From: Boletus sp. NGJ
Taxonomy: Eukaryota; Basidiomycota; Agaricomycetes; Boletales; Boletaceae
Assembly (NCBI GenBank): GCA_019096195.1
Contig: JAGTXK010000059.1
Location: 1 to 64,000, forward strand
Length of the DNA: 64,000 nt
Reading direction: 5' to 3'
Shown here: positions 1-64,000 of the stretch, one piece after another
Layout of the letters: the number at the start of each line of letters is the position of its first letter
How positions within the stretch are numbered: position 1 is the stretch's first letter
The notes under the pieces: model-generated
Database searches by the model: none
The model's input: only the letters and a program-made list of their open reading frames with translations
Told to the model about the DNA's origin: nothing
Program-made: the position numbers and the translations under genes

Positions 1-2109
1 GTTGTAACTCGATCCCATGTTGTTCTGCGTCTGGCCATGATTCCCTCTCACATTCGCCTTGACCTGTTCCACGTCCCCCTCTAATGCAGCATCCAAGATC
101 TGCAGACGTGTCTGCTTATCCAGCATCAGACTCCTCTTCTTCAAGGGCGGGATCAGCTCCTTGAACAGACAGATGCGGCTCTTGGCGGTTCGATAAGTCT
201 CGGTCGCAGATACCCTCAAAGTCTTTGCTCAGTGACTGCGCGGCTTCGCCATTTGCTTTCGGATAAAGCCCCAGGATCTTAAAGAGGGGTTCTGAAGTGA
301 GATGGATCAACTTATTTTGATTTCAATCGTCGAAGTGAAGCAACACACCTGGATTATCGATAGACTTCTCTCCTTCATCCCCATGGTAAGCGAACGCCCG
401 TCGATCAAAGCATCTAAGTTTCCCAAAATAAGTATACGAACAATGCGAATCAAAATTTGCCACGCTCGCCACACTCACGGATACAATCGCTGCACTTCAT
501 CTAGCATCGCCTCGAACAATGACCTTCGGAGCGCGGGTAGTTCCGTGTGCAATCTCGCTGACATATTCGTTCTCTCCTGCCTCGCGCGCGTTTCGGACAT
601 GTTCCGAACGGCGTTGGATTCATGTTTCCATTTCCTGCATGGTTCTTGAAATCGCTTCTCGAGTCCGGAGCGAACCAATATTTTCATGGCCTCCTCGTCC
701 AACTTTTCGTTCAGGCGGAGGCGGTCGGATGTCCTGTCGATCCCATAAAGACAAGTTGTGAGAGCGCGATCCCCATGAAAAAAGGAGTGCAGTTACAGAT
801 TTGCTTCGAGTTGCATCGCTGACATAGATTGACCTCTGAAAGTCTCCTGAGTAACCCTCGCCTCTCGATGTTCGACTGTCATGAATCCTTGCGTCGTCTC
901 ACCAAAGAGCAAAAACGGTGTGATTGGCGTGGGTTTGGCCGGGTCCGGATCCTGGCAAGGTGCTTCTGGAAGCACAATCTCTGCTGAAGTAGCCTAGGTA
1001 ATGCGTTTGTCGGTCGAAACGACGCCAGTGCACAAAATAGGGACGAACTGACCTTGAAGCCCTCGCGGACAGTCACGGACTCTTCCTGACTTCGCTGCAA
1101 CGTTCGAAGGTCATGAATTCGGTCCGACTCGTCCTGGTCGATTTCGATTCTATCGTCACCGCCGTCGTCATTACCATCTTCTTCACTCCAAAGGATGGTT
1201 TGCGCGTGTTCGGGTGAGATCAGGGACACGACTTGATCACACATTTTTGTCAGGTACCTGTGGGACATGGATTTAGATGTTAGTCGTCTCGGATGCGAGT
1301 CAATAAGCACAAACCTCATAAACGTGATGCGATTGCGACGAACGGAATTCGCCGCAGAGTCGTCCCAAGTTGCTTGCTCCGGCCAGTATAGAACAAATAT
1401 TTGATGAGAGCCCCCGGTTTGCCCTGGTGTTGTGATGATGTACAAGCCTGAACGGAGGGCCGGTCGTGTGTGACCATGCGGATCGGAATCGGTGAGAAGC
1501 TGCGTCGCACTGTGAAAACAGTGTCAATAATCTATTGCGTAGGATGCACAAGACAGCATTACTTGGCTTCGTCGATGGCGCCGAGCTCCGAAATAGGAAT
1601 CGGACAAGTTCCTCTTTGCTACCGTAGACACCGACAGGTTTGATGGCATACTTATCGAGAGCCTTGAAGTTGACTCTGGTCATCGATACGTATGCACCCG
1701 GACAAACATTGTTTATGAATGCCTCGAGCGAGTTTTGAGATATGATAATCTTATCGACTGATGCCAGATCAACAATGAGAACAAGCGTGCCGGTCAAATC
1801 CCATGGGACGCCCACCGGGGCCACCACTACCTTGCTCCGAGATAAGATCGAGGATGCGATACATGCCTTTGATAGCATGGGCCAAGTCCGATTTCATCAC
1901 GTTGGAGAGCCTGAGGCGGAGCGTCTACATCCATCTACCGATCCACGATCGGATTTGAGATACCAGGTGGGTTGAGTTGAATGAACACACCCGATCATCC
2001 GATGAGTTGTCTTCGTCGATGGATTGGCAGAGACTTTCATTGGCGGATTGATAAAGACTTTCGTCTCCATCAGAGCCAGCATCATCTGTAGTGAGCGCGT
2101 GTGCATCAA
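1..2109 (-). CDS. Gene A: conserved agaricomycete-type protein of unknown function, 3' end cut by window edge
   Basis: Multi-exon gene on the minus strand whose last exon is still open at position 1. The exons I can chain are about 1910-1831, 1757-1563, 1509-1315, 1257-1053, about 980-840, about 720-475, and smaller 3' exons. Frames agree across the central GT-AG introns of 50-80 nt. Recognisable stretches, in order, include VDKIIISQNSLEAFINNVCP, KPVGVYGSKEELVRFL, RSGLYIITT, RNRITFMRYLTKMCDQVVSL, and a Glu/Arg/Lys-rich coiled-coil-like tail around EELPALRRSL-type sequence (residues HTELPALRRSLFEAML). From memory this combination occurs in a widespread agaricomycete protein family without assigned function; I cannot name a domain. 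The N-terminus is unresolved. A 53-nt intron (1911-1963) restores the frame, but the unspliced reading hits a stop codon. A junction near 190 also stays unclear. No membrane segment or catalytic motif is visible. Confidence 0.6.
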
Positions 2110-2199
2110 TAGATATCATCGGAGGAGTAGGCGTCAACTCAGAATCAGAGTCGGACCCAAAGTCCGCGTCCGAGTCCAATGAGGAGACTCGGACACCTT

Positions 2200-3460
2200 G
2201 AACGCTGAGGGTGGGCGTATGGTAAGAATTTCGGTAGCGGGAGACAGCCGTCCTCGTCCAAAGGCTCTGAAAGCGCCACCTGTCTCAGTTTCTGTGACGG
2301 CAGTTAATTAGCGCGAGACGCACCTTCCGCTCTTCGTTTGCCCTTGTCGAGCTCCTCTGGGCACAGAGGCATCGTCCGAGTCGGAGGCGTCGTTGCCGAA
2401 AAGAGTTGGGAGGTCTCATATGGATGGTTCCATTGTGAGCCACTACTGACAACCCTGTAGCACCTTGAGGATGACGGTCTTAAAAGAGGGTCGCCACGAG
2501 GTCGGTCACGATGTTTTCATCGCGTTGATGCATGCCGTAGGCCCGCCACAGGAAGCAGGTGACTTGCTGGGCGACGTAGATCTTCGTTGGACCACAAACT
2601 AGTCCTCCCCTGATGTTCCTGTACTAAAAATACCGCGACGAAGTATTCGGGTTAGGAAATGAACAGGATAGAAGCTCGTCTGCGACCAACAAGGTCGTTG
2701 TTCTAAAGACACGCTCACGTTATCTACTGTTGCGCGGCGTAGACTCTGATGTGGGATAGAGGGCGGCGTGGGCCGAGATGGTTGAGGGGCAGAATCCAGG
2801 GATTAGATTGGTCCCCCTGTATCTAGCGTCTGATATACAAGCAAGACTACTGAATTGGTTGATAATCCGAGACCTAAGTTAGTACGCATTTGGCATTCGC
2901 TGGTTACACGCCGCAGAACGATGCCCGCAGCCCAGCAGTGGATATGGAATGATACATGATGCTTGTCCATGTTCCATGCCAAGACAGTGACCCGGGATGG
3001 CTCAGTGTTGAGGACGTTACGACAAAGCGAGGCACGAGTCTTGCCGCAACGGAAGATCTTCGGACAGGCGGGCGAGGTAGCTCCCACGCTTTTCTCTTCC
3101 GCACCTCGCCCAAGCTCAGCTCATCCACGAGCTGCATCGCACCCACCACACCACGCCCAGAGCGCCGCAACTCTTGCGGCACTTCCCCGCAGCTCCTCAA
3201 ATCCATGGACCTGGTAGCAGCATCTTCGGAGCGAGACTGCAAGGGTGCCCAGCTCACCCTCGCAGCTCTCTTGCATACCCAGAGGCTCTCCGGGTCGAAG
3301 CGCTACGCGCTTGCCCACATCTCTCGTTCTCATCTCATATAATCATATACGAGCATGTACCTAACGTAGCATATCATCTGGAGACAGTCACAATAGCAGA
3401 GCAAAGTCCAAAGATCGCGCTCATCCCCGGTTTCAACTCCGAGTCGTAGTTTACGTTCGA
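2200..3460. other. Gene-poor stretch
   Basis: No reading frame here has convincing coding character. Overlapping frames of 60-130 codons occur on both strands at 2.8-3.4 kb in GC-rich sequence, but none connects by splice sites to a recognisable protein. An acidic, Ser-rich minus frame at 1925-2179 may be a 5' exon of gene A. Nothing else is assignable. Confidence 0.4.
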
Positions 3461-3639
3461 ACCCGACGTCCAATTGGCCCATCATCTCTTCCCAGTCGTC
3501 TGTCTGCCACACGGACTACTGGGGCACGAACGACCCCGATCCTGGTCTCATCTACCTGGCTCGACAATATACACACTAACCTCGCCCCACCACGGTCATC
3601 CAAAGTCCCGCAAACCAACCTATCGGTTTCGCTGTTCGA

Positions 3640-3975
3640 CCTCTCGTTCTCGATCGGTCGACTATACCGTCAAGTCATCGATCTACCTGGGATATAGATG
3701 CACAAGACCCCTGAGGAGGAGGATAGGCACGGACATGGGTATTGGGACGACGTCCACTTTCCGCTCCAAATGAGGACGGCTGGAGTATTGTCTGAGCGGG
3801 AAATTTGAATGAGCACACGCGGGGCATAACAGGGATGGGGACTGTTCGAACGAATACTCGGGGACGGCGAAGAGATCGATCGTTTTCGTCGTCCGAATTG
3901 GATGTGGGCATACCAAGCATGGAAAGACTAGTAAAAAGTAGCAACATCGCACAGCCAAGATTCTTCCACGTCGCC
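3640..3975 (-). pseudogene. Decayed copy of the Pro/Ser-rich gene (parent at 15.3-17.0 kb)
   Basis: Several short blocks match the gene at 15,316-16,956 in the same order and orientation. GGTCGACTATACCGTC at about 3656 matches GGTCGACTGTACCGTC at about 15,830. The block around 3799-3850 (GGGAATTTGAATGAGCAC-type, then GTTCGAACGAATACTC) matches 16,143-16,205. TCGTCCGAATTGGATGTGG near 3889 matches TCGTCTGAATTAGACGTGG near 16,345. Long stretches between the blocks are deleted and no long open frame remains. This is an old, truncated duplicate rather than a gene. The copy lies directly downstream (3' side) of D1. Confidence 0.55.
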
Positions 3976-4569
3976 ATAGCGAAGCACAACGAGCAGACTG
4001 TAGAAACCCGCTCGAATGGTGCTTGCGCCGGCGGGAGACCAGGAGAAGTTGAACTTGAAGCTGTTGAGTCTGACGGAGTTTGAAGTACTCAACCTTGAAC
4101 TTCATGGCACATCGAGGCTCCGAGTCAGTCACGGACGCCGTTGATTGTATTCCGCGCCTGTCCTACACTGGAAATCCTTGCCCAATTCGTGACTTTCAAA
4201 CTAGGTACAGGACTTGAAAATCTGAGTCGATGATGATACTACATCATGATACATTTTCGTAATCAACCAGATGTTAGTGGCTAACGCAGGCCAAATTTAC
4301 TGTAACAGGCTTTCAGCGAAATGGTTCGTGCAACATCTAGTACGCAAACTGCACATATATCCCATGTATCACGCGGATACTAATACGCCACACTGATGCC
4401 ACGATGTCAACTTCTCCGTTGTCTCGAAGCAGCGCATTTGCACATACGCTCAATTGAGAACACAAGCTTGGGGTATATAAACATCCGAGTCATCGTCCAA
4501 ACAAAAAATACCGTTCTATTTTATCTTCTAGCGCTCTACCCTGGCTTCTACCCCGACCGAAATCCTCCT

Positions 4570-6377
4570 TCAAACCTGACACGCACCTCCTTCGACTATT
4601 CCATATTCATATCTAATCGCCTCCAGTTCGCCCGTGTCCTCCTCCATGATTTGACCCAGCCCCAAGACACCATCCGCGAATACGATCGGAGACGTGATTG
4701 TGTCTTCACTTTCAATCATAGATTGCGACGACACACCAAATCCGGTGTCAACCCCACCCCAGCTGTTACAGTCGTACAGCTCTCGCACGCTGATGATGAA
4801 CCGAGGCATCATGGGGCATATCGTTATATAGCAAAACAAGTCCAGAAAGATGATCGAAGTGTTGTTTACCGTACTAGTAACCTGGCTTTGGGTCAAGAAC
4901 GTGATATGGAAGAGCGCGTTCCTAGAAGTTCATGGAAAAACATCTGAGTGGTTAGTCTTAGTGCAAGTAGGATGGACGGGAAAACACGATGACGAATGGA
5001 AACGAAAGAGATCTGGGAGTAAACGAGACTTACACGATGAAATAAATAATTCCGTCTCTCACGAGTTGTTGCATGTAGCGGTTAGGCTGCCATCGCTTGG
5101 TTGCTTTGTACATCTCGACTGATTGCTTCAAGGTTTGGACGACAGCGAGGCCCAAAAGTGTAATGCCAATAATAAATCGTGGGATTGCAACATACATGCT
5201 AAGCATGGATGGGACGTTGTTCCGTGATGCACCGCAGACAGAGCGGTCCGCAACTCGGTCAATTGTGACTGGAGAACACGATGACAGGATATGATGAACC
5301 ACCTATGTGAGGTTGCAGTGACATACAGTTAAGCTTGACACATACCTATGAAGTGGGTATTGGGATTGTTGTAGATACCTCGGAGAACGAAAGGAAACGA
5401 TAACCTGCGGCACATAAAAAAACAGGAGGATCCAAAGGATCCTTTTGGATCGATTCCACATTGCATGCACCCGCAGGATCATCACCACTGTAATTGAAAG
5501 CATGGTCGGTGAAACAGAATCAGTGAACGGACTAACTCACAATCATTAATATTAAGGAATATCGGGATTTCCCAGGCAGTTACCAGAAACATTGCAGTAC
5601 CTTCCGAGTATACATGCATACCTCATACTGATATCGTGGAGGAAAGTGCTTACACCTATAGAACTATTATAAATACAGTTTACTATTAGAATTTAGATGC
5701 ATACGTCTAAGTGAAATGTTAATGACAGACAAGATATGAAGCAAGGAAAACTGACTAGCAGAGGGCCAGGGATAAGGGTCCTACCGACTACGAATGTATG
5801 TGATCAGCTCGATTAACCTCCAATTTAATTTGGAACGTACCAAGGCCGTTAAGACTTGAGCATGTAGTCGCCCTTAGCCATGTAATTTGGTATGCATCAT
5901 ACTAGAAATAGACTTACATGGTCCATGAAAGACCGACATATCGGACCTACAGAACTGTCAATTCGGAACATGGGCGTGTCCCCTGAGCATTTAAACGTAC
6001 CAGAACAAACATTGCAGTGACCCATGTCCAGGGTCTGCTCTGTGGATTTTCAAGGATCTAGTTCTTGCTTGATATTTGTTGTTTTCTTACCCAAATATAG
6101 TCTATCTTTAAAGCTGGTCAGCGATCAAACAAGGTGTGGAGAATGAAATAACATACCTCTCGCGAGAATGTGAGGACTGCAGCGGTATGGTAAATTCAGT
6201 TTGAAATGGACAGCGTGCACAAAGATATTACCCACGATAATCGTATACGACAGCAGTGATAACTATAACTACGTTGATCTGTAAGCTTAGTCATTGACCG
6301 AAGGTATAGGCGACCGTACGGGATGTATAGTCGTTCAGCTGGAGAAGCTTCACAGTGGACTGCAAATCGAGGGACAT
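4570..6377 (-). pseudogene. D1: DUF6533-family multi-pass membrane protein gene, probably frameshifted
   Basis: The start ATG at 6377 opens MSLDLQSTVKLLQLNDYTSR, the same N-terminus as D3, D4 and D6. Small exons then spell a first membrane span (VVIVITAVVYDY), the DUF6533 signature (LTFSREIDYIW) and RPWTWVTAMFVLVRYVGLSW. Later exons give VVMILRVHAMWNRSKRI, PRFIIGITLLGLAVVQTLKQ, YKATKRWQPNRYMQQLVRDG, and a last exon with PRFIISVRELYD and GVDTGFGV before the stop at 4570. Compared with D3, the exon near 5.59 kb carries about 4 extra nucleotides, which puts its start and end in different frames. The copy is therefore probably not functional unless it is spliced differently. An 8-nt micro-exon (5656-5663) is retained. 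The family is membrane-embedded, and its biochemical role is unknown. Confidence 0.7.
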
Positions 6378-7045
6378 GGCATTTCAGTGCAACACGATGG
6401 CTGGGGATATAACGACTCGCAATGACTCAGAGTCAAGGGGTGAGAAACTGTAACGGGGAATGGCTCGGGCACAGCTAAGGAGATATAGAGTTAGTTATAT
6501 CTTCAGCCAAGACATTTATCTCGACAAATTGCGCCGGTAAAGCCAGGGCCCAGGGGAAAACTGACCAACAGAGCAGCCTATCATGTGAACGAACGAATGA
6601 CGTACGATCTGCCAACGCTTGGCAACTTGAATGAGGCGATACAGGATGGAGGTAATGCAAGAGCATCTTCGTAGGTGCGTAGAAGACAAAGTCGTTGTGC
6701 ATGCAGCGCAGAACGTTTGCGGTCAAAGGATTGAATCGTGGTTCGTGGTTTGGATCATGATTATATTATCTCCCGCAGCGAGGAAGAAATTGCGAAGCGC
6801 AGTTCCATTGTTGCGGTCAACACCGCATTCAATTTACGATCATCAAGAAGCATCATATATATACAGTGGCGCTGCGTCGAGTATGCCAACATTCTGCCAC
6901 AATGAAATTAATGTCATAACCTGTCCGATCGAAGCCCAAGGGAGAGTTAGATACTTGTAACTGCTTCAAGGGTCCGTTGCGACACAGATCCGAGAAGGTT
7001 CAAATTACCACCGAGAAAACGGCCGTCCACGGCAACGCCTGCGGG
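6378..7045. other. D1 upstream region
   Basis: No gene is supported here. The segment around 6620-6660 (GATACAGGATGGAGG) is repeated at about 10,190-10,205 upstream of D2, so D1 and D2 share duplicated 5' flanks. Nothing else is recognisable. Confidence 0.4.
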
Positions 7046-7049
7046 GTGA

Positions 7050-7620
7050 CTTTCAGTGCCTGGAAAATTCGTGCCTCATCGCCGCCCTTCCCGTACCTCG
7101 TCCACTGCCTCACATCGCATTCATCTACAATCTGGGACCGGGTTTAGCGAGCCAAAATGGCACCTTTTAGGTGACCGTATTCAGCATAGCTCAGGTCCAT
7201 GCTGTAAATTTCCTTTTTTTACCAGCCGTCCTCCAATGATAATTCTCGAAGGCCTGCGGTAGAGCCGTCTAGCGATAACGTTACATACCACCTTTCAGAT
7301 GTTCCTCTCCGCGCGAGTCCCTTCCTTGTGGCCGGGGCAAAGTTCACTTCCTTTCTGTCCCCACCCTCTTCTACAACGGAGACGGGGCGATGGATCGGAA
7401 CCCCGCCCTCATTGTCAAAGCCTCGCGGAAAGAACTCACATCCTCGTCAGAGGTAGCCTCTACCGCCCTCAACGCAGTCATCACCCTCTCCCTAGTCGGG
7501 GCCCGGGTTGGGACGGAGTCTTGAGTGACATGTTAATACAGAATCGAGCCTGGAGCCGAACACGTTGAAATGCGTCTCACTAATAACGCCAAGGTGGCGG
7601 GCACCACGATGGCTGTCTGT
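7050..7620 (+). pseudogene. Decayed copy of gene X
   Basis: Translated fragments follow the order of the best gene X copy (20,824-21,555, minus). A stretch near 7080-7150 reads like LISALPRASPIFVRYASAA in broken form. FYNGDGAMDRNPALI near 7370-7410 matches FYREDGTVDPTPALV of gene X and is followed by RKELTSSSEV against WKELVPYVHTL. The stretch near 7550 (GAGCCGAACACG) corresponds to the GLNSNAST part. Frames are interrupted, so it is not an intact gene. It points away from D1, keeping the divergent X-D arrangement seen at three other places in the window. Confidence 0.6.
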
Positions 7621-8158
7621 CCGAGGAGAGTCAGGACCTTCGTGAAAGTGTAACGGGATAAAACATGAAAACATACTGTCAAACAATGGTCAAATGACGA
7701 CCACTACCTACCAGCGGACGCGCGTGCCCCCGAATGGATGAGACGGATCCAGCAAAAAGCCCTTGGTGCTCGGCGAGGTGGCAATTTGGAAACCTTGAGG
7801 ATTCCAGTGAACAACGTTCGGAGAATATAATTTGATTTTGGAAACGGGCTCGGAGGATCATCGCTGCTACCAACAACGTATTTCGTGGCAGCATGATTTG
7901 ACCAACTCGAAGGATCAATCGATCACTAGCACTTCGCGGTGCGTAGAGTTCGTTTGTGACGATTGCAACCATTTGAAGTTGTTTGTTTCACGCACCAGTA
8001 CAAATAAACATCTAGCTACAAAACCAGATAAAAGTTTGTAACATATTCTTTCCTCAGACCCATGTATTCGTAGAAATTGAGATCCAATTTCACAAACAAG
8101 AGAGATGAATTCAACTCTCGGCACTCTATAGCTTTTAGCCGTCGATGCAAGTCCTCGG

Positions 8159-9980
8159 TTACACCTGACCTGCACCATCTCTGATTACCTCAAGCTGAAT
8201 CGCCTCCGACTCGTGTGCATTGCCCTCTGTCTGACCCTCCTCCAGGATGACGTCCGCGAATCCAAGCACAGACACGGTCCCGTTTTCACTGGCAAGAAAT
8301 TGTGGGAATACGCCAAATGCGGTGTCGATCCCTTGCCCTCGGTTCCAAATGTCACGATCATGCCATTCCCGTATACTAATGATGAATCGAGGCATGATGA
8401 CGGACGAAACCGAATAGCTAAGGGTAACGAGGACGAGCATCAAATCGGTGGGAGACTCGGGTCGGATTACACTAAGGATGTTGAAAAGCAAAGTCCTAGT
8501 TCAGAAGAAAACATCCGGGTGGTTAGCTTTGCTTTGTCGGTTTTTGAGAGGGGAAAGGTGACATATAGAAGTGACAGAACGGGACAGGGGGGACGTACAA
8601 GATAAAATAAAGCACTCCTTCCCTCACGAGTAGCTTCATGTACTGGTTGATCTGCCAGTGCTTTGTGAAGGGGTACGTCTCAACTGCCTCTTTGACGGTT
8701 GGGATGACGGCAAGAATCAAAAGTATAACACTGAGAACAAAGCGGGGAATTGTTCTGTATACCACCGAGAAGGACGCCTTGTTGAATGAGAAGCTGCAAT
8801 ACGTGAAATTGAGGACTCGGAGAATCGTCACTGGAAAAGGGGGGGAGGGGGGAAGGCGAAAGCAGAACCATTTACTTAAGAATACATTCGGGACTTCCAA
8901 TTTATCCCGGAACATACCTGAGGAGTACTGATTAGAGTTTGCGTAGATCCCGTTCCAAACCAAGCTGGTGATAGTTTGCGCCGCATAAATGAAGAAGAGA
9001 ATACCAAAGATCACCCTCGATCGATTCCATATCGCATAAACACGCAGAATCATCACCACTGTGATGTCATGAGTCAGCGGTGACAGAGAGTAAGTTAGGG
9101 AGCACGGAAACGTACAATCGGCAGCAGCAAGGAATAACACGTATCCCCAGTTACCTATGAGCAACAGCGCAGTACCTTCAAGATAGTTTCCATATTTCAT
9201 CCTGCCAAGTTGTCAAAGGGTGCGCTTACACCTAGGTTACTGTTGATGTTGAGGCGTCGCTTGTGGAGATGAGGTACTTACATCTAAGTTATCAGAAGAT
9301 GATCGTCAGTGATGAATTACATGAAAAGCAGTAAAAACTGACTTTAACAGGGCCAGGTACAAAAGTACAATCAGCTGCGAACGTACCACCTCGTCAGTCC
9401 AATCAACCTTGTGTAGTCGAGTTGTACGTACCGAGTGAATACGCGCTTGAAAATGGATTCAGAATTAGCCATGTTTTCAAATGTGTCAAAGCATACATAT
9501 TCCAACAAAGACCGACGTAACGAACCTATCGGAACGATCAGTTCGAAACACATGCTGTGGACTGTCCCATGTGGCCTTATACGTACAATAGTGAACAGTA
9601 TAGTGACCCGACTCCAGGGTCTGCACTGTGATATTGTCGAGGATTCGGGCATGGAACCTGACTGATAACTGTATCATCCTTACCCAAATGTAGTCTATCT
9701 TTGTAGATCATTAGCAACCAAACGAGAAACAAAAGGCGAAGGAAATAAGTTACCTCTCTTGAGAAGGTGAGGGCTGGTGGCAGGAAGCAATTGTCACTTC
9801 GAAATAGGAAGGACAGCGTGCGCAAACCATTACTCACCATAATCATATACGAGGATGATGACCGTTACAACTGTGTTGCTTTAGTATGACCACTCGTTGA
9901 TCGGAAGTGTGAGTGTCCGTACTCGCTGTATAGTCATTCATCTGGATAACTTCCAAAGTAGACTCTGAGTAGGAGGACAT
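8159..9980 (-). CDS. D2: DUF6533-family multi-pass membrane protein
   Basis: The ATG at 9980 begins MSSYSEST. Further exons give a membrane span (VTVIILVYDY), the DUF6533 motif LTFSREIDYIW, then LEGTALLLIGNWGYVLFLAA, VVMILRVYAIWNRSRVIFGI, IPRFVLSVILLILAVIPTVK, HWQINQYMKLLVREGVLYFI, and a final exon with MPRFIISIREWHDRD and QGIDTAFGV, ending at 8159. The pattern of roughly seven hydrophobic spans with a WNRS loop and a C-terminal GIDTGFGV-type motif is shared by all D copies. One problem is that the 8-nt micro-exon equivalent (TAACCTAG, about 9230) would place a stop in frame if spliced as in D3. The gene may be damaged or spliced otherwise. Its function is unknown. In the window it belongs to a seven-member cluster. 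Confidence 0.65.
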
Positions 9981-11590
9981 GTCGTGTAACGAGAAACACT
10001 GGAAGAGACGCCTAGCTGACGGACAATCAGCAAAGACGAGTCGAGTGGGCTAAGGTTAGTCGAGGGTCGGGGCCACATTTATGTCTGCTGCGCGATGTGT
10101 CCACCCATTGCCCACTGACGAATTGTTTGGAAGAAAGGATTATGGGTGAACGTTCCATGAACATGGAACGTTACGGATCAACTTGAAGCGGTACAGGATG
10201 GAGGTATGTGGCGCATGTCAATGAATGTGAGAGCAACTTTATACAGCAGTGTTTGAAGCACCGCTGGGGTGCCAGTGGAGAGCCGCAACGCCATGATGAT
10301 CGTGGGCATGAAACTGGCGGATGGCAATCTCAGGGTTGGGAACATGGCTGTTTCGGTCTTCCAAATTCGCATAGATAGTGATATCGATAATAACCAGTAG
10401 TATGATCGCGCTACCATGATAACCGTCTGAATCCCTTGTCCTATCCAAGTTCAAATTCGCGTTGAAAATTTAACCCATGGGTCGCGGGAGATGGTCCCCC
10501 ACAAATTCACAATCAGCGCCAGCTGGTTACCTGAACGCCCCTGGCAGCCCGCCACATTCATGGCTCACTTATGGCTGTTGCATGGGCTTGCCACTGGTTG
10601 ATCACGGCGTGCCGCAGCTGCCACCTGCCAATGGCGCTTTTGACACTACGTAACGTAGAGTTCGGCGGTGTTCAAGCTGCTTCCCGTTGTTCACAACTAC
10701 CATCGTCCTCAGACCACGAGGACCGCCATCCATTTGGCGCAGGTCACTGTTACCGATACGTTTGCCCGTGGAGGTAAGTACTTGGAAGCGACTCCGCGGA
10801 ATCGCGCGCCCTGGCTATCCGTTCGAACATGGATCCGAGCCAAGGTGACGTACTTTGCAAACAATGGTTAGACCGTCGATAGGCCCCGGGAGAGACGAAG
10901 GTACGAATGAGGGCATAACTCCTCATGGGGAGGAAAAATTGCAGGAGACTCACATGCCTCTTCATCAAAGTGCCTCCTTTCCCCCTTCCCCGTTTCTCGG
11001 AAACGGGAATCATCATGACCTCTCGTTGTTGTCTGACCCGATTTGCATCACTGTCCTCTCCAACCACAGTCATTGATCCAACTTCATCGTGAATACCTTT
11101 CAAAGGAGCATGCGACGCAGGTACACTTCCCACGTTGAAGATGACTACGACCAACCCTCAACTACCTTTTCATCGTGTATTCGAATGAATGCTCGCAGAC
11201 GGGGGAGAGTATCAGGCGTTCTCGTTGTCCGAACATGACAGTACGAACGGGGGATCCGTGACGAACAAGAGAATGATCGAAGCGGGAGTCCGAACATTTG
11301 AGTCAGCGTGCGTAGACCCGCTCGGTGACCGTCGACTAACTATCCTAGTGAGCTCAATCATGGGCGGGCACATTAGGACGCACACGAATGTTGCGAGGCG
11401 ACGGTTCTCAAAGAACCGCATGGTCGATGTCCGAATATTCACGATTCAGCATGGCATCTACGTGTATTGCACTCTATGACCTTGATCAATGCGTCCCATC
11501 TCCTGTACCCGAGCAAAAGCACATCCATCTGGGGAATCTGGTCACAAGGATAGCGTCGTCCGAGTCTCGCTGGGGTGATCCACTGTGAGT
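9981..11590. other. Region without an assignable gene
   Basis: The first 250 bases share short blocks with the D1 upstream flank. A minus frame at 10,178-10,417 is hydrophobic (YYWLLSISLSMRIWK) and could be a relic of a membrane protein, but I cannot tie it to the D family. The rest, 10.45-11.59 kb, holds only short frames on both strands with no recognisable product. Confidence 0.4.
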
Positions 11591-13655
11591 TTAAGAATGT
11601 AGGTAAGAAGACACACGCACCGTTAGATGGATCCTCCTTGCTGATGGTTTAGATGCATCATTTGCTTGTTGCACCTGACAGGAAATGAGCTGTTGTGACG
11701 AGGACTATCGTCACCAGGAAAAAGACGTACAGGACTCGCTTCGTTTGGATCTGAAACACCTTTCTCGGCGCGCGAGGTGTCCTTGTGCGAATGGTTGCGA
11801 GCAGTAGGTTTTTTACGCGATTTCTTCTGTAACATGTGATGAGTGAGTGAGAACGAACTCAAGGAACGATGAACCTGTCGTTGTACAACGGGTTTCGCGA
11901 CCGCTCTCTAAAGCGATATGTTAGACGCGCCATATGCGTTTGTCTACCAGGGAAGAGCACTCACTCGGACACGTATACCTGTAGCCATTGTCGATGGTCC
12001 CTCATCGGCAGCATTTTCTCTCGCTGGTGGCTGGGAACGAGGACGAGGATCACGCGATTTTGCAGAAGGCAGATCTGGCTTATTCGAAGCCGGGTCCTTC
12101 TTGCTCTTCTTCAATAGCCACTTTTTGAATATTGAACGGCCCTGCAATGATTTTGCGGTGTCGACGTTTGCCTCTGGGCGGGAGGCCACTGGTATTGCAC
12201 CTGACGACTGTGATATTGCGTGAGACGATTCTACGGGTGGTGCCTCGTCATCGCGAGCACGAGTGGATGATGCCGTGGACAGTGACTGCGGCGGTGTGAA
12301 CACGAAAGTAAGAGAAGAATGTAGTGACCTCGAACCTCGTTATAGTCAAACTGAGGGCCGGGCGTGCTCGATTGCAACTCAACCTATGCCACTGTGAGAA
12401 TCTGGTTCGAGCCGGAGAGAACGAACTCGTACGTCGATCTCGTCCTTGAATGAACTGGATTTCGTAGGATCTTGCTGGTGTACATACACAGTAAAATGGT
12501 CAACTTTTGGTGGTAGAACGACAAACTCCTACCAGATTAGAGTCAGGTAATTCCCCGTCATGATCACCCGAGGTTGAAGGCTGTGGGTCTTGTTGTCGTT
12601 CATTGGAAACCGATGGCTAATATAGTGTGTCAGCGTGGGTGGCGATGTATGGCATATCACACATGCCAGTGCTAAAATACTTACATAGAAAGGACCATAG
12701 GTGTCGGGAAGAATGCCACTGAGATTTCGAATCACAATTTTTCCGTCATGTAGTCCAGTGGCGAGATAATTACTATCCGCAGAGATGGCAATTGACTTTA
12801 TCCTGTTACTGTCTTCAATCCCAGGGTCAATACGAATCAGTGTTGATGCATCAAGGAAGAAGATGGAACGCAATGCAAAAGTAGCAATGAATCTTCCATT
12901 GGCAGACAGAGCAATAGATGCAATGTCAATGTCACTGAGAATCTGGGATTCGGTGAGCTGGGACCCTGTGGGCACATCGAAAGACTTGATTGTGAAGTTG
13001 TTAGATGCGGCGAAGATTTTTTGACCATCGTTGGACCATGCAAGTGGTGTGACCAGGGTCTCCAAGGCTACGGCAGTGTCGATTGTGATCAGCTCGTCAC
13101 TGTTGCGGCTGTCAAAAATACGGATCGAGCCACCGTGGCGAGAAGTGGCGATCTGCTCGCCGTTTGGTGAGAACCTGACCCCACTGACCACTTCGTCATG
13201 TTTGAGTGGGCCAACAAGCCGCTCCCCGCTCGTAATACTCCAGATGCTCACTTCATCGGCAGTCCCGGTCGCAAATCTCGTCGAGTCTGCGGAGACGTCA
13301 ACTGCCTTCACCGAGTTTCCGCCCTCCACGTTGATGACCTTTTCCTGGATCTCCGCGTGCCACACACTTGCCCCCCGAGAAGTCCCACACACGATCCACT
13401 TGTGATCCTTCGACACGGATATGGCATTCAGGTCCATTCCCACTTGCCTCCCCACATTTCGACCGTCCGCAAGTCGCCATCGTCGAACCCCGTCGATACT
13501 CCCACCCAAAACATGCCTCCCATCAGGCTGGAACGCGACTGCCCACAGTGTATATGAGTTACCCATGTCGAGCACTATTGTTTGGTCTTACTGAATTGTC
13601 AGCAATGTTCAATCACTCCTCAGAACTGCTACGCACCGGTATTCGTGGACGTCAT
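11591..13655 (-). CDS. WD40 gene 1: seven-bladed beta-propeller protein with disordered basic tail
   Basis: The first exon is only 19 nt (13655-13637, MTSTNT), followed by a 50-nt intron. The large second exon (13586-12685) codes a seven-bladed propeller. Blades are visible as VAFQPDGRHVLGGSIDGVRRW, ISVSKDHKWIVCGTSRG, VDVSADSTRFATGTADEVSIW, VRFSPNGEQIATSRHGGSIRI, LAWSNDGQKIFAASNNFTIK, IALSANGRFIATFA and IAISADSNYLATGLHDGKIVI. Small 3' exons follow and encode a disordered acidic and then basic tail (FKKWLLKKSKKD, KKSRKKPTARNHSHKD) ending TVRVSSYLHS at 11591. All reading frames join through GT-AG introns, so the copy looks intact. WD40 proteins are protein-binding scaffolds, and no enzymatic domain is attached. 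Genes 2 and 3 at 58.5 and 62.4 kb have the same exon plan. Confidence 0.85.
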
Positions 13656-13659
13656 TGTC

Positions 13660-14420
13660 GGTTTCAAAGTGTTAAGGAACAAGGTGTTTCGGTTCACTCG
13701 TGGTGCGAAAATCGATGCATAAACACGTTTCCGTAAGCCGGTGTCCCTGGCGCTTATTCTCACATGAATCCCAGCCACGTCCCAGTAGCGCTCAGGCAAG
13801 CAGGTAGCATTGGCTAAACCTTCCGCCTTTTTCATGGGCAGTCTGCGATTGCTCGGCATGTCTTGATTCCGGGAGTCGGTTCAGGAGGGTGCAATCCTCA
13901 TTACGCCAGTTCGCGACATGCTGCGCACTGGTCACCCACTCCGCGTGCATCTTAGCACGTTCTCGAAGAACATTCGTACGATGTTTTAAATGCGTCAAAG
14001 GCTCCAAAAACATCATACGAATGTTCTCCATAAAGTAGGTCGAGCGCACGGCGACATCCAATACGTTTTGCTACCACCGCAGGCAGTATGAAAGTGCCGT
14101 ATTTCGCTTCACAGACAAGCTCGACAACCTTGTGCGCAAACTCTCGTACAGTACCTCGAGCAATATTAAAGGCTGGTTCGAGATGGTTAACATTCGCGTG
14201 ACATGTAACCAGTATGTTTCCGTCCCTCATCAAGTTGGATAGAGGGGCTGGACAGATACGAACACGAATACTCCCTGGGATCACCGGTCCGTCTCGCACT
14301 ACGAAACCATCCCACGTTCTATAAGTGGTGGACATGGCCTACCCGGCGGGCGACCTCTCGTTCTTCATCAAGACGCTCCTCACGGTGATCGATATGACCT
14401 CGCATGGTGTCAGGCTTGTG
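13660..14420 (-). repeat. Upstream block of WD40 gene 1, duplicated at 57.65-58.5 and 61.1-62.4 kb
   Basis: Read on the minus strand, this block matches the sequence just upstream of WD40 gene 2. Shared pieces include GGGAGTATTCGT..ATCTGTCCAGC, TGGTTACATGTC.CGC.AATGTTA.CCATCT and TTTATGGAGAACA, followed by TTCGAGAACGTGCTA. Frames of up to 127 codons occur but are not conserved between copies, so I read it as non-coding or as the relic of a lost gene. It shows that the WD40 gene was copied together with at least 0.8 kb of 5' sequence. Confidence 0.6.
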
Positions 14421-14524
14421 GTTGCCTCCGTACCTTCCTTGGCCGAGAGAGCGACATTGACCTCGCACTGGCATAGCGTAGGAAACGCATCGCGCACGAC
14501 CCCCGGCTTGCTAGGACCCCACTT

Positions 14525-14700
14525 GATCAAAAGTTCGGAGCACGACTCTGCATTCGCGACGGCGCGGATGTGGTGCGGCAAGCTCGCCAATCTGGTTTTG
14601 CTGGCCTGGCTATCTGGAGGGTGAGAACCCAGAAGTTGATCGTCATGCGTTAAAATATCGAGATCGACCGCACGCGGTGCATGATGTGCATCTGCCAACC
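14525..14700 (-). pseudogene. Fragment of the trifunctional folate-synthesis gene (HPPK part)
   Basis: The minus frame reads HAPRAVDLDILTHDDQ, almost the same as HGPRAVDLDILTYDDQ of the intact gene (55.80-55.85 kb), which is the C-terminal signature of hydroxymethyldihydropterin pyrophosphokinase. The following bases (CACATCCGCGCCGTCGCGAA and CGTGCTCCG) match CACATCCGCGCATCTGCGAA and CGTGCTCCG of the intact gene. The frame then leaves the homology. Only about 180 bases of a 2.6 kb gene are present. The fragment lies upstream of WD40 gene 1 in the same relative order as the intact folate gene and WD40 gene 2, so it is a relic of an inverted segmental duplication. Confidence 0.8.
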
Positions 14701-15315
14701 ACCGTCTCGATAACGGTGATCAAGAAGCGCGGTCGCGTGTACATATGTGACGTGTCATGCTCTGAAATTTGAGAAAGGTCGAGTAGTGTCTTTGCTGATT
14801 AGTAGCTGGAGAGCCCTCGACCCGGAGGGGGCGCTAGCACAACCATATACAACCACGTTGTTGCATATGGTTGACATCAAAAGATGTCCCTACTCGAACC
14901 AACCATCATCCACCTCCTCTTCTTCTCCTCGCCTCCCGAGTCTTCCGTGGGCCGTCACTACGGTTGACTCCAATCGGCCAGCTTCATAAATAAACGTAGA
15001 CGACGTAGGACATACACTATTGAAAATGCAGCAAGTACCTAATGCGTCGTATGCAGAGGTCATGATCGTCCAAGAATGATTCCGATAGATGCGGGTAACG
15101 AAACGAGGCGCGTGGGTATCGATGTGATGCAATGTGTAATGGATAGCACGAAATTGAAAAAGGTGGGGGGATCTTGCCTTGAACGGAAGAACTCCACGGT
15201 AGAAACGACACAAACACCAACGTGTACGCGAGGAGAGGGAGATAAGAGGGAAAGGGGGGTGGTCGTCCATCCACCACCCCAAGTGTCCCTTGCTCACCCC
15301 TCCACCTACACCTTC
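14701..15315. other. Intergenic stretch, no gene seen
   Basis: Low-complexity pyrimidine/purine-rich pieces (for example 14,905-14,935 and 15,235-15,265) and short frames only. It separates the folate relic from the 3' end of the Pro/Ser-rich gene. Confidence 0.4.
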
Positions 15316-16956
15316 TCACCCAAACGTCGGCGTTCGTAACCCAGACGGCTGCGGTACGAACAACCTCGGCCCCATCCCCATCCCCATCCCCCCACCCCCA
15401 TCCATCTGACCGGACGACATGAACTGCGGTTGCGAATTCGCCAACATGTACACTGGCCTCGGAAGCTGTGCATCCGGTGGTCCTCCCGGCTGAGGCAGCC
15501 CAGACGGATAAACGAACAACGGTTGCGCAACATAAGCAGGCGCCAAGACATGCGCTTGACTCCCATGACTATCTGTCGACAGCGGACCTTCATGGGACGG
15601 CGAGCCCGACCCGCCACCCCCTCCCCCCTGCGCGCCGGGCGGCGAAAACAATAGGTTGGCGCTCGATCCCAGTATGAACGGGGCTGGAACGACAGGCTGG
15701 GAATGTCCCGGGATCGCCGATGGGGGAGAGTGATGTTGAATGGGGAGTAAGCCCGTCGTTGAAGGCCCTGCGAACAAGTCGATCGGTTTGGCGCGCGACG
15801 TGTACCACGATCCCTGTTTCTTTGAGATGGGTCGACTGTACCGTCGTGTCGTCGCTTCGCCGGGTACGTAGATGCTGGAGACACCAGAAGAGGCGATCCA
15901 CGGGAGACGGTTGAGGTCTCGGACGATCTTGCCCACGCGGGCGATTTGGGAACGCACGGATTCGGCGGGGGGTGGGCGGATGGGCGATTCCATTTTCATA
16001 AAGTCGGCAGAGGGGCGGGGTTCGGCGAGGATCGGCGAGGAAACGTGGATGGAAGCGTCGGCGAGGATAGGCGTGGACATGGCGTTGGGGACGTCGCCTT
16101 CACGCTCAAAGGGAGGACGACTGGAGCCGGAGGTGTTGTCTGAGCGGGAATGAGCACGTGGGGGGTGTAACGAGGGATGGACTGAGTGTTCGAACGCATG
16201 CTCGCGGAGAGCAGAGAGCATCAGGCGGCCTCCTCGTCCATCGCCGATGCTGGGATCGCTGTCCGCGGGGTTAGCGTGTTGCGGGTGCGGCGATACGGAC
16301 GAAGCACGAGGTGGGGTCTCAAGCCGCTCTACAGTCGGGATATCGTCTGAATTAGACGTGGTGACGCCAGGCAAGGAAGGACGAGCATAACGGGGCAACA
16401 CTGGTCGACCCGTGTCCATCGTACTCGTAGCCGTCCCGCCCATCCCGTGTCTCTCCGGCTTCCCATGATCCCTCAGCCGGCTCTTGGACATGACTTTGGG
16501 AAGCCGTCGTAGACCGCTGACGAAACCCCCCACGAAGTTACTCTTCTTCTCGCTCTTTCCATTCGCAGCCACTGGCACCGCCCCATTAAGTCCGTGTGTG
16601 TGCCCTTGATAATTGCACTCGTCGCGATCATCAACGCTGACGGTCATGTACTCTGCATCCAGTTCCGAATCCGTGATCGTTGGTGCGGACTTGCGTAGGA
16701 CGGGCGTGGGCGCACGTGTCTGTTGGAACCCGGGCGGTGGGATATACCGTGCGGTCTGTGGTGTGTGCGTGGAGACGAGTTGGGATTGGGAGTTGGATAT
16801 CCAGGTGACGTCTCGCATGCGGGGTTGGGTTTGACCACTATGACGGGAATAACGGTCCCTAGGGATAGGTTCTGCAAGGAAATCCCGTCCACTGCTATGT
16901 GGGCGGGTGAAGCTCGTGTCAATGCGTATGGAACCTATTTCGGGGTAATCCATCAT
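15316..16956 (-). CDS. Pro/Ser/Gly-rich, largely disordered hypothetical protein (546 aa)
   Basis: A single uninterrupted frame of 546 codons with strong protein-like composition. The chain is rich in Pro, Ser, Arg and His and looks mostly disordered. A more ordered patch near residues 335-395 contains the sequence VGKIVRDLNRLPWIA, then IYVPGE and SWYTSRAK. The C-terminus has a run of Gly and Met-Gly repeats (GGGGMGMGMG) and ends RTPTFG. There is no signal peptide or membrane span. I recall similar LNRLPW patches in other agaricomycete hypothetical proteins but cannot assign a domain. The start is the first Met of the frame (MMDYPEIGSI). A decayed second copy lies at 3.64-3.98 kb. Function is unknown. 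Confidence 0.75.
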   Translation of the reverse strand: MMDYPEIGSIRIDTSFTRPHSSGRDFLAEPIPRDRYSRHSGQTQPRMRDVTWISNSQSQLVSTHTPQTARYIPPPGFQQTRAPTPVLRKSAPTITDSELDAEYMTVSVDDRDECNYQGHTHGLNGAVPVAANGKSEKKSNFVGGFVSGLRRLPKVMSKSRLRDHGKPERHGMGGTATSTMDTGRPVLPRYARPSLPGVTTSNSDDIPTVERLETPPRASSVSPHPQHANPADSDPSIGDGRGGRLMLSALREHAFEHSVHPSLHPPRAHSRSDNTSGSSRPPFEREGDVPNAMSTPILADASIHVSSPILAEPRPSADFMKMESPIRPPPAESVRSQIARVGKIVRDLNRLPWIASSGVSSIYVPGEATTRRYSRPISKKQGSWYTSRAKPIDLFAGPSTTGLLPIQHHSPPSAIPGHSQPVVPAPFILGSSANLLFSPPGAQGGGGGGSGSPSHEGPLSTDSHGSQAHVLAPAYVAQPLFVYPSGLPQPGGPPDAQLPRPVYMLANSQPQFMSSGQMDGGGGMGMGMGPRLFVPQPSGLRTPTFG

Positions 16957-18298
16957 AAAGGTGTGTCGTCGGGGTCACGAGCTGAAAGACCTTTGTGTGC
17001 TAGACGCAGTCAACGAGGCTGAGATGAGATGGGTTGGATAAAGGGGAAAAGGGAATAAAAGAATAAAAAGAATAAAGCAAAGTCAGTGTTGGCAGGATGC
17101 CGCAGCAAGGCGCAAACGGGATGGAGCAAGGTAATGACCGCTGAGTACAGCGCAAAATGGAAGGGAGCCAACACGAGGCAGCGTGACAGGAAAGGGGCCA
17201 ATTACGGTCACCGCGTGCCCTCTGGCACGCGCTTGGAGACGTGGTTCACCGGAGCAAGCCGATGGTCTGAACGGACTCGAATACGCGCGCTGGGTTAGGA
17301 TCCCGGTAGCCCGAGGAAACGGGTTTCATTTCAAGGTATTGCAAGCGCGGCGACATCGAAACGAGTGGACAAATGTGCCTTCCATGACACCCAGTGAGTC
17401 GGTTGACTTGGCCCAACCAATCCAAAGCCCACTGCGAGTTGAACGGAGCCGGCCTTGTAGCCGCGACACTGTCGGATGAGGCCAATATTGATCGACCATT
17501 GCATCGCCCTGTGCCCGAGACTAGTAAATGTGCGCTAAAACGTAGATCAGAAGTCTCAGTCAGTCCTGTTCAATTTCTGACAAATATGGAGCAAGGAGGG
17601 TGAAAGTCGAATGTTAAACAGCAGACTTTTTTTTTTCCTCAGAATGCATAGTGTCGAGAGCAACGAATGCCAATGCACTATGAGATTTTGTGCATTGTTA
17701 TTAGCGTGCATTTTGGTTGGGAAGAGGACTCGAGTGGAGCTCCAGTTTGCTATACATTACTAATGAGCATGAGTCAACTAACTCCTCGGTATTCTCCGAC
17801 GACGTCTTCTCTCAAACGAGGTCGATTCGGCTATAACACTGACCGGAATGACTCCCACCAGATCACCAGGATCCCGCCAATCAGGTACTCGACTCTTCGA
17901 CGACGCAACCCCGTCGGCACATCCTTCTACTCTTTCTATATCATTCGCGAATGTTCCCGTAGCGACCCCGTCGTCCGATACGTTTCCATCGCATGGGGGT
18001 CCCAGCATACGGTCCATACCACTGCTTTGTCATTCCCCGCTCATCCAAGGGCAACGCTGTGGTTCCTCAACATGATGACTACCAAATGACCTTTACATCC
18101 AATCGGTAACCTCTCCCTCCCGACCCTTTCACCTACCTCAGATGCACGAACATTGCTTTGGTGAGTATGTTATGGTGCAATGGCATAGGTCTGCGCAGGC
18201 AGCAGGCAGTCTATATAACGAAATCGCCCTTGCGATGGGTTTGAGTTAACACCCTCGAAGGAAACCAACGAAGAAGCTATTAGATTTCACTCCTCACG
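16957..18298. other. Intergenic region with divergent promoters
   Basis: No gene is supported. The left part is the 5' flank of the Pro/Ser-rich gene (minus) and the right part that of the transcription factor (plus). A poly-T tract lies at about 17,628. A 140-codon plus frame at 17,667-18,089 overlaps frames on the other strand and has no recognisable product. Confidence 0.4.
18209..18218 (+). promoter_or_regulatory. Likely TATA box of the Zn2Cys6 gene
   Basis: The sequence TCTATATAAC lies about 85 bases upstream of the ATG at 18,299, a usual distance for a fungal core promoter. This is inferred from sequence and position only. Confidence 0.4.
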
Positions 18299-20655
18299 AT
18301 GAACACCAACGCGAACGCATACCCAGCAGCCGATCCTCGAAGTTCTACTGTTGCGCCCATGTCTACCGCATCGAGCTTGTCGCCCTTGCAACGAGGCAAA
18401 GCCTGCATCCCATGTCGGTACGTGTCACTCTTGCGTCCTCCGTCTCTTTGCCCACTCACACCGCACACATACTTCAGTCGCAGAAAGATGGTGAGAGTCC
18501 CCCCCCCATTCATATCGATGATCCTCGATAATTGACCACCCTCATTCTCACTTTAGAAATGTGACAGCGCCAGACCTGTCTGTACACCCTGTCTCCGGGG
18601 TGAACGTATCGAGGACTGTGAATACACCGACGGTCCACGTCGTCCGCGGACGTTCACTTTGGAAGAGGATATTGCGAGATTAAGAGCAAGAGTGGAGGAG
18701 CTGGAGAATCCGGAGGAACAGACCTCTTCGATCGAACTGTACGCTCCGTACACGGATGCTAGTGCTGGTGCTGGTAGTGCATCAAGCGCGTCAGCGTCTG
18801 TGGGTCAAGCACGAGTACAGGCACCATCTTCAGCGTCTTATTATCACGGCGCTGGGACGAGTCAAGCTCTGTCCCATGGGCCTTCTAGTGGTGTGTACAC
18901 TGTCATTCCCTATCTGTTCAAATCGTGTCCTGATCCAACTACTAGGCCAGGTGAATATCGAGGCTGACGTGCATCTGCACGCCAGACGCGCGTGAGTGTT
19001 TTCTTTTAAACATTGGGCACAGTGAGCTCATCTCCTGTATCGTGTGCCATAGGTTATCTGTCATCGCGCCACACATAGCCGAACTTGGGTTCTTCCTCAA
19101 CCTCGACCGTCTTCGTGTCCGAGGCACACAAGTCTTGCCTGCATTGCAAAGCGCGCTCACTCTCTGGTCTATTTTCATCACGTCCACATCTGATTTAAAC
19201 CACACGCAATCCCACCAACGAATCCACACCGTTGCCTCCACCCTCCTTTCCCAAGCTCAAACCCAACTCGCCTTGGCCTTGAACAGCATCGACGCGGAGC
19301 CTGACTCCGCTATCGTTCTCCACGTGATCCAAACGGGGGTTTTGTTGGCATATTATATGCAACGGATTGGACAGGTGGTCGGGGCGAGGTACTATGCAAG
19401 TGGGGCGTGGGCGCTGGTGATCATGTTGAGGTTGTATCGGCGGCCTAACTTCTCAGCAAGGACAAGGGAAGGTGAGGGCCACGTTTTGCGGGGAAGTGGA
19501 GTGCGGGAGGGATTGACGCATGAGAACACGAACACGGACGCGAATCCATGCGTGCTCGCATTCGCCTGGTCTGCGAGGATGGCACCGGCGTTGGATGGGG
19601 TCGAAGCGGAGGAAAGGGTACGTGCTTTCTGGGCAGTATATGCGCTCGATCGGTGGTTCGGTGTGGTGTGTGAAGTCCCTTGTCAGTCGCTCGCGATGGA
19701 CGGGAGCGCGGGTAATGTGATGACGGTGCCGTGGCCAGGTGTAGGGGGGATTGTCGAGGTCAGTATATTACGCCCGCTTTTCTGTCTGGTATCTGATACG
19801 CGATTTTATCTCGCAGACGAGATCGAACGCAGTCCAACATGTTCTCAACGATCCAAATCACGATTTCATGCGGGAAGGCGCTTCTGCGATGCATGCGAAG
19901 GCGTCAGTATTACTCGGCGAGGCAATGGAGATCGCTGCCTCGTTCGTGGCCAGTATGTCCCCCTTGATCTTATCTTATCGTATGTTCTCACTAATCATTT
20001 CTTGGATGCAGACCCCACCATCAGTCAATCGGCCGCGTTTCGTACTCGTTTCGGGACGTTGGACGCGCTCTTTGAACGGTGTTTGAGTGCGGCGATGGCG
20101 ATGACAACTGCATTGAATGGACGCCTCCCACAGACGCAGGAGCAGACGCAGGCACTTGTGACAGTCCATCTCATCGCGCTCGCACAGGTAACCCTCCATC
20201 GACCCTTTACCTCGACGTACGGGCCATCTCGGCGACGGAGCATAGAGGGAGCGTTGGCCGTCGTCCGTGTGTTGGATCGGGTGGGCGAGGTGGGCGAGAA
20301 GGTGGGCGAGATCAGTCCAATATATGGGGTACTTATATGTTTTGTGCACGTGACGCGAGACTGATTGACCTGTGTTTTAGATTGTTTGGACGGCGTTGTG
20401 CCTCGCTTTGCATGACGAGGTGCTTCGGCTCCGCGCTCGACCGGATGCAGATCCGTCGCGTCGTCGCGAGGAGGGTGAGCTGATGGTGGCAATCAGGAAG
20501 TTGGTAGGCATATTGAGCACCTTGTCGCAGCGTTGTCCAGGTCGATGTACGTCCTTTTTTTTTTCTTATGATCTCGCGGATTGCTCACTTTTGATTCAGT
20601 TTTCGCGGCCAACATCGAGGCAGTGTTACCCATCCTTGGATCGATCGTAGTCTAA
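18299..20655 (+). CDS. Zn(II)2Cys6 fungal-specific transcription factor
   Basis: The zinc cluster is split over three exons: KACIPCR, SRKM, then KCDSARPVCTPCLRGE...DCEY. Joined, this gives the six-cysteine CX2CX6CX5-12CX2CX6-8C binuclear cluster that binds DNA. A basic linker (GPRRPRT) and a short coiled coil (EEDIARLRARVEELEN) for dimerisation follow. Later exons (about 19.05-20.33 kb) carry a fungal_trans-type regulatory domain with AERVRAFWAVYALDRW-like sequence (EERVRAFWAVYALDRWFGVV) and VPWPGV. The last exons end FFAANIEAVLPILGSIVV at 20,655. About eight exons have GT-AG introns of 50-70 nt and a frame kept throughout, so the gene looks intact. It should be a nuclear regulator; its targets cannot be told from context. 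It converges on gene X, which ends at 20,824 on the other strand. Confidence 0.9.
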
Positions 20656-20823
20656 TTAGATATCATGGCCTTTTCTTTTCGTCTTTACACACATAGAGCT
20701 CTGCTAGTACTCATGGGACAGATATATTAAACCAGATCATCTCATCTCATCTATCCCGCCCGACTCAGAAGGGACACGTTTCCGTGTTGTCCAACATCGC
20801 AAAGGGTGACGTTGCCTGGGGAG

Positions 20824-21555
20824 CTAACGATGACCTGCAATGTCAGCAATGTATCCCATCGAATGATATGAACGAGATTTACAGGACGGAGAGGGAGAGG
20901 GCCTGCGAAGGCCCAGGAGGTTGACCATGGTGCCGTCGCTGGTCTTGATGGAGATCGCGGTCGACGAAGGGACGAACGTCGACGCGTTCGAGTTGAGCCC
21001 TGGTGCTTTACCCACACTCGTGCCCGATGACGCTGAGCCGTTGCCGTTCCCAACCACGATCCCAGGGACGGTAGAGATGGTAGAGAGCGTAGGCGAGGAA
21101 CGCTCGAGGTCATCCTCGACGTGGAGGGTGTGTACGTACGGGACGAGTTCTTTCCACGAGTCTTCGTCGACGAGGGCGGGGGTAGGATCGACCGTGCCGT
21201 CTTCGCGGTAGAAGACGGCCGTGGTGATACGGACGGGATCAGAGAGGGAGAAAGAGCTTTTGATCAGTGTGATAACGGTCTATGCGTGGGGATCATCGTT
21301 GATCGTCGATGTGAGTCTCGGTAGCGGAGAAAAACAAAGAGGTCGACTTACGCGGAGAGGGACGCGAGAGAGATGGTCCCTGCCGAATGCTTTGATGGTG
21401 GGCGATGCGGCCGAGGCGTAGCGAACAAATATGGGGGAGGCACGAGGGAGAGCAGAGATGAGACGAAGCGCTTCGAGGCATTGGCCGAGACCCGACGCGA
21501 GCTCGTTGGGGGACGTCGCGAGCTGAGAGAGAAGACGTTGCTGTGAGCGAGTCAT
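20824..21555 (-). CDS. Gene X: hypothetical protein, best-preserved copy
   Basis: Exon 1 starts at the ATG at 21,555 (MTRSQQRLLSQLATSPNELA); an in-frame upstream Met at 21,609 is possible. It continues SALPRASPIFVRYASAASP and ends VPLR. After an intron of about 70 nt the second exon reads TVITLIKSSFSLSDPVRITT, FYREDGTVDPTPALVDEDSW and KELVPYVHTLHVEDDLERSS, then a low-complexity Ser/Gly/Asn stretch and ISIKTSDGTMVNLL. The chain ends at the stop at 20,824, whether or not a 48-nt in-frame intron near 20,880 is removed. About 190-210 residues, with no signal peptide, membrane span or catalytic motif that I recognise. I cannot name the family. Three decayed copies (7.05, 24.7 and 43.1 kb) each lie head-to-head with a DUF6533 gene or relic. 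Confidence 0.65.
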
Positions 21556-21625
21556 GGGGGCGGGGACGAAAAGAAGCGAAAAATTGCGGGAGAAATTAAT
21601 GCGGGCCAAACTTTGAACGAGCGTC

Positions 21626-21636
21626 TATATAAACGA
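21626..21636 (-). promoter_or_regulatory. Likely TATA box of gene X
   Basis: On the minus strand the sequence TTTATATAGAC lies about 75 bases upstream of the ATG at 21,555. The matching segment ATATAAACCCGCGCATCGC is kept in the relic copy at about 25,038, so the duplicated unit included this promoter. Confidence 0.4.
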
Positions 21637-21639
21637 GAT

Positions 21640-22220
21640 CGACATCGCTTTGAACCTCGAGGCCGACTTCCTTCGGAGATCAATAACGCCACATGGATGG
21701 ATATTTAGCTTGAAAATCGCTGCCGAGTTTGAATCCAACGTCCCGCTATGTCGACGCACGGCCGCCTCAAAAGGAATGCTCGAATCGCCCGACGACCAGA
21801 AGACTACCGTGACGGTGTCTCGTGAACAGCCAGTGGCGCGCAAACTTCCGCAAATTCGCATGTCACCAACCCGGACATGGTAAAAAAATAAAAAATAAAA
21901 AATAAAAAAACAACGCTCGAAATCCCTACTCACCAAAATGCGGTCGAAAAAAATGGCATAAAACACTCTACCGCAGCGGTAATTATATCCAAACAACTCG
22001 TGGGGGAAGTGAAATCAAGGGGTAGTAGGAGATAAGGTGAAACAAGGGGTGAGCCGAAGCGCTAAAGCCCCAGTGGCAGCCTGAACACTCAAGTCACATC
22101 TATAAGTATGCCACCCAAGTAACCGAATATGGCAGTGCGGATAGAGGCACACCCGGGTATCGGACCAGCCCCACTACTGACTTGTTGTTGATATTGCAAA
22201 CATATTGTGACGGTGTTATA
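21640..22220. other. Intergenic, includes an AAAAAT-type microsatellite
   Basis: At 21,884-21,912 a short tandem run of A4-6T units occurs. No coding frame is convincing. Confidence 0.5.
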
Positions 22221-22359
22221 GGTCTACCTCTCGCGGCTTGTTGTAGATGGTGACGATACAGACTCGGATGAGAGGATATTCACGCGGGACACTACCTTGC
22301 GGATCACGGACAACTGGAACACCCGTGATGATGTGGAACTGATGCATCCGATTGTATTA

Positions 22360-22650
22360 GGATAATTCGACCTGTGTTGTTTAGAGGCGATTCCATTCGA
22401 AGCGTCGGGAGATAATACAGTACGCATCAGGATCGAACGAGGACTTTGAGAACTGGGGGATGAATAATGGTAGATAGTGGAGGATGGTTGTACTTTTAAC
22501 GGTGAGTCGGACATATACTTCAGTGTCTACCAACGTACCACACCATAATGTAGAAATCTTCTCAGAGTTTCACCTCTGTTCGTGTGATTTGGTCGTATGC
22601 TGGGAACATTTTCAGAAGTACTTAGCTATTGTGGAAGACAGCGCGTCGTT
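22360..22650 (+). pseudogene. Relic of a DUF6533 gene 3' end and its 3' flank
   Basis: GAGGCGATTCCATTCGAAGC followed by GGGAGATAATACAGTACGCATCAGG matches the last codons of D4 (GAGGCGATTCGACTCGAACC, then GGGAGATAACATGCATCAGG). The bases after it (GATGAATAATGGTAGATAGTGG, then TGTACTTTTAACG) match the flank after D3 and the relic at 43.8 kb. Only the extreme C-terminus and flank remain. It lies on the far side of gene X, facing away from it, and so keeps the divergent X-D layout. Confidence 0.6.
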
Positions 22651-22699
22651 CCAATCCATCGAGGGTCGCTACTGCAGCGTTGGCTAGAACGCCAATTTG

Positions 22700-24690
22700 A
22701 GGGCTTTTCATCATAAGTAATGTCTTTTGTGAAGCCGTTCCTGTTGCCAGATGCAAGTCAGGCCGTCGTGACGCTGTCATCAGACCACGTCAATAATATA
22801 GAGCACCGTACCTTCTGTGTGAAAAGTTGTGATGCTGATTGGTACACTGCATGCACAGGTTCGGCTGCGTCAACGTTCGCTCCCCGCGAGCGCCACGCAT
22901 TCCAAAGAATATTGACTTTCATTTCAATCTTTGTTGTCCATCTCCCCTTCAGCCGCAATACGTCTAGAAAATCGTACTTCAGCCAGTGACGTCGACCACA
23001 ACTCCAAAGGACAGATGCATCGCGACCTCTCTCTGCTTCCGGTGCTCTTGCCTGTGGTTGCCCCATTTTGCCTCGAGGCCAGCGCGCGGTCGTATCCTGT
23101 TTTAACGGGTGACACCGCGGGTCGGCCAAAGCCAATGGGAAACTCAGCCAGCTACATCTTCGATACATGATTGTCCCTCGCCCGAGCCTCATCCATCCAT
23201 CGACTTTTTTAAAATAGACAACGCCCTTCAGAATCCATCCTCTCTCAATCGCCAACACGACAGGATTCATCTAAGGCCTGTAGTGCCCCCCCCATTAATC
23301 GCCTTCTCGATCGTCTGAAGCGTTCACTGCATAGCCATTGAATTGACGGTTTGACGATACAGTCGACCCATATCGGAGGCCAAGAGGTCGCTGCGCGAAC
23401 GCAGTAGATTTGTTCGTGGGCTTGGGTGCGCATTCACTGTTTACGCGACCTGTACAAGCGGGAGGGGAGCGGGGTCGCGCTCCCCCTCTTACGCAGGTCC
23501 TTGACAGGTAGCTATGTTAATCAAGCATAGGTCTTGGCGCCAGATTACGTCGCTCGGCTGCTGTTCGTCTATCCGTCTGTGCACCCTCAGTGGGGCAGTT
23601 CCAAAGGCGCAGCTTTCCCGTTCGGTGTGTTTTCTAGCGAATTCGCCGCCACATTCCTTCTTATCGGGCCAGGCAGATGGGCCTAGGGTTCAGGTTGTTC
23701 GATATTTGGACGGAGGGGTGGGTTGGATTGAAGCGGACGCGCGAGTATGCCCCTTCTCCCCTTACCCATTACCTGGCCCTTCTTCGCTCTTGCGACGTAT
23801 GCCACCATCCTTTCGATCCATTACATCCCGCATTTCATATCTCGGAGGTCCGTGTTCTGGGTTTCCAATGCCTCTGGAAGGGAGGCGGTCAAGGGCAGTC
23901 AGTGGGTTAAGCCCCCTGGCTTTCGCAAGCTCGCAACCGCACGTCTCATGCCATCCCGCCCCTTTCCTGTCCATGTGCGTATTGTACGCAGCCCTGATAA
24001 TCGGAGAGGCGTGTCGCGATGGGTCGCGGCAAACAGATCCGACGGCCCAGGTCTTCGTCTCCTCGCACACTGATTCACCTATAAGGTCGCGCTTCGCGCT
24101 CTCCAGACTCCCCAGCGTATGCATGCTTCGCGGTCCGGATACGTACCAATAATCTGGATATGGTCGCAACGCAGTGTCATTTCCATTTCGTAAGCGTATT
24201 TGATTTCATTCTCTGGTTCAATCAATTTTTTCAGAAGCTGCACACAGCTGAGGCGATGCATCCTTGGGTGCCTGAGTCTCCGACGCTTCGGTCCACAGGT
24301 GACCTTATCTTCACGGACGGATCCATTAATTTCGTTTTCCCCCTCTTCACCGCTCTGTTGCGGCTGTCCTTTGGCCCGCAGTAATCGTCTTTTGGCTGAC
24401 GTCTCACAGCAATGTCTTGGTGTTCCATGGTGTTGCAGGACTCAGTGGTAATTCCGTATTCCAGGTTGTTTCGTGACTGCTAAAGCGTGCGAATATCATT
24501 TCTTCTTTTAGTATATCATTCTCATCCTCGACTGAATTCGGCAAAACGCCCTATGTCCATGCCGTCGACCAGCCAGATAATACAGGATGTCGAGAGGAGG
24601 GTAGCGTGATATTACTCTGTGACGGTATCAAGGTATCCCAGCGAAAGAGGGAAAGCGAACAAGACATACAGGACGGAGAGTAACTAGGCT
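22700..24690. other. About 2 kb without an identifiable gene
   Basis: Long open frames occur on both strands (for example 22,758-23,270 minus and 23,514-24,152 plus). They overlap one another, carry no recognisable motif and lie in GC-rich sequence, so I do not call genes. A sharp GC-rich block at 23,455-24,130 differs in composition from its neighbours and may be an unrecognised repeat. Confidence 0.35.
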
Positions 24691-24691
24691 T

Positions 24692-25080
24692 GTGAAAGCC
24701 ACCTTGGCTTCAAGGTTCATCAGTGAGACACGTCCCGACCTACTTCACCGGTCAGTATTCACGCATCACAGGACACTCCGTCACAGTCCCACGACCCTAC
24801 CACCAGAAGTGGTAGAGGGTACGTTCAAGGACGATCAAGATCTTCGTCGACGACGAGGCGGTGTACACATGATGCGAGTTCTTTCCGGGAAACCTTTTCA
24901 ATGAGGGCGGGCGTTCGATCGATCCATCGCGCTGCCTCTGCGGAAGAGGTTTGCTGTGGTGGCATCCAATTCCAATGTAACGACCCTTGCGGCGCTCAAC
25001 ATTGCTGTGCCAAGACGCGACTATGATCTTGCGCTCATATAAACCCGCGCATCGCTTTCAATTTGAAGAAGGTATCTGCA
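24692..25080 (-). pseudogene. Decayed copy of gene X with part of its promoter
   Basis: Plus-strand blocks GTAGAGGGTACGTTCAAGGA, TCTTCGTCGACGACGAGGCG and GCGAGTTCTTTCC match the corresponding part of gene X (21,100-21,190). The block ATATAAACCCGCGCATCGCTTT at about 25,038 matches the gene X promoter (ATATAAACGAGATCGACATC). Most of the coding part between them is deleted. The relic reads away from D3, whose ATG is about 180 bases further right. Confidence 0.6.
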
Positions 25081-25262
25081 TTACATCACACCTTGTTCCA
25101 GCGTTTTCCCCTGAGACTTAATTAGGCAAAATCGATGACCTGGCTGAAGATATAAATGGACCGTATATCCCAGCAGAGCCTAACGCAACCTCATTCCCGG
25201 TTTCTTGTTCCTTGACTCCAATTTTGCGAGTCGTTAAACTTCCATCATCTCTTGCATACGTC

Positions 25263-27062
25263 ATGTCCTCCGATTTGCAGTTTACTTTAGAGGGTCTACG
25301 ATTAAATGACTATGTATCCCGTACGGTCGTTCACACCATCTGTTAATCATTGATCTGATCCACCAATGCCAGTTATTATTGTCACTGCTGTGCTGTATGA
25401 TTATCGTGAGTGATGTGTATGCACACTATCCTCAAGTTGAAAATCTGGCCATTGCGACTTTACTACTGCAGTCCTCACCTTTTCGAGAGAGGTGTGTTAT
25501 TTCTCTCACCATATCCCATTCCTTTGGTGACGATATTCAAAGATAGACTATGTTTGGGTGAGGAAGCAATAATTATGAAGTAAGGACCGAGCTTGACAGC
25601 CCCGCAGCGCCGACCATGGACCTGGGTCTCTACGATGTTTCTTCTGGTGCGTGTAAAGCCCTGGAGGACACTTCGTTGTGCACGTCCCAGACTGACAGTT
25701 CTGTAGGTCCGCTATGTCGGCCTTTGTTGGGCTATGTATGTCCATGGTTGTTGTAATCCATATCAAACTCAACTGACAATGAATCTATACCCCAGTACCG
25801 ATAGTCTCGGTATGTTTGGAGTTGGATTTGAAGTTCATTAAGCTGATCAATATGTTTGCAGGTGGTACTACCTTTGTCCCCGGCCCGCTGACGGTCAGTT
25901 TTTTTTTTTGGTTTGCGCCGGGTCTATCATTGATGATCATCTGGTAGATGTATGCATCCAAAATCCGATTTCAAACTCTATTGATAACAGCTCCATAGGT
26001 GTAAGTACATCAACTTACTACTCACACGATATCAGTATGAAATATCGATACTCTGAAGGCACCGCATTGTGTCTTATAACTGGTTGGACATTCCCAATAT
26101 TCCTTACTGCTGCTGATTGTGAGTGACTGTACCCTTGACTCCATCCCCCCAAGTGTAAATTCCATTACAGTTGTGTTGATCCTCCGGGTGTATGCATTGT
26201 GGAATCGATCCAGGAAGATCCTTTATGTCCTCCTCCTCGTTTACGTACCACAGGTTATTTTTTGCCTCGTTTTTCCGGCTATATACTACAATCCCAACAC
26301 CTACCTCTCAGGTATGTCTCGAGCTGAACTGTTTGCGCCACTGCAATCACCCTCGGGTCGCATTTCATGTCTTACCACCCTTTTCTCTAGTCACAGTTCT
26401 CCAGGTTGCCGATTTCTCTGTTTGCAATGCTTCATGGAGCAGCATCCCATCCATGCTTAACATGTATGCCGCAACACCGCGCTTTGTTCTCGGTGTCACA
26501 CTTTTGGCTCTCGCTATCATCCAAACCGCGACGCAGTCAGTTAGGATGTACAAAGCAGTCAAGCAGTGGCAACCTAACCGATACATGCAACAACTCGTGA
26601 GAGATGGAGCTCTTTATGTCCTCGTGTACGTCGCCCTCTCATTCGTGTCCGTTTGATACCATCGTGTTCTCCAACCCATCTTACATCCACACGGGAACTA
26701 ACCACTCGGATATTTTCCCCTGCATTTCTAGGAACGCGCTTTTCATCATCAGTCCTAATCTTCCGTTCAACAACACCCTCACGAGCAAATTAAATATTTG
26801 CATAAAGCTGTTTTGTGATATAGCGTTATGTGTCATGATGCCGCGGTTCATCATCAGCGTGCGGGAGCTGTTCCACCATGACGCTCGTCGCCGCTGGCAA
26901 GGGATCGACAACGGATTCGGTGTGTCGTCGCAATCTAATGCCAGTCAAAACACGGCTGCATCTGGGATTGCTTTCGCGGATGTCGCCTCGGGGAAGTGTC
27001 AGATCGTGGAGAGGAGAGCGGACGAATTTGGGGCGGTTCGTCCGGAAGGATATACTGTTTGA
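25263..27062 (+). CDS. D3: DUF6533-family multi-pass membrane protein, best-preserved family member
   Basis: The ATG at 25,263 opens MSSDLQFTLEGLRLNDYVSR. Short exons then give IIVTAVLYDY (span 1), the DUF6533 motif LTFSREIDYVW, RRPWTWVSTMFLLVRYVGLC, GGTTFVPGPLT, an 8-nt micro-exon (25,991-25,998), MKYRYSEGTALCLITGW with IPIFL-type span, VLILRVYALWNRSRKILYVL, PRFVLGVTLLALAIIQTATQ, QWQPNRYMQQLVRDGALYVL, and a last exon with MMPRFIISVRELFHHD and WQGIDNGFGV, ending at 27,062. Using the micro-exon gives LTLHSMKYR with no stop, so the frame is open along the exons I can chain. About seven hydrophobic spans suggest a plasma-membrane or endomembrane protein. The family is common in agaricomycetes and its role is unknown. 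A gene X relic lies head-to-head on its left. Confidence 0.8.
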
Positions 27063-27700
27063 ACGAGGACAACTGGGGATGAGCATCAACGCAGGGCCGT
27101 CAATGGATAGTAGGCCGGGATGTTGGTACTTTGAATGACATTCTGATATTTAATTTATCCTTCCGTACTATGCCTCGTCTTCTGAGCTCCACATGCTGTA
27201 TCTCTCAAAGCAACGAATCGTATAAATTGTTTCCCAGGGAGCGTCTCCCTCTGCCCATATGATTTGGTTCTGTGCTGCACGGGTCTTTCTAGCGCTACAC
27301 AGGGCTATTGTAGAAATAGGCACGTTTCGTCCGTCGGGGCTACAACTTAGCACACCGGCGTATACGATGCAACAAAAAGGCTAGCATCACCGAGGAAATC
27401 GACTTCTTGAACGTCGTGGAGGCATGAGCTCGGGCCCTGGAGGGTCATCGGATGATCCTGTTCCCATCGCCCGAACCGCCGTGCCATCTGCAACTTGATT
27501 GAAGGCTGGCGTTGGACGCATGACCGCAATGAAGCCACCTTTTCTCACCAGATAACCCCTGTGAGTGCGGTATCTTCCTACTTCTCCGGCGATGTAAAAT
27601 CTGCTACCAAGGGGACGTACCGAGACGAAAGGTGTTCCTTGAGATCGAATCGAATATCGATGTCCGATTCCGACGTCCTGCGCTTCGTTGACTCCTGATA
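27063..27700 (+). repeat. 3' flank of D3, repeated at 22.5, 28.2, 43.8-44.3 and 45.8 kb
   Basis: This flank recurs beside other DUF6533 copies. CGTCTTCTGAGCTC at about 27,177 recurs inverted at 28,336-28,350. ATGATTTGGTTCTGTGCTGCAC near 27,258 recurs as AAATTGGTTCTGTGTTGCAC near 43,929. CAGGCTGGCGTTGGACGCATGACC-type sequence near 27,500 recurs near 44,150 and 45,780, and ATCTTCCTACTTCTCCGGC near 27,570 recurs near 45,917. No conserved frame is shared, so it is likely untranslated flank duplicated along with the genes. Confidence 0.6.
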
Positions 27701-27769
27701 AAGATTGTCTTCAGTCGATGCCATCCGGCGATCCAGCTATTTGACAAAGTCCCCAATGCTAGCATAACA

Positions 27770-28030
27770 TTCATCTGCCTGACCCTGGTGCGTGATATAG
27801 ATATAGATGTAGCTTTATCCACCATGATGCCTCGGTTCATCATCGGCGTGCGAGAGCTGTGTGACCGTATTCTCCGTCGCGGCAGGCAAGGAATTGACAC
27901 CGAGTTCGGTGTGTTTGTCCGAGTCGCAAAACATCGGCAATCAAAATCTGGCCGTGTCTAGATGCGATTGCCCTCGCAGATGTCGCTCTGGGGCAGGGTC
28001 AGATCGTGGACATTATGGACCCATGGATTG
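27770..28030 (+). pseudogene. Relic of a DUF6533 gene, last exon only
   Basis: The plus frame reads MMPRFIIGVRELCDRI, then RQGIDTEFGV, corresponding to MMPRFIISVRELFHHD and WQGIDNGFGV of D3. The frame breaks soon after. DNA matching the following residues (GCTCTGGGGCAGGGTCAGATCGTGGA) parallels the D3 end (GCCTCGGGGAAGTGTCAGATCGTGGA). No upstream exons are found. Confidence 0.65.
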
Positions 28031-28189
28031 ATGCTGCGCGTGGTGGGAAGAAGGCGACTCGACTCTCGAATGGCCGAGCTCATGCCTCCGCGAGCGACAT
28101 GCAGTCGTGATACTCGGCGCGCATTATTTGGATGTCAAGAGTTTTTGGTTATATCGTATATACACTGTTGTAGCCCTCCAGGAAGGTAA

Positions 28190-28358
28190 ACAACGTGCTG
28201 GTTTCGACAAAGCGCTCCCTGCCGTACCTACTAGGTCCTGATCAACAAGCACAGAACCAAATCGCACATACAGGCAAGAAACTCCCTCGAGACAATGTCT
28301 ACATCGTGCAACGCCGGGAGATACATAGTGCATACGGTGAGCTCAGAAGACGGGGTAT
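28190..28358 (-). repeat. Inverted copy of the DUF6533 3' flank; outer part of the D4 flank cut off by the transposon
   Basis: Read on the minus strand, CCCCGTCTTCTGAGCTCACC, ATGTATCTCCCGGCG and GCGATTTGGTTCTGTGCTTG match the D3 flank at 27,173-27,280. Its orientation fits the 3' flank of D4, whose own flank stops abruptly at 40,175, where the KDZ element begins. Removing the element makes the D4 flank collinear with the D3 flank. Confidence 0.65.
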
Positions 28359-28370
28359 ATGCACAGAGCC

Positions 28371-28440
28371 CACCCCGTAGTTTTAATGCAGAAAATCGAT
28401 TGTAATAGCAATTCATGGTGTCATGCACAGCTTACTGTAA
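28371..28440 (+). repeat. Left terminal inverted repeat of the KDZ element
   Basis: Starts CACCCCGTAG and contains GTAATAGCA and TGTCATGCACA. The reverse complement of 40,174-40,104 starts CACCCGTACC and contains ACAATAGCA and TGTCATGCACA at nearly the same offsets (34/37 and 49/52). Four extra bases (AGCC) separate it from the target duplication. Confidence 0.7.
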
Positions 28441-29344
28441 CTAAGAGGTCTGCATTACTTTTGCACGACTTGTGCAAGACATGTGGATCCCCTGTACCTT
28501 CCTAGTGGAGCTTAAGCCTTTCCAAATGTATATTTCACAGCTGCCTGCTTTGGATCGGCCAGTTCTTATTTCTCTGCCACATGGGCTTCCCGCAGTGATG
28601 TATGGACCCAGCTTCTGTTTGTACTTTCTATTCTTGATCGCCGAAATGATGGTGACCTTTCTGACAGGTACCATCAATTGATCTTCTCGAAGCTGCCACT
28701 GGCAATCTGACATGGCTATAGCCTCCTAATTTTGCACTCTTCCGCTCCCTTTGGGTCTGCAAATTTCTTTTTTTTTCTGGTTCCTGCACCCCCTCCACCA
28801 TTCCCCATAGCTCCTTTGTGCTCCCCATTTACCTCCACTCGATGGATTGATAAGATTTCTCACCAAAGCCGGTCTAATGCATCCATGGTCAACTGTTTCT
28901 GCCTTTGTCCACTTGCTCAGGGGCTCAGGGGCTTTTTTTCAGGACTCTGTGCTCCCTCCATTCTCCTGCCATCATTCCTCCATGCCCTGGCTTACCTCTA
29001 CTCATTGGATTGAAGCAGATCTGGTATGTCTATAGTGTACTATATTAGTAATTGTCTGTTACCTTTGGATTTGGCAGCTTCTTTTGCTGCTCTTACACCT
29101 TCCCTCCACATCCCGCCATTGCTTCTTGTGTCCTGCATACTCATACCATACTTTTGTAGATGTCCTCTATGGCCCCCTTGTTGCTATTTCACTACCTGAT
29201 TATCCCTCCTGTTCATGCTCTTTCTGCTTTGTCTTGCATTCTTGTTCATTGTCCTTACTTGTATTTTAGTATCACCAGGAAATAAAATTGGACTTAGTGA
29301 AAAATCATCATTATCAGTCTGAACCCTGGGCCTTGGTACTTCAG

Positions 29345-29500
29345 TTGTGTGACAGTATGTCTTGCATTATGCATCACTCTCTTACAGTCGTATCTTGCAT
29401 TATGCATTACATCCTTACAGTACATTTGCATTACACTTCACACCATTACAGAGTGTCTTGCATTACACTTTACACCATTACAATGTCTTGCATCACTGTT
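29345..29500 (+). repeat. Short tandem repeats near the left end of the KDZ element
   Basis: About four to five imperfect units of roughly 30 nt of the type GTCTTGCATTACAC..ACACCATTACA. The flanking 28.45-29.6 kb holds no gene I can support. Such subterminal repeats could be transposase-binding sites, but this is inference. Confidence 0.5.
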
Positions 29501-29859
29501 ACTATGACAACAAAAACGACCTTTAATTCACAACTAGACATGGTACATAAGTGTCTACTAGCCATGCTGACCCTGCTTTGGAGTAGTGACTCCAATTTGA
29601 TTCGCAATGGTGTTGCGAGTGGATGGAACCACTGAACAGCCAGACCTGCAAGGAGCTGAACTGGATGTGTCAGGCATTTTTGTATCAGAGGGGGCAGCAT
29701 CGGTGACAGACACAGACTGTGTTTTAGTTCACTCAGGCTTGCTCCTCCTTTTTTTCGGTGGGGAACGCTGGGAGACAGATAAATTTATGGCTGTGGTCAG
29801 AGCAGGAGTGGGAGTCACAGCTGGAGTAGGAATTTGAACAGGAGGGGGAGCAAGAGTCA

Positions 29860-30245
29860 GAGCAGTGGTGAGAGTTGGAGCAGGTGCAGACATTCAGACA
29901 ACCTGCGTGGGCATTGGGACAGGTGCAGACATTGGAATAGACATGGGAGTTAAAATAGGTGGAGTTGGAACAGGCGTGGGGGTTGGAGCAGGTATGGGTA
30001 CAGGAGTTGGTGCGAGCACATGCACAGGAGGTGGAGTGAGAGTAGCTGTAGGAGATGGGGCAAACACTAGCACAGGATTTGGAATGAGTGTGGGCACGAA
30101 GGTTAGAGTGGGCATGCACACAGGAGATGGAGTGTGTGCTGGCATGGGAGTCACAGAAGGTATGGGTGTTGGTGTTGGTATAGGAGCAGGTGCCCATGTT
30201 GGAATGAGATTGGGAGCAGAGGGTGGAAGGGTGGGGGCAGTTGCA
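29860..30245 (-). repeat. Degenerate 12-18 nt coding repeat (Pro/Thr-Pro/Val)
   Basis: On the minus strand units such as CCTACTCCAACACC and CCCACTCCTGCT repeat dozens of times and encode (PTP/PVP)n. Because the repeat is nearly in register, all frames are open and spurious long frames appear on both strands. Inside cargo gene A. Confidence 0.7.
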
Positions 30246-31419
30246 AGATCGGGTGGGTAGGAGTGGAAGAAATCAGTGTCCCTTGTGAATGAAGTGGGTG
30301 GATCTGCCATCAGGTTGTCACTGAAGAATCCGGCGGTAGAGTCAGCCTCAATGGTCAGGGTGGACTGCAGGTACAGTCAGAAAGATACACTGAGGATTAC
30401 CCAATTTAGAATATTTACCTGTGGCATACCAAAGGCTGATACGGCCAGATTTCCTGAGGCGCTTGCATAATCAGACCAGGAAAGTGACGATCGCTGAGAA
30501 CTTCCAGAATTGCTGTAATTAGCAGGGATGTCGAAGTCAGATGGGCTATTCAATTCATTGAGGAAAGAATATCCTGAGGGAAGAGGGGGAATCAATGTTG
30601 GAGTTGCTGAAAATGGAGCGCTTGAAGATAGTGGTAGGTATATGCCATGAGGAGGGATGTCGGAAGAGGAAAGGTAATTGTCCATAGAATCGAAGGACCA
30701 CTGGGAGAACATTGAAATGTCAGAATTGACAGAGACGGCATCCTCTTCATGTCCTGGTCCATTGGAGTGCATTGATACATTGCTTTCTATGAAAAACCCA
30801 TCAATAGGCTAAGTCGTGGTTGACAGGTTGGCAGCTTCAATACTTGATTGGAGGGGTTGAGGAATGGAGTGGTCAGATGAGGTGCCCACGTCAGAAGGGC
30901 CTTGCAAAGTGGCCATGGAGTCAACTATGTAATATAAATGTTACAATGAAAGCTAGGACGGAAGAAGAGAACCTAAACTTACCATGAACATGACGAACAA
31001 ATGCGTCAAATGGCTTCATGATTTGCTCGCTGAAGGCATTATGTGCCTGCATGAAACCCATCCCTAAAGGAGTCTCGCCAACGTGTATGCTAACAGAGAT
31101 GAGATATTATAGTAGATCCAGCACTGCAGAGGCTTACCTGAGAGTCTTGATCTTGCTGCCCTTGGAGTAATCTGGACCGCCAGCAAGAATGGTGAATGCC
31201 CAACCAGTTTCGTCTTTAAAGCAATCAAAGAATTTTACAAGCATTGCAGAAAGATCTGATAGCCCTGACAATCGCACAATGTTAGCCTGTACATAAGACA
31301 ATGCATTGGTGAATGAAAGGAACTTGCAATGGACGAAAGAAAGAAACCTAAACCCAATATCTGAAGCGTTGCCAGCTGAAGCAATATGCGACAGAGAGAA
31401 GGGCAATTTCAAGGCTAAG

Positions 31420-32270
31420 CGAAACAGGGTATTCTACCGGCTACTTATATACTACCAATAGTGGCGCACGGACCGTGCTGTGCTATGACGTCGTAGGGTA
31501 CTGGGTATGACATCACAGGAATGAGGAAATGTCAGTGTCCAATGGCAAAAGGGAGAAACGGTGGAATGAGATGCGTATGGTATGTGCATGTAAGTGAAAG
31601 GTAGTCTGGAGCGTTCTAGGCGTGGCTACGTGTGATATGTCTAAAGGGGAACTAATAAATAGAAATGGAAGCGAGAGACGAAAAGAAGAAATGAAAGAGT
31701 GATGCGTAAGGCATCGCATGGGGTGATCGTTGGATCTGGTATTGAGACGGGATCGTATCAGGTGATAGATCGGGTCTTGTCTATGGGTTAATCTAGTGTG
31801 GGCTTGATTAGTACTTGTGTAGCGTACCGAGCTCTGCATCAGGTACGATCTACAGGTGACATGCGTGTAACGAGCGTATACGTGACAAAGGGTTATTGTC
31901 ATCGTACGGCGTTATATCACATGGTGTGGCTACTGAGCACTGCATCAGGTAGGTCCACAGGGGGAGGCGTAGTTTATAGGTGTGCGGGCCTTGCTTGTGG
32001 CCGTGAAGCCAGGGTTTAGCCGTAAGGCTACTTGGTGTCGTAGTGTAACGGGTACGACTAGGGTACAGCTAATGAAAGTGTACATAGGTGTGTGTGGTTG
32101 TGTGGTGTATCGTATGGGGGAGGATACGATGAGTGACTACTCTAGGTGTATGCGAGGTGAGGTTAGGATGGAGATTGGTGGTAGTGGGTGAGTGTATCGT
32201 CTATAGGTAGTGCGAGAGTGTAGGTAGAAGTGCTAATAATTAGGTGGTATAATTGGTGATCGTTTCAGTG
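31420..32270. other. About 850-bp stretch of different composition inside cargo gene A
   Basis: The stretch separates two exons of cargo A by far more than the usual 50-70 nt intron. It is rich in CG, TACG and GTACG words unlike the surrounding sequence. It holds a near-duplicate pair (TACCGAGCTCTGCATCAGGTA at 31,830 and CTACTGAGCACTGCATCAGGTA at 31,928). Its ends show only weak inverted similarity (TTATATACTACCAATAG against TTATACCACCTAATTATT). It is probably a small insertion inside the transposon; its family is not determined. Confidence 0.4.
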
Positions 32271-33331
32271 AATGTGCTTACTGTGTTTTGAGGCTTAAGT
32301 CAGAGGGACTAGCTGTCGCCATTGCAGCTGCTGACTTGGCTCTGGCTGTCACTGCAGCCACTGACTTGGCTCTGGCCTTTGCACCCTCAAGTCGCACTTT
32401 TTCTTCAAGCACCTTGCGTCATCAATGCTCATCCCTGACTGACTTGACCCAAGCTTCTTTCGTCAACCTGCGATGAATACCCATGCACTCCTTTTTCAAG
32501 CTGGTATTCAGGCCAAGCCTTGCACATTCATCCTCAAACTTTGGTTTGATTTCGTCCTTATAGTACAACTTTGAATAGACTTGTTCCTCGCTTAAGTTGT
32601 GTGTCCGCTTTGCAGAATCCTTCATGAGCTGGTTCATGGACTTGAATGGGTCCATGACAGATGCACTCCGCTTATCACGCCACGTGTTGGATTTCCACCA
32701 CATCGCATTGAGAAGTTGCTGGGACAGTGAGAATGCAATTAATGGCTGAGCGATAAGTTGTAATGCAAGACTCACCTTTTGGCGCTTTTCGATTTGGCAT
32801 GCAAGATGCTCATGTTGAATGGGTGTCAAAGAGTCAGGTGTTGTACCCAGAGGAAAATCACATTCCTTCAACTGGATCTCTGGCCATTTTTGGAACCATG
32901 CTTCGAAGAAAATGGGCTTGAATTCCATATAGTCCCGGTTAAGTAGACATTTGACATAGTGTTGCTCATAGTAGTCCTGGAGCCATTTCTTCTGCTCATT
33001 GGTGGCCCAGTCGCGTCCGCCCATCTGTAAATGTTAGAGTATTGTTTGTGATCAGAATAAATCTACAAACCTCTGATAAAGAACGAGTATAGCATGCAGA
33101 TAGAAAAGAGCTTGGGTGAAATAATGTTAAGAAACAGATGCCATGGAAAATGGTAGACTTATGCTTTTGTTGGACTTTGTTGACACAAGTGGGAGGTAGT
33201 TGGTGGCAAGGGTTTGGCAGGGCAACACATGCGCAGTCCTCATTCTTGAGGCAAAACTGTTAAAGCAACGATCTTTGCATTAATGATTCGCAAATTTGAG
33301 AACTTTGGTGGTAAGACACGAAGCATATAGT

Positions 33332-34084
33332 CTACCTCGACAGATCATCCAAATGTTGAAAGAAACCATTATTGTAGCTGATGTCAGCTTCCTTCTGATA
33401 AAGCAAACCATTGTTTTGGTGCAACGTGTCTAAACTTCCTTCCATATTAGCCATATGTATGTCCTTGAGCATGGAGATTGCCCTAGCAACGTGGCCAGTC
33501 ACTTTTCGCACAGAGGTCAGAAGAGGTCCAGCACCTCTACACTGCAAAATATTGCTCTTGATCTCTCTGGCTGACTTCTGGACTTCACCAGCTCGGAGAA
33601 TGAGTTCTTCGATGCCATTGTCAAGGATTCCTTGGCCTCCTTCACCTGGAGTCGAGAGCCAATGGTCCAAGAGGGATTTCAATGAGCCAGTGTGTGCAAT
33701 TCATCCTCGCTGAAAGAGTAGTTAGACATGAGAGCCATGATACATAAGTTACAATGTACAGCCTGGGTGTGTCTCTTTGTTGTTCTTGAGTCAAGGAGCT
33801 GGATACTAGTCGTTAGTGAAATGCAGAAGGGATGGTGAAAAGCTACTCACGATTTTGAACCAGCCTGGGCATGCCTAGCCTTGTACTTGAGCTTCATTTT
33901 CTGGGAGATCGCTGCCTGGTTGCTGCATGTCAGGTAAGTGCTCTGGGTCTAGAAGAGAAAACTAAGCTTACTGTTCATAGTATCTTTTTCGAGCAGCACA
34001 GGCAGCTGTGACATGTTCTTGGGCACTGTGGTAGAGAGTAGGGTGTCCTATATGAAGAGGTTGCAGGTTGACCATGACTGCCAT
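33332..34084 (-). pseudogene. KDZ cargo B: small basic protein, broken or mis-joined
   Basis: Exon 1 (34,084-33,972) starts MAVMVNLQPLHIGH and ends AACAARKRYYE. Exon 2 (33,922-33,851) continues NQAAISQKMKLKYKARHAQA. The Arg/Lys/Tyr-rich helix is typical of small frames that, from memory, occur beside KDZ elements in agaricomycetes. Further frames (SIQLLDSRTTKRHTQA, then 33,682-33,332 with ILDNGIEELILRAGEVQ and VARAISMLKDIHMANMEG) lie in line, but joining them needs a frame change near 33,700. The gene is either broken or has an exon I cannot place. It has no known function; its basic character suggests nucleic-acid contact. Confidence 0.45.
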
Positions 34085-34551
34085 GTGAGTAGATAGTGAC
34101 TGGTGACAACGAATTTAGCAGATCACATGACCAGACCTGAAAATCTAATCTCAATCTTGATCCACATCTATGACTGAGTTATAGGATAGTTATAGGATAT
34201 TTTGACAGGTGAGCGTTCAGATGGGCCACAATCACCATCTAGATGATAGATATCCAATGTGTAACTATGTTTTACATTCTCTCTGTAGTTTTTGTTGGTA
34301 TACGTTGTGATTGCCAACTACAATTCCTGAAAAGCATGCGATAGTGATGCAGCTGTAGTACTATGAACATTCCTACCTTACTGGGGTGCGTAGCAACCTC
34401 GTTCATCACCACCAAAATTAAGGTTCACTTTTTACATATCTCATAGTGTAGGATTTGTGTCTCAGAGGCTCAGCAAAAATGTTAAGAAAGTTCAGCTTGC
34501 ATTTCACAAGAATATAAAGACCGGGCTCTGGTACAAAGCACTTCATATAGA

Positions 34552-35281
34552 CTAGTTACTGCGCAAAATTTCAACCTTCACATCCTCAAGAGCCTTCTCA
34601 AAAAGATTGACACCGCCCTCCACAGATGATACCCTGCGCTGAATGGAGCCACTAACTTTGAGGGTAAGCGGGCCCACAACTTCCCTGGATGGAGAGGCAT
34701 TAGGCAAAGATATTGAGTGGCAGGAGTCACTCACCAGCCTGAGAAGATACCCACACGGAGTCCCTTAGTTACCATATAGAAAGGTGGGGCCACAGTAGGT
34801 GGCAGAATGTAGTAATAGTATCCATGATAAAGCCGATACCAAACCTGAGGAGCAGGGGGGGGGGTTGTGGAGGGAATAAGACTGAGGAGTGGCCCAGTGG
34901 CTCAGTGAGAAAGGCCACACTGGGGCCAGGCAAGTTAAGAGGAGGAAAGATAGGAACAACATTGGAGGGAAGTCCATTGTTGGAGGAGTTGCTCTTGCTG
35001 GTGGGGAGACTATCAACTGATGTGGGACTCGGAGGTGGAGCTACGTCTGAGTCAGCATGCACAACTTGATCAGTGGATGACTTAGATTGAACTGGCATAT
35101 TGGATATATGAATGTTGGTAAAGGTCGCGACCAGTTCAGCTGTTCATGACCAATTAGTCCAAAATTGGAATTTAGTCCAAGATACCTGCTTACCAATGTC
35201 AAGATGAGACTCCTGCAATGTTGGAGCAGTGCTCTTGGTGGGAGAGCCTGCTTCAATGGGCAAGGTTGCATTCTGGGCCAT
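34552..35281 (-). pseudogene. KDZ cargo C: RNase H1 N-terminal (RNA:DNA hybrid-binding)-like protein, homopolymer frameshift
   Basis: The ATG at 35,281 opens MAQNATLPIEAGSP. After a short intron a Ser/Pro-rich linker follows (PPPSPTSVDSLPTSKSNS). The C-terminal part is YYILPPTVAPPFYMVTKGLR, VGIFSGW, then VSGSIQRRVSSVEGGVNLFE and KALEDVKVEILRSN. This matches the pattern of the RNase H1 N-terminal hybrid-binding domain (YYVVxxGxxxGIFxxW...VSGxxxxxFxSxEEAxxxF). No RNase H catalytic domain follows. The exons join in frame except at a run of ten C (34,855-34,864 on the plus strand), where one more C would connect linker and domain. It lies divergent to the small plus-strand gene at 35,553, so they probably share a promoter. 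Confidence 0.65.
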
Positions 35282-35552
35282 GCTGAACTGGGTGGGTGGA
35301 TTCAAGACAATATTGTGCTGCTGAGTCCGTTCCCTTCATAGCTCACAATTTATCCAACTCATGCAGGTCCTCATGACCTCAACAGTGTTGGTGACAGCAA
35401 TGGAGTGCAATAGTGATGTGGTCCCTCTTCAAGACTGGGACTTCTTGAAGGGATCCATCAAATAGTTCCAGTAAGCCAAGTTTGCCTGAGGTTGTACTCA
35501 TCACCTCATATTAATAAGTTCATGGCTGCCGTGATCTAGCAAACGCCCCGTG

Positions 35553-36095
35553 ATGCCCAAGTCCAGGTCCAAAAAACCACCCCACCGTGCCAGCACTGCC
35601 AGGAATGACATTCCAAGTGTCTGGTTGCCCAATCCTGGTGATACAAGTAAAATTTAACATGTTCTTTCGTGCCATGTTGCTGATGCAGTATGTACTTATC
35701 CTGCAGTCATCTACATCACCAGTAGTCCTCCTGCTCCATCAACATCACCATCACAAGATGCACCTACTTCTGTTCCCTCACGTAAATGCAAGCAAGGTAT
35801 GGATTCTTTGCCTTGCCTCTCCAACGTGTCACATCCAAAGGGCACTCACGATGACAATGTAGCGCAGTCTTCTTGTTTGAACACTGCCGATGACAATGAA
35901 CTTACCCAATTCTTCACTGTCACTTTCAAACTTCTCACAGATAGCATCTTCCCCCTGCCTGACTCTGAACACAAAAGGAAGATTTCCAACATCCTCCGCA
36001 CCTTTACTGAAGTTTCACCCAATGTAAGTGATGTTATTGCCATCAATGAACTCATTGAGTTAACTGTACATAGTATGAGGCACCTGCCAACTTGA
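35553..36095 (+). CDS. KDZ cargo D: small hypothetical protein (about 160 aa)
   Basis: Two exons, 35,553-35,646 and 35,707-36,095, with a 60-nt GT-AG intron that keeps frame. It starts MPKSRSKKPPHRASTARNDI, a basic N-terminus, then a Ser/Pro-rich stretch (SSPPAPSTSPSQDAPTSVPS). The C-terminal half looks folded and helical: LTQFFTVTFKLLTDSIFPLP, HKRKISNILRTFTEV, IAINELIELTVHSMRHLPT. I do not recognise the family. It lies between the divergent RNase H1-like cargo and the transposase. Confidence 0.5.
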
Positions 36096-36320
36096 ACCCT
36101 CACGAATATGCAAATGCCACTCCATGAGTTGACATTGTACATTCGCTTACATTCACATGTTTAGGTTACACTCTAACCCTTCACTTGATTTCTTCAGGCT
36201 TCCTGGAGGTGACATGGAGTCTGGATATTAATTTTGCCTACTTAAAGTACACACCTGCTTGCTTGTATCTCATTTTGTGTTTTCTGCACCTCAAACATCC
36301 AACTTGTTTGTCCTCCTACT

Positions 36321-39300
36321 ATGGCTAGACCCAAATGTCGCACAAAACCCAAAGTCCATGTTTATGCTCACGATGACAGTTCCCACACAACCAAGCCAAC
36401 TTCATCACACATTCCCCATATCAACTATCATGCTCAACATGGCTCGGTTACAGTGTCTCGTCAATTCATCAAGACGACCTCCTAGGAGTCATCCAACCAT
36501 GAAGCCTTTCTCTTGGAAGTGATGTGGCTGCCAGATGATTCACACATGCTCCAATCAGCAGAGATCTTGGGTGAAACAGACCCACAGACTACCAACATGA
36601 CATCTGAGCCATTGAAGCACCAAGTATACACCAGTGTGAGTCTATCATGTCCCTTGTTACACCAACCAATCATTGAGCTTACAGGACCGACCACTTCTTG
36701 CATGGATTCCCCACCAGGCCACATTCTTAGACGAGCTCATCTGCCATGAAGGGTGGTGTGGTTCACATAGCAGTGTGTATGTCCATTGTCAGAAGCATGA
36801 CAGGGTTTATCGTTGTGAGGATTGCTTCTCTAGTGAATTGCACTGTCACGATTGCATTGTTAAATTGCATGTGTCATTACCATTGCATCGTGTCAATGTT
36901 CGTACAAGATGTCAGTCTAATAATACTGCACTAACGATTCCACAGGAATGGAACGGCACATTCTTCATGCAAATCCCCCTAAAGTCACTTGGACTTCATG
37001 TCCAGTTAGGCCACCCAGCAAGTCAATCTTGCATCAGGCCACTCCCTGCCAGTACAAATGATGACTTTGTTGTCATCAATACTAACAGTGTTTATGAAGT
37101 TGGTCTGGACTTCTGTGGATGTGAAACTGCCCAATCTTGGATGAAGCAACTACTTCAAGCATGTTTCTATCTGGCAACTGTCTGTGATCCCCGTACTGCA
37201 GCTACCTTCCAGGTTTTACAGCAATTCCATGTCCTCTCCTTCGAGTCCAAGACATCTGCGTATGAGTTTTACTCAGCTCTTGCACAACTCAGCGACAACA
37301 TGGGTACTCAGAAGCCTCGGGTGAGTGGCAAGGCTAATACAAGAGATCTGCTACATATTTATTTTTGACAGGACCGCTACGAGGAGTTCGTGCATATGAT
37401 TCGTGAGTGGCGCAACCTCAAATTGCTCAAGCATTCGGGATGTGCCCATGATCTGGCGGGACTGGGTGGAACGACAGCCAGTCAGAGCACAGTTCTCTGT
37501 CCAGCATGCCCCCAACCAGGAAAGAATATTCCCATTGATTTCATGAAGGCCCCATCAACACAAAGGTATGTAATCACACTTCTATTGGTAGATCTAGTTA
37601 TGAATGATACCCTTTTCAGCTGGATATATACATTGTTTGTAGGCATCGATGCAAACTTCCGACTAAAGTGCCACAATGTTTCCACTGATGCCACAGACCC
37701 CAGTTTGAATGGTGGTTCAGCATACTTTGTAGAGGAGAATGCATTCAAAACACATCTCTTGCTCCATGCAGCTGACCCACAGGAGGTTTTTTTTTTCTAT
37801 TTGGATCTCATGCAAGGTGTCACTCACTCCCGAATGAAGAAGAGTACATGCTCTGGGCATACTGCCGTGAATCTGGTCAATTCAAGGAAGTTGCATGGAT
37901 TTGCAACCACTGGAGTAGGGACAGTGGATTGTGCACGTCATAATATGAAGCTTCCCACTGCTGTCAGGGATTTACAGAAGGGTGAAAAGTAAGTTTCTGT
38001 TCCTCGTGACCATTGTTGCTGTGGTATCCTAACTTTAATGGCATCATAGGTACATTAATATGGACTATTTGTTCTTCTCCGCCATCAGACATTTTCCATC
38101 ACTCCCGCGTGTTGTCACATCATATGATATTGCATGTCAGTGGAGCAAACAGTTGTGGGAAAGGATGGAAAAACTTCCACCAACTCTTTGGTTTGACCGT
38201 GAAGCTGGACACGTCGACTTTGCTGTGCCAAAGTTCCATCTGCCTGCCCACAAGGAAGCTTGTCAGTTGAATTACTCATTTAACCTCATACCTTGGGTCG
38301 GACATACAGATGGCGAGGCACCAGAGTGTGGGTGGGCAAATATCAATCCGGTGGCATCGAGCACTAAGGAAATGGGTCCGGGTTCTCGAAGAGACACATT
38401 AGATGACTTTTTCGGTGATTGGAATTGGAAGAAGACCATTAGTTTGAGTAAGTCGTCTTGCATCACGCTTGATTTGGAAAGGCTAACAAGTTGTGTTGTG
38501 CAAGACGATGCATTACTCACTAAGATGAAAGAAGCAGTGATGCAAAAGCACCAGCAACATGCAGCACTACAAGGCTGCATTACCTCCCAGAAGAGTATCA
38601 CAATGGACAACTGAGGTCGAAGCTTGGGAGGCGAATCAGGAAGTATTGAACCCATATCGCTGCAAACAAGAAGGTGTGGCCATCACAATATTTCCATTCC
38701 TGTGTTCTGAGGTTCTTCATAGTGGTTACACAAGCTAAGATCCGCCTTGAACTCGCCAAAGAGGAGGCAAAACTACTGCAAGAAGGCAATGATGTATCAC
38801 TCGACTCCAAAGTGTCGCCGAGCATCTTGATCAGCACAGGAATAGATCTTGAAGACCAACAGTACATAAATATCTTCAGCGGCTCAATAGCATGTGTCGT
38901 TGACAAACCTTAGGCGACGTTTGTCTGCGGAGGTATCCTCACTCGCCTCTGATGCCATGGATGAACAGCGATTGAAAGTACGGACCCGGATAAATGTATT
39001 GCAGCGCAAGATTGAGGGTTGGGTCTCTTATCAGATACTGTACATGCCATTGGTTGCACGTCGACGTGCATCCAACATCAGCAACCTCGACACATCGCAG
39101 GAAGCCCGCCCCTATGCATTCAACCTCCTCCTTCCATCCCAGTGCCCCCTGTCATTCAGCACCCGTCGTCTGAAAGAGTATGAGTGGAAGCTACGGTACG
39201 CGCAAGGATTGGATGCACTGGAGGAAATTCGACAGAATCTCCGCCTCCGTTCTTACCTCCTGCAGTTCAAGCAAGTGAATATCCGGGGTCAGGTTGCAAA

Positions 39301-39890
39301 TACACGTGCACAGAACACGCTGAATACTGTGAAAGACAGGATTAAGTCTAGCATTAGCAAGTATCATGCTGCACGCATGGCGCTGGTTTCTTTAAGCCCT
39401 GGACTAGAGAAGACCAGGTGGGATGCAGTCATTCGTGAATTGCAAGATGACGATATTCATGGTTTGACTGTAGGGCTTGATGGGCAAACAGAGGGACGAC
39501 GCACACTTTCCTGGATCTGGCAGACACTGGGAGTGTCAGAGAATCAAGACGAAGATCTACAGGACGGTAAGTACCCCACTATAGAGTGAACACAAAGAGC
39601 TTAGTGTTCCTGTAGCATTGCGTGTGGAATGGTGCAAAGCATGAACAAGAAACCTTCGGTGGGCCGAAGAAGTCACCTTGCTCCTGGAAGAAATGCGCCA
39701 TGTCAAAGAATTTTTTGACTGGAAAGCACAGTGGTGGCGAGAACAGTCGAGTCATCATCAGGTTCAGGATGCTAGTGTGCAAGATGGCTTCGCAGCATAT
39801 TGCGGTCGACAAGCCACACTTTTCGCTGATTTAAAGGCTTCATGCGAAAAGAAGTGGAGAGGTGTGCCTAGCCTGGTTCTTTGTACATGA
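36321..39890 (+). pseudogene. KDZ transposase with CxC2-type cysteine cluster, nearly intact
   Basis: Starts MARPKCRTKPKVHVYAHDD. The N-terminal cysteine cluster contains CQKHDRVYRCEDCFSSELHC, then LHRV, a GLHVQLGH segment and GLDFCGC, the CxC2-like cluster known from KDZ transposases. The middle part has CPACPQPGKNIP, LFVGIDANFRLK and GGSAYFVEE. The catalytic RNase H-fold core shows TTGVGTVDCARHNMKLPTAV, LQKGEK, YDIACQWSKQLWERM, VPKFHLPAHKEACQ, WVGHTDGEAPECGWANINPV and SSTKEMGPGSRRDTLDDFFG. A C-terminal helical part with VEAWEANQEVLNPY and WKLRYAQGLDALEEI follows. Introns split the gene into about eight exons. In-frame stops near 36,484 and 39,647 and an uncertain junction near 37,790 suggest recent inactivation. 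Confidence 0.85.
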
Positions 39891-40103
39891 TCTGCAACTG
39901 CACATGTTTATGGAGAACATGGTCTTCACTCGCGTGGTATATCTAGATCTAGACTAGTACACTTATGGATTCACCGAACTTGATCTCTGAGTGTTACCCA
40001 AGGTGGAACTGATGATCAAGGGCAGACGCGACGCTGTCGTGCAAGGATTGCCATCCTTCATTTGGGTATTATAGCTAACAGGTCATTGCTGCACCATTTA
40101 AAA

Positions 40104-40174
40104 GCAATCAGTTGTGCATGACAAGAAAACCTGCTATTGTAGTCTCTACTGCACGATTTCTACAGGTACGGGTG
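40104..40174 (-). repeat. Right terminal inverted repeat of the KDZ element
   Basis: See the left repeat for the alignment. It ends ...TACGGGTG at 40,174 and is followed directly by ATGCACAA, the right target-site copy. Confidence 0.7.
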
Positions 40175-40286
40175 ATGCACAAGTAAAATAAAGATACGAG
40201 TCACTGTTCAAAGTACCGCCGTTCTCCACCATTCGTCAATGCCTCAGCGCGAGCGTTCTTCCCCCGTTCCTACCAAACTTCCCCCT

Positions 40287-42135
40287 TCAAACCTGATGCA
40301 TGTTATCTCCCAACGGTTCGAGTCGAATCGCCTCCGATTCGTTCGCATCCCTCTCCACGACATGATCCTGGCAGTGATCCTGCCCCGGGGCGACATCCGC
40401 GAATGCAATTGCGGACATGATCGCGTTTTGACTCGCGATGGCTTGCGACAACGCACCGAATCCGGTGTCAACCCCCTGCAAGCCGCGGCGGGAGTCACGG
40501 TCATACAGTTCTCGCACGCTGATGATGAACCGAGGCATCATGGGGCATAGCGCTAAGCTATAAAACATGCTCAGGGAGAGCATAAAAGCGTTACTACTTC
40601 CAACACTGTCCTGGACTAGAAAAGAAATATTGGACAACATGTTCCTAGCGGTTCGGAAGAAAACCGAGTGGTTAGTTTGGTCTGCAAATACTCGGGAGAA
40701 AGATGTGGGAGAGCGTGACGGTGACAAATGGAAATGAGAGAGAGGAAAGAACCGAGACGTACGCAAGGAAATAAAGAATCCCATCTCTCACGAGTCGTTC
40801 CATGTACCGGTTTGGCTGCCACTGCTTTGTCCCTTTGTACATGTTAACTGAGTCCTTCAATGTTTGAGTGACAGCAAGAATCAAAAGTGTGCTACCGAGA
40901 ACAAATCGTGGAATTTCATCATACACGGCAGTCATGAGTGCCACACTCGAGACGTTGCAAAAGGATAAACCCATAGCTTGGACAAACGTGACTGGGGAAA
41001 AGTGTGGCAGGAGATGAAGGACAGCCTGAGTAAGATTTGAGTGACACGTGAAGTTTATCCGGGACGTACTTGAGAAATATATACCGGCAGTGTAGAGCCC
41101 TGCAAAAGTGATGGAAACGATGACCTGTGACACATAAATGAACAGAAGGAGATAAAGGATCCTTTTGGATCGATTCCACATTGCATACACCCGAAAAATC
41201 ATGACTACTGTAATCGAAATTGCCGTCAACGGCAATGGAAACGGAACAGTAACTCACAATCGGCAGCGTTAAGAAATATCACGAATGTCCAACCGATCAC
41301 GAAATTAACTGCAGTGCCTTTGGAATATCCATAATCCATGTCGTCTATAAACATTGCAGAGGGCAGTAAATCAATCCACTCACACCTATGGAACAGTTAT
41401 CAATATAATTCCAAATTTGCAATTAAAATGCATACGTCTACTGGAGGGTGATCATTAATGACAGACCCGAGTCAAGGTGCAAAACGGAAATACTGACTTC
41501 AAGAGGTCCAGGGATGAATGGAGTACCAACTAAGTTCGCACCTGATTAGTTCAATTGACCTCCAATTTAATTCATAACATACTGAGTGCATTGAGACTTA
41601 AGCACGGAGTGATCATTACCTATGTTCAAGTTTACTATGCATGATAGCAATAATAGACTTACATAGTCCAAGAAAGGCCGACATAGCGGACCTACGGAAA
41701 TGTCAATTGGGAACAACTGAAATGGAGTGGACCCAGAGGCTTTATACATACTAGAACGAAGATCATCGAGACCCACGTCCAGGGTCGGCACTATGGTATT
41801 GTCAGGGCCCAGTGCTCACTCAAGAATTGTTGCTTCGTTACCCAAACATATTGTATCTTTGACTATTCTCAGTCAATAAATAAGATGTCAAGAGCGAAAT
41901 AACATACCTCGCTCGAAAAGGTGAGGACTGCAGTGGTAGGAATGCAATTATAGTTTCAGAGTGACAATAATATTGTATAGTACGTATACACTCACGATAA
42001 TCATATACGACAGCAGTGACAACAACAACTGCCCTGACGTATAAGATTCATCATTGACCAAGAATGAGCGACCATACGGGATAAACAATCGTTCGTCCGG
42101 AGAAGGTCCAGAGCAGATTGTAAGTCAGAGGACAT
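40287..42135 (-). CDS. D4: DUF6533-family multi-pass membrane protein
   Basis: The ATG at 42,135 starts MSSDLQSALDLLRTNDCLSR. Exons give AVVVVTAVVYDY, a DUF6533-type segment, then VVMIFRVYAMWNRSKRILYL, IPRFVLGSTLLILAVTQTLK, YKGTKQWQPNRYMERLVRDG, and the last exon with MMPRFIISVRELYDRDSRRG and GVDTGFGALS, ending EPLGDNMHQV at 40,287. The exon near 41.3 kb retains YSKGTAVNFVIGWTFVIFL. The micro-exon position has lost its AG acceptor (ATAACTG before TTCCATAG), so either the frame is joined differently or the copy is damaged. The 3' flank is cut by the KDZ insertion at 40,175. A gene X relic lies head-to-head on the right. Confidence 0.65.
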
Positions 42136-42139
42136 GTCA

Positions 42140-43120
42140 GGTACAAGAGAGACTGCAATGTATGACGGTTTAACGATAAGCAAAGATTGAGATTCGATGG
42201 GAGGGAGTTTTTTAGTAGCTCGTTGTTGGGCTGACAGTTATATTTTCCATCCGATGTATTAAATGTTTGCGACATGACACCTCCGGGCTTCCTTACAGGG
42301 AGGCACAAAAGTAACGCGGAGAACTGGAGTTACTTCTTCGAACAGTGATGATCAAGAAGTGCGTCGTAACATTGAGTGGACCACGATTCTGTCTCACATT
42401 CAATTCATGGGACCGCGATGCGGCCCTGGTTGGGCTTGACAATCACGGGATACAGCCTGAGCCTGATGGAGGAAAGCGGTGCGAGAGGGCGTTCTTTGCT
42501 GCACAGAGAACAAAGTCAGTCGCATATAGCACAGGATATTTGCGGGAAATACGTTGTTTTTCATTGGGATCACAATGTGGCATGCTCACTTCGGGTTGCC
42601 TTGAAACCGCGGAATCACGGGAATCTATAAAAAAATCGCATTTCTACCGCTCATTTATTTCAAGGCAATAATATGGATCAAAAACTTACCAGAGGGGTGT
42701 TCTTTGATCAACCCTCAACTCCCTCTATGCCCGCACTCAGCCCGAAGTACCCGTACTTACGAAGAGCATCACGCCCTTGTCGGCTACCACTGTGCTCCTG
42801 ACCGTATGAACGTGTGTCCAAATCCAGTCCACATTACTTATGCTGATCTTGACTTCAAGATCGTGGGATTATTATTTTATTGTAGAGCCTTTGGGCGATC
42901 CGCGCCACCCTAGGCAAGAATTTGGTGACGACGGGAATCAGTACTAGGGCCTCCCCATGCCAATAGCAAAGTGTTCACCCTTATCTATGGCCGCCTTACC
43001 TTAGTGGGGAAGTTGCGGAAGTGATGCTGAGAAGCACAATTGTTTCTGCCGTCAGCGATTCAAACGGTGATGATGAGGAAGTTTGTCGTGGCGATGAGTG
43101 GGCCAACATTCATTGACAAT
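42140..43120. other. D4 upstream region, no gene
   Basis: A tandem near-repeat is seen: GATGATCAAGAAGTGCGTCGTAAC at 42,343 and GATGATGAGGAAGTTTGTCGTGGC at 43,067, each followed by GAGTGG.CCA. No frame has a recognisable product. Confidence 0.45.
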
Positions 43121-43129
43121 AGACTGACA

Positions 43130-43630
43130 GTCACTGACCTTACCGTAGCCAAGGCCCGCCCGCAGAAACGCCTCCTCTCCCAACTCGCGACGCCTCGAAA
43201 CCTCGCGTCATCTGATCTGCCCTTCCCTGTACGTCCCCTTCAACTGTCCACCTCGCCTCTAGAACTTGAACCACACTTTCTCGCATTGCTTTCCGCATCA
43301 GCCTCTTTCTGTTAAGCGGTACCAAAGCCAGGCTTGTTGATGAACACTCGAAGTTCGGGCACCGTAATCCTCATCAAATCATATATTTCCTTTCTGACCC
43401 AATGTACATCACAACCACCTTCTTCTACCGTGGAGATTTACACCGCGCGTAGCACATACTCTTGTCGTCGAGGACGACCTCCACCGCGCGCTACCCTCTA
43501 GCGGTAGGGTCTGAGGTTGGGTCTGGAGCAGAGTCTTGAACGACATGTGGATATTCTCAGGTCTGAACTCGAACACGTAAAATATATCTCAGTGATGACG
43601 GCAAGGTAAGCCCCGTTTTCCCCCCTACTT
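43130..43630 (+). pseudogene. Decayed copy of gene X
   Basis: The plus strand reads KRLLSQLATPRNLASS, matching QRLLSQLATSPNELAS of gene X. Then TVILIKSYISFLTQ matches TVITLIKSSFSLSD, and TTFFYRGD matches TTAVFYRED. GLNSNT near 43,560 matches GLNSNAST. Stops and frame changes separate these pieces. It faces away from D4. Confidence 0.7.
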
Positions 43631-43639
43631 GCTGTATGT

Positions 43640-44350
43640 CTTCCGCCCTGCTTCTCACAGCGCAGTACCCCTCTATACCCAGACAAAGTCCCATCACCGG
43701 AGGAGGACGCGGACGAATCGACTGGAAGCGCTGGGACATCATACGCGTCAGGTTTGAAGGAGGATGTTGAATGGAAGCCGGGGATGAGCATTATCGCTGA
43801 GCCATTGATGGACAGTAGCTGGTGATGATAATACTTTGAACGGCGACTCCCATGTCTACGCCGTGTCTTCCAAACTCCATGTGTCTCCCGATGCAGCATG
43901 TCTCAAGGGATCCGGCTGTCTACCCGTGTAAATTGGTTCTGTGTTGCACAAAATTTCAGGAGCTAGTCGATACAAGCGAAGACTGTTATACCAGCGGGAT
44001 GGGTGACTCGGGTCTCGAGTTGCGACCGCATATCGCGGAGGCATGCTGAAGGGTTGCCCTGTTCCCATGGCGCGCAGCGGCATCGATCCATGGGCCCATG
44101 TATTAAAAAATATGTCTCGTTCATTTGTCGTGCTGTCCGCAGGGTTGGCTTGGACGCAGGATCACGATGTCAGCGATATCCCATGTATCCCAAGCCGGAC
44201 TAGATCACAGACGAAAAAACGCTGGTTGGGGATGTGGATGCGTGCGTATCTTCCGACTTCGCTGGCATGGTAATGCCTGCTCCCAAGCCGTAGCGGTATT
44301 AATATGTCCTGCGTGCCAGTCATCGCATCTTGGATTCAGTGCACGGTAGT
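43640..44350 (+). pseudogene. DUF6533 gene C-terminal relic plus its 3' flank
   Basis: GACGCGGACGAATCG followed by GGAAGCGCTGGGACATCATACGCGTCAGGTTTGA at 43,704-43,763 matches the last codons of D4 (GACGCGAACGAATCG...GGGAGATAACATGCATCAGGTTTGA). The next 550 bases match the D3 3' flank in patches. No upstream exons of that copy exist; a gene X relic takes their place on the left. Confidence 0.55.
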
Positions 44351-44733
44351 TACAATGAAACCGAGTGGCGATGTACATTACGTACTGCGGTTGCAACTGC
44401 TCAGGTTGTTGTTGACTACTAGGACTTCTCGGTGTTTCACGTTTTCATGTTCGACGATGCACACGCGGGAGCGAAGAGTTGACGTCTGCGCTTATTCCCT
44501 TTTCTCTGTGTGAGTGTTACTGACCAGGGGTACCAGAAGTATTCAACTCAGACAGCCTAAAACACATGTTGACATGTATCTACTCAAGTGACTCAACCGC
44601 CGCTTCACAAGTACCTTTGGGTGTCTTTAACCGCCAGACAAAGATTAGTACACCACATGCTATGCAATCTCCTCGTCAAGTATCTCGAGCGCGCGGACGC
44701 TTGCATTCATGATGGATTGCGATTATCAGCTGT

Positions 44734-45585
44734 ATGCGACCGAATCGTGCGTGCAACGTCGTGGCTTGCTGTGGAGGCGATTGGGTCGCCGGTTTCCTAT
44801 CCCTGATCTCGAGCCATATCGCGTTCGCAAAAGAAAACCTGGTCACTCTATTCAAAGGTGGGGTGTGTTTCGCTGAGCTGGAGAGGTCGCTGTTGGGCTC
44901 CGACGTCAACTGGATCATGAATAGTCTGTTGTTTGGATGGTATGAGTCATTGTTTCAGTCGTACATGACGCCCAAGGTGTGTATTAGAGTTGCTGTCTCG
45001 CTTGCTCACGGTGTTGGTGTGGAAATAGTCAGCCGGGAAGAATTTTGCGTCGACTCATCTGATTCATCTCATCGATATGTCTCATTTGTCGGGTCCTCGA
45101 TGCGGATGGAAATAGTGTGGGTCTCGGTGACGCCAACGAAGGATGTTTTGATTGTTACGCTAGATTCTAAAAGTTGGTCCTGTCACCCGTGTTCCTTCCT
45201 CCTCGGCTCACTCCAATATTTCAGCAAGTTTTACATCTCGTCTGAAGGTGTACACGGTATTGAAACTTCTCCGCTGAAAAGGACACGTCGCTTGTTATGT
45301 TGTAGGTGCTGTTCTGCAACAACTTTCCGTTCAGTGGCTTTTTTGGATTCTTTAAGCTGTTCCCTCGGAGTTTCACGGCGTTGTATCGCAAAGCGAACCC
45401 GCCATCATTCCAGTCGCTCTTCATTATCATCAAGGTATGCATGCCGCGGGCTAGTACCGCATCATCTGCCTCGACAAATTGTTGTTTTTCCTTGTGGCGT
45501 AGCACGTCATCGACTCGGACAGGCTGAGTTCGCCAGAGAGTGGGTGATTGTTGTTTGTCGTGTTGTCGTACTGAACCGCTCATGA
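44734..45585 (+). CDS. Orphan 283-codon open frame, doubtful
   Basis: Uninterrupted frame starting MRPNRACNVVACCGGDW and including FAKENLVTLFKGGVCFAELE and VWVSVTPTKDVLIVTLDSKS. The Cys/Ser content and lack of any recognisable motif argue for chance, but 849 bases without a stop is long for this composition. No splice-linked neighbours are evident, and a 148-codon minus frame overlaps its 3' part. I cannot assign a function. Confidence 0.25.
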   Translation: MRPNRACNVVACCGGDWVAGFLSLISSHIAFAKENLVTLFKGGVCFAELERSLLGSDVNWIMNSLLFGWYESLFQSYMTPKVCIRVAVSLAHGVGVEIVSREEFCVDSSDSSHRYVSFVGSSMRMEIVWVSVTPTKDVLIVTLDSKSWSCHPCSFLLGSLQYFSKFYISSEGVHGIETSPLKRTRRLLCCRCCSATTFRSVAFLDSLSCSLGVSRRCIAKRTRHHSSRSSLSSRYACRGLVPHHLPRQIVVFPCGVARHRLGQAEFAREWVIVVCRVVVLNRS

Positions 45586-45754
45586 TATGTGTCGTTCGTT
45601 CCCATCCCCTAAAATCCCAACAGATCGTGCAGGACGGGTAAGAGGCAATCTTTTCCCTTGGCTTCACGCTGAAAGCTGAACATCATTCCATAGTAAGGAC
45701 AAGGCGGGCTCGAAACCTACTACAGCTATACGGTACAACCAAAGGCTACCATCA

Positions 45755-46020
45755 CCAACGGAATGGTTGATCAGTTCTGCTCCTCCACAAGGCTGGCTTT
45801 GGACACAAGATCACAATGCATGCGTTCCGGTAACATCCGAACTCGGAGAGCATGTGCTATATTGGCTCGTACCAAGCTGCAACACGTACGCAGAAGCTCT
45901 GGCTGGGAATGTGCATCTTCCTACTCTCCGGCAAGGTAAATACTGCTCCCAATTCCACGCACCAAGACAAGGTGAGGTATTCTTCAAGATTGCAGCACGA
46001 TTCTGACGTCCTGTTCGTGG
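45755..46020 (+). repeat. Copy of DUF6533 3'-flank repeat
   Basis: GGCTGGCTTTGGACACAAGATCACAATG and ATCTTCCTACTCTCCGGCAAGGTAAA match 27,500-27,600 and 44,150-44,290. It lies just upstream of the D5 relic, the same order as the repeat and relic at 27.5-28.0 kb. Confidence 0.55.
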
Positions 46021-46137
46021 TAGGCGCAGTCGCGGCGGTAGCGGACGCAGCGCCTATACCAATCTCGTAAAAGTGGGTACCCGCCCGTTCATCACTGGCA
46101 GGGCGGCCGTTGAGTCCGCCTCCCATAGCCAAATGAT

Positions 46138-47189
46138 ATGAAAACTGTCTTCGGTCAATGGCGTGACGTTATCGCTGTTTATTTGGCGTTTCCGGTGTTC
46201 TTTTCAGCTGCCGATCGTAAGTCTTATCGTGCGAACCCGATCAATCCTCGGGATCCTCCTGTCCATTTTCGTGCCGCAAATCATCACTGCCTTTTTTTTA
46301 ACATGCATTTCTCGGGTATGTCTCAAAACCTCATTGGAATTATCGCTGTGATTTTGAGAAAAGGGCCCTATCCCCTCACCTCTTCCTCAGCAACAGTCTT
46401 GATTTCGCGTATTGCAATTACATGAAGACCACAACCATCAGCACCGACTTATACTTTACAATTCCAAGATTTGCTCTCAGTGTTATGCTGTCAGTTCTCG
46501 CTCTCATACATACCTTGAAGCATTGATTGATATTTATAGAGCGACAAAACGATGGCCGCTCAGCCAATCCATGAAACTTCTCGTCCAAGACGAAGCCTTT
46601 GTTTTTCTATTATATCACATCCATCGTCACCTTCCTCCCAGTCTTATTGTCAGGCATACGTATGAGAACTGAGTAAATTACCAGCTTTTCCTCGATTAGG
46701 AACCTCGTCTTCAAGATTCTCGTAGCGTCAAAATATGGGCCTCGATTTAACAAGAACTCGATAATTTTCTTGTCCACGCTGAGTTTCATAGCCCTCTGTC
46801 TCGTCGTGCCTCACTTCATTCTCAACGTGCGGGAACTGTACGACCATGATCTTTGTGGCCGTTATCGAGGGAACAACGCCGGATTCAGTTTGTTGATGCA
46901 ACCGATGGTCAGCTGGGATAGGGCCGTGTCTGCGATTTCATTCGCGGGTGTTGGCGATCGAGGGAACTCGCAATCAGACGACTCGGAGCCGATGCTACCC
47001 GAGGTGGTTGGGGTAGCTTCTGTCAGCGGAATATCGGCCCGGGTAGTGGAGGAGGCAATGGCTCAAGAGACCATGGGAATTCATCAGAACTTGGTCGTAA
47101 TACTCGTAGGTAACAATATAGTTGCAACCCTTAAGATGTTGTTATCGTGCCATCCCAGCCGAGATGCCACGATGGCCAAGAGTTCTTGA
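46138..47189 (+). pseudogene. D5: 5'-truncated DUF6533 gene
   Basis: Fragments in order: a membrane span before a splice-like AAD (VYLAFPVFFSAAD), RTRSILGILLSIFVPQIITA matching the WNRS-KILYVLL span of D3, IYRATKRWPLSQSMKLLVQD matching YKAVKQWQPNRYMQQLVRD, and VPHFILNVRELYDHDLCGRY with GNNAGFSLL in place of GIDTGFGV. The N-terminal exons with the DUF6533 motif are missing and the C-terminal frame runs about 60 residues longer than in relatives. It is a pseudogene or, less likely, a shortened gene. Confidence 0.65.
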
Positions 47190-47612
47190 GGCTGTGAGTG
47201 TTTGATTTTGTTCTTCGCCATAGATTCGTCCTGATCACCGCTCAGATATTTTCGTACTTTCGAAATCGATTCGGACGGGCGGAGAGTTCAAGAAAGGGCC
47301 GTATGGCCCGCATGCCCTCGAATCGGTTGGGATTCCTACGTAATGCCATCTAAGAGCCCTTTCTGGTCGGCCCTCGTGGACTCATCGTTTACATACCATC
47401 TTGATGCTCCACTGGCATGCCCCATCGGGAAAGCAAAGCATCCGATACCAGCGCTCCATCTCCACACGCATCGCAGTGTGAATAAGGCTGCCGTTAGAAG
47501 ACACGCTCCATGAGGTTGCATATCTACTAGGTGATCTCATCGTTTTCATCGTCCATCTTTTGTTCTCCATCATCGTTGACCCTCAACGTTCGCTGTCAAA
47601 CGTTTTCGCTCC
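47190..47612. other. Spacer between D5 and D6
   Basis: No gene. Short minus frames at 47.34-47.57 kb have no recognisable product; the last 100 bases are the D6 5' flank. Confidence 0.4.
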
Positions 47613-49418
47613 ATGTCTTCCGCTTTGCAGTCGATCATCGAGGGCCTCCTCATAAATGATTATGCTTCCCGTATGGGCATTCACAAATTCGTTCGAAAAT
47701 TGATCTTAAATGTTTACATGCAGTCGCAATGGCCACCGTGGTTGTGTATGATTATAGTAAGCAAGAAATCAGCTCACAGCGTTTCACAGTGGCATTTGTA
47801 ACCTTTTCGTCGATAGTTCTCATGTTTCCGAACGAGGTATCGTACGTCCAACTCCACCCTTTTTTACTCACTAAAGAGTTGAGCAGATAGAGTATGTTTG
47901 GGTCAGGAAATCATTGCTATCAAGGAACGTACTATGTCACTGACAGAACCACAGACCAAGCCCTGGACATGGGTCTCTACGATGTTCGTTCTTGTGGGTA
48001 CAGAGTCCCCCGATACATTGATGTATGTGCTACGAGGCTGAATGCTCCGCCAGATCCGTTATCTGGGTATCTACTGCGCTTTGTAGGTCTACCACTGCCG
48101 CAATGCATACTGTACAAGCTCTATTCATTCACTCCAAATCTATATGCAGGGCGACTGCGTTTAGTATGTGCAAGACTATGAGCTGGTGGCGCTTACACTG
48201 ACCATGTACATTCAAAGTTGGCACCACGTTTGTGCCTGGCCCCGTGAAGGTTAGTTTTTCTGTTCAAAACCCGATTCGTTTCTAATGAAATTGTTATGGC
48301 AGACGTATGCACTCGTATTTCACCAGTAATCCATCCCTACTGACAGTTGTGTAGGTGTAAGCATTGTATGTTTACGGCTCGCAGTGCTGTTTAATTGAGA
48401 CGTGCACCTTCCCAAGGTACTGGGATCATTGTCTCAAGCGACTGGGCATTTGCAGTGTTTAATTCTGCTGCTGAGCGTAAGTTACTAAGCCCTAGTTATT
48501 GCGCCACCTCATATTTTTACTTCAATCGCAGTGGTAATGGCCCTGCGTGTTTATGCGTTGTGGAATCGATCCAAGATGGTCCTTAGCATCCTCCTCTTTT
48601 TCTACCTGGCCAATGTTGTTATTCAAGTCGTTGGGACAGCTGTCATCGAAAACCCGAAAACCTATTCCCCAGGTATGGCTCCATGTAACTGTAATTATAA
48701 GTAAGAATCTTGATTGGCATCTCCCTCCTGTTGCTCTTCCCCTCAGTGGAAGTCAGCCAAGTGCTCAATTATTCGGTTTGCTATCCAATACTCATCAAGA
48801 TCACCCCTTACATCAAGTATACGATCATCAACCCAACTGTCTTTGATACTCTGCTACTGGTTCTCGCTCTTATCCCGACGACGAAGCAGTCGATTACTAT
48901 GTACAAGGCAACGAAGCAGTGGCAGCCCAACCGGTATATGGCCCTGATCGTCAGAGAGGGTGTTTTTTACATCTTTTTGTACGTCTTTCTTGGTGTCAGT
49001 ATCACATCCATCCATCCTCCTCGTGAATCTTCTCTTATGCACTCGACTACGGGCACACAAACTCATCACTTTTATTTTTCCCCCACGGAACAGGAATTCA
49101 CTTAACAACGTTACCAACATCATAGAAAAAGTGATCCCGAATCCGTTGACAACCCCTTGGCTAGTCATGCTGGGACTTCTTGGTGTTGTAACTCTATATC
49201 CCGTCATCCCTCGGTTCGTCCTCAGCGTTCGGGAGTTGTACGAAAAGGACAGGCGTGGTCGCTGGCAAGGGATCGACACCGGATTCGGGGTGTCGTCACG
49301 AACATATGCAGAAAGGGATCCAGTCGTGTCTGCCATCGCATTTGCGGGCGCCGGGAGGGGTCGAGGTCTGGAGGACGAAGAGATGCAACTTGAAGAAGTT
49401 GGGGATGGTACGCGCTAG
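47613..49418 (+). CDS. D6: DUF6533-family multi-pass membrane protein
   Basis: The ATG at 47,613 opens MSSALQSIIEGLLINDYASR. Exons give VAMATVVVYDY, a divergent DUF6533 motif (VLMFPNEIEYVW), TKPWTWVSTMFVL, IRYLGIYCAL, VGTTFVPGPVK, an 8-nt micro-exon (48,347-48,354), RRAPSQGTGIIVSSDWAFAV, VYALWNRSKMVLSILLFFYL, PTVFDTLLLVLALIPTTKQS, YKATKQWQPNRYMALIVREG, NSLNNVTNIIEKVIPNPLTT, IPRFVLSVRELYEKDRRGRW and GIDTGFGVSS, ending at 49,418. With the micro-exon and a 45-nt intron the frame stays open (VKLCRRAPSQ), so this copy looks functional. It forms a same-strand run with D5 and D7. Likely a membrane protein; function unknown. Confidence 0.75.
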
Positions 49419-51141
49419 TGACGGCCGGTGTGCCGCTGAGTAGGGTGTTTTGGGATACTGCGCTTGTCGACTACGATTTACACAGGACGAAATGTCACGT
49501 CGAGTGAAGAGCGAGAACAATGCAGAACAGGAAGGCTTGCCGTCGATCTACTTTCACCAATGTATAGTTACTTAGTTACTAGGAACCCTCAATTGGGGAA
49601 CGTTCGCGATTAGTACAACCACTTTGACCACTCCCGATCGTTGCCTCTAAACTCAACGAGATTCTTTAAGCACTAGGTCGTTCAGCTAGTGATCCCGAGT
49701 CTATTCTCTACAGTGCACGTTCTGAGTGCATTCTTGGCGTTGTGGTCAACAGCTCACTAGTATGAACGAGTGGAGTCAACCAGCCCGAAGAGATCCGAGA
49801 CCGAGAATCTCGAACTTCCCCGTGCCAACCAGTCCGATCAGCACGCGGTTGACTACAGTTGATTATCACATTCATAATCTATGGTTTTGCAACAACGGAC
49901 CTATTGCTATCAAATGCTGAAATTCGCCTTCGGGTTCATCTTGATTCTTGGTAACCACTTCATCGTTGCAGACTGGCGACGAGCCTCCGGCTGTCATGGA
50001 TGCCATTGGAGGGACCCTCAGGCTGCTGTAATGGCCATCGAACTTCTTGATCATGAGCAAGCAGTAATGTGCCAACTGAGACTCAAATTTCGGATTTCAC
50101 TCCATCCGAAGAAGCTCCCTCAACTCAACTCAACGGAGGATGAATGTATCTGATCCATCAGTGATTTCGAGGCACAAAACCGCATTTTCCACACCTGCCA
50201 ACTCTGGACTCGGAGTCTGGATGAGGTGTTAGATGGTCCCGAAGAGGTCGAAATTGTAGATGTATTACACCATGAGATAGCTGTGGCAAGGGGCGAGGTC
50301 ATCGAGATCGACTCGGGTGAAGAGGATAACCCAGAGCAGTGTGCATCAATACAAGTTATACTAGTACAACTTACAAGGGTTCAGACGATTCAGATGTTCG
50401 GAGTGTGGTGAGGCTCAGGATATCTTCGGGTTGTCGAAGCGGCTGTGTCGTTTTCGCGCACACTTACAGCGACAGGAGTTTGCCAATGCGAAACAGACGA
50501 CTTTGAATCAATGTCATGTCGCCTGATCATGCTCCTTCGACTCGGACGCCAGGATAAGCTGTGACAGTGTTACCCATTGTCACACGTCGTCCTGAGAAGA
50601 CACTCCCCCGCATTATTGTCCACCAGGCGCTCTAGAGCCTTCCTTGAAATACTGTATGGTTCCCCATGACCCTTTCAATTTATCCATGCTTCACCGTTGG
50701 CTAATCACTAGCACTCTTAATAGAATGTGGTTGGCACGGTTGGCAATAACATTTTGACACTAGGTTTGCCCATCGTCGGCTCTGCGACCGTTCCAGAGCA
50801 AGTCGCTATATACAGTTCGAGTCTCCATTATGCTAATTCACCTCTATACCGAATATCCTTATTGCCGCCATCTTATCAATCAAATTAATCAAGCACAGCC
50901 ATTCACCACATGCCGCTCGTAGAAATTATAACTGCGCATAACGATGCAACGCTGCTATTGGACGATAAAGTCTGCCTTTTGATGCTTTCATCGCATTTCC
51001 CCGCCATCCGTTGCCATATATATCGCTCTCATAACTGCTCTCATATACCAGATTTCGCCAGGTTCCCAACGAACCATCGCCCCTTCGTTTTTTTTTTCCA
51101 TCACTGAGTCTTCAGGAAACGCTGTCTCTATTGCACAATCC
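49419..51141. other. Spacer between D6 and D7 with one acidic frame
   Basis: Mostly without recognisable content. A plus frame at about 50,154-50,411 reads SDFEAQNRIFHTCQLWTRSL, then VEIVDVLHHEIAVARGEVIE and IDSGEEDNP. Its acidic VIEIDS-type tail resembles the ends of some transposase-like proteins, but the evidence is too thin to call a gene. The last 250 bases are the D7 5' flank. Confidence 0.35.
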
Positions 51142-52853
51142 ATGTCTTCTGATGTAGTGTCTGAATTGGAAGGTCTTGTGCTAAACAATTATGCATCAGG
51201 TATGTCACTTACATTTGTGGTCAGTGATACATCTGACGTTCTCATACAGTCGTGATGGTCACCGTCGTTACATATGATTATAGTAAGTGATACGTTTGTG
51301 CATGAACTTTGTTCGTACCGGAGTAACCTTGACAACTTTACTGCTCATAGTCCTCACACTTCCCAGTGAGGTATGTCTGCATCCTTTTTCCAAAGTTGTT
51401 TCCCAGCTCAGCACCTGCTTAGATAAATTATATTTGGGTCAGGAAACATTCAGCAAGCAGATTTGGCCTCACTGACACACCATAGAGCAAGCCCTGGACC
51501 TTGGTCTCTACGCTGTTCGTTGTGGTATGTATGAACTCTCTTAATACACTTTTAAGCATGTGCTACGAGACTGACTACTTGGCCAGGTCCGTTATATTGG
51601 CCTTTATTGTGCTTTGTAAGTCTGTCGCTGCTGTAAGCCATTTTGAACAGCATAGTTCACTCTAATTTGCTTGCAAGTGTCGTTTCCCTCGGTATGTTCA
51701 AAACCGATAGTCGAGCTGGATTTGGATTAACCCGGAACATTTTAAGTTGGCAGCACCTTTTTTCCAGGTCCCGAGATAGTTAGTTCTCAGTTTAATACTT
51801 GGAAAGACGCTAACAATGTGTTAGGCGTAGGCATTTGCTTTCCGCCAGCGAACTTGGTTATTGACGGCTGCTTAGATGTAAGCAAACATCTCTACACCCA
51901 CCACTGTGCTCGAATGCAACGGGCCTACTCTGAAGGTACTGTCATCGTTCTCGCATTTTACTGGGGATATACATTGTTTATTGCTGCCGCCGATCGTGAG
52001 TCACCATTCCCTCTGACCCCATCTCCTTATCTCTTTGTCGTCAATCACAGTGGTGATGGTTTTACGTGTTTACGCGATGTGGAATCGATCCAAGTTTATT
52101 CTTGGCATCCTTCTGCTGTGCTACATAGTCGAAGTCATCTTTCAAGTTGTCACCACGGGTATTTTCGACAACCTTGATTCTTACTTGACAGGTGTGTCTG
52201 GTTTAAATTGGAGCGAGCTATATGCATAATCCGGAGCATCTGCCCTTTACTTCTCTCCTTTCTCTCCTTCAGTGTCGACTGTGCAATTCTATGGCTACTC
52301 GTTTTGCTATACCACATACAACTCACTGCCCCCCTTCCTCAAGTATTCTAACATTGCGCCACCTGTTTTCGATTTTCTGCTGTTGGTTCTTGCCGTCACC
52401 TCAACCTTGAAGCAGTCGATTGAGATGTACAAAGCTACAAAGCGGTGGCAGCCCAATCGGTACATGATGCTGCTTGCCAAGGAAGGAGTCCTCTACTTGC
52501 TCATGTACGTGCCTGCGCTCGTTTTCATTTTCACCCATTTTCACCGTTCGTCTTGCCATTGCCATGGCGTTTACTTCAATTGAAACCCAACACACGAGCT
52601 TACGTTTGATAACTTTTTTTTTTTTTGCTTTCAAACCAGGAATTTGCTCAACAACATCACCAATATGATGGGGAAGGTCGTGTCAAATCCATTAAACGCG
52701 GAGTGGCTGCTCGTTCTCAGCATGTTAGGCGTTATATCTTTGTTTCCCATCATGCCTCGGTTCATCATGAGCATACGCCAAATGTATGAAAGCGATATTC
52801 GTGGCCGCTGGGAAGGGGTCGATACCGGCTTTGGTGTTGTTATGACGATCTGA
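51142..52853 (+). CDS. D7: DUF6533-family multi-pass membrane protein
   Basis: The ATG at 51,142 opens MSSDVVSELEGLVLNNYAS. It continues VVMVTVVTYDY, VLTLPSEINYIW (DUF6533 motif), SKPWTLVSTLFVVVRYIGLY, QRAYSEGTVIVLAFYWGYTL, VMVLRVYAMWNRSKFILGIL, PVFDFLLLVLAVTSTLKQSI, YKATKRWQPNRYMMLLAKEG, NLLNNITNMMGKVVSNPLNA, IMPRFIMSIRQMYESDIRGR and WEGVDTGFGVVMTI, ending at 52,853. The exon beginning ATGCAACGGGCC (about 51,916) lacks a clear AG in front of it, and the micro-exon region differs from D3, so that junction is unresolved. Otherwise frames are clean. The C-terminus is shorter than in D3, D4 and D6, ending soon after the GVDTGFGV motif. Confidence 0.7.
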
Positions 52854-53217
52854 TAGTCTATTTGATTTCTCCGCGTAGTCCCTTCAAGCCGCATACGCGA
52901 GGCACAATACTTGCTATTATATCGATTCGCGCCGTTTGGCATTCTTGTGCTCCTGTCTGCTTCGTGTAATACTTGACTCCATCGTGAATGGACCGTGATC
53001 AGGTCATTGTACAATCTATGAGATGACGGCGCATCAGTTCTTGTGCATGAACGTTATGATGGATGGGTAACCACTGTATTGAAGTAATCCGCTGGGGGTA
53101 AAAACCCCGTTACGAGCATGGAGAAGTGATTCCGCACGTCGGGGCATGATCGATGAGTCTATGGAAATATTACCTGGTCCCTGCGCTTCAAGTAAATATA
53201 ATACTCTACCTCGTATG
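52854..53217. other. Convergent spacer between D7 and the BTB gene
   Basis: No gene; AT-rich 3' flanks of the two converging genes. Confidence 0.4.
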
Positions 53218-54335
53218 TTAAAAGTCTGTCTCGTAACTCTCGGTCTTTTTTAACTGTTCCCAAGAAGGAAACCCAAAGGCAGAAGGCAGTCCGCTCCAAG
53301 CATCCTCTCTCCCATCTTCGATTTCCCTATGACAATAAATCATACAATTCAGGCAGAACCTGGAATCCCACCGGGGGTCCCACCGCATAAATGGGTCTCG
53401 AGAGCTGGGTCGATCTGGACACCACAGTTCTGTAATCGTGGCAAAATTCCCGAGAGCGCATTTGACTTCGTCTGTGCAGCATGGTCGCTGCCTCTTCAAC
53501 CAGCCAAACGCGAGAGATCGTAGCTCTAGAAGCTTGTCCCTGCCCATGATACAAGACTTTTGATTGGCAGCTGTGAGATGGTATAAAGAGCCGTCGAAGT
53601 AGTACCCGTCGAGAATAGCGGTCAGAGGAGACGAGCAGATACAACGATACATGGCGACAGGCAGCAAGGAAGACAACCCAAACTCTCGAGCGAGGTTGAT
53701 CAACTGGAAGTCATACTTGTCGCGTCCGGTTATGGGATGTACGAGGTCAGGTGGTAGAAACAGAAGGGAGAACAAAGACGATGGGTAGCATTGCTTCATC
53801 CTCGAACAGGCCTCGTCGAATAACCAGCGTATTTCATATTTCTTGCCTAGTCGGAGAAAGGCTGTCAGCGCAGAGACGTGCATGGGCACCTCAGCAGAAA
53901 TTCGCTGTCTGAGTGGAGTTAACGTCGACGTGAGACCAAAAGTGAGTCAACTACACACGGTCTCGTGTACAGTGTCTTGAGGACGATTTGAACCTCTAGC
54001 GCTGAATCGTGCAGCGTCACGACGGGACAACCGTCGACTTTGCGGCCTGCGGACCTGTTGGTTTGCGAAGAAGACAACATGTCGCCGAATATCCTTGAGG
54101 CCGAAGAAAGAACAGCTCGGTGAACGCGGAAGCACCCTCCTTCCACAGCGAGGACGACGTTTCCGTCGCGCAACCATGGGTCGAGACGACGTGGACCCAC
54201 CAAAGTTGCACCACTGGATAAGGGCATATAAGACCAGAAACCCACAGAATGTTGGGTGAAATTCCAGAGCGTCCGCATAGGATGGCTACGCAAAGGCATG
54301 TCCAATAGCATAGGTTTAGCACGGCCATTTGCCAA
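53218..54335 (-). CDS. BTB/POZ domain protein
   Basis: Two exons (about 54,335-53,959 and 53,908-53,218) are joined by a 50-nt intron that keeps frame (TLYTRP then QRISAEVPMH). The BTB fold shows DPWLRDGNVVLAVEGGCFRV, HRAVLSSASRIFGDMLSS, VVTLHDSALEVQIVLKTLYT, then LTAFLRLGKKYEIRWLFDEA, the classical BTB core and the first helices after it. The remainder (FQLINLAREFGLSSLLPVAM, WCPDRPSS, CLNCMIYCHREIEDGREDAW) is typical of fungal BTB proteins without Kelch or zinc-finger repeats. BTB domains mediate protein-protein contacts, often with cullin ligases. The true start may be further in, near the DPWLRDG motif. It is divergent from the folate gene with about 230 bases between. Confidence 0.85.
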
Positions 54336-54565
54336 CGAGGATGCCTTCAGGTCACCTCGAACTGATCACAAAACCGGCAACTTCATGTTACACTCATCAA
54401 CCGGACACTGGGGACAAGCCTTCAATGAGCGGCCCAAGATTCTGCGGTAACGGTTCTTGCGGCCTCGCGGGTTGGGGGTTGGGCCTCATTGCCAAATCCG
54501 GATTGTTTCCCGACTCTTCGCTTACTTCAGCAGTGGCGCCATAGATAGTCGTTTCATCTTCCACC

Positions 54566-57150
54566 ATGGACACCATCCACATCGCTGACCTCCTTCTCAC
54601 ACTATCCATATCCAACGACGACAAGGAAGAGCACTCGCAGGCGATCCTACTCTCTCTGATAATCGCACACGACATTTCGAGAACGGCGCGTTCAGACGAC
54701 CTGGCCTATTCGATCAACTATGCTGCAGTGTATACAACGCTCGTGGAGACACTTCCCAAGACACACTACTCCTCCCTCGACGCGCTTGTCGATCATGTCT
54801 TCAAGACGCTCTTTCGTTCGCACCCCGATTTACACGAGGCATGCGTTGTCGCAACGCTGCGAGATACCTCACCTCGCTTCACGATCGAGACGACACGCAG
54901 GAGAGATCAGACATCGATGGGCCCGTCCCAGTTCACCCTCATCGGACTCAGCTTTGGCCTCATCATTGGTGTGAACCCTCGGGAACGCGTCGAGAAACAG
55001 ACCGTCTTGTTCAATATCACTGTCCAGCGGCAGCAAAGGATTGATCTGCAAGAACAGTTCCCCTTTCTCGGCCTCTCGGCGTCTATTCGCCAAGTATGGT
55101 CAACTGAATCACGACACGATTGGCGGCGCGCTAATGTGCACATTCACTCTGTAGACATTTATTTCATCAAAATACCGGACCGTGGAGGCACTCGCGTCGG
55201 CCGTCGCGTGTCACGTTCTCAAGTATACAAAGGACCCGGACGACAAAGTCATTGTCAAGCTCTCGAAACCAAGCGCCTTGCCCCTCGCGGCATCTGCTCT
55301 AGTCCAGTTAACCCGGCGACAAGACGACTTTCCCGACGTCTTTGCGCCTCATGAGCTCCAAGACCGTTTACCACTTCTACCCGCATCGACGCATCTCGAC
55401 GCAGAGGTGGCGGGCAGAAGCACATCCTCCTCGTCGCATTCTGTCGCCCTTGCGCTGGGTTCGAATCTCGGCGACAGATTCGCCAATATTGAGACAGCAC
55501 TCCGGCTCCTCGAAGTGCCAGCATCCTTGCTTAGCGATCTGGCCAAAGATGCCCAGGTGTCGGCCATCGATACCAGTTTCATGTATGAAACCGCGCCGAT
55601 GTACGTCACTGACCAACCTCGGTTTGCCAATTGTGCTTGCATGGTGCGTTTCTAGTCCTACGTCCGTTTCTTGGGTATCCCTGTTCATCGCCGTTCGCGA
55701 TGCTTGGCTAGATCGAAACGAACCTGTCTCCCAAAGAACTACTCCGCCTGGTCAAGGCAATTGAGACGGTGATTGGCAGAGTGCCGAGTGGGCGTCACGG
55801 TCCGCGTGCGGTCGATCTCGACATTCTAACGTATGACGATCAACTCGTGGACACTCGCCCTCCCCACAGCCGGGCCAGTTTAGACAACCTGATTGGTGAG
55901 CTCGTCATTCCACATCCGCGCATCTGCGAACGCGAATTCGTGCTCCGGCCCTTGAACGAGTGAGCTATGTCACAGACTACGTGACTCCGAGCTGAGCTCT
56001 TTGGCATAGCATGATCCCAGGGTTCGTGCACCCTGTGTGTAACAAGACCATACGCACCCTTCTCCACGAACTGTTGTCTGGTAGGAGGGAGGACGACCTC
56101 CCTATGTTCAAAGTAATGCCGTTCCCGAAATACCCCTCGGATGACACCGCGCTCGTCAGGATCGACGGCGTGCGGGTACCCTCGACAGCAACATACTGGA
56201 CGGTGTCTTCAACAGATCCCACTAAACATGACTGCCCTCGGAAAACGCGCCTCATGGCTACACTCAACGTGACACCAGACTCTTTTTCTGACGGCGCCAA
56301 ATACAATGCGCTCCCTGACGCGATCGCCTATACAGTGTCCGCCGTCGCCTCTGGCGCCCATATCACCGATATTGGCGGTTACTCCACCCGTCCCGGTGCC
56401 GATTTCGTCTCGGCAGAGGAAGAAATCCGGCGCGTCGTCCCCGTCATCCAAGCCATCCGCGCGCACACCGATGATGCGGTCCGACATGCCCTCCTATCCG
56501 TCGACACCTTCCGCTGCGACGTCGCCGAACAAGCCGTCCGCGCGGGTGCCAACTGTATCAATGATGTGCACGCCTTTACGGGCCCTACCTATCCGCTCGA
56601 AGTTGCCTCTGCAGACCACCTCGCCAAGATGCGGTGTGTGGCGAAGGACTTGGGCGTGCCGGTGGTGTTGATGCATTCCCGTGGGGACGCAGGAGCGAAT
56701 AAAAACTACGATGCGTATCATGGTGAGCTCGTCTCTGCCATCAAAACGGAGCTCGGACACAAGGTGGATGCGATCGTGCGTGGCCCAGGTGGGGTCCGTC
56801 GATGGCTAGTCTTCGTCGACCCCGGAATCGGGTTTAGCAAGCCCGTGGAGGGACAGTTGGCGTTGATGCGTGATTTGGGCAAGGTGACGGCGGACGAACC
56901 TGGGAATGTACTGGCGGGGTACCCATTGCTGTTTGGAGCGTCCAAGAAATCAGTGTTGGGGGCGTTGTTAGAAGAGCCGGATGTGGAGGGGGCATACAAG
57001 GGACGGAAGACAAGTGCGCAGGAGAGGCGATGGGCGACCGCGGCCGCTGTGGCGTGTGCTGTTCAACAAGGGGCGAGTGTAGTGAGGGTCCACGATGTGG
57101 CAGAGATGAGAGACGTCGTTGCTGTCGCTTCCGCGATTTGGGGTCGATAA
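54566..57150 (+). CDS. FOL1: Trifunctional folate-synthesis protein (DHNA aldolase / HPPK / DHPS)
   Basis: Four exons: 54,566-55,093, 55,155-55,643, 55,712-55,959 and 56,010-57,150, all joining in frame. Order of domains: a FolB-like repeat (MDTIHIADLLLTLSISNDDK...), a second FolB repeat (LSFGLIIGVNPRERVEKQTV ... TVEALASAVACHVLKYT), HPPK (VALALGSNLGDRFANIETAL, FMYETAPMYV, RHGPRAVDLDILTYDD, HPRICEREFVLRPLND), and DHPS (LMATLNVTPDSFSDGAKYNA, ITDIGGYSTRPGA, SVDTFRCDVAEQAVRAGANC, INDVHAF, VVLMHSRGD, DPGIGFSKP, ASVVRVHDVAEM). Together these convert dihydroneopterin to dihydropteroate in folate biosynthesis. DHPS is the sulfonamide target. All signature motifs are present, so the gene looks functional. 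A fragment of a second copy lies at 14.5-14.7 kb. Confidence 0.95.
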
Positions 57151-57243
57151 CACCGTGAGCCCCCTTACTAGGGTTGCAGTGGCAACGTGTTGCAATTGTG
57201 TTGCCGATGGCTACGACTTTGATGGCATACACGTCGCATTTCG

Positions 57244-57385
57244 GTGAGTGATGCGTCCCTGTGGTCGTAGAGCATACGTTTTGGGCACGCCTTCTCGGGG
57301 TCTCCTTTCCCTTCTTCTCAACCTTTGGTGTTTGCGTCTTGGCCATGTCAGCACACACGAGAGGACCATGGACTATACGGCCAGG
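57244..57385 (-). pseudogene. Relic of ribosomal protein eS30 (RPS30)
   Basis: The minus frame reads RIVHGPLVCADMAKTQTPKV followed by EKKGKETPRRRAQN. The eS30 consensus is KVHGSLARAGKVKxQTPKVxKQEKKKTPKGRAKKR. After a one-base shift the DNA continues KRMLYDHRD, matching KRxLYNRRF of eS30. Positions such as VHG, QTPKVEK and the KRMLY stretch are preserved while others have decayed. No ubiquitin-like part or start is visible. It lies antisense to the folate gene, 95 bases beyond its stop. The parent gene is not in the window. Confidence 0.65.
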
Positions 57386-57649
57386 TTGTTTGAGCGCGTG
57401 CTCGATGCGGGGGACAACCGACAACGTACCTTTTCCTATATTATCAACGATGGGGACCTCGATTTGATCGTACAAACGTCCCATGTCGACAGGCGGCAAG
57501 AGAGCAGCAACCCAACCGAGTACCTCTCTCCCTTTTGCAATCTCACCTCTTCAAACCAGGGCTCAGGTACGCTATCCATAAACGCCGGGGCTGCCAAGCT
57601 CGTCGAGAATCTTGATGTTTTTTTGGAGGGAGTGTCGATTCAACGAGTG

Positions 57650-58537
57650 ATCCAGAATCATCCCTGTTGAGCATATCGACCACCGTGAAGAACGTCCTGA
57701 TTGAGAGCGCCAGGCCATCCGGGCCATTGTAGGTCGCGTCCGTCGCTTGCAGGAGGCAGACAGGATTTGTGGTCCGAGGTGGATCAGCGATCACAGGTAG
57801 TATTTGTATCTGTCCAGCTCGTCAATGTCAATGGGCCAGCCAACTTCACGAATGGAAGCATACTGGTTACGTGTTCCGTCAATGACCATTATCTCGATGC
57901 GAGGCGGATCTGTGATCGCCGGGAGTATTCGTATCTGTCCAGCTCGTCAGTATCGACAGTCCATCCGACTTGCTCAGGGACGGAAAAGTGCTGGTTACAT
58001 GTCGCGCAAATGTTAGCCATCTAGACATCGATCGATGTAGTGCGACGAGTTCGTGGACAGGGTTGTTGAGCTTGCCTGTTCATCGAAATAGCAGAGTATG
58101 GTGCCTTTTATGGTAGTAAAACGCATTAGATATGGTATTGCCATGCTCTCGATCACCCCAACGGACCTGCCATTTTATGGAGAACACTTGTCCGGAGTTT
58201 GAGCGGGCCCTCTTCGAGAACGTGCTAGGATGCGTAGTTTGTGTGGGGCATGTCGTGAACTGGTGTAATGCGGACTGCATATCGAATCCCGGAACCAAGA
58301 CATGACGAACAATCGTAGACTGACCTTTGAGGTGACAGAAGGTTTGGTCAATATTGCCTGCTTGGCTGGCCGTCGCAACGAGGTCATCTAGCTGGGATCC
58401 GAGGAAAAGTAAGCGCCAAAGACACGCGTGAACAGACCAAATTGAGAATAAGGAAATATCAATCTTCGCACCACGAGCAAACTGAAACACGTTGTTCCTT
58501 GACACCTTTAACCGACGACACTGTACCATTGGTGAAG
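57650..58537 (+). repeat. Upstream block of WD40 gene 2, shared with genes 1 and 3
   Basis: Matches 14.42-13.66 kb (inverted) and parts of 61.1-62.37 kb. Inside it a unit is repeated in tandem: CTGTCCAGCTCGTCA.TATCGAC/TGTCAATG ... CTGGTTACGTG/ATGTC at about 57,812 and 57,934. A 235-codon minus frame covers 58,080-58,787, but its frame is not kept in the other copies. Confidence 0.55.
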
Positions 58538-60696
58538 ATGACGTCCACAAAGACTGGTGCGTAACAGTTCCGAGCCTGAGGAGCGATTGAACACTGCTGA
58601 CGATTGAGTAAGACCACACAATCGTGTTCGACACCGGTCGCTCTGGTGTGGTGGATGCAGTCGCATTCCAGCCTGATGGGATGCATGTTTTAGGCGGGAC
58701 TTGGGATGGGATTCGACAATGGCGACTTGCGGACGGCAATTTCGGTAAAGAGACGGAGAAGCAAATGGGGATGAACTTGAATGCCATTTCTGTGTCAAGG
58801 GATCACAAATGGATAGTATGCGGGACTATGTGGGGGACAAGCGTGTGGGACGCAGAGATGCATGAAAAGGCCATCGAGGTGGACGGCACAAAGACGGTGT
58901 CTGCAGTTGACGTCTCCCCAGACTCGACTAGGTTTGCCACCGGGGCCGGAAGGGATGCAAGCATCTGGAGCATTACGAGTGGGGAGCGACTCGTTGGGCC
59001 GCTCGAACACGACGAAGATATCACTGGAATCAGGTTCTCGCCATCAGGCGAACACATCGCCACATCAGGTCGAGGTGGCTCCGTGCGGATTTTTCGCGGT
59101 CGCAGTGGTGACCAGCTCATTGAGATCAACACCATCACAAGCTCAGATTGGCCAATCACTCCGCTCGCGTGGTCCAACGGCGGTCAACAAATTTTTACCG
59201 CATCAGACGACAAGAAAATCAAGTCTTTCAATGCGTCCACGGGGTCCCAGTTCGCCGAATCGCAGATTCTCGGTGACGACAATGTCGGATCTATTGCTCT
59301 AGCCACCAACGGAAGATTCATCGCTACCTATGTATCACGTTCCATCTTCTTCCTTGACACATCAACACTCGCTCGCATTGGCCCTGGAATCGAGGACAGT
59401 GACAAGATACACTCAATTGCCATCTCTGCAGATAGTAACTATGTCGTCACTGGTCGATATGACGGAAAAATCAACATTCGAAATCTCAACAGCATTCTTC
59501 CATCAGACTTATGTGGCCCTTTCGATGTAAGTATTTGTGCACTCCAGTGCTAGCACATCCAATAAGCACTCGTCTTCCAAGCTGACATGCTACATTAGCT
59601 GTCTATTCGCAGGAATGGACAGCAAGACGAACAGCCTTCGACCTCGGGTGGTCAGGACAAGGGATTACCTGACTCTCCCCAGTCTCTGGTAGGATTTCAT
59701 CATTCTGCTACCAGAAGATTTGTACTGACTCCTTCCTTATGTATGTACACCAGCAAGATCCCACGAAATCCAATCCACTCGAGGGCGAGACCCGGAGTGC
59801 AGACAGCGAGGGGGAAACCCAGAACGAGAACGGCGACAGCGATCTGCTCGAGGTATCCGTTTTTTGTTCTTTTCCCAATCAAAGCAAGTTCTCACGATTG
59901 CACAGGTCAACGTGCCGTCCAGTACGCCCGGCCCTCAGTTTGACTACGAAGAGGTTCGAGGTCACTACATTCTTCTCTTACTTTCGTTTTGACACCGCTA
60001 CAGTCACTGTCCCCGGCATCATCCACTCATCCTCACGATGACGAGCCACCACCCATCGAGCCGTCTCACGCAATATCACAGTCGGGTGCAGTACCAGTGA
60101 CATCCCATCTAGAGGTAAATGTCGACACCGCCGAGTCATCGCAGGGTCGTTCGATATTTAAAAGGTGGCTGCGGAGAAAGAATAACAAGGACACAGCTTT
60201 GCATAAGCCAGATTGGCCTTCTGCACAATCGCGTGATCCTCGACTTCGTCACCAGTCACCAGCGAGAGAAAACACTACCGATGAGGGACCTTCGACAATG
60301 GCTGCAGGTCAACGTGTGCGAGTGAGTGATCTTCCCTGATAGATAAATGAATTAGCACGTCTAATATATCGTCTTAGCGAGCGGTTGCAAAACCCGTTGT
60401 ACAACGACAGGTTTGTTGTTTCTCGAGTTTGTTCTCATTCACTCATCACACGTTACAGAAGAAATCGCGTAAAAAACCTACTGCTCATAACCGTTCGCAC
60501 AAAGACACTTCGCGCGGCGGGCAAGGTGCTTCAGATCCAAACGAAGCGGGCCCTGTATGTCGTTTTCTTGTGAAGATAGTCCCCCTCACGACAGCTCATT
60601 TCCTGTCAGGCGCAGCAAGGAAACAATCCATCTCAACCATCAGCCGGGAGGGTCCATGTAACTGTGCGCGTATCTTCATTTTACTTACATTGTTAG
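58538..60696 (+). CDS. WD40 gene 2: seven-bladed beta-propeller protein with disordered basic tail
   Basis: Same plan as gene 1. Exon 1 is 19 nt (58,538-58,556, MTSTKT), exon 2 is 58,613-59,526, followed by small exons 59,599-59,688, 59,754-59,852 and others. Blades: VAFQPDGMHVLGGTWDGIRQ, ISVSRDHKWIVCGTMWGTSV, VDVSPDSTRFATGAGRDASI, IRFSPSGEHIATSGRGGSVR, LAWSNGGQQIFTASDDKKIK, IALATNGRFIATYVSRSIFF, IAISADSNYVVTGRYDGKIN. The tail contains QGRSIFKRWLRRKNNKD, KKSRKKPTAHNRSHKD and ends HVTVRVSSFYLHC at 60,696. Frames are kept over the introns I could place, so it looks intact. No effector domain is fused, so a scaffold role is the safe reading. Confidence 0.85.
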
Positions 60697-62373
60697 ACTC
60701 ACATTGGATCACGTCAGCGAGAATCAGACGACGCTATCCTTATGGTCAGATTCCCCAGATGGATGTGTTTTTGCTCGGGTACAGGAGATGGGACGCATTA
60801 ATCGGATCAAGTGGTTCATATTACATGTACATGTAGACTACGGGATTACGAGTATATGGACATTAATCGATTATGCGGTTATTTCAGTTCGTCTCGTTCC
60901 GCAGCTTTACATTACATTGGATAAACGTCACTACGCGAGGTGGATGAGTGATCGTAGCCGTATCTGTGCAGTACATAGGTATCGTCCTATAAAAGCCATA
61001 GAATCGCTAGGAATTGCTCTGTGGTGCTATCCTGAGGTGTTGGGAGCCGATCCGAGCGACGCGATGTGTGTCAGGTGATCGAGTACATGACAATGTCCGA
61101 TTTGCTCTACCGCCATTCAAAGCAGTGTGGAGCGCCATGATGATCGCGGGAAAGGTCAACAGCCATGCTCGTGACTGTCGCAGTACTTCGACCGACGTTG
61201 AACTAGCTCGAGACAATGGACGATCACAGGGACATGTAACCACCATGCTTCCATGCTTCGTGAAGTTGGCGAGCCCACGGGACTGTCTGCCTATCGTGAA
61301 CTAGGAAACGTGTCGGAAGGCATGACTAGAATCAATGGACTGTATGAGCACAACCATTGTAGGAAGCGGGGATCGCCCAGCCTGGCCATGCATGTGGATG
61401 TGACGTGGTCTGAGCGGGTGCGCTCCATTTTTACGGAAACAAAATTTTCCGGACTATGAACACACGCATATCTGGGACGCACACGTATTTGTGCGCGGTA
61501 TGCTGCAAGTTGGCCTCACGTGGATGGTACACTGGTCGTGAACCAAGTCTCGCAGTCAGGACCTCGGAAAAGACGGAAGGTTGGCCACCATTGCCTGCTT
61601 GCGCGGCCGTCGCAACGAGGTCATCTAGCTGGGATGCGGGTAAGAATAAGCGCCAAAGACGCGGGCTTACGCACGAACTGACCAAATTGAGAATAAGGAA
61701 ACATGTTTATGAATCAATTTTCGCACCACGAGGAAACCGAAACACCTTGTTCCTTGATGCTTTGAAACCGACGACTATGTGAAGATGACTACCGGTGTGT
61801 AACAGTTCTAAGGAGTGATTGAGCATTACTGACATCCAATCAAATCGTCAGACAACATGTATGAAAGGCACTACTGGCGTCAACAAGTCTGTATGTGAAC
61901 AGAACCACGTACAAAGTCACCCGGCGATATATGGGAATGTGACGTGGTCTGAGTGGGTTGTGTCCCATCTTATGGAAAAAAATCGCCTGAAGTACGCGAC
62001 CTTTTCGAGAATGTGCTGGGATACACACATATTTTGTGGGTGATTTGATATGTCGCGAGTTGGTCTCATGTGGACGGTACTCTTATCGTGAACCGAGTGC
62101 AGCCAAGACATGACAACTTGACAGTCACAGAATGCCCTTGGAAGAGACGGAAGGTTCGGCCAATATTGGCTACTTATCTAGCCGTCGCAACGTTATCTAA
62201 CTGAGATCCGAGTAAGAATAAACGCCAAAGACACCACGCTCCCGTGTGATCTTACCATAGTGGGAATAAAAGAAACATGTTGATGAATCCATTTTCGCAC
62301 TAAGAGTGAACCGAAACACCTTGTTCCTTGACACTTTGAAACCGACGACGACTTGAACGCATCATTGGGGACC
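60697..62373 (+). repeat. Partly tandem copies of the WD40 upstream block
   Basis: Two overlapping partial copies of the block that precedes gene 2. Copy one (about 61,380-61,860) has GTGACGTGGTCTGAGCGGGT, GTCGCAACGAGGTCATCTAGC and AAGAATAAGCGCCAAAGAC. Copy two (about 61,930-62,450) has GTGACGTGGTCTGAGTGGGT, GTCGCAACG.TATCTAACTGAG and AAGAATAAACGCCAAAGAC. The first half (60.7-61.1 kb) has no recognisable content. No gene is supported. Confidence 0.6.
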
Positions 62374-64000
62374 ATGTCATCCGCAAAGACCGGTGTGTAG
62401 CAGTTCGGAGAAGTGAGTGGACATTGCTGACAATTCAGTAAGACCGAACAATCGTCCTCGACACCGGTCGCGAGGGCATGGTGTATGCAGTCGCGTTCCA
62501 GCCTGATGGGATGCATGTTTTAGGCGGGAGCAGCGAAGGGATTCAACGATGGCGACTTGCGGACGGTCAAGAGGTGGGGAAGCAAGCGCGAATAAACTTG
62601 AACGCCATTTCCGTGTCGAAGGATCACAAATGGGTAGTGTGTGGGGCTGTGGAGGGGGCAAGCGTGTGGGACGCAGAGATCCAGGAAAAGGTCATCGAGG
62701 TGGAGGGCAAAAATAATGTGTTTGCAGTGGATGTCTCCCCTGACTCGACCAGGTTTGTCACCGGGACTGACACCGCGAACGTCTGGAGCATTACAAGCGG
62801 GGAGCGACTCGTTGGCCCACTCAAACATGACGAAGGGGTCATGGGAATCAGGTTCTCCCCCAACGGCGAGCAAATCGCCACTACCTGCCAAGGTCGCTCG
62901 GTCCGCATTTTTGACACTCACAACGGTAACCAACTCCTCGTCCTCAATACCATCGCACGCTCAAACTGGCCAATCACTCCGCTCGCGTGGTCCAACGACG
63001 GTCAACAAGTTTTTACTGCATCAGACGACAACAAAGTCAAGTCTTTCGCTGTATCCACGGGGTCCCAGCTCGCTGAATCGCCGATTCTGAACAACGATTA
63101 CTCCATTACTGTAGCTGGTAACGGCAAATTCATTGCCACTGTCACACGTGATGCCATCTCGTTCATGGACACATCAACGCTCGCCAAGATTGGCAATGGC
63201 ATCGAGGAGAGCAAAAGGATGTGGTCGGTTGCCATCTCCTTGGATAGCAGCCGAATCGCGACTGGACGACATGACGGCAAAATCATCGTACATAACCTCG
63301 CCAATTTTCTTCCGGACTCGTATGGACCATTCCATGTAAGCATTCATCACGTTGGCTTGTTGGATTAACACCATTCCATCTCCCATGTTGACACACTGCA
63401 TTAGCCATTTTCTCAGGAGGAACAACAGCCGGACGAGCACCCTTCGGCCTCGCGCGGCCATGAGAACAAGCCACCTGGCTCTGAGCCAGTAAGCATTTAT
63501 GGTTCTGAACCAAACGAACTGCGCTAACTTTACTATTGCACATGTACACCAGGACAACCCAGGGAAGTCCAGATCTGAGACGCACAATGAAGTCGGCGAT
63601 CATGATCTCCTTGAGGTACTGTATCCGTTCGTTCTTTTCCCAATCGAAGCGAGTTCTCATGATCGCATAGGTCGACGTGCCGTCGAGCACGCCTGGCCCT
63701 CAGTTCGACTATGACGAGGTTTGTGATCACTGGATTCTTCGCTCACTTCCGTGTTGATACCGCTGCAGTCACTCTCGCTGGCATCATCCACTCATCCTCA
63801 CGATGACGAGCCACCACCTGTCGAGCCGTCTCACACAATATCGCAGTCGTCGGGTGCAATACCAGTGACCTCCCATCCAGAGGTAAATGTCGACACCGCC
63901 GAGTCATCACAGGGTCGCTCGATTTTCAAAAAGTGGCCATGGAGGAAGAATAACAAGGATCCGGCTTTGCATAAGCCAGATCGACCTTCTGCAAAATCGC
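62374..64000 (+). CDS. WD40 gene 3: seven-bladed beta-propeller protein, cut by window edge
   Basis: Exon 1 is 62,374-62,392 (MSSAKT), exon 2 is 62,443-63,335. Blades: VAFQPDGMHVLGGSSEGIQR, ISVSKDHKWVVCGAVEGASV, VDVSPDSTRFVTGTDTANVW, IRFSPNGEQIATTCQGRSVR, LAWSNDGQQVFTASDDNKVK, a shortened sixth blade (VAGNGKFIATVTRDAISFMD) and VAISLDSSRIATGRHDGKII. Three-prime exons repeat the gene 2 pattern (QEEQQPDEHPSASRGHENK, VDVPSSTPGPQFDYDE, HPEVNVDTAESSQGRSIFKK), and the sequence ends inside the basic tail. The piece that lies in the window looks intact. Confidence 0.85.

Follow-up and report, generated by a model that had tools for sequence, protein, structure and literature searches.

A decayed Kyakuja-like KDZ transposon in Boletus sp. 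NGJ that probably carries an accessory gene and a captured RNase H1 N-terminal-like domain

Several described systems resemble parts of the locus reported here. In the available part of its description, the Kyakuja group of KDZ transposons comprises multi-gene elements of Agaricomycotina with 7-bp target duplications, 5'-CA..TG-3' termini and no terminal inverted repeats (Kojima 2025, PMC12730594). Elements of the Zisupton lineage make 8-bp target duplications. A Pleurotus ostreatus Helitron, helpo1.3, is described, in the portion of the report available to us, as containing a 10.7-kb extra block with the genes capD (UL36-like), capE (PF01693) and capF (RNase-H-fold, putative transposase) (Castanera 2014, PMC4289320). 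In a literature search with the founding KDZ paper outside its scope, no KDZ element with an RNase H1 N-domain gene was encountered. That founding paper is reportedly Iyer et al. 2014, and it may describe some of the genes discussed below.

Analysis of a 64,000-nucleotide stretch of the Boletus sp. NGJ genome (the window) revealed what is probably a large KDZ transposon of the cut-and-paste, Kyakuja-like kind, now decayed, with G1 as an accessory gene, RNH captured from a cellular RNase H1 gene, and CpG decay following host methylation (Table 1). The copy is probably now inert. Its left end was set by the start of homology with a sister copy on contig C27 and its right end by a copy on C25. 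With homologous copies defining both ends and a perfect 7-bp duplication, the element is more than chance; chance frames as an explanation were ruled out by the defined ends and the other copies. The preliminary description had placed the element at 29729-36095, a span that these ends replace with 28366-40174, and all four cargo frames listed there do lie within the element's own ends. The base beyond the duplication, the eighth, differs on the left (T/G). The element terminates in GAGCCC on the left and ...GGGTG on the right, and putative, imperfect terminal inverted repeats of ~80 bp begin 8 bp inside both ends, with an alignment score of 39 that was equalled by 6 of 1981 random window pairs.

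Table 1. Positions of the KDZ element and its parts in the window.
Feature	Position	Strand	Remarks
Whole KDZ element	28366..40174	+	11,809 bp; 10,850 bp when nested LTR and one copy of its duplication are excluded
Left 7-bp target site duplication, ATGCACA	28359..28365		Adjoins start of C27 homology
Right 7-bp target site duplication, ATGCACA	40175..40181		Perfect match to left copy
Left imperfect terminal inverted repeat	28374..28454		Pairs with 40087-40166; local alignment, also repeat search
Right imperfect terminal inverted repeat	40087..40166		Local alignment
G1, multi-exon accessory gene	29733..33033	-	ATG ~33024; relatives at 8 places; predicted exon structure
G1 N-part, helical, with EEQVYSKLYY	ORF 32425-33033	-	
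G1 conserved C-part	31137-31286 and 30984-31097	-	
Nested solo LTR, TG...CA	31314..32267		954 bp; missing from C27 copy
5-bp target duplication of nested LTR, GTGAA	left 31309..31313, right 32268-32272		
G2, small gene	33335..34090	-	Basic N-part, helical C-part; ORF 33332-33700, exons read
RNH gene	34555..35281	-	RNase H1 N-terminal-like domain 34555-34838, stop right after
Predicted 50-nt intron in RNH domain	34685-34734	-	GT..AG
Spacer between divergent RNH and HEL start codons	35282..35552		271 bp
HEL, small gene	35553..36095	+	Relative in C25 sister copy
KDZ transposase gene	36321..39890 (end approximate)	+	CxC2 ~36979-37305, KDZ ~37627-38425; Pfam, start codon

The element bears both hallmarks of a KDZ transposon, an RNase H-like KDZ domain and the associated cysteine cluster, which together occupy ~36.98-38.43 kb on the + strand. 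Pfam matched the cluster to CxC2 (PF18803; E 3.2e-39, 133.8 bits) and gave two KDZ matches (PF18758; E 3.8e-17 and 2e-42), above the cut-off. The transposase is proposed to act by cutting the DNA at the terminal repeats and to be the source of the 7-bp duplications. As far as the available part of the Kyakuja paper describes that group (PMC12730594), the element shares with it the 7-bp duplication, the KDZ transposase, the right end ...TG-3', the multi-gene content and the occurrence in Agaricomycotina, but differs in its left end (GAG rather than CA), its putative, weak terminal inverted repeats, its G1 and RNH cargo and in that no TET/JBP gene was found. Because the left end GAGCCC misfits CA, we call the element Kyakuja-like and do not file it as Kyakuja. 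The perfect 7-bp duplication also sets it apart from the Zisupton lineage. KDZ1-3 of Cryptococcus neoformans, in the accessible part of their description, are likewise 9-11 kb long and combine a KDZ transposase with a cysteine cluster, but theirs is CxC1, with duplications of 4-8 bp and inverted repeats of 139-241 bp (PMC12810828). The term 'undescribed multi-gene system', used in the preliminary description, is too strong: elements with several genes are established among KDZ transposons, and a 2014 report already placed a PF01693 gene inside a DNA transposon of a fungus.

That gene belongs to the helpo1.3 block, which by its description resembles the present element in size (10.7 kb versus 10,850 bp), internal inverted repeats and gene list (PMC4289320, available part); capD, being UL36-like, is probably Pro-rich. 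The three genes are described there as captured by the Helitron and as confined to Helitrons; the same strain is reported to contain 36 KDZ transposons (PMC7641404, available part), a contrast that disfavours capF being an ordinary KDZ. The Pleurotus 'Helitron capture' with its PF01693 gene may, with some uncertainty, be a similar element, and a fresh look at these published captured genes is suggested.

Fungal relatives were sought across this one genome, and no viral-contig relative was found. The frame with the EEQVYSKLYY pattern, initially described as an accessory protein in itself, is present but forms just one exon of G1, which extends to ~29.7 kb and is split by the solo LTR. G1, G2, HEL and a further gene, G1b, matched no known family in Pfam, and no relative of G1 was found in the PDB (best E 0.32). 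A KDZ match is present within 5 kb of G1 at four of its eight places in the genome (P = 7e-6 against random placement, a guide only as the copies are related); at those four, and also at C73 where the distance is 9.7 kb, it is divergent from the transposase. This position is kept in diverged copies with 24-39% protein identity. G1 would be a standing accessory of this KDZ lineage, and its helical N-part together with its acidic/aromatic and Pro-rich tail make it plausible that the protein binds DNA and controls transposase expression, or that it acts as a partner of the transposase. With its kept layout, G1 would be a concrete accessory gene that can be tested together with the transposase.

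The small basic protein and the helical protein of ~160 aa reported earlier are both present, as G2 (~33.3-34.1 kb, - strand) and HEL (~35.55-36.1 kb, + strand), and the spacer given as 270 bp measures 271 bp between the likely ATGs. The sole relative of G2 found is in the C27 sister copy, which is without a transposase (87%), and that of HEL is in the C25 sister copy (72%). Grouping HEL, G2 and a C41-type helical protein as one family was unsupported by profile comparison; the C41-type protein gave one sub-threshold Pfam match, to PXA (E 0.078). Co-occurrence of the cargo with KDZ transposases elsewhere, on which the multi-gene proposal had been staked, holds for G1 and partly for RNH, but was not found for G2 or HEL. 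Cargo genes were not found in the upstream flanks of six other KDZ loci (0/6 at E < 0.01).

It is possible, if somewhat doubtful, that the cargo genes, as passengers that were inserted or captured separately, travel with the transposon and give it no help. The restriction of G2 and HEL to sister copies fits this, as do the proximity of RNH to KDZ at just two of its four places and the absence of a selection signal in dN/dS of the cargo frames. Off frames score equally low, however, and dN/dS is uninformative because the divergence is nearly all transitions. Unlike a passenger, G1 holds its divergent place beside the transposase even in diverged copies.

The decay of the element follows its boundaries. 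The observed/expected CpG ratio is 0.39 inside it (nested LTR excluded) versus 1.04 in the remaining window, and the edges coincide with the element ends. Comparison with the C27 sister copy revealed 229 transitions and 9 transversions over 4489 sites, with 160 of the transitions in CpG context; such transition-dominated divergence is, judging by the sequence, a trace of cytosine methylation. The host is proposed to have methylated the element, CpG decay to have then killed the copy, and the solo LTR to have arrived later. The LTR has a CpG ratio of 1.02 and is therefore younger than the decay. It was also considered as a DNA transposon flanked by a 7-bp duplication, a reading ruled out by the TG...CA termini and separate 5-bp duplications of four of the five other copies examined.

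A role in escape from silencing, suggested earlier for the hybrid-binding domain, is unsupported, given the strong CpG depletion and transition-only divergence in the element and the related copies examined. It is accordingly unlikely that the cargo is an anti-silencing kit replacing the TET/JBP gene of another KDZ lineage. No match to TET/JBP (PF12851) was found on the contig of the element (C139). In favour of such a kit, TET and G1 lie by different KDZ loci: within 5 kb of 56 KDZ loci TET occurs at 15, G1 at 4 and both at none, but an overlap of zero is expected by chance in about one case in three and proves little. The TET/JBP-carrying elements of this genome likewise combine a KDZ transposase with a cargo gene (~2.5-4.4 kb from the KDZ domain) and, unlike the present element, none has G1 within 5 kb. 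They are also CpG-depleted, with ratios of 0.17-0.50 in the six TET copies examined against 0.04-0.39 in G1 copies, so that in this genome all copies examined with either kind of cargo bear CpG mutations. A more specific scheme, which we consider improbable, has a TET-free lineage use the captured RNase H1 N-domain, devoid of nuclease activity, to cover RNA:DNA hybrids at the bidirectional 271-bp promoter that drives it. The element's transcripts or promoter would thereby be protected against RNase H or against silencing directed by RNA, G1 would act as regulator, and the TET lineage would rely on demethylation instead.

RNH was first described as an RNase H1 N-terminal-like protein without the catalytic half, and this is supported. 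A stop directly behind the N-domain leaves no catalytic RNase H domain, and the reading frame changes at, or close to, a C10 tract (34855-34864). The proposed profile search of ~34.55-34.75 kb succeeded in part: PF01693 was the sole family matched, at 15.7 bits (E 0.019), below the Pfam cut-off of 21. The same family is the sole match of the C7 relative (E 0.12), and a three-sequence RNH profile ranked the yeast RNase HI N-domain (1qhk) first in the PDB (E 0.13). With the window domain alone as query, RNase H1 was not found in the PDB, nor did a PF01693 search of the genome pick up the window RNH. The predicted intron interrupts one and the same Trp codon, with identical phase (TG|G), in the window RNH, in C7 and in the host's own gene for RNase H1 (C45), although introns were predicted from GT..AG only and chosen with the domain already known. 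Chance or convergence in decayed sequence, which the low score and these two negative searches would allow, has little probability given that the family was proposed before searching, that two separate sequences match PF01693 alone with 1qhk topping the list of their profile, and that intron position and phase agree with the host gene.

The RNH domain is thus very likely homologous to that of cellular RNase H1, with which it shares the N-domain core (C45 gene, yeast 1qhk) and, with C45, the Trp-codon intron, but not the catalytic domain. Because this intron is retained, capture at the DNA level is proposed, with RNH as optional cargo whose product would bind nucleic acid but have no catalytic activity. 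At a guess, this protein would most likely serve to bind RNA:DNA hybrids, or double-stranded RNA, at transcripts or promoters of the element itself. The residues at the yeast YKK are QRR in the window RNH, and hybrid binding may be lost given Q for the aromatic residue before the two basic ones. If correct, a hybrid-binding-like module without nuclease would be a second cargo type for KDZ elements, which are otherwise noted for TET/JBP. Two of the four RNH domains in the genome lie within 5 kb of a KDZ match; the C7 copy has no KDZ match on its contig, the C95 copy lies ~20 kb from one, and the C11 copy adjoins G1b, a gene found elsewhere beside CxC2-KDZ transposases.

The element is a single, decayed DNA transposon whose structure, layout and decay are directly observed. 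Comparison within the same genome placed its ends: the stretch shared with a sister copy (contig C27) starts exactly at 28366, the stretch shared with a second sister copy (C25) stops exactly at 40174, and ATGCACA flanks both ends. Imperfect inverted repeats, each starting 8 bp inward, align with a score of 39, which was equalled or exceeded by 6 of 1981 random pairs of window stretches. The transposase would move the element by cut-and-paste at these terminal repeats. The four cargo genes of the preliminary description lie left of the transposase and inside the ends, and the divergent pair over a spacer of about 270 bp was also confirmed, with the start codons of RNH and HEL pointing apart across 271 bp.

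Coordinates of the element and its genes in the window
Feature	Position	Strand	Remarks
DNA transposon, single element	28366-40174		Sister-copy homology edges and duplication
G1	EEQVYSKLYY exon 32425-33033; second conserved part 31286-30984; Pro-rich tail near 29.7 kb	-	
954-bp repeat inside G1	31314-32267		Splits G1
G2	about 33.3-34.1 kb	-	Basic start, helical end
RNH	about 34.55-35.28 kb	-	
HEL	about 35.55-36.1 kb	+	
Transposase gene	from 36321	+	CxC2 and KDZ domains, both above Pfam cut-offs

Grouping the 88 KDZ matches of a PF18758 search of the genome with one C68 piece from tblastn gave 56 KDZ loci. G1 relatives occur at eight places, including the window (the two on C109 may be pieces of one gene), and at four of these (window, C41, C68 and C109) a KDZ locus is no more than 5 kb from G1; on C73 it lies 9.7 kb from the transposase start. 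G1 and transposase are divergent at all five, and the C27 and C25 sister copies have no transposase close by. The 5-kb neighbourhoods of KDZ loci make up 1.8% of the genome, which gives P = 7e-6 for four of eight under random placement, a value that is a guide only because the copies are related. G1b, a G1 paralogue by profile match (probability 60%, E 9e-5), lies immediately 5' of the transposase at four loci (C41, C68, C109 and C73) and adjoins the RNH relative at C11 as well. Because its place beside the transposase is kept, G1 would serve as a standing accessory. Elsewhere in the genome, G2 was found only on C27 and HEL only on C25, apart from two weak HEL matches (E 0.05 and 0.12), and the 3.8-4.0 kb upstream flanks of six other KDZ loci held no cargo relatives at E 0.01 or better. 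The suggested co-occurrence of cargo with KDZ transposases, checked in this genome, holds for G1 at four of eight places and for RNH at two of four. Of 23 TET/JBP matches, 15 have a KDZ locus no more than 5 kb away; none of the 56 loci has both TET and G1 within that distance, although at 15 and 4 of 56 zero overlap is not strong evidence.

The proposed RNase H1 N-terminal-like domain of RNH is very likely a true homologue. PF01693 is the sole Pfam match of the spliced window domain, but its 15.7 bits (E 0.019) are below the cut-off of 21; it is again the sole family for the C7 relative (E 0.12). A PDB search with the window domain alone found no RNase H1, and a PF01693 search of the genome listed two other genes, without window RNH, but the best match of a profile built from the window, C7 and C11 sequences was the N-terminal domain of yeast RNase HI (E 0.13). 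A predicted intron splits the invariant Trp codon between TG and G in window RNH, in the C7 relative and in the PF01693-matching gene on C45, whose ORFs appear to encode the catalytic half as well; in the second PF01693 gene, on C81, the intron is at a different position. The shared split suggests that the beginning of a cellular RNase H1 gene was captured as DNA. Immediately behind the domain, the RNH reading frame ends in a stop. Compared with the hybrid-binding residues of the human RNase H1 domain, RNH retains the Tyr and the Trp, has Arg for Lys at two basic positions and, in the window, carries Gln instead of the aromatic residue just before these, which makes hybrid binding uncertain. 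RNH relatives occur at four places: inside the element in the window, 4.5 kb from a KDZ match on C11, about 20 kb from one on C95, and on C7, a contig with no KDZ match. RNH would be an optional, captured cargo gene whose product binds nucleic acid but does not cleave it.

A second gene, of unassigned function, is also common to the C7 and C11 loci (L029 1190-1348(+) and L030 2545-2703(-); tblastx E 2e-7). At C81:1316003 (locus L022), an RNase H1 N-domain exon precedes ORFs resembling a PIF1-type helicase, with the intron placed unlike that of RNase H1.

With the LTR left out, the element has a CpG observed/expected of 0.39 versus 1.04 in the remaining window, shifting at both element ends. 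Across 4489 sites, the window and C27 copies are separated by 229 transitions, 160 of them in CpG context, and 9 transversions; CpG depletion with excess transitions is what deamination of methylated cytosines is known to leave behind. Values are 0.04-0.35 at other G1 loci, 0.25 at the C7 and C11 loci and 0.17-0.50 in the six TET-KDZ spans examined out of 15 (C33, C133, C56, C5, C37 and C3; L042-L047), versus 0.69-1.26 and 0.83-1.0 per kb at two undepleted host loci. Neither cargo type, therefore, kept these copies from decay. The suggested role in silencing escape gains nothing from such decayed copies, which inform on the present state and are silent on the period when the elements were active. 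For the cargo, dN/dS fails because the divergence is nearly all transitions; wrong reading frames give values as low as right ones.

The 954-bp repeat is missing from the C27 copy. Its TG...CA ends and 5-bp duplications, in the window and in four of five other copies examined (the fifth was not resolved), identify a solo LTR, and its CpG observed/expected of 1.02 indicates insertion after the element's CpG decay. The family (window copy and loci L004, L005, L007 and L008; 0.95-0.99 kb) is high-copy, with at least tens of copies in the genome among the matches listed.

Published Kyakuja elements have 7-bp duplications, CA..TG ends and TET cargo, and lack inverted repeats; the words RNase H, ribonuclease and accessory are absent from the main text of that description (Kojima 2025, PMC12730594). 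In Pleurotus, CxC2 precedes intact KDZ elements (PMC7641404). As described for P. ostreatus Helitrons in Castanera 2014 (PMC4289320), one copy (the helpo1.3 long copy) is 10.7 kb longer than the others, and the extra block contains complementary repeats and the genes capD (UL36-like), capE (PF01693) and capF (RNase-H-fold, putative transposase). By description, the block matches our element in gene list and in size (10,850 bp once the LTR is subtracted), and it may therefore be a similar transposon nested in the Helitron. Two published observations speak against this reading: no copies of capD, capE or capF were found outside Helitrons (PMC4289320), and 36 KDZ transposons are counted in the same strain (PMC7641404).

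On either side of the element, at 25.8-27.7 kb and at 40.2-41.4 kb, lie oppositely oriented stretches that code for multi-pass-membrane-like proteins resembling each other, and the sequence immediately to its right recurs at four other places. Two further stretches of the window, 11407-13735 and 58358-63998, are 65-71% alike to C27 repeats and probably represent another transposon family.
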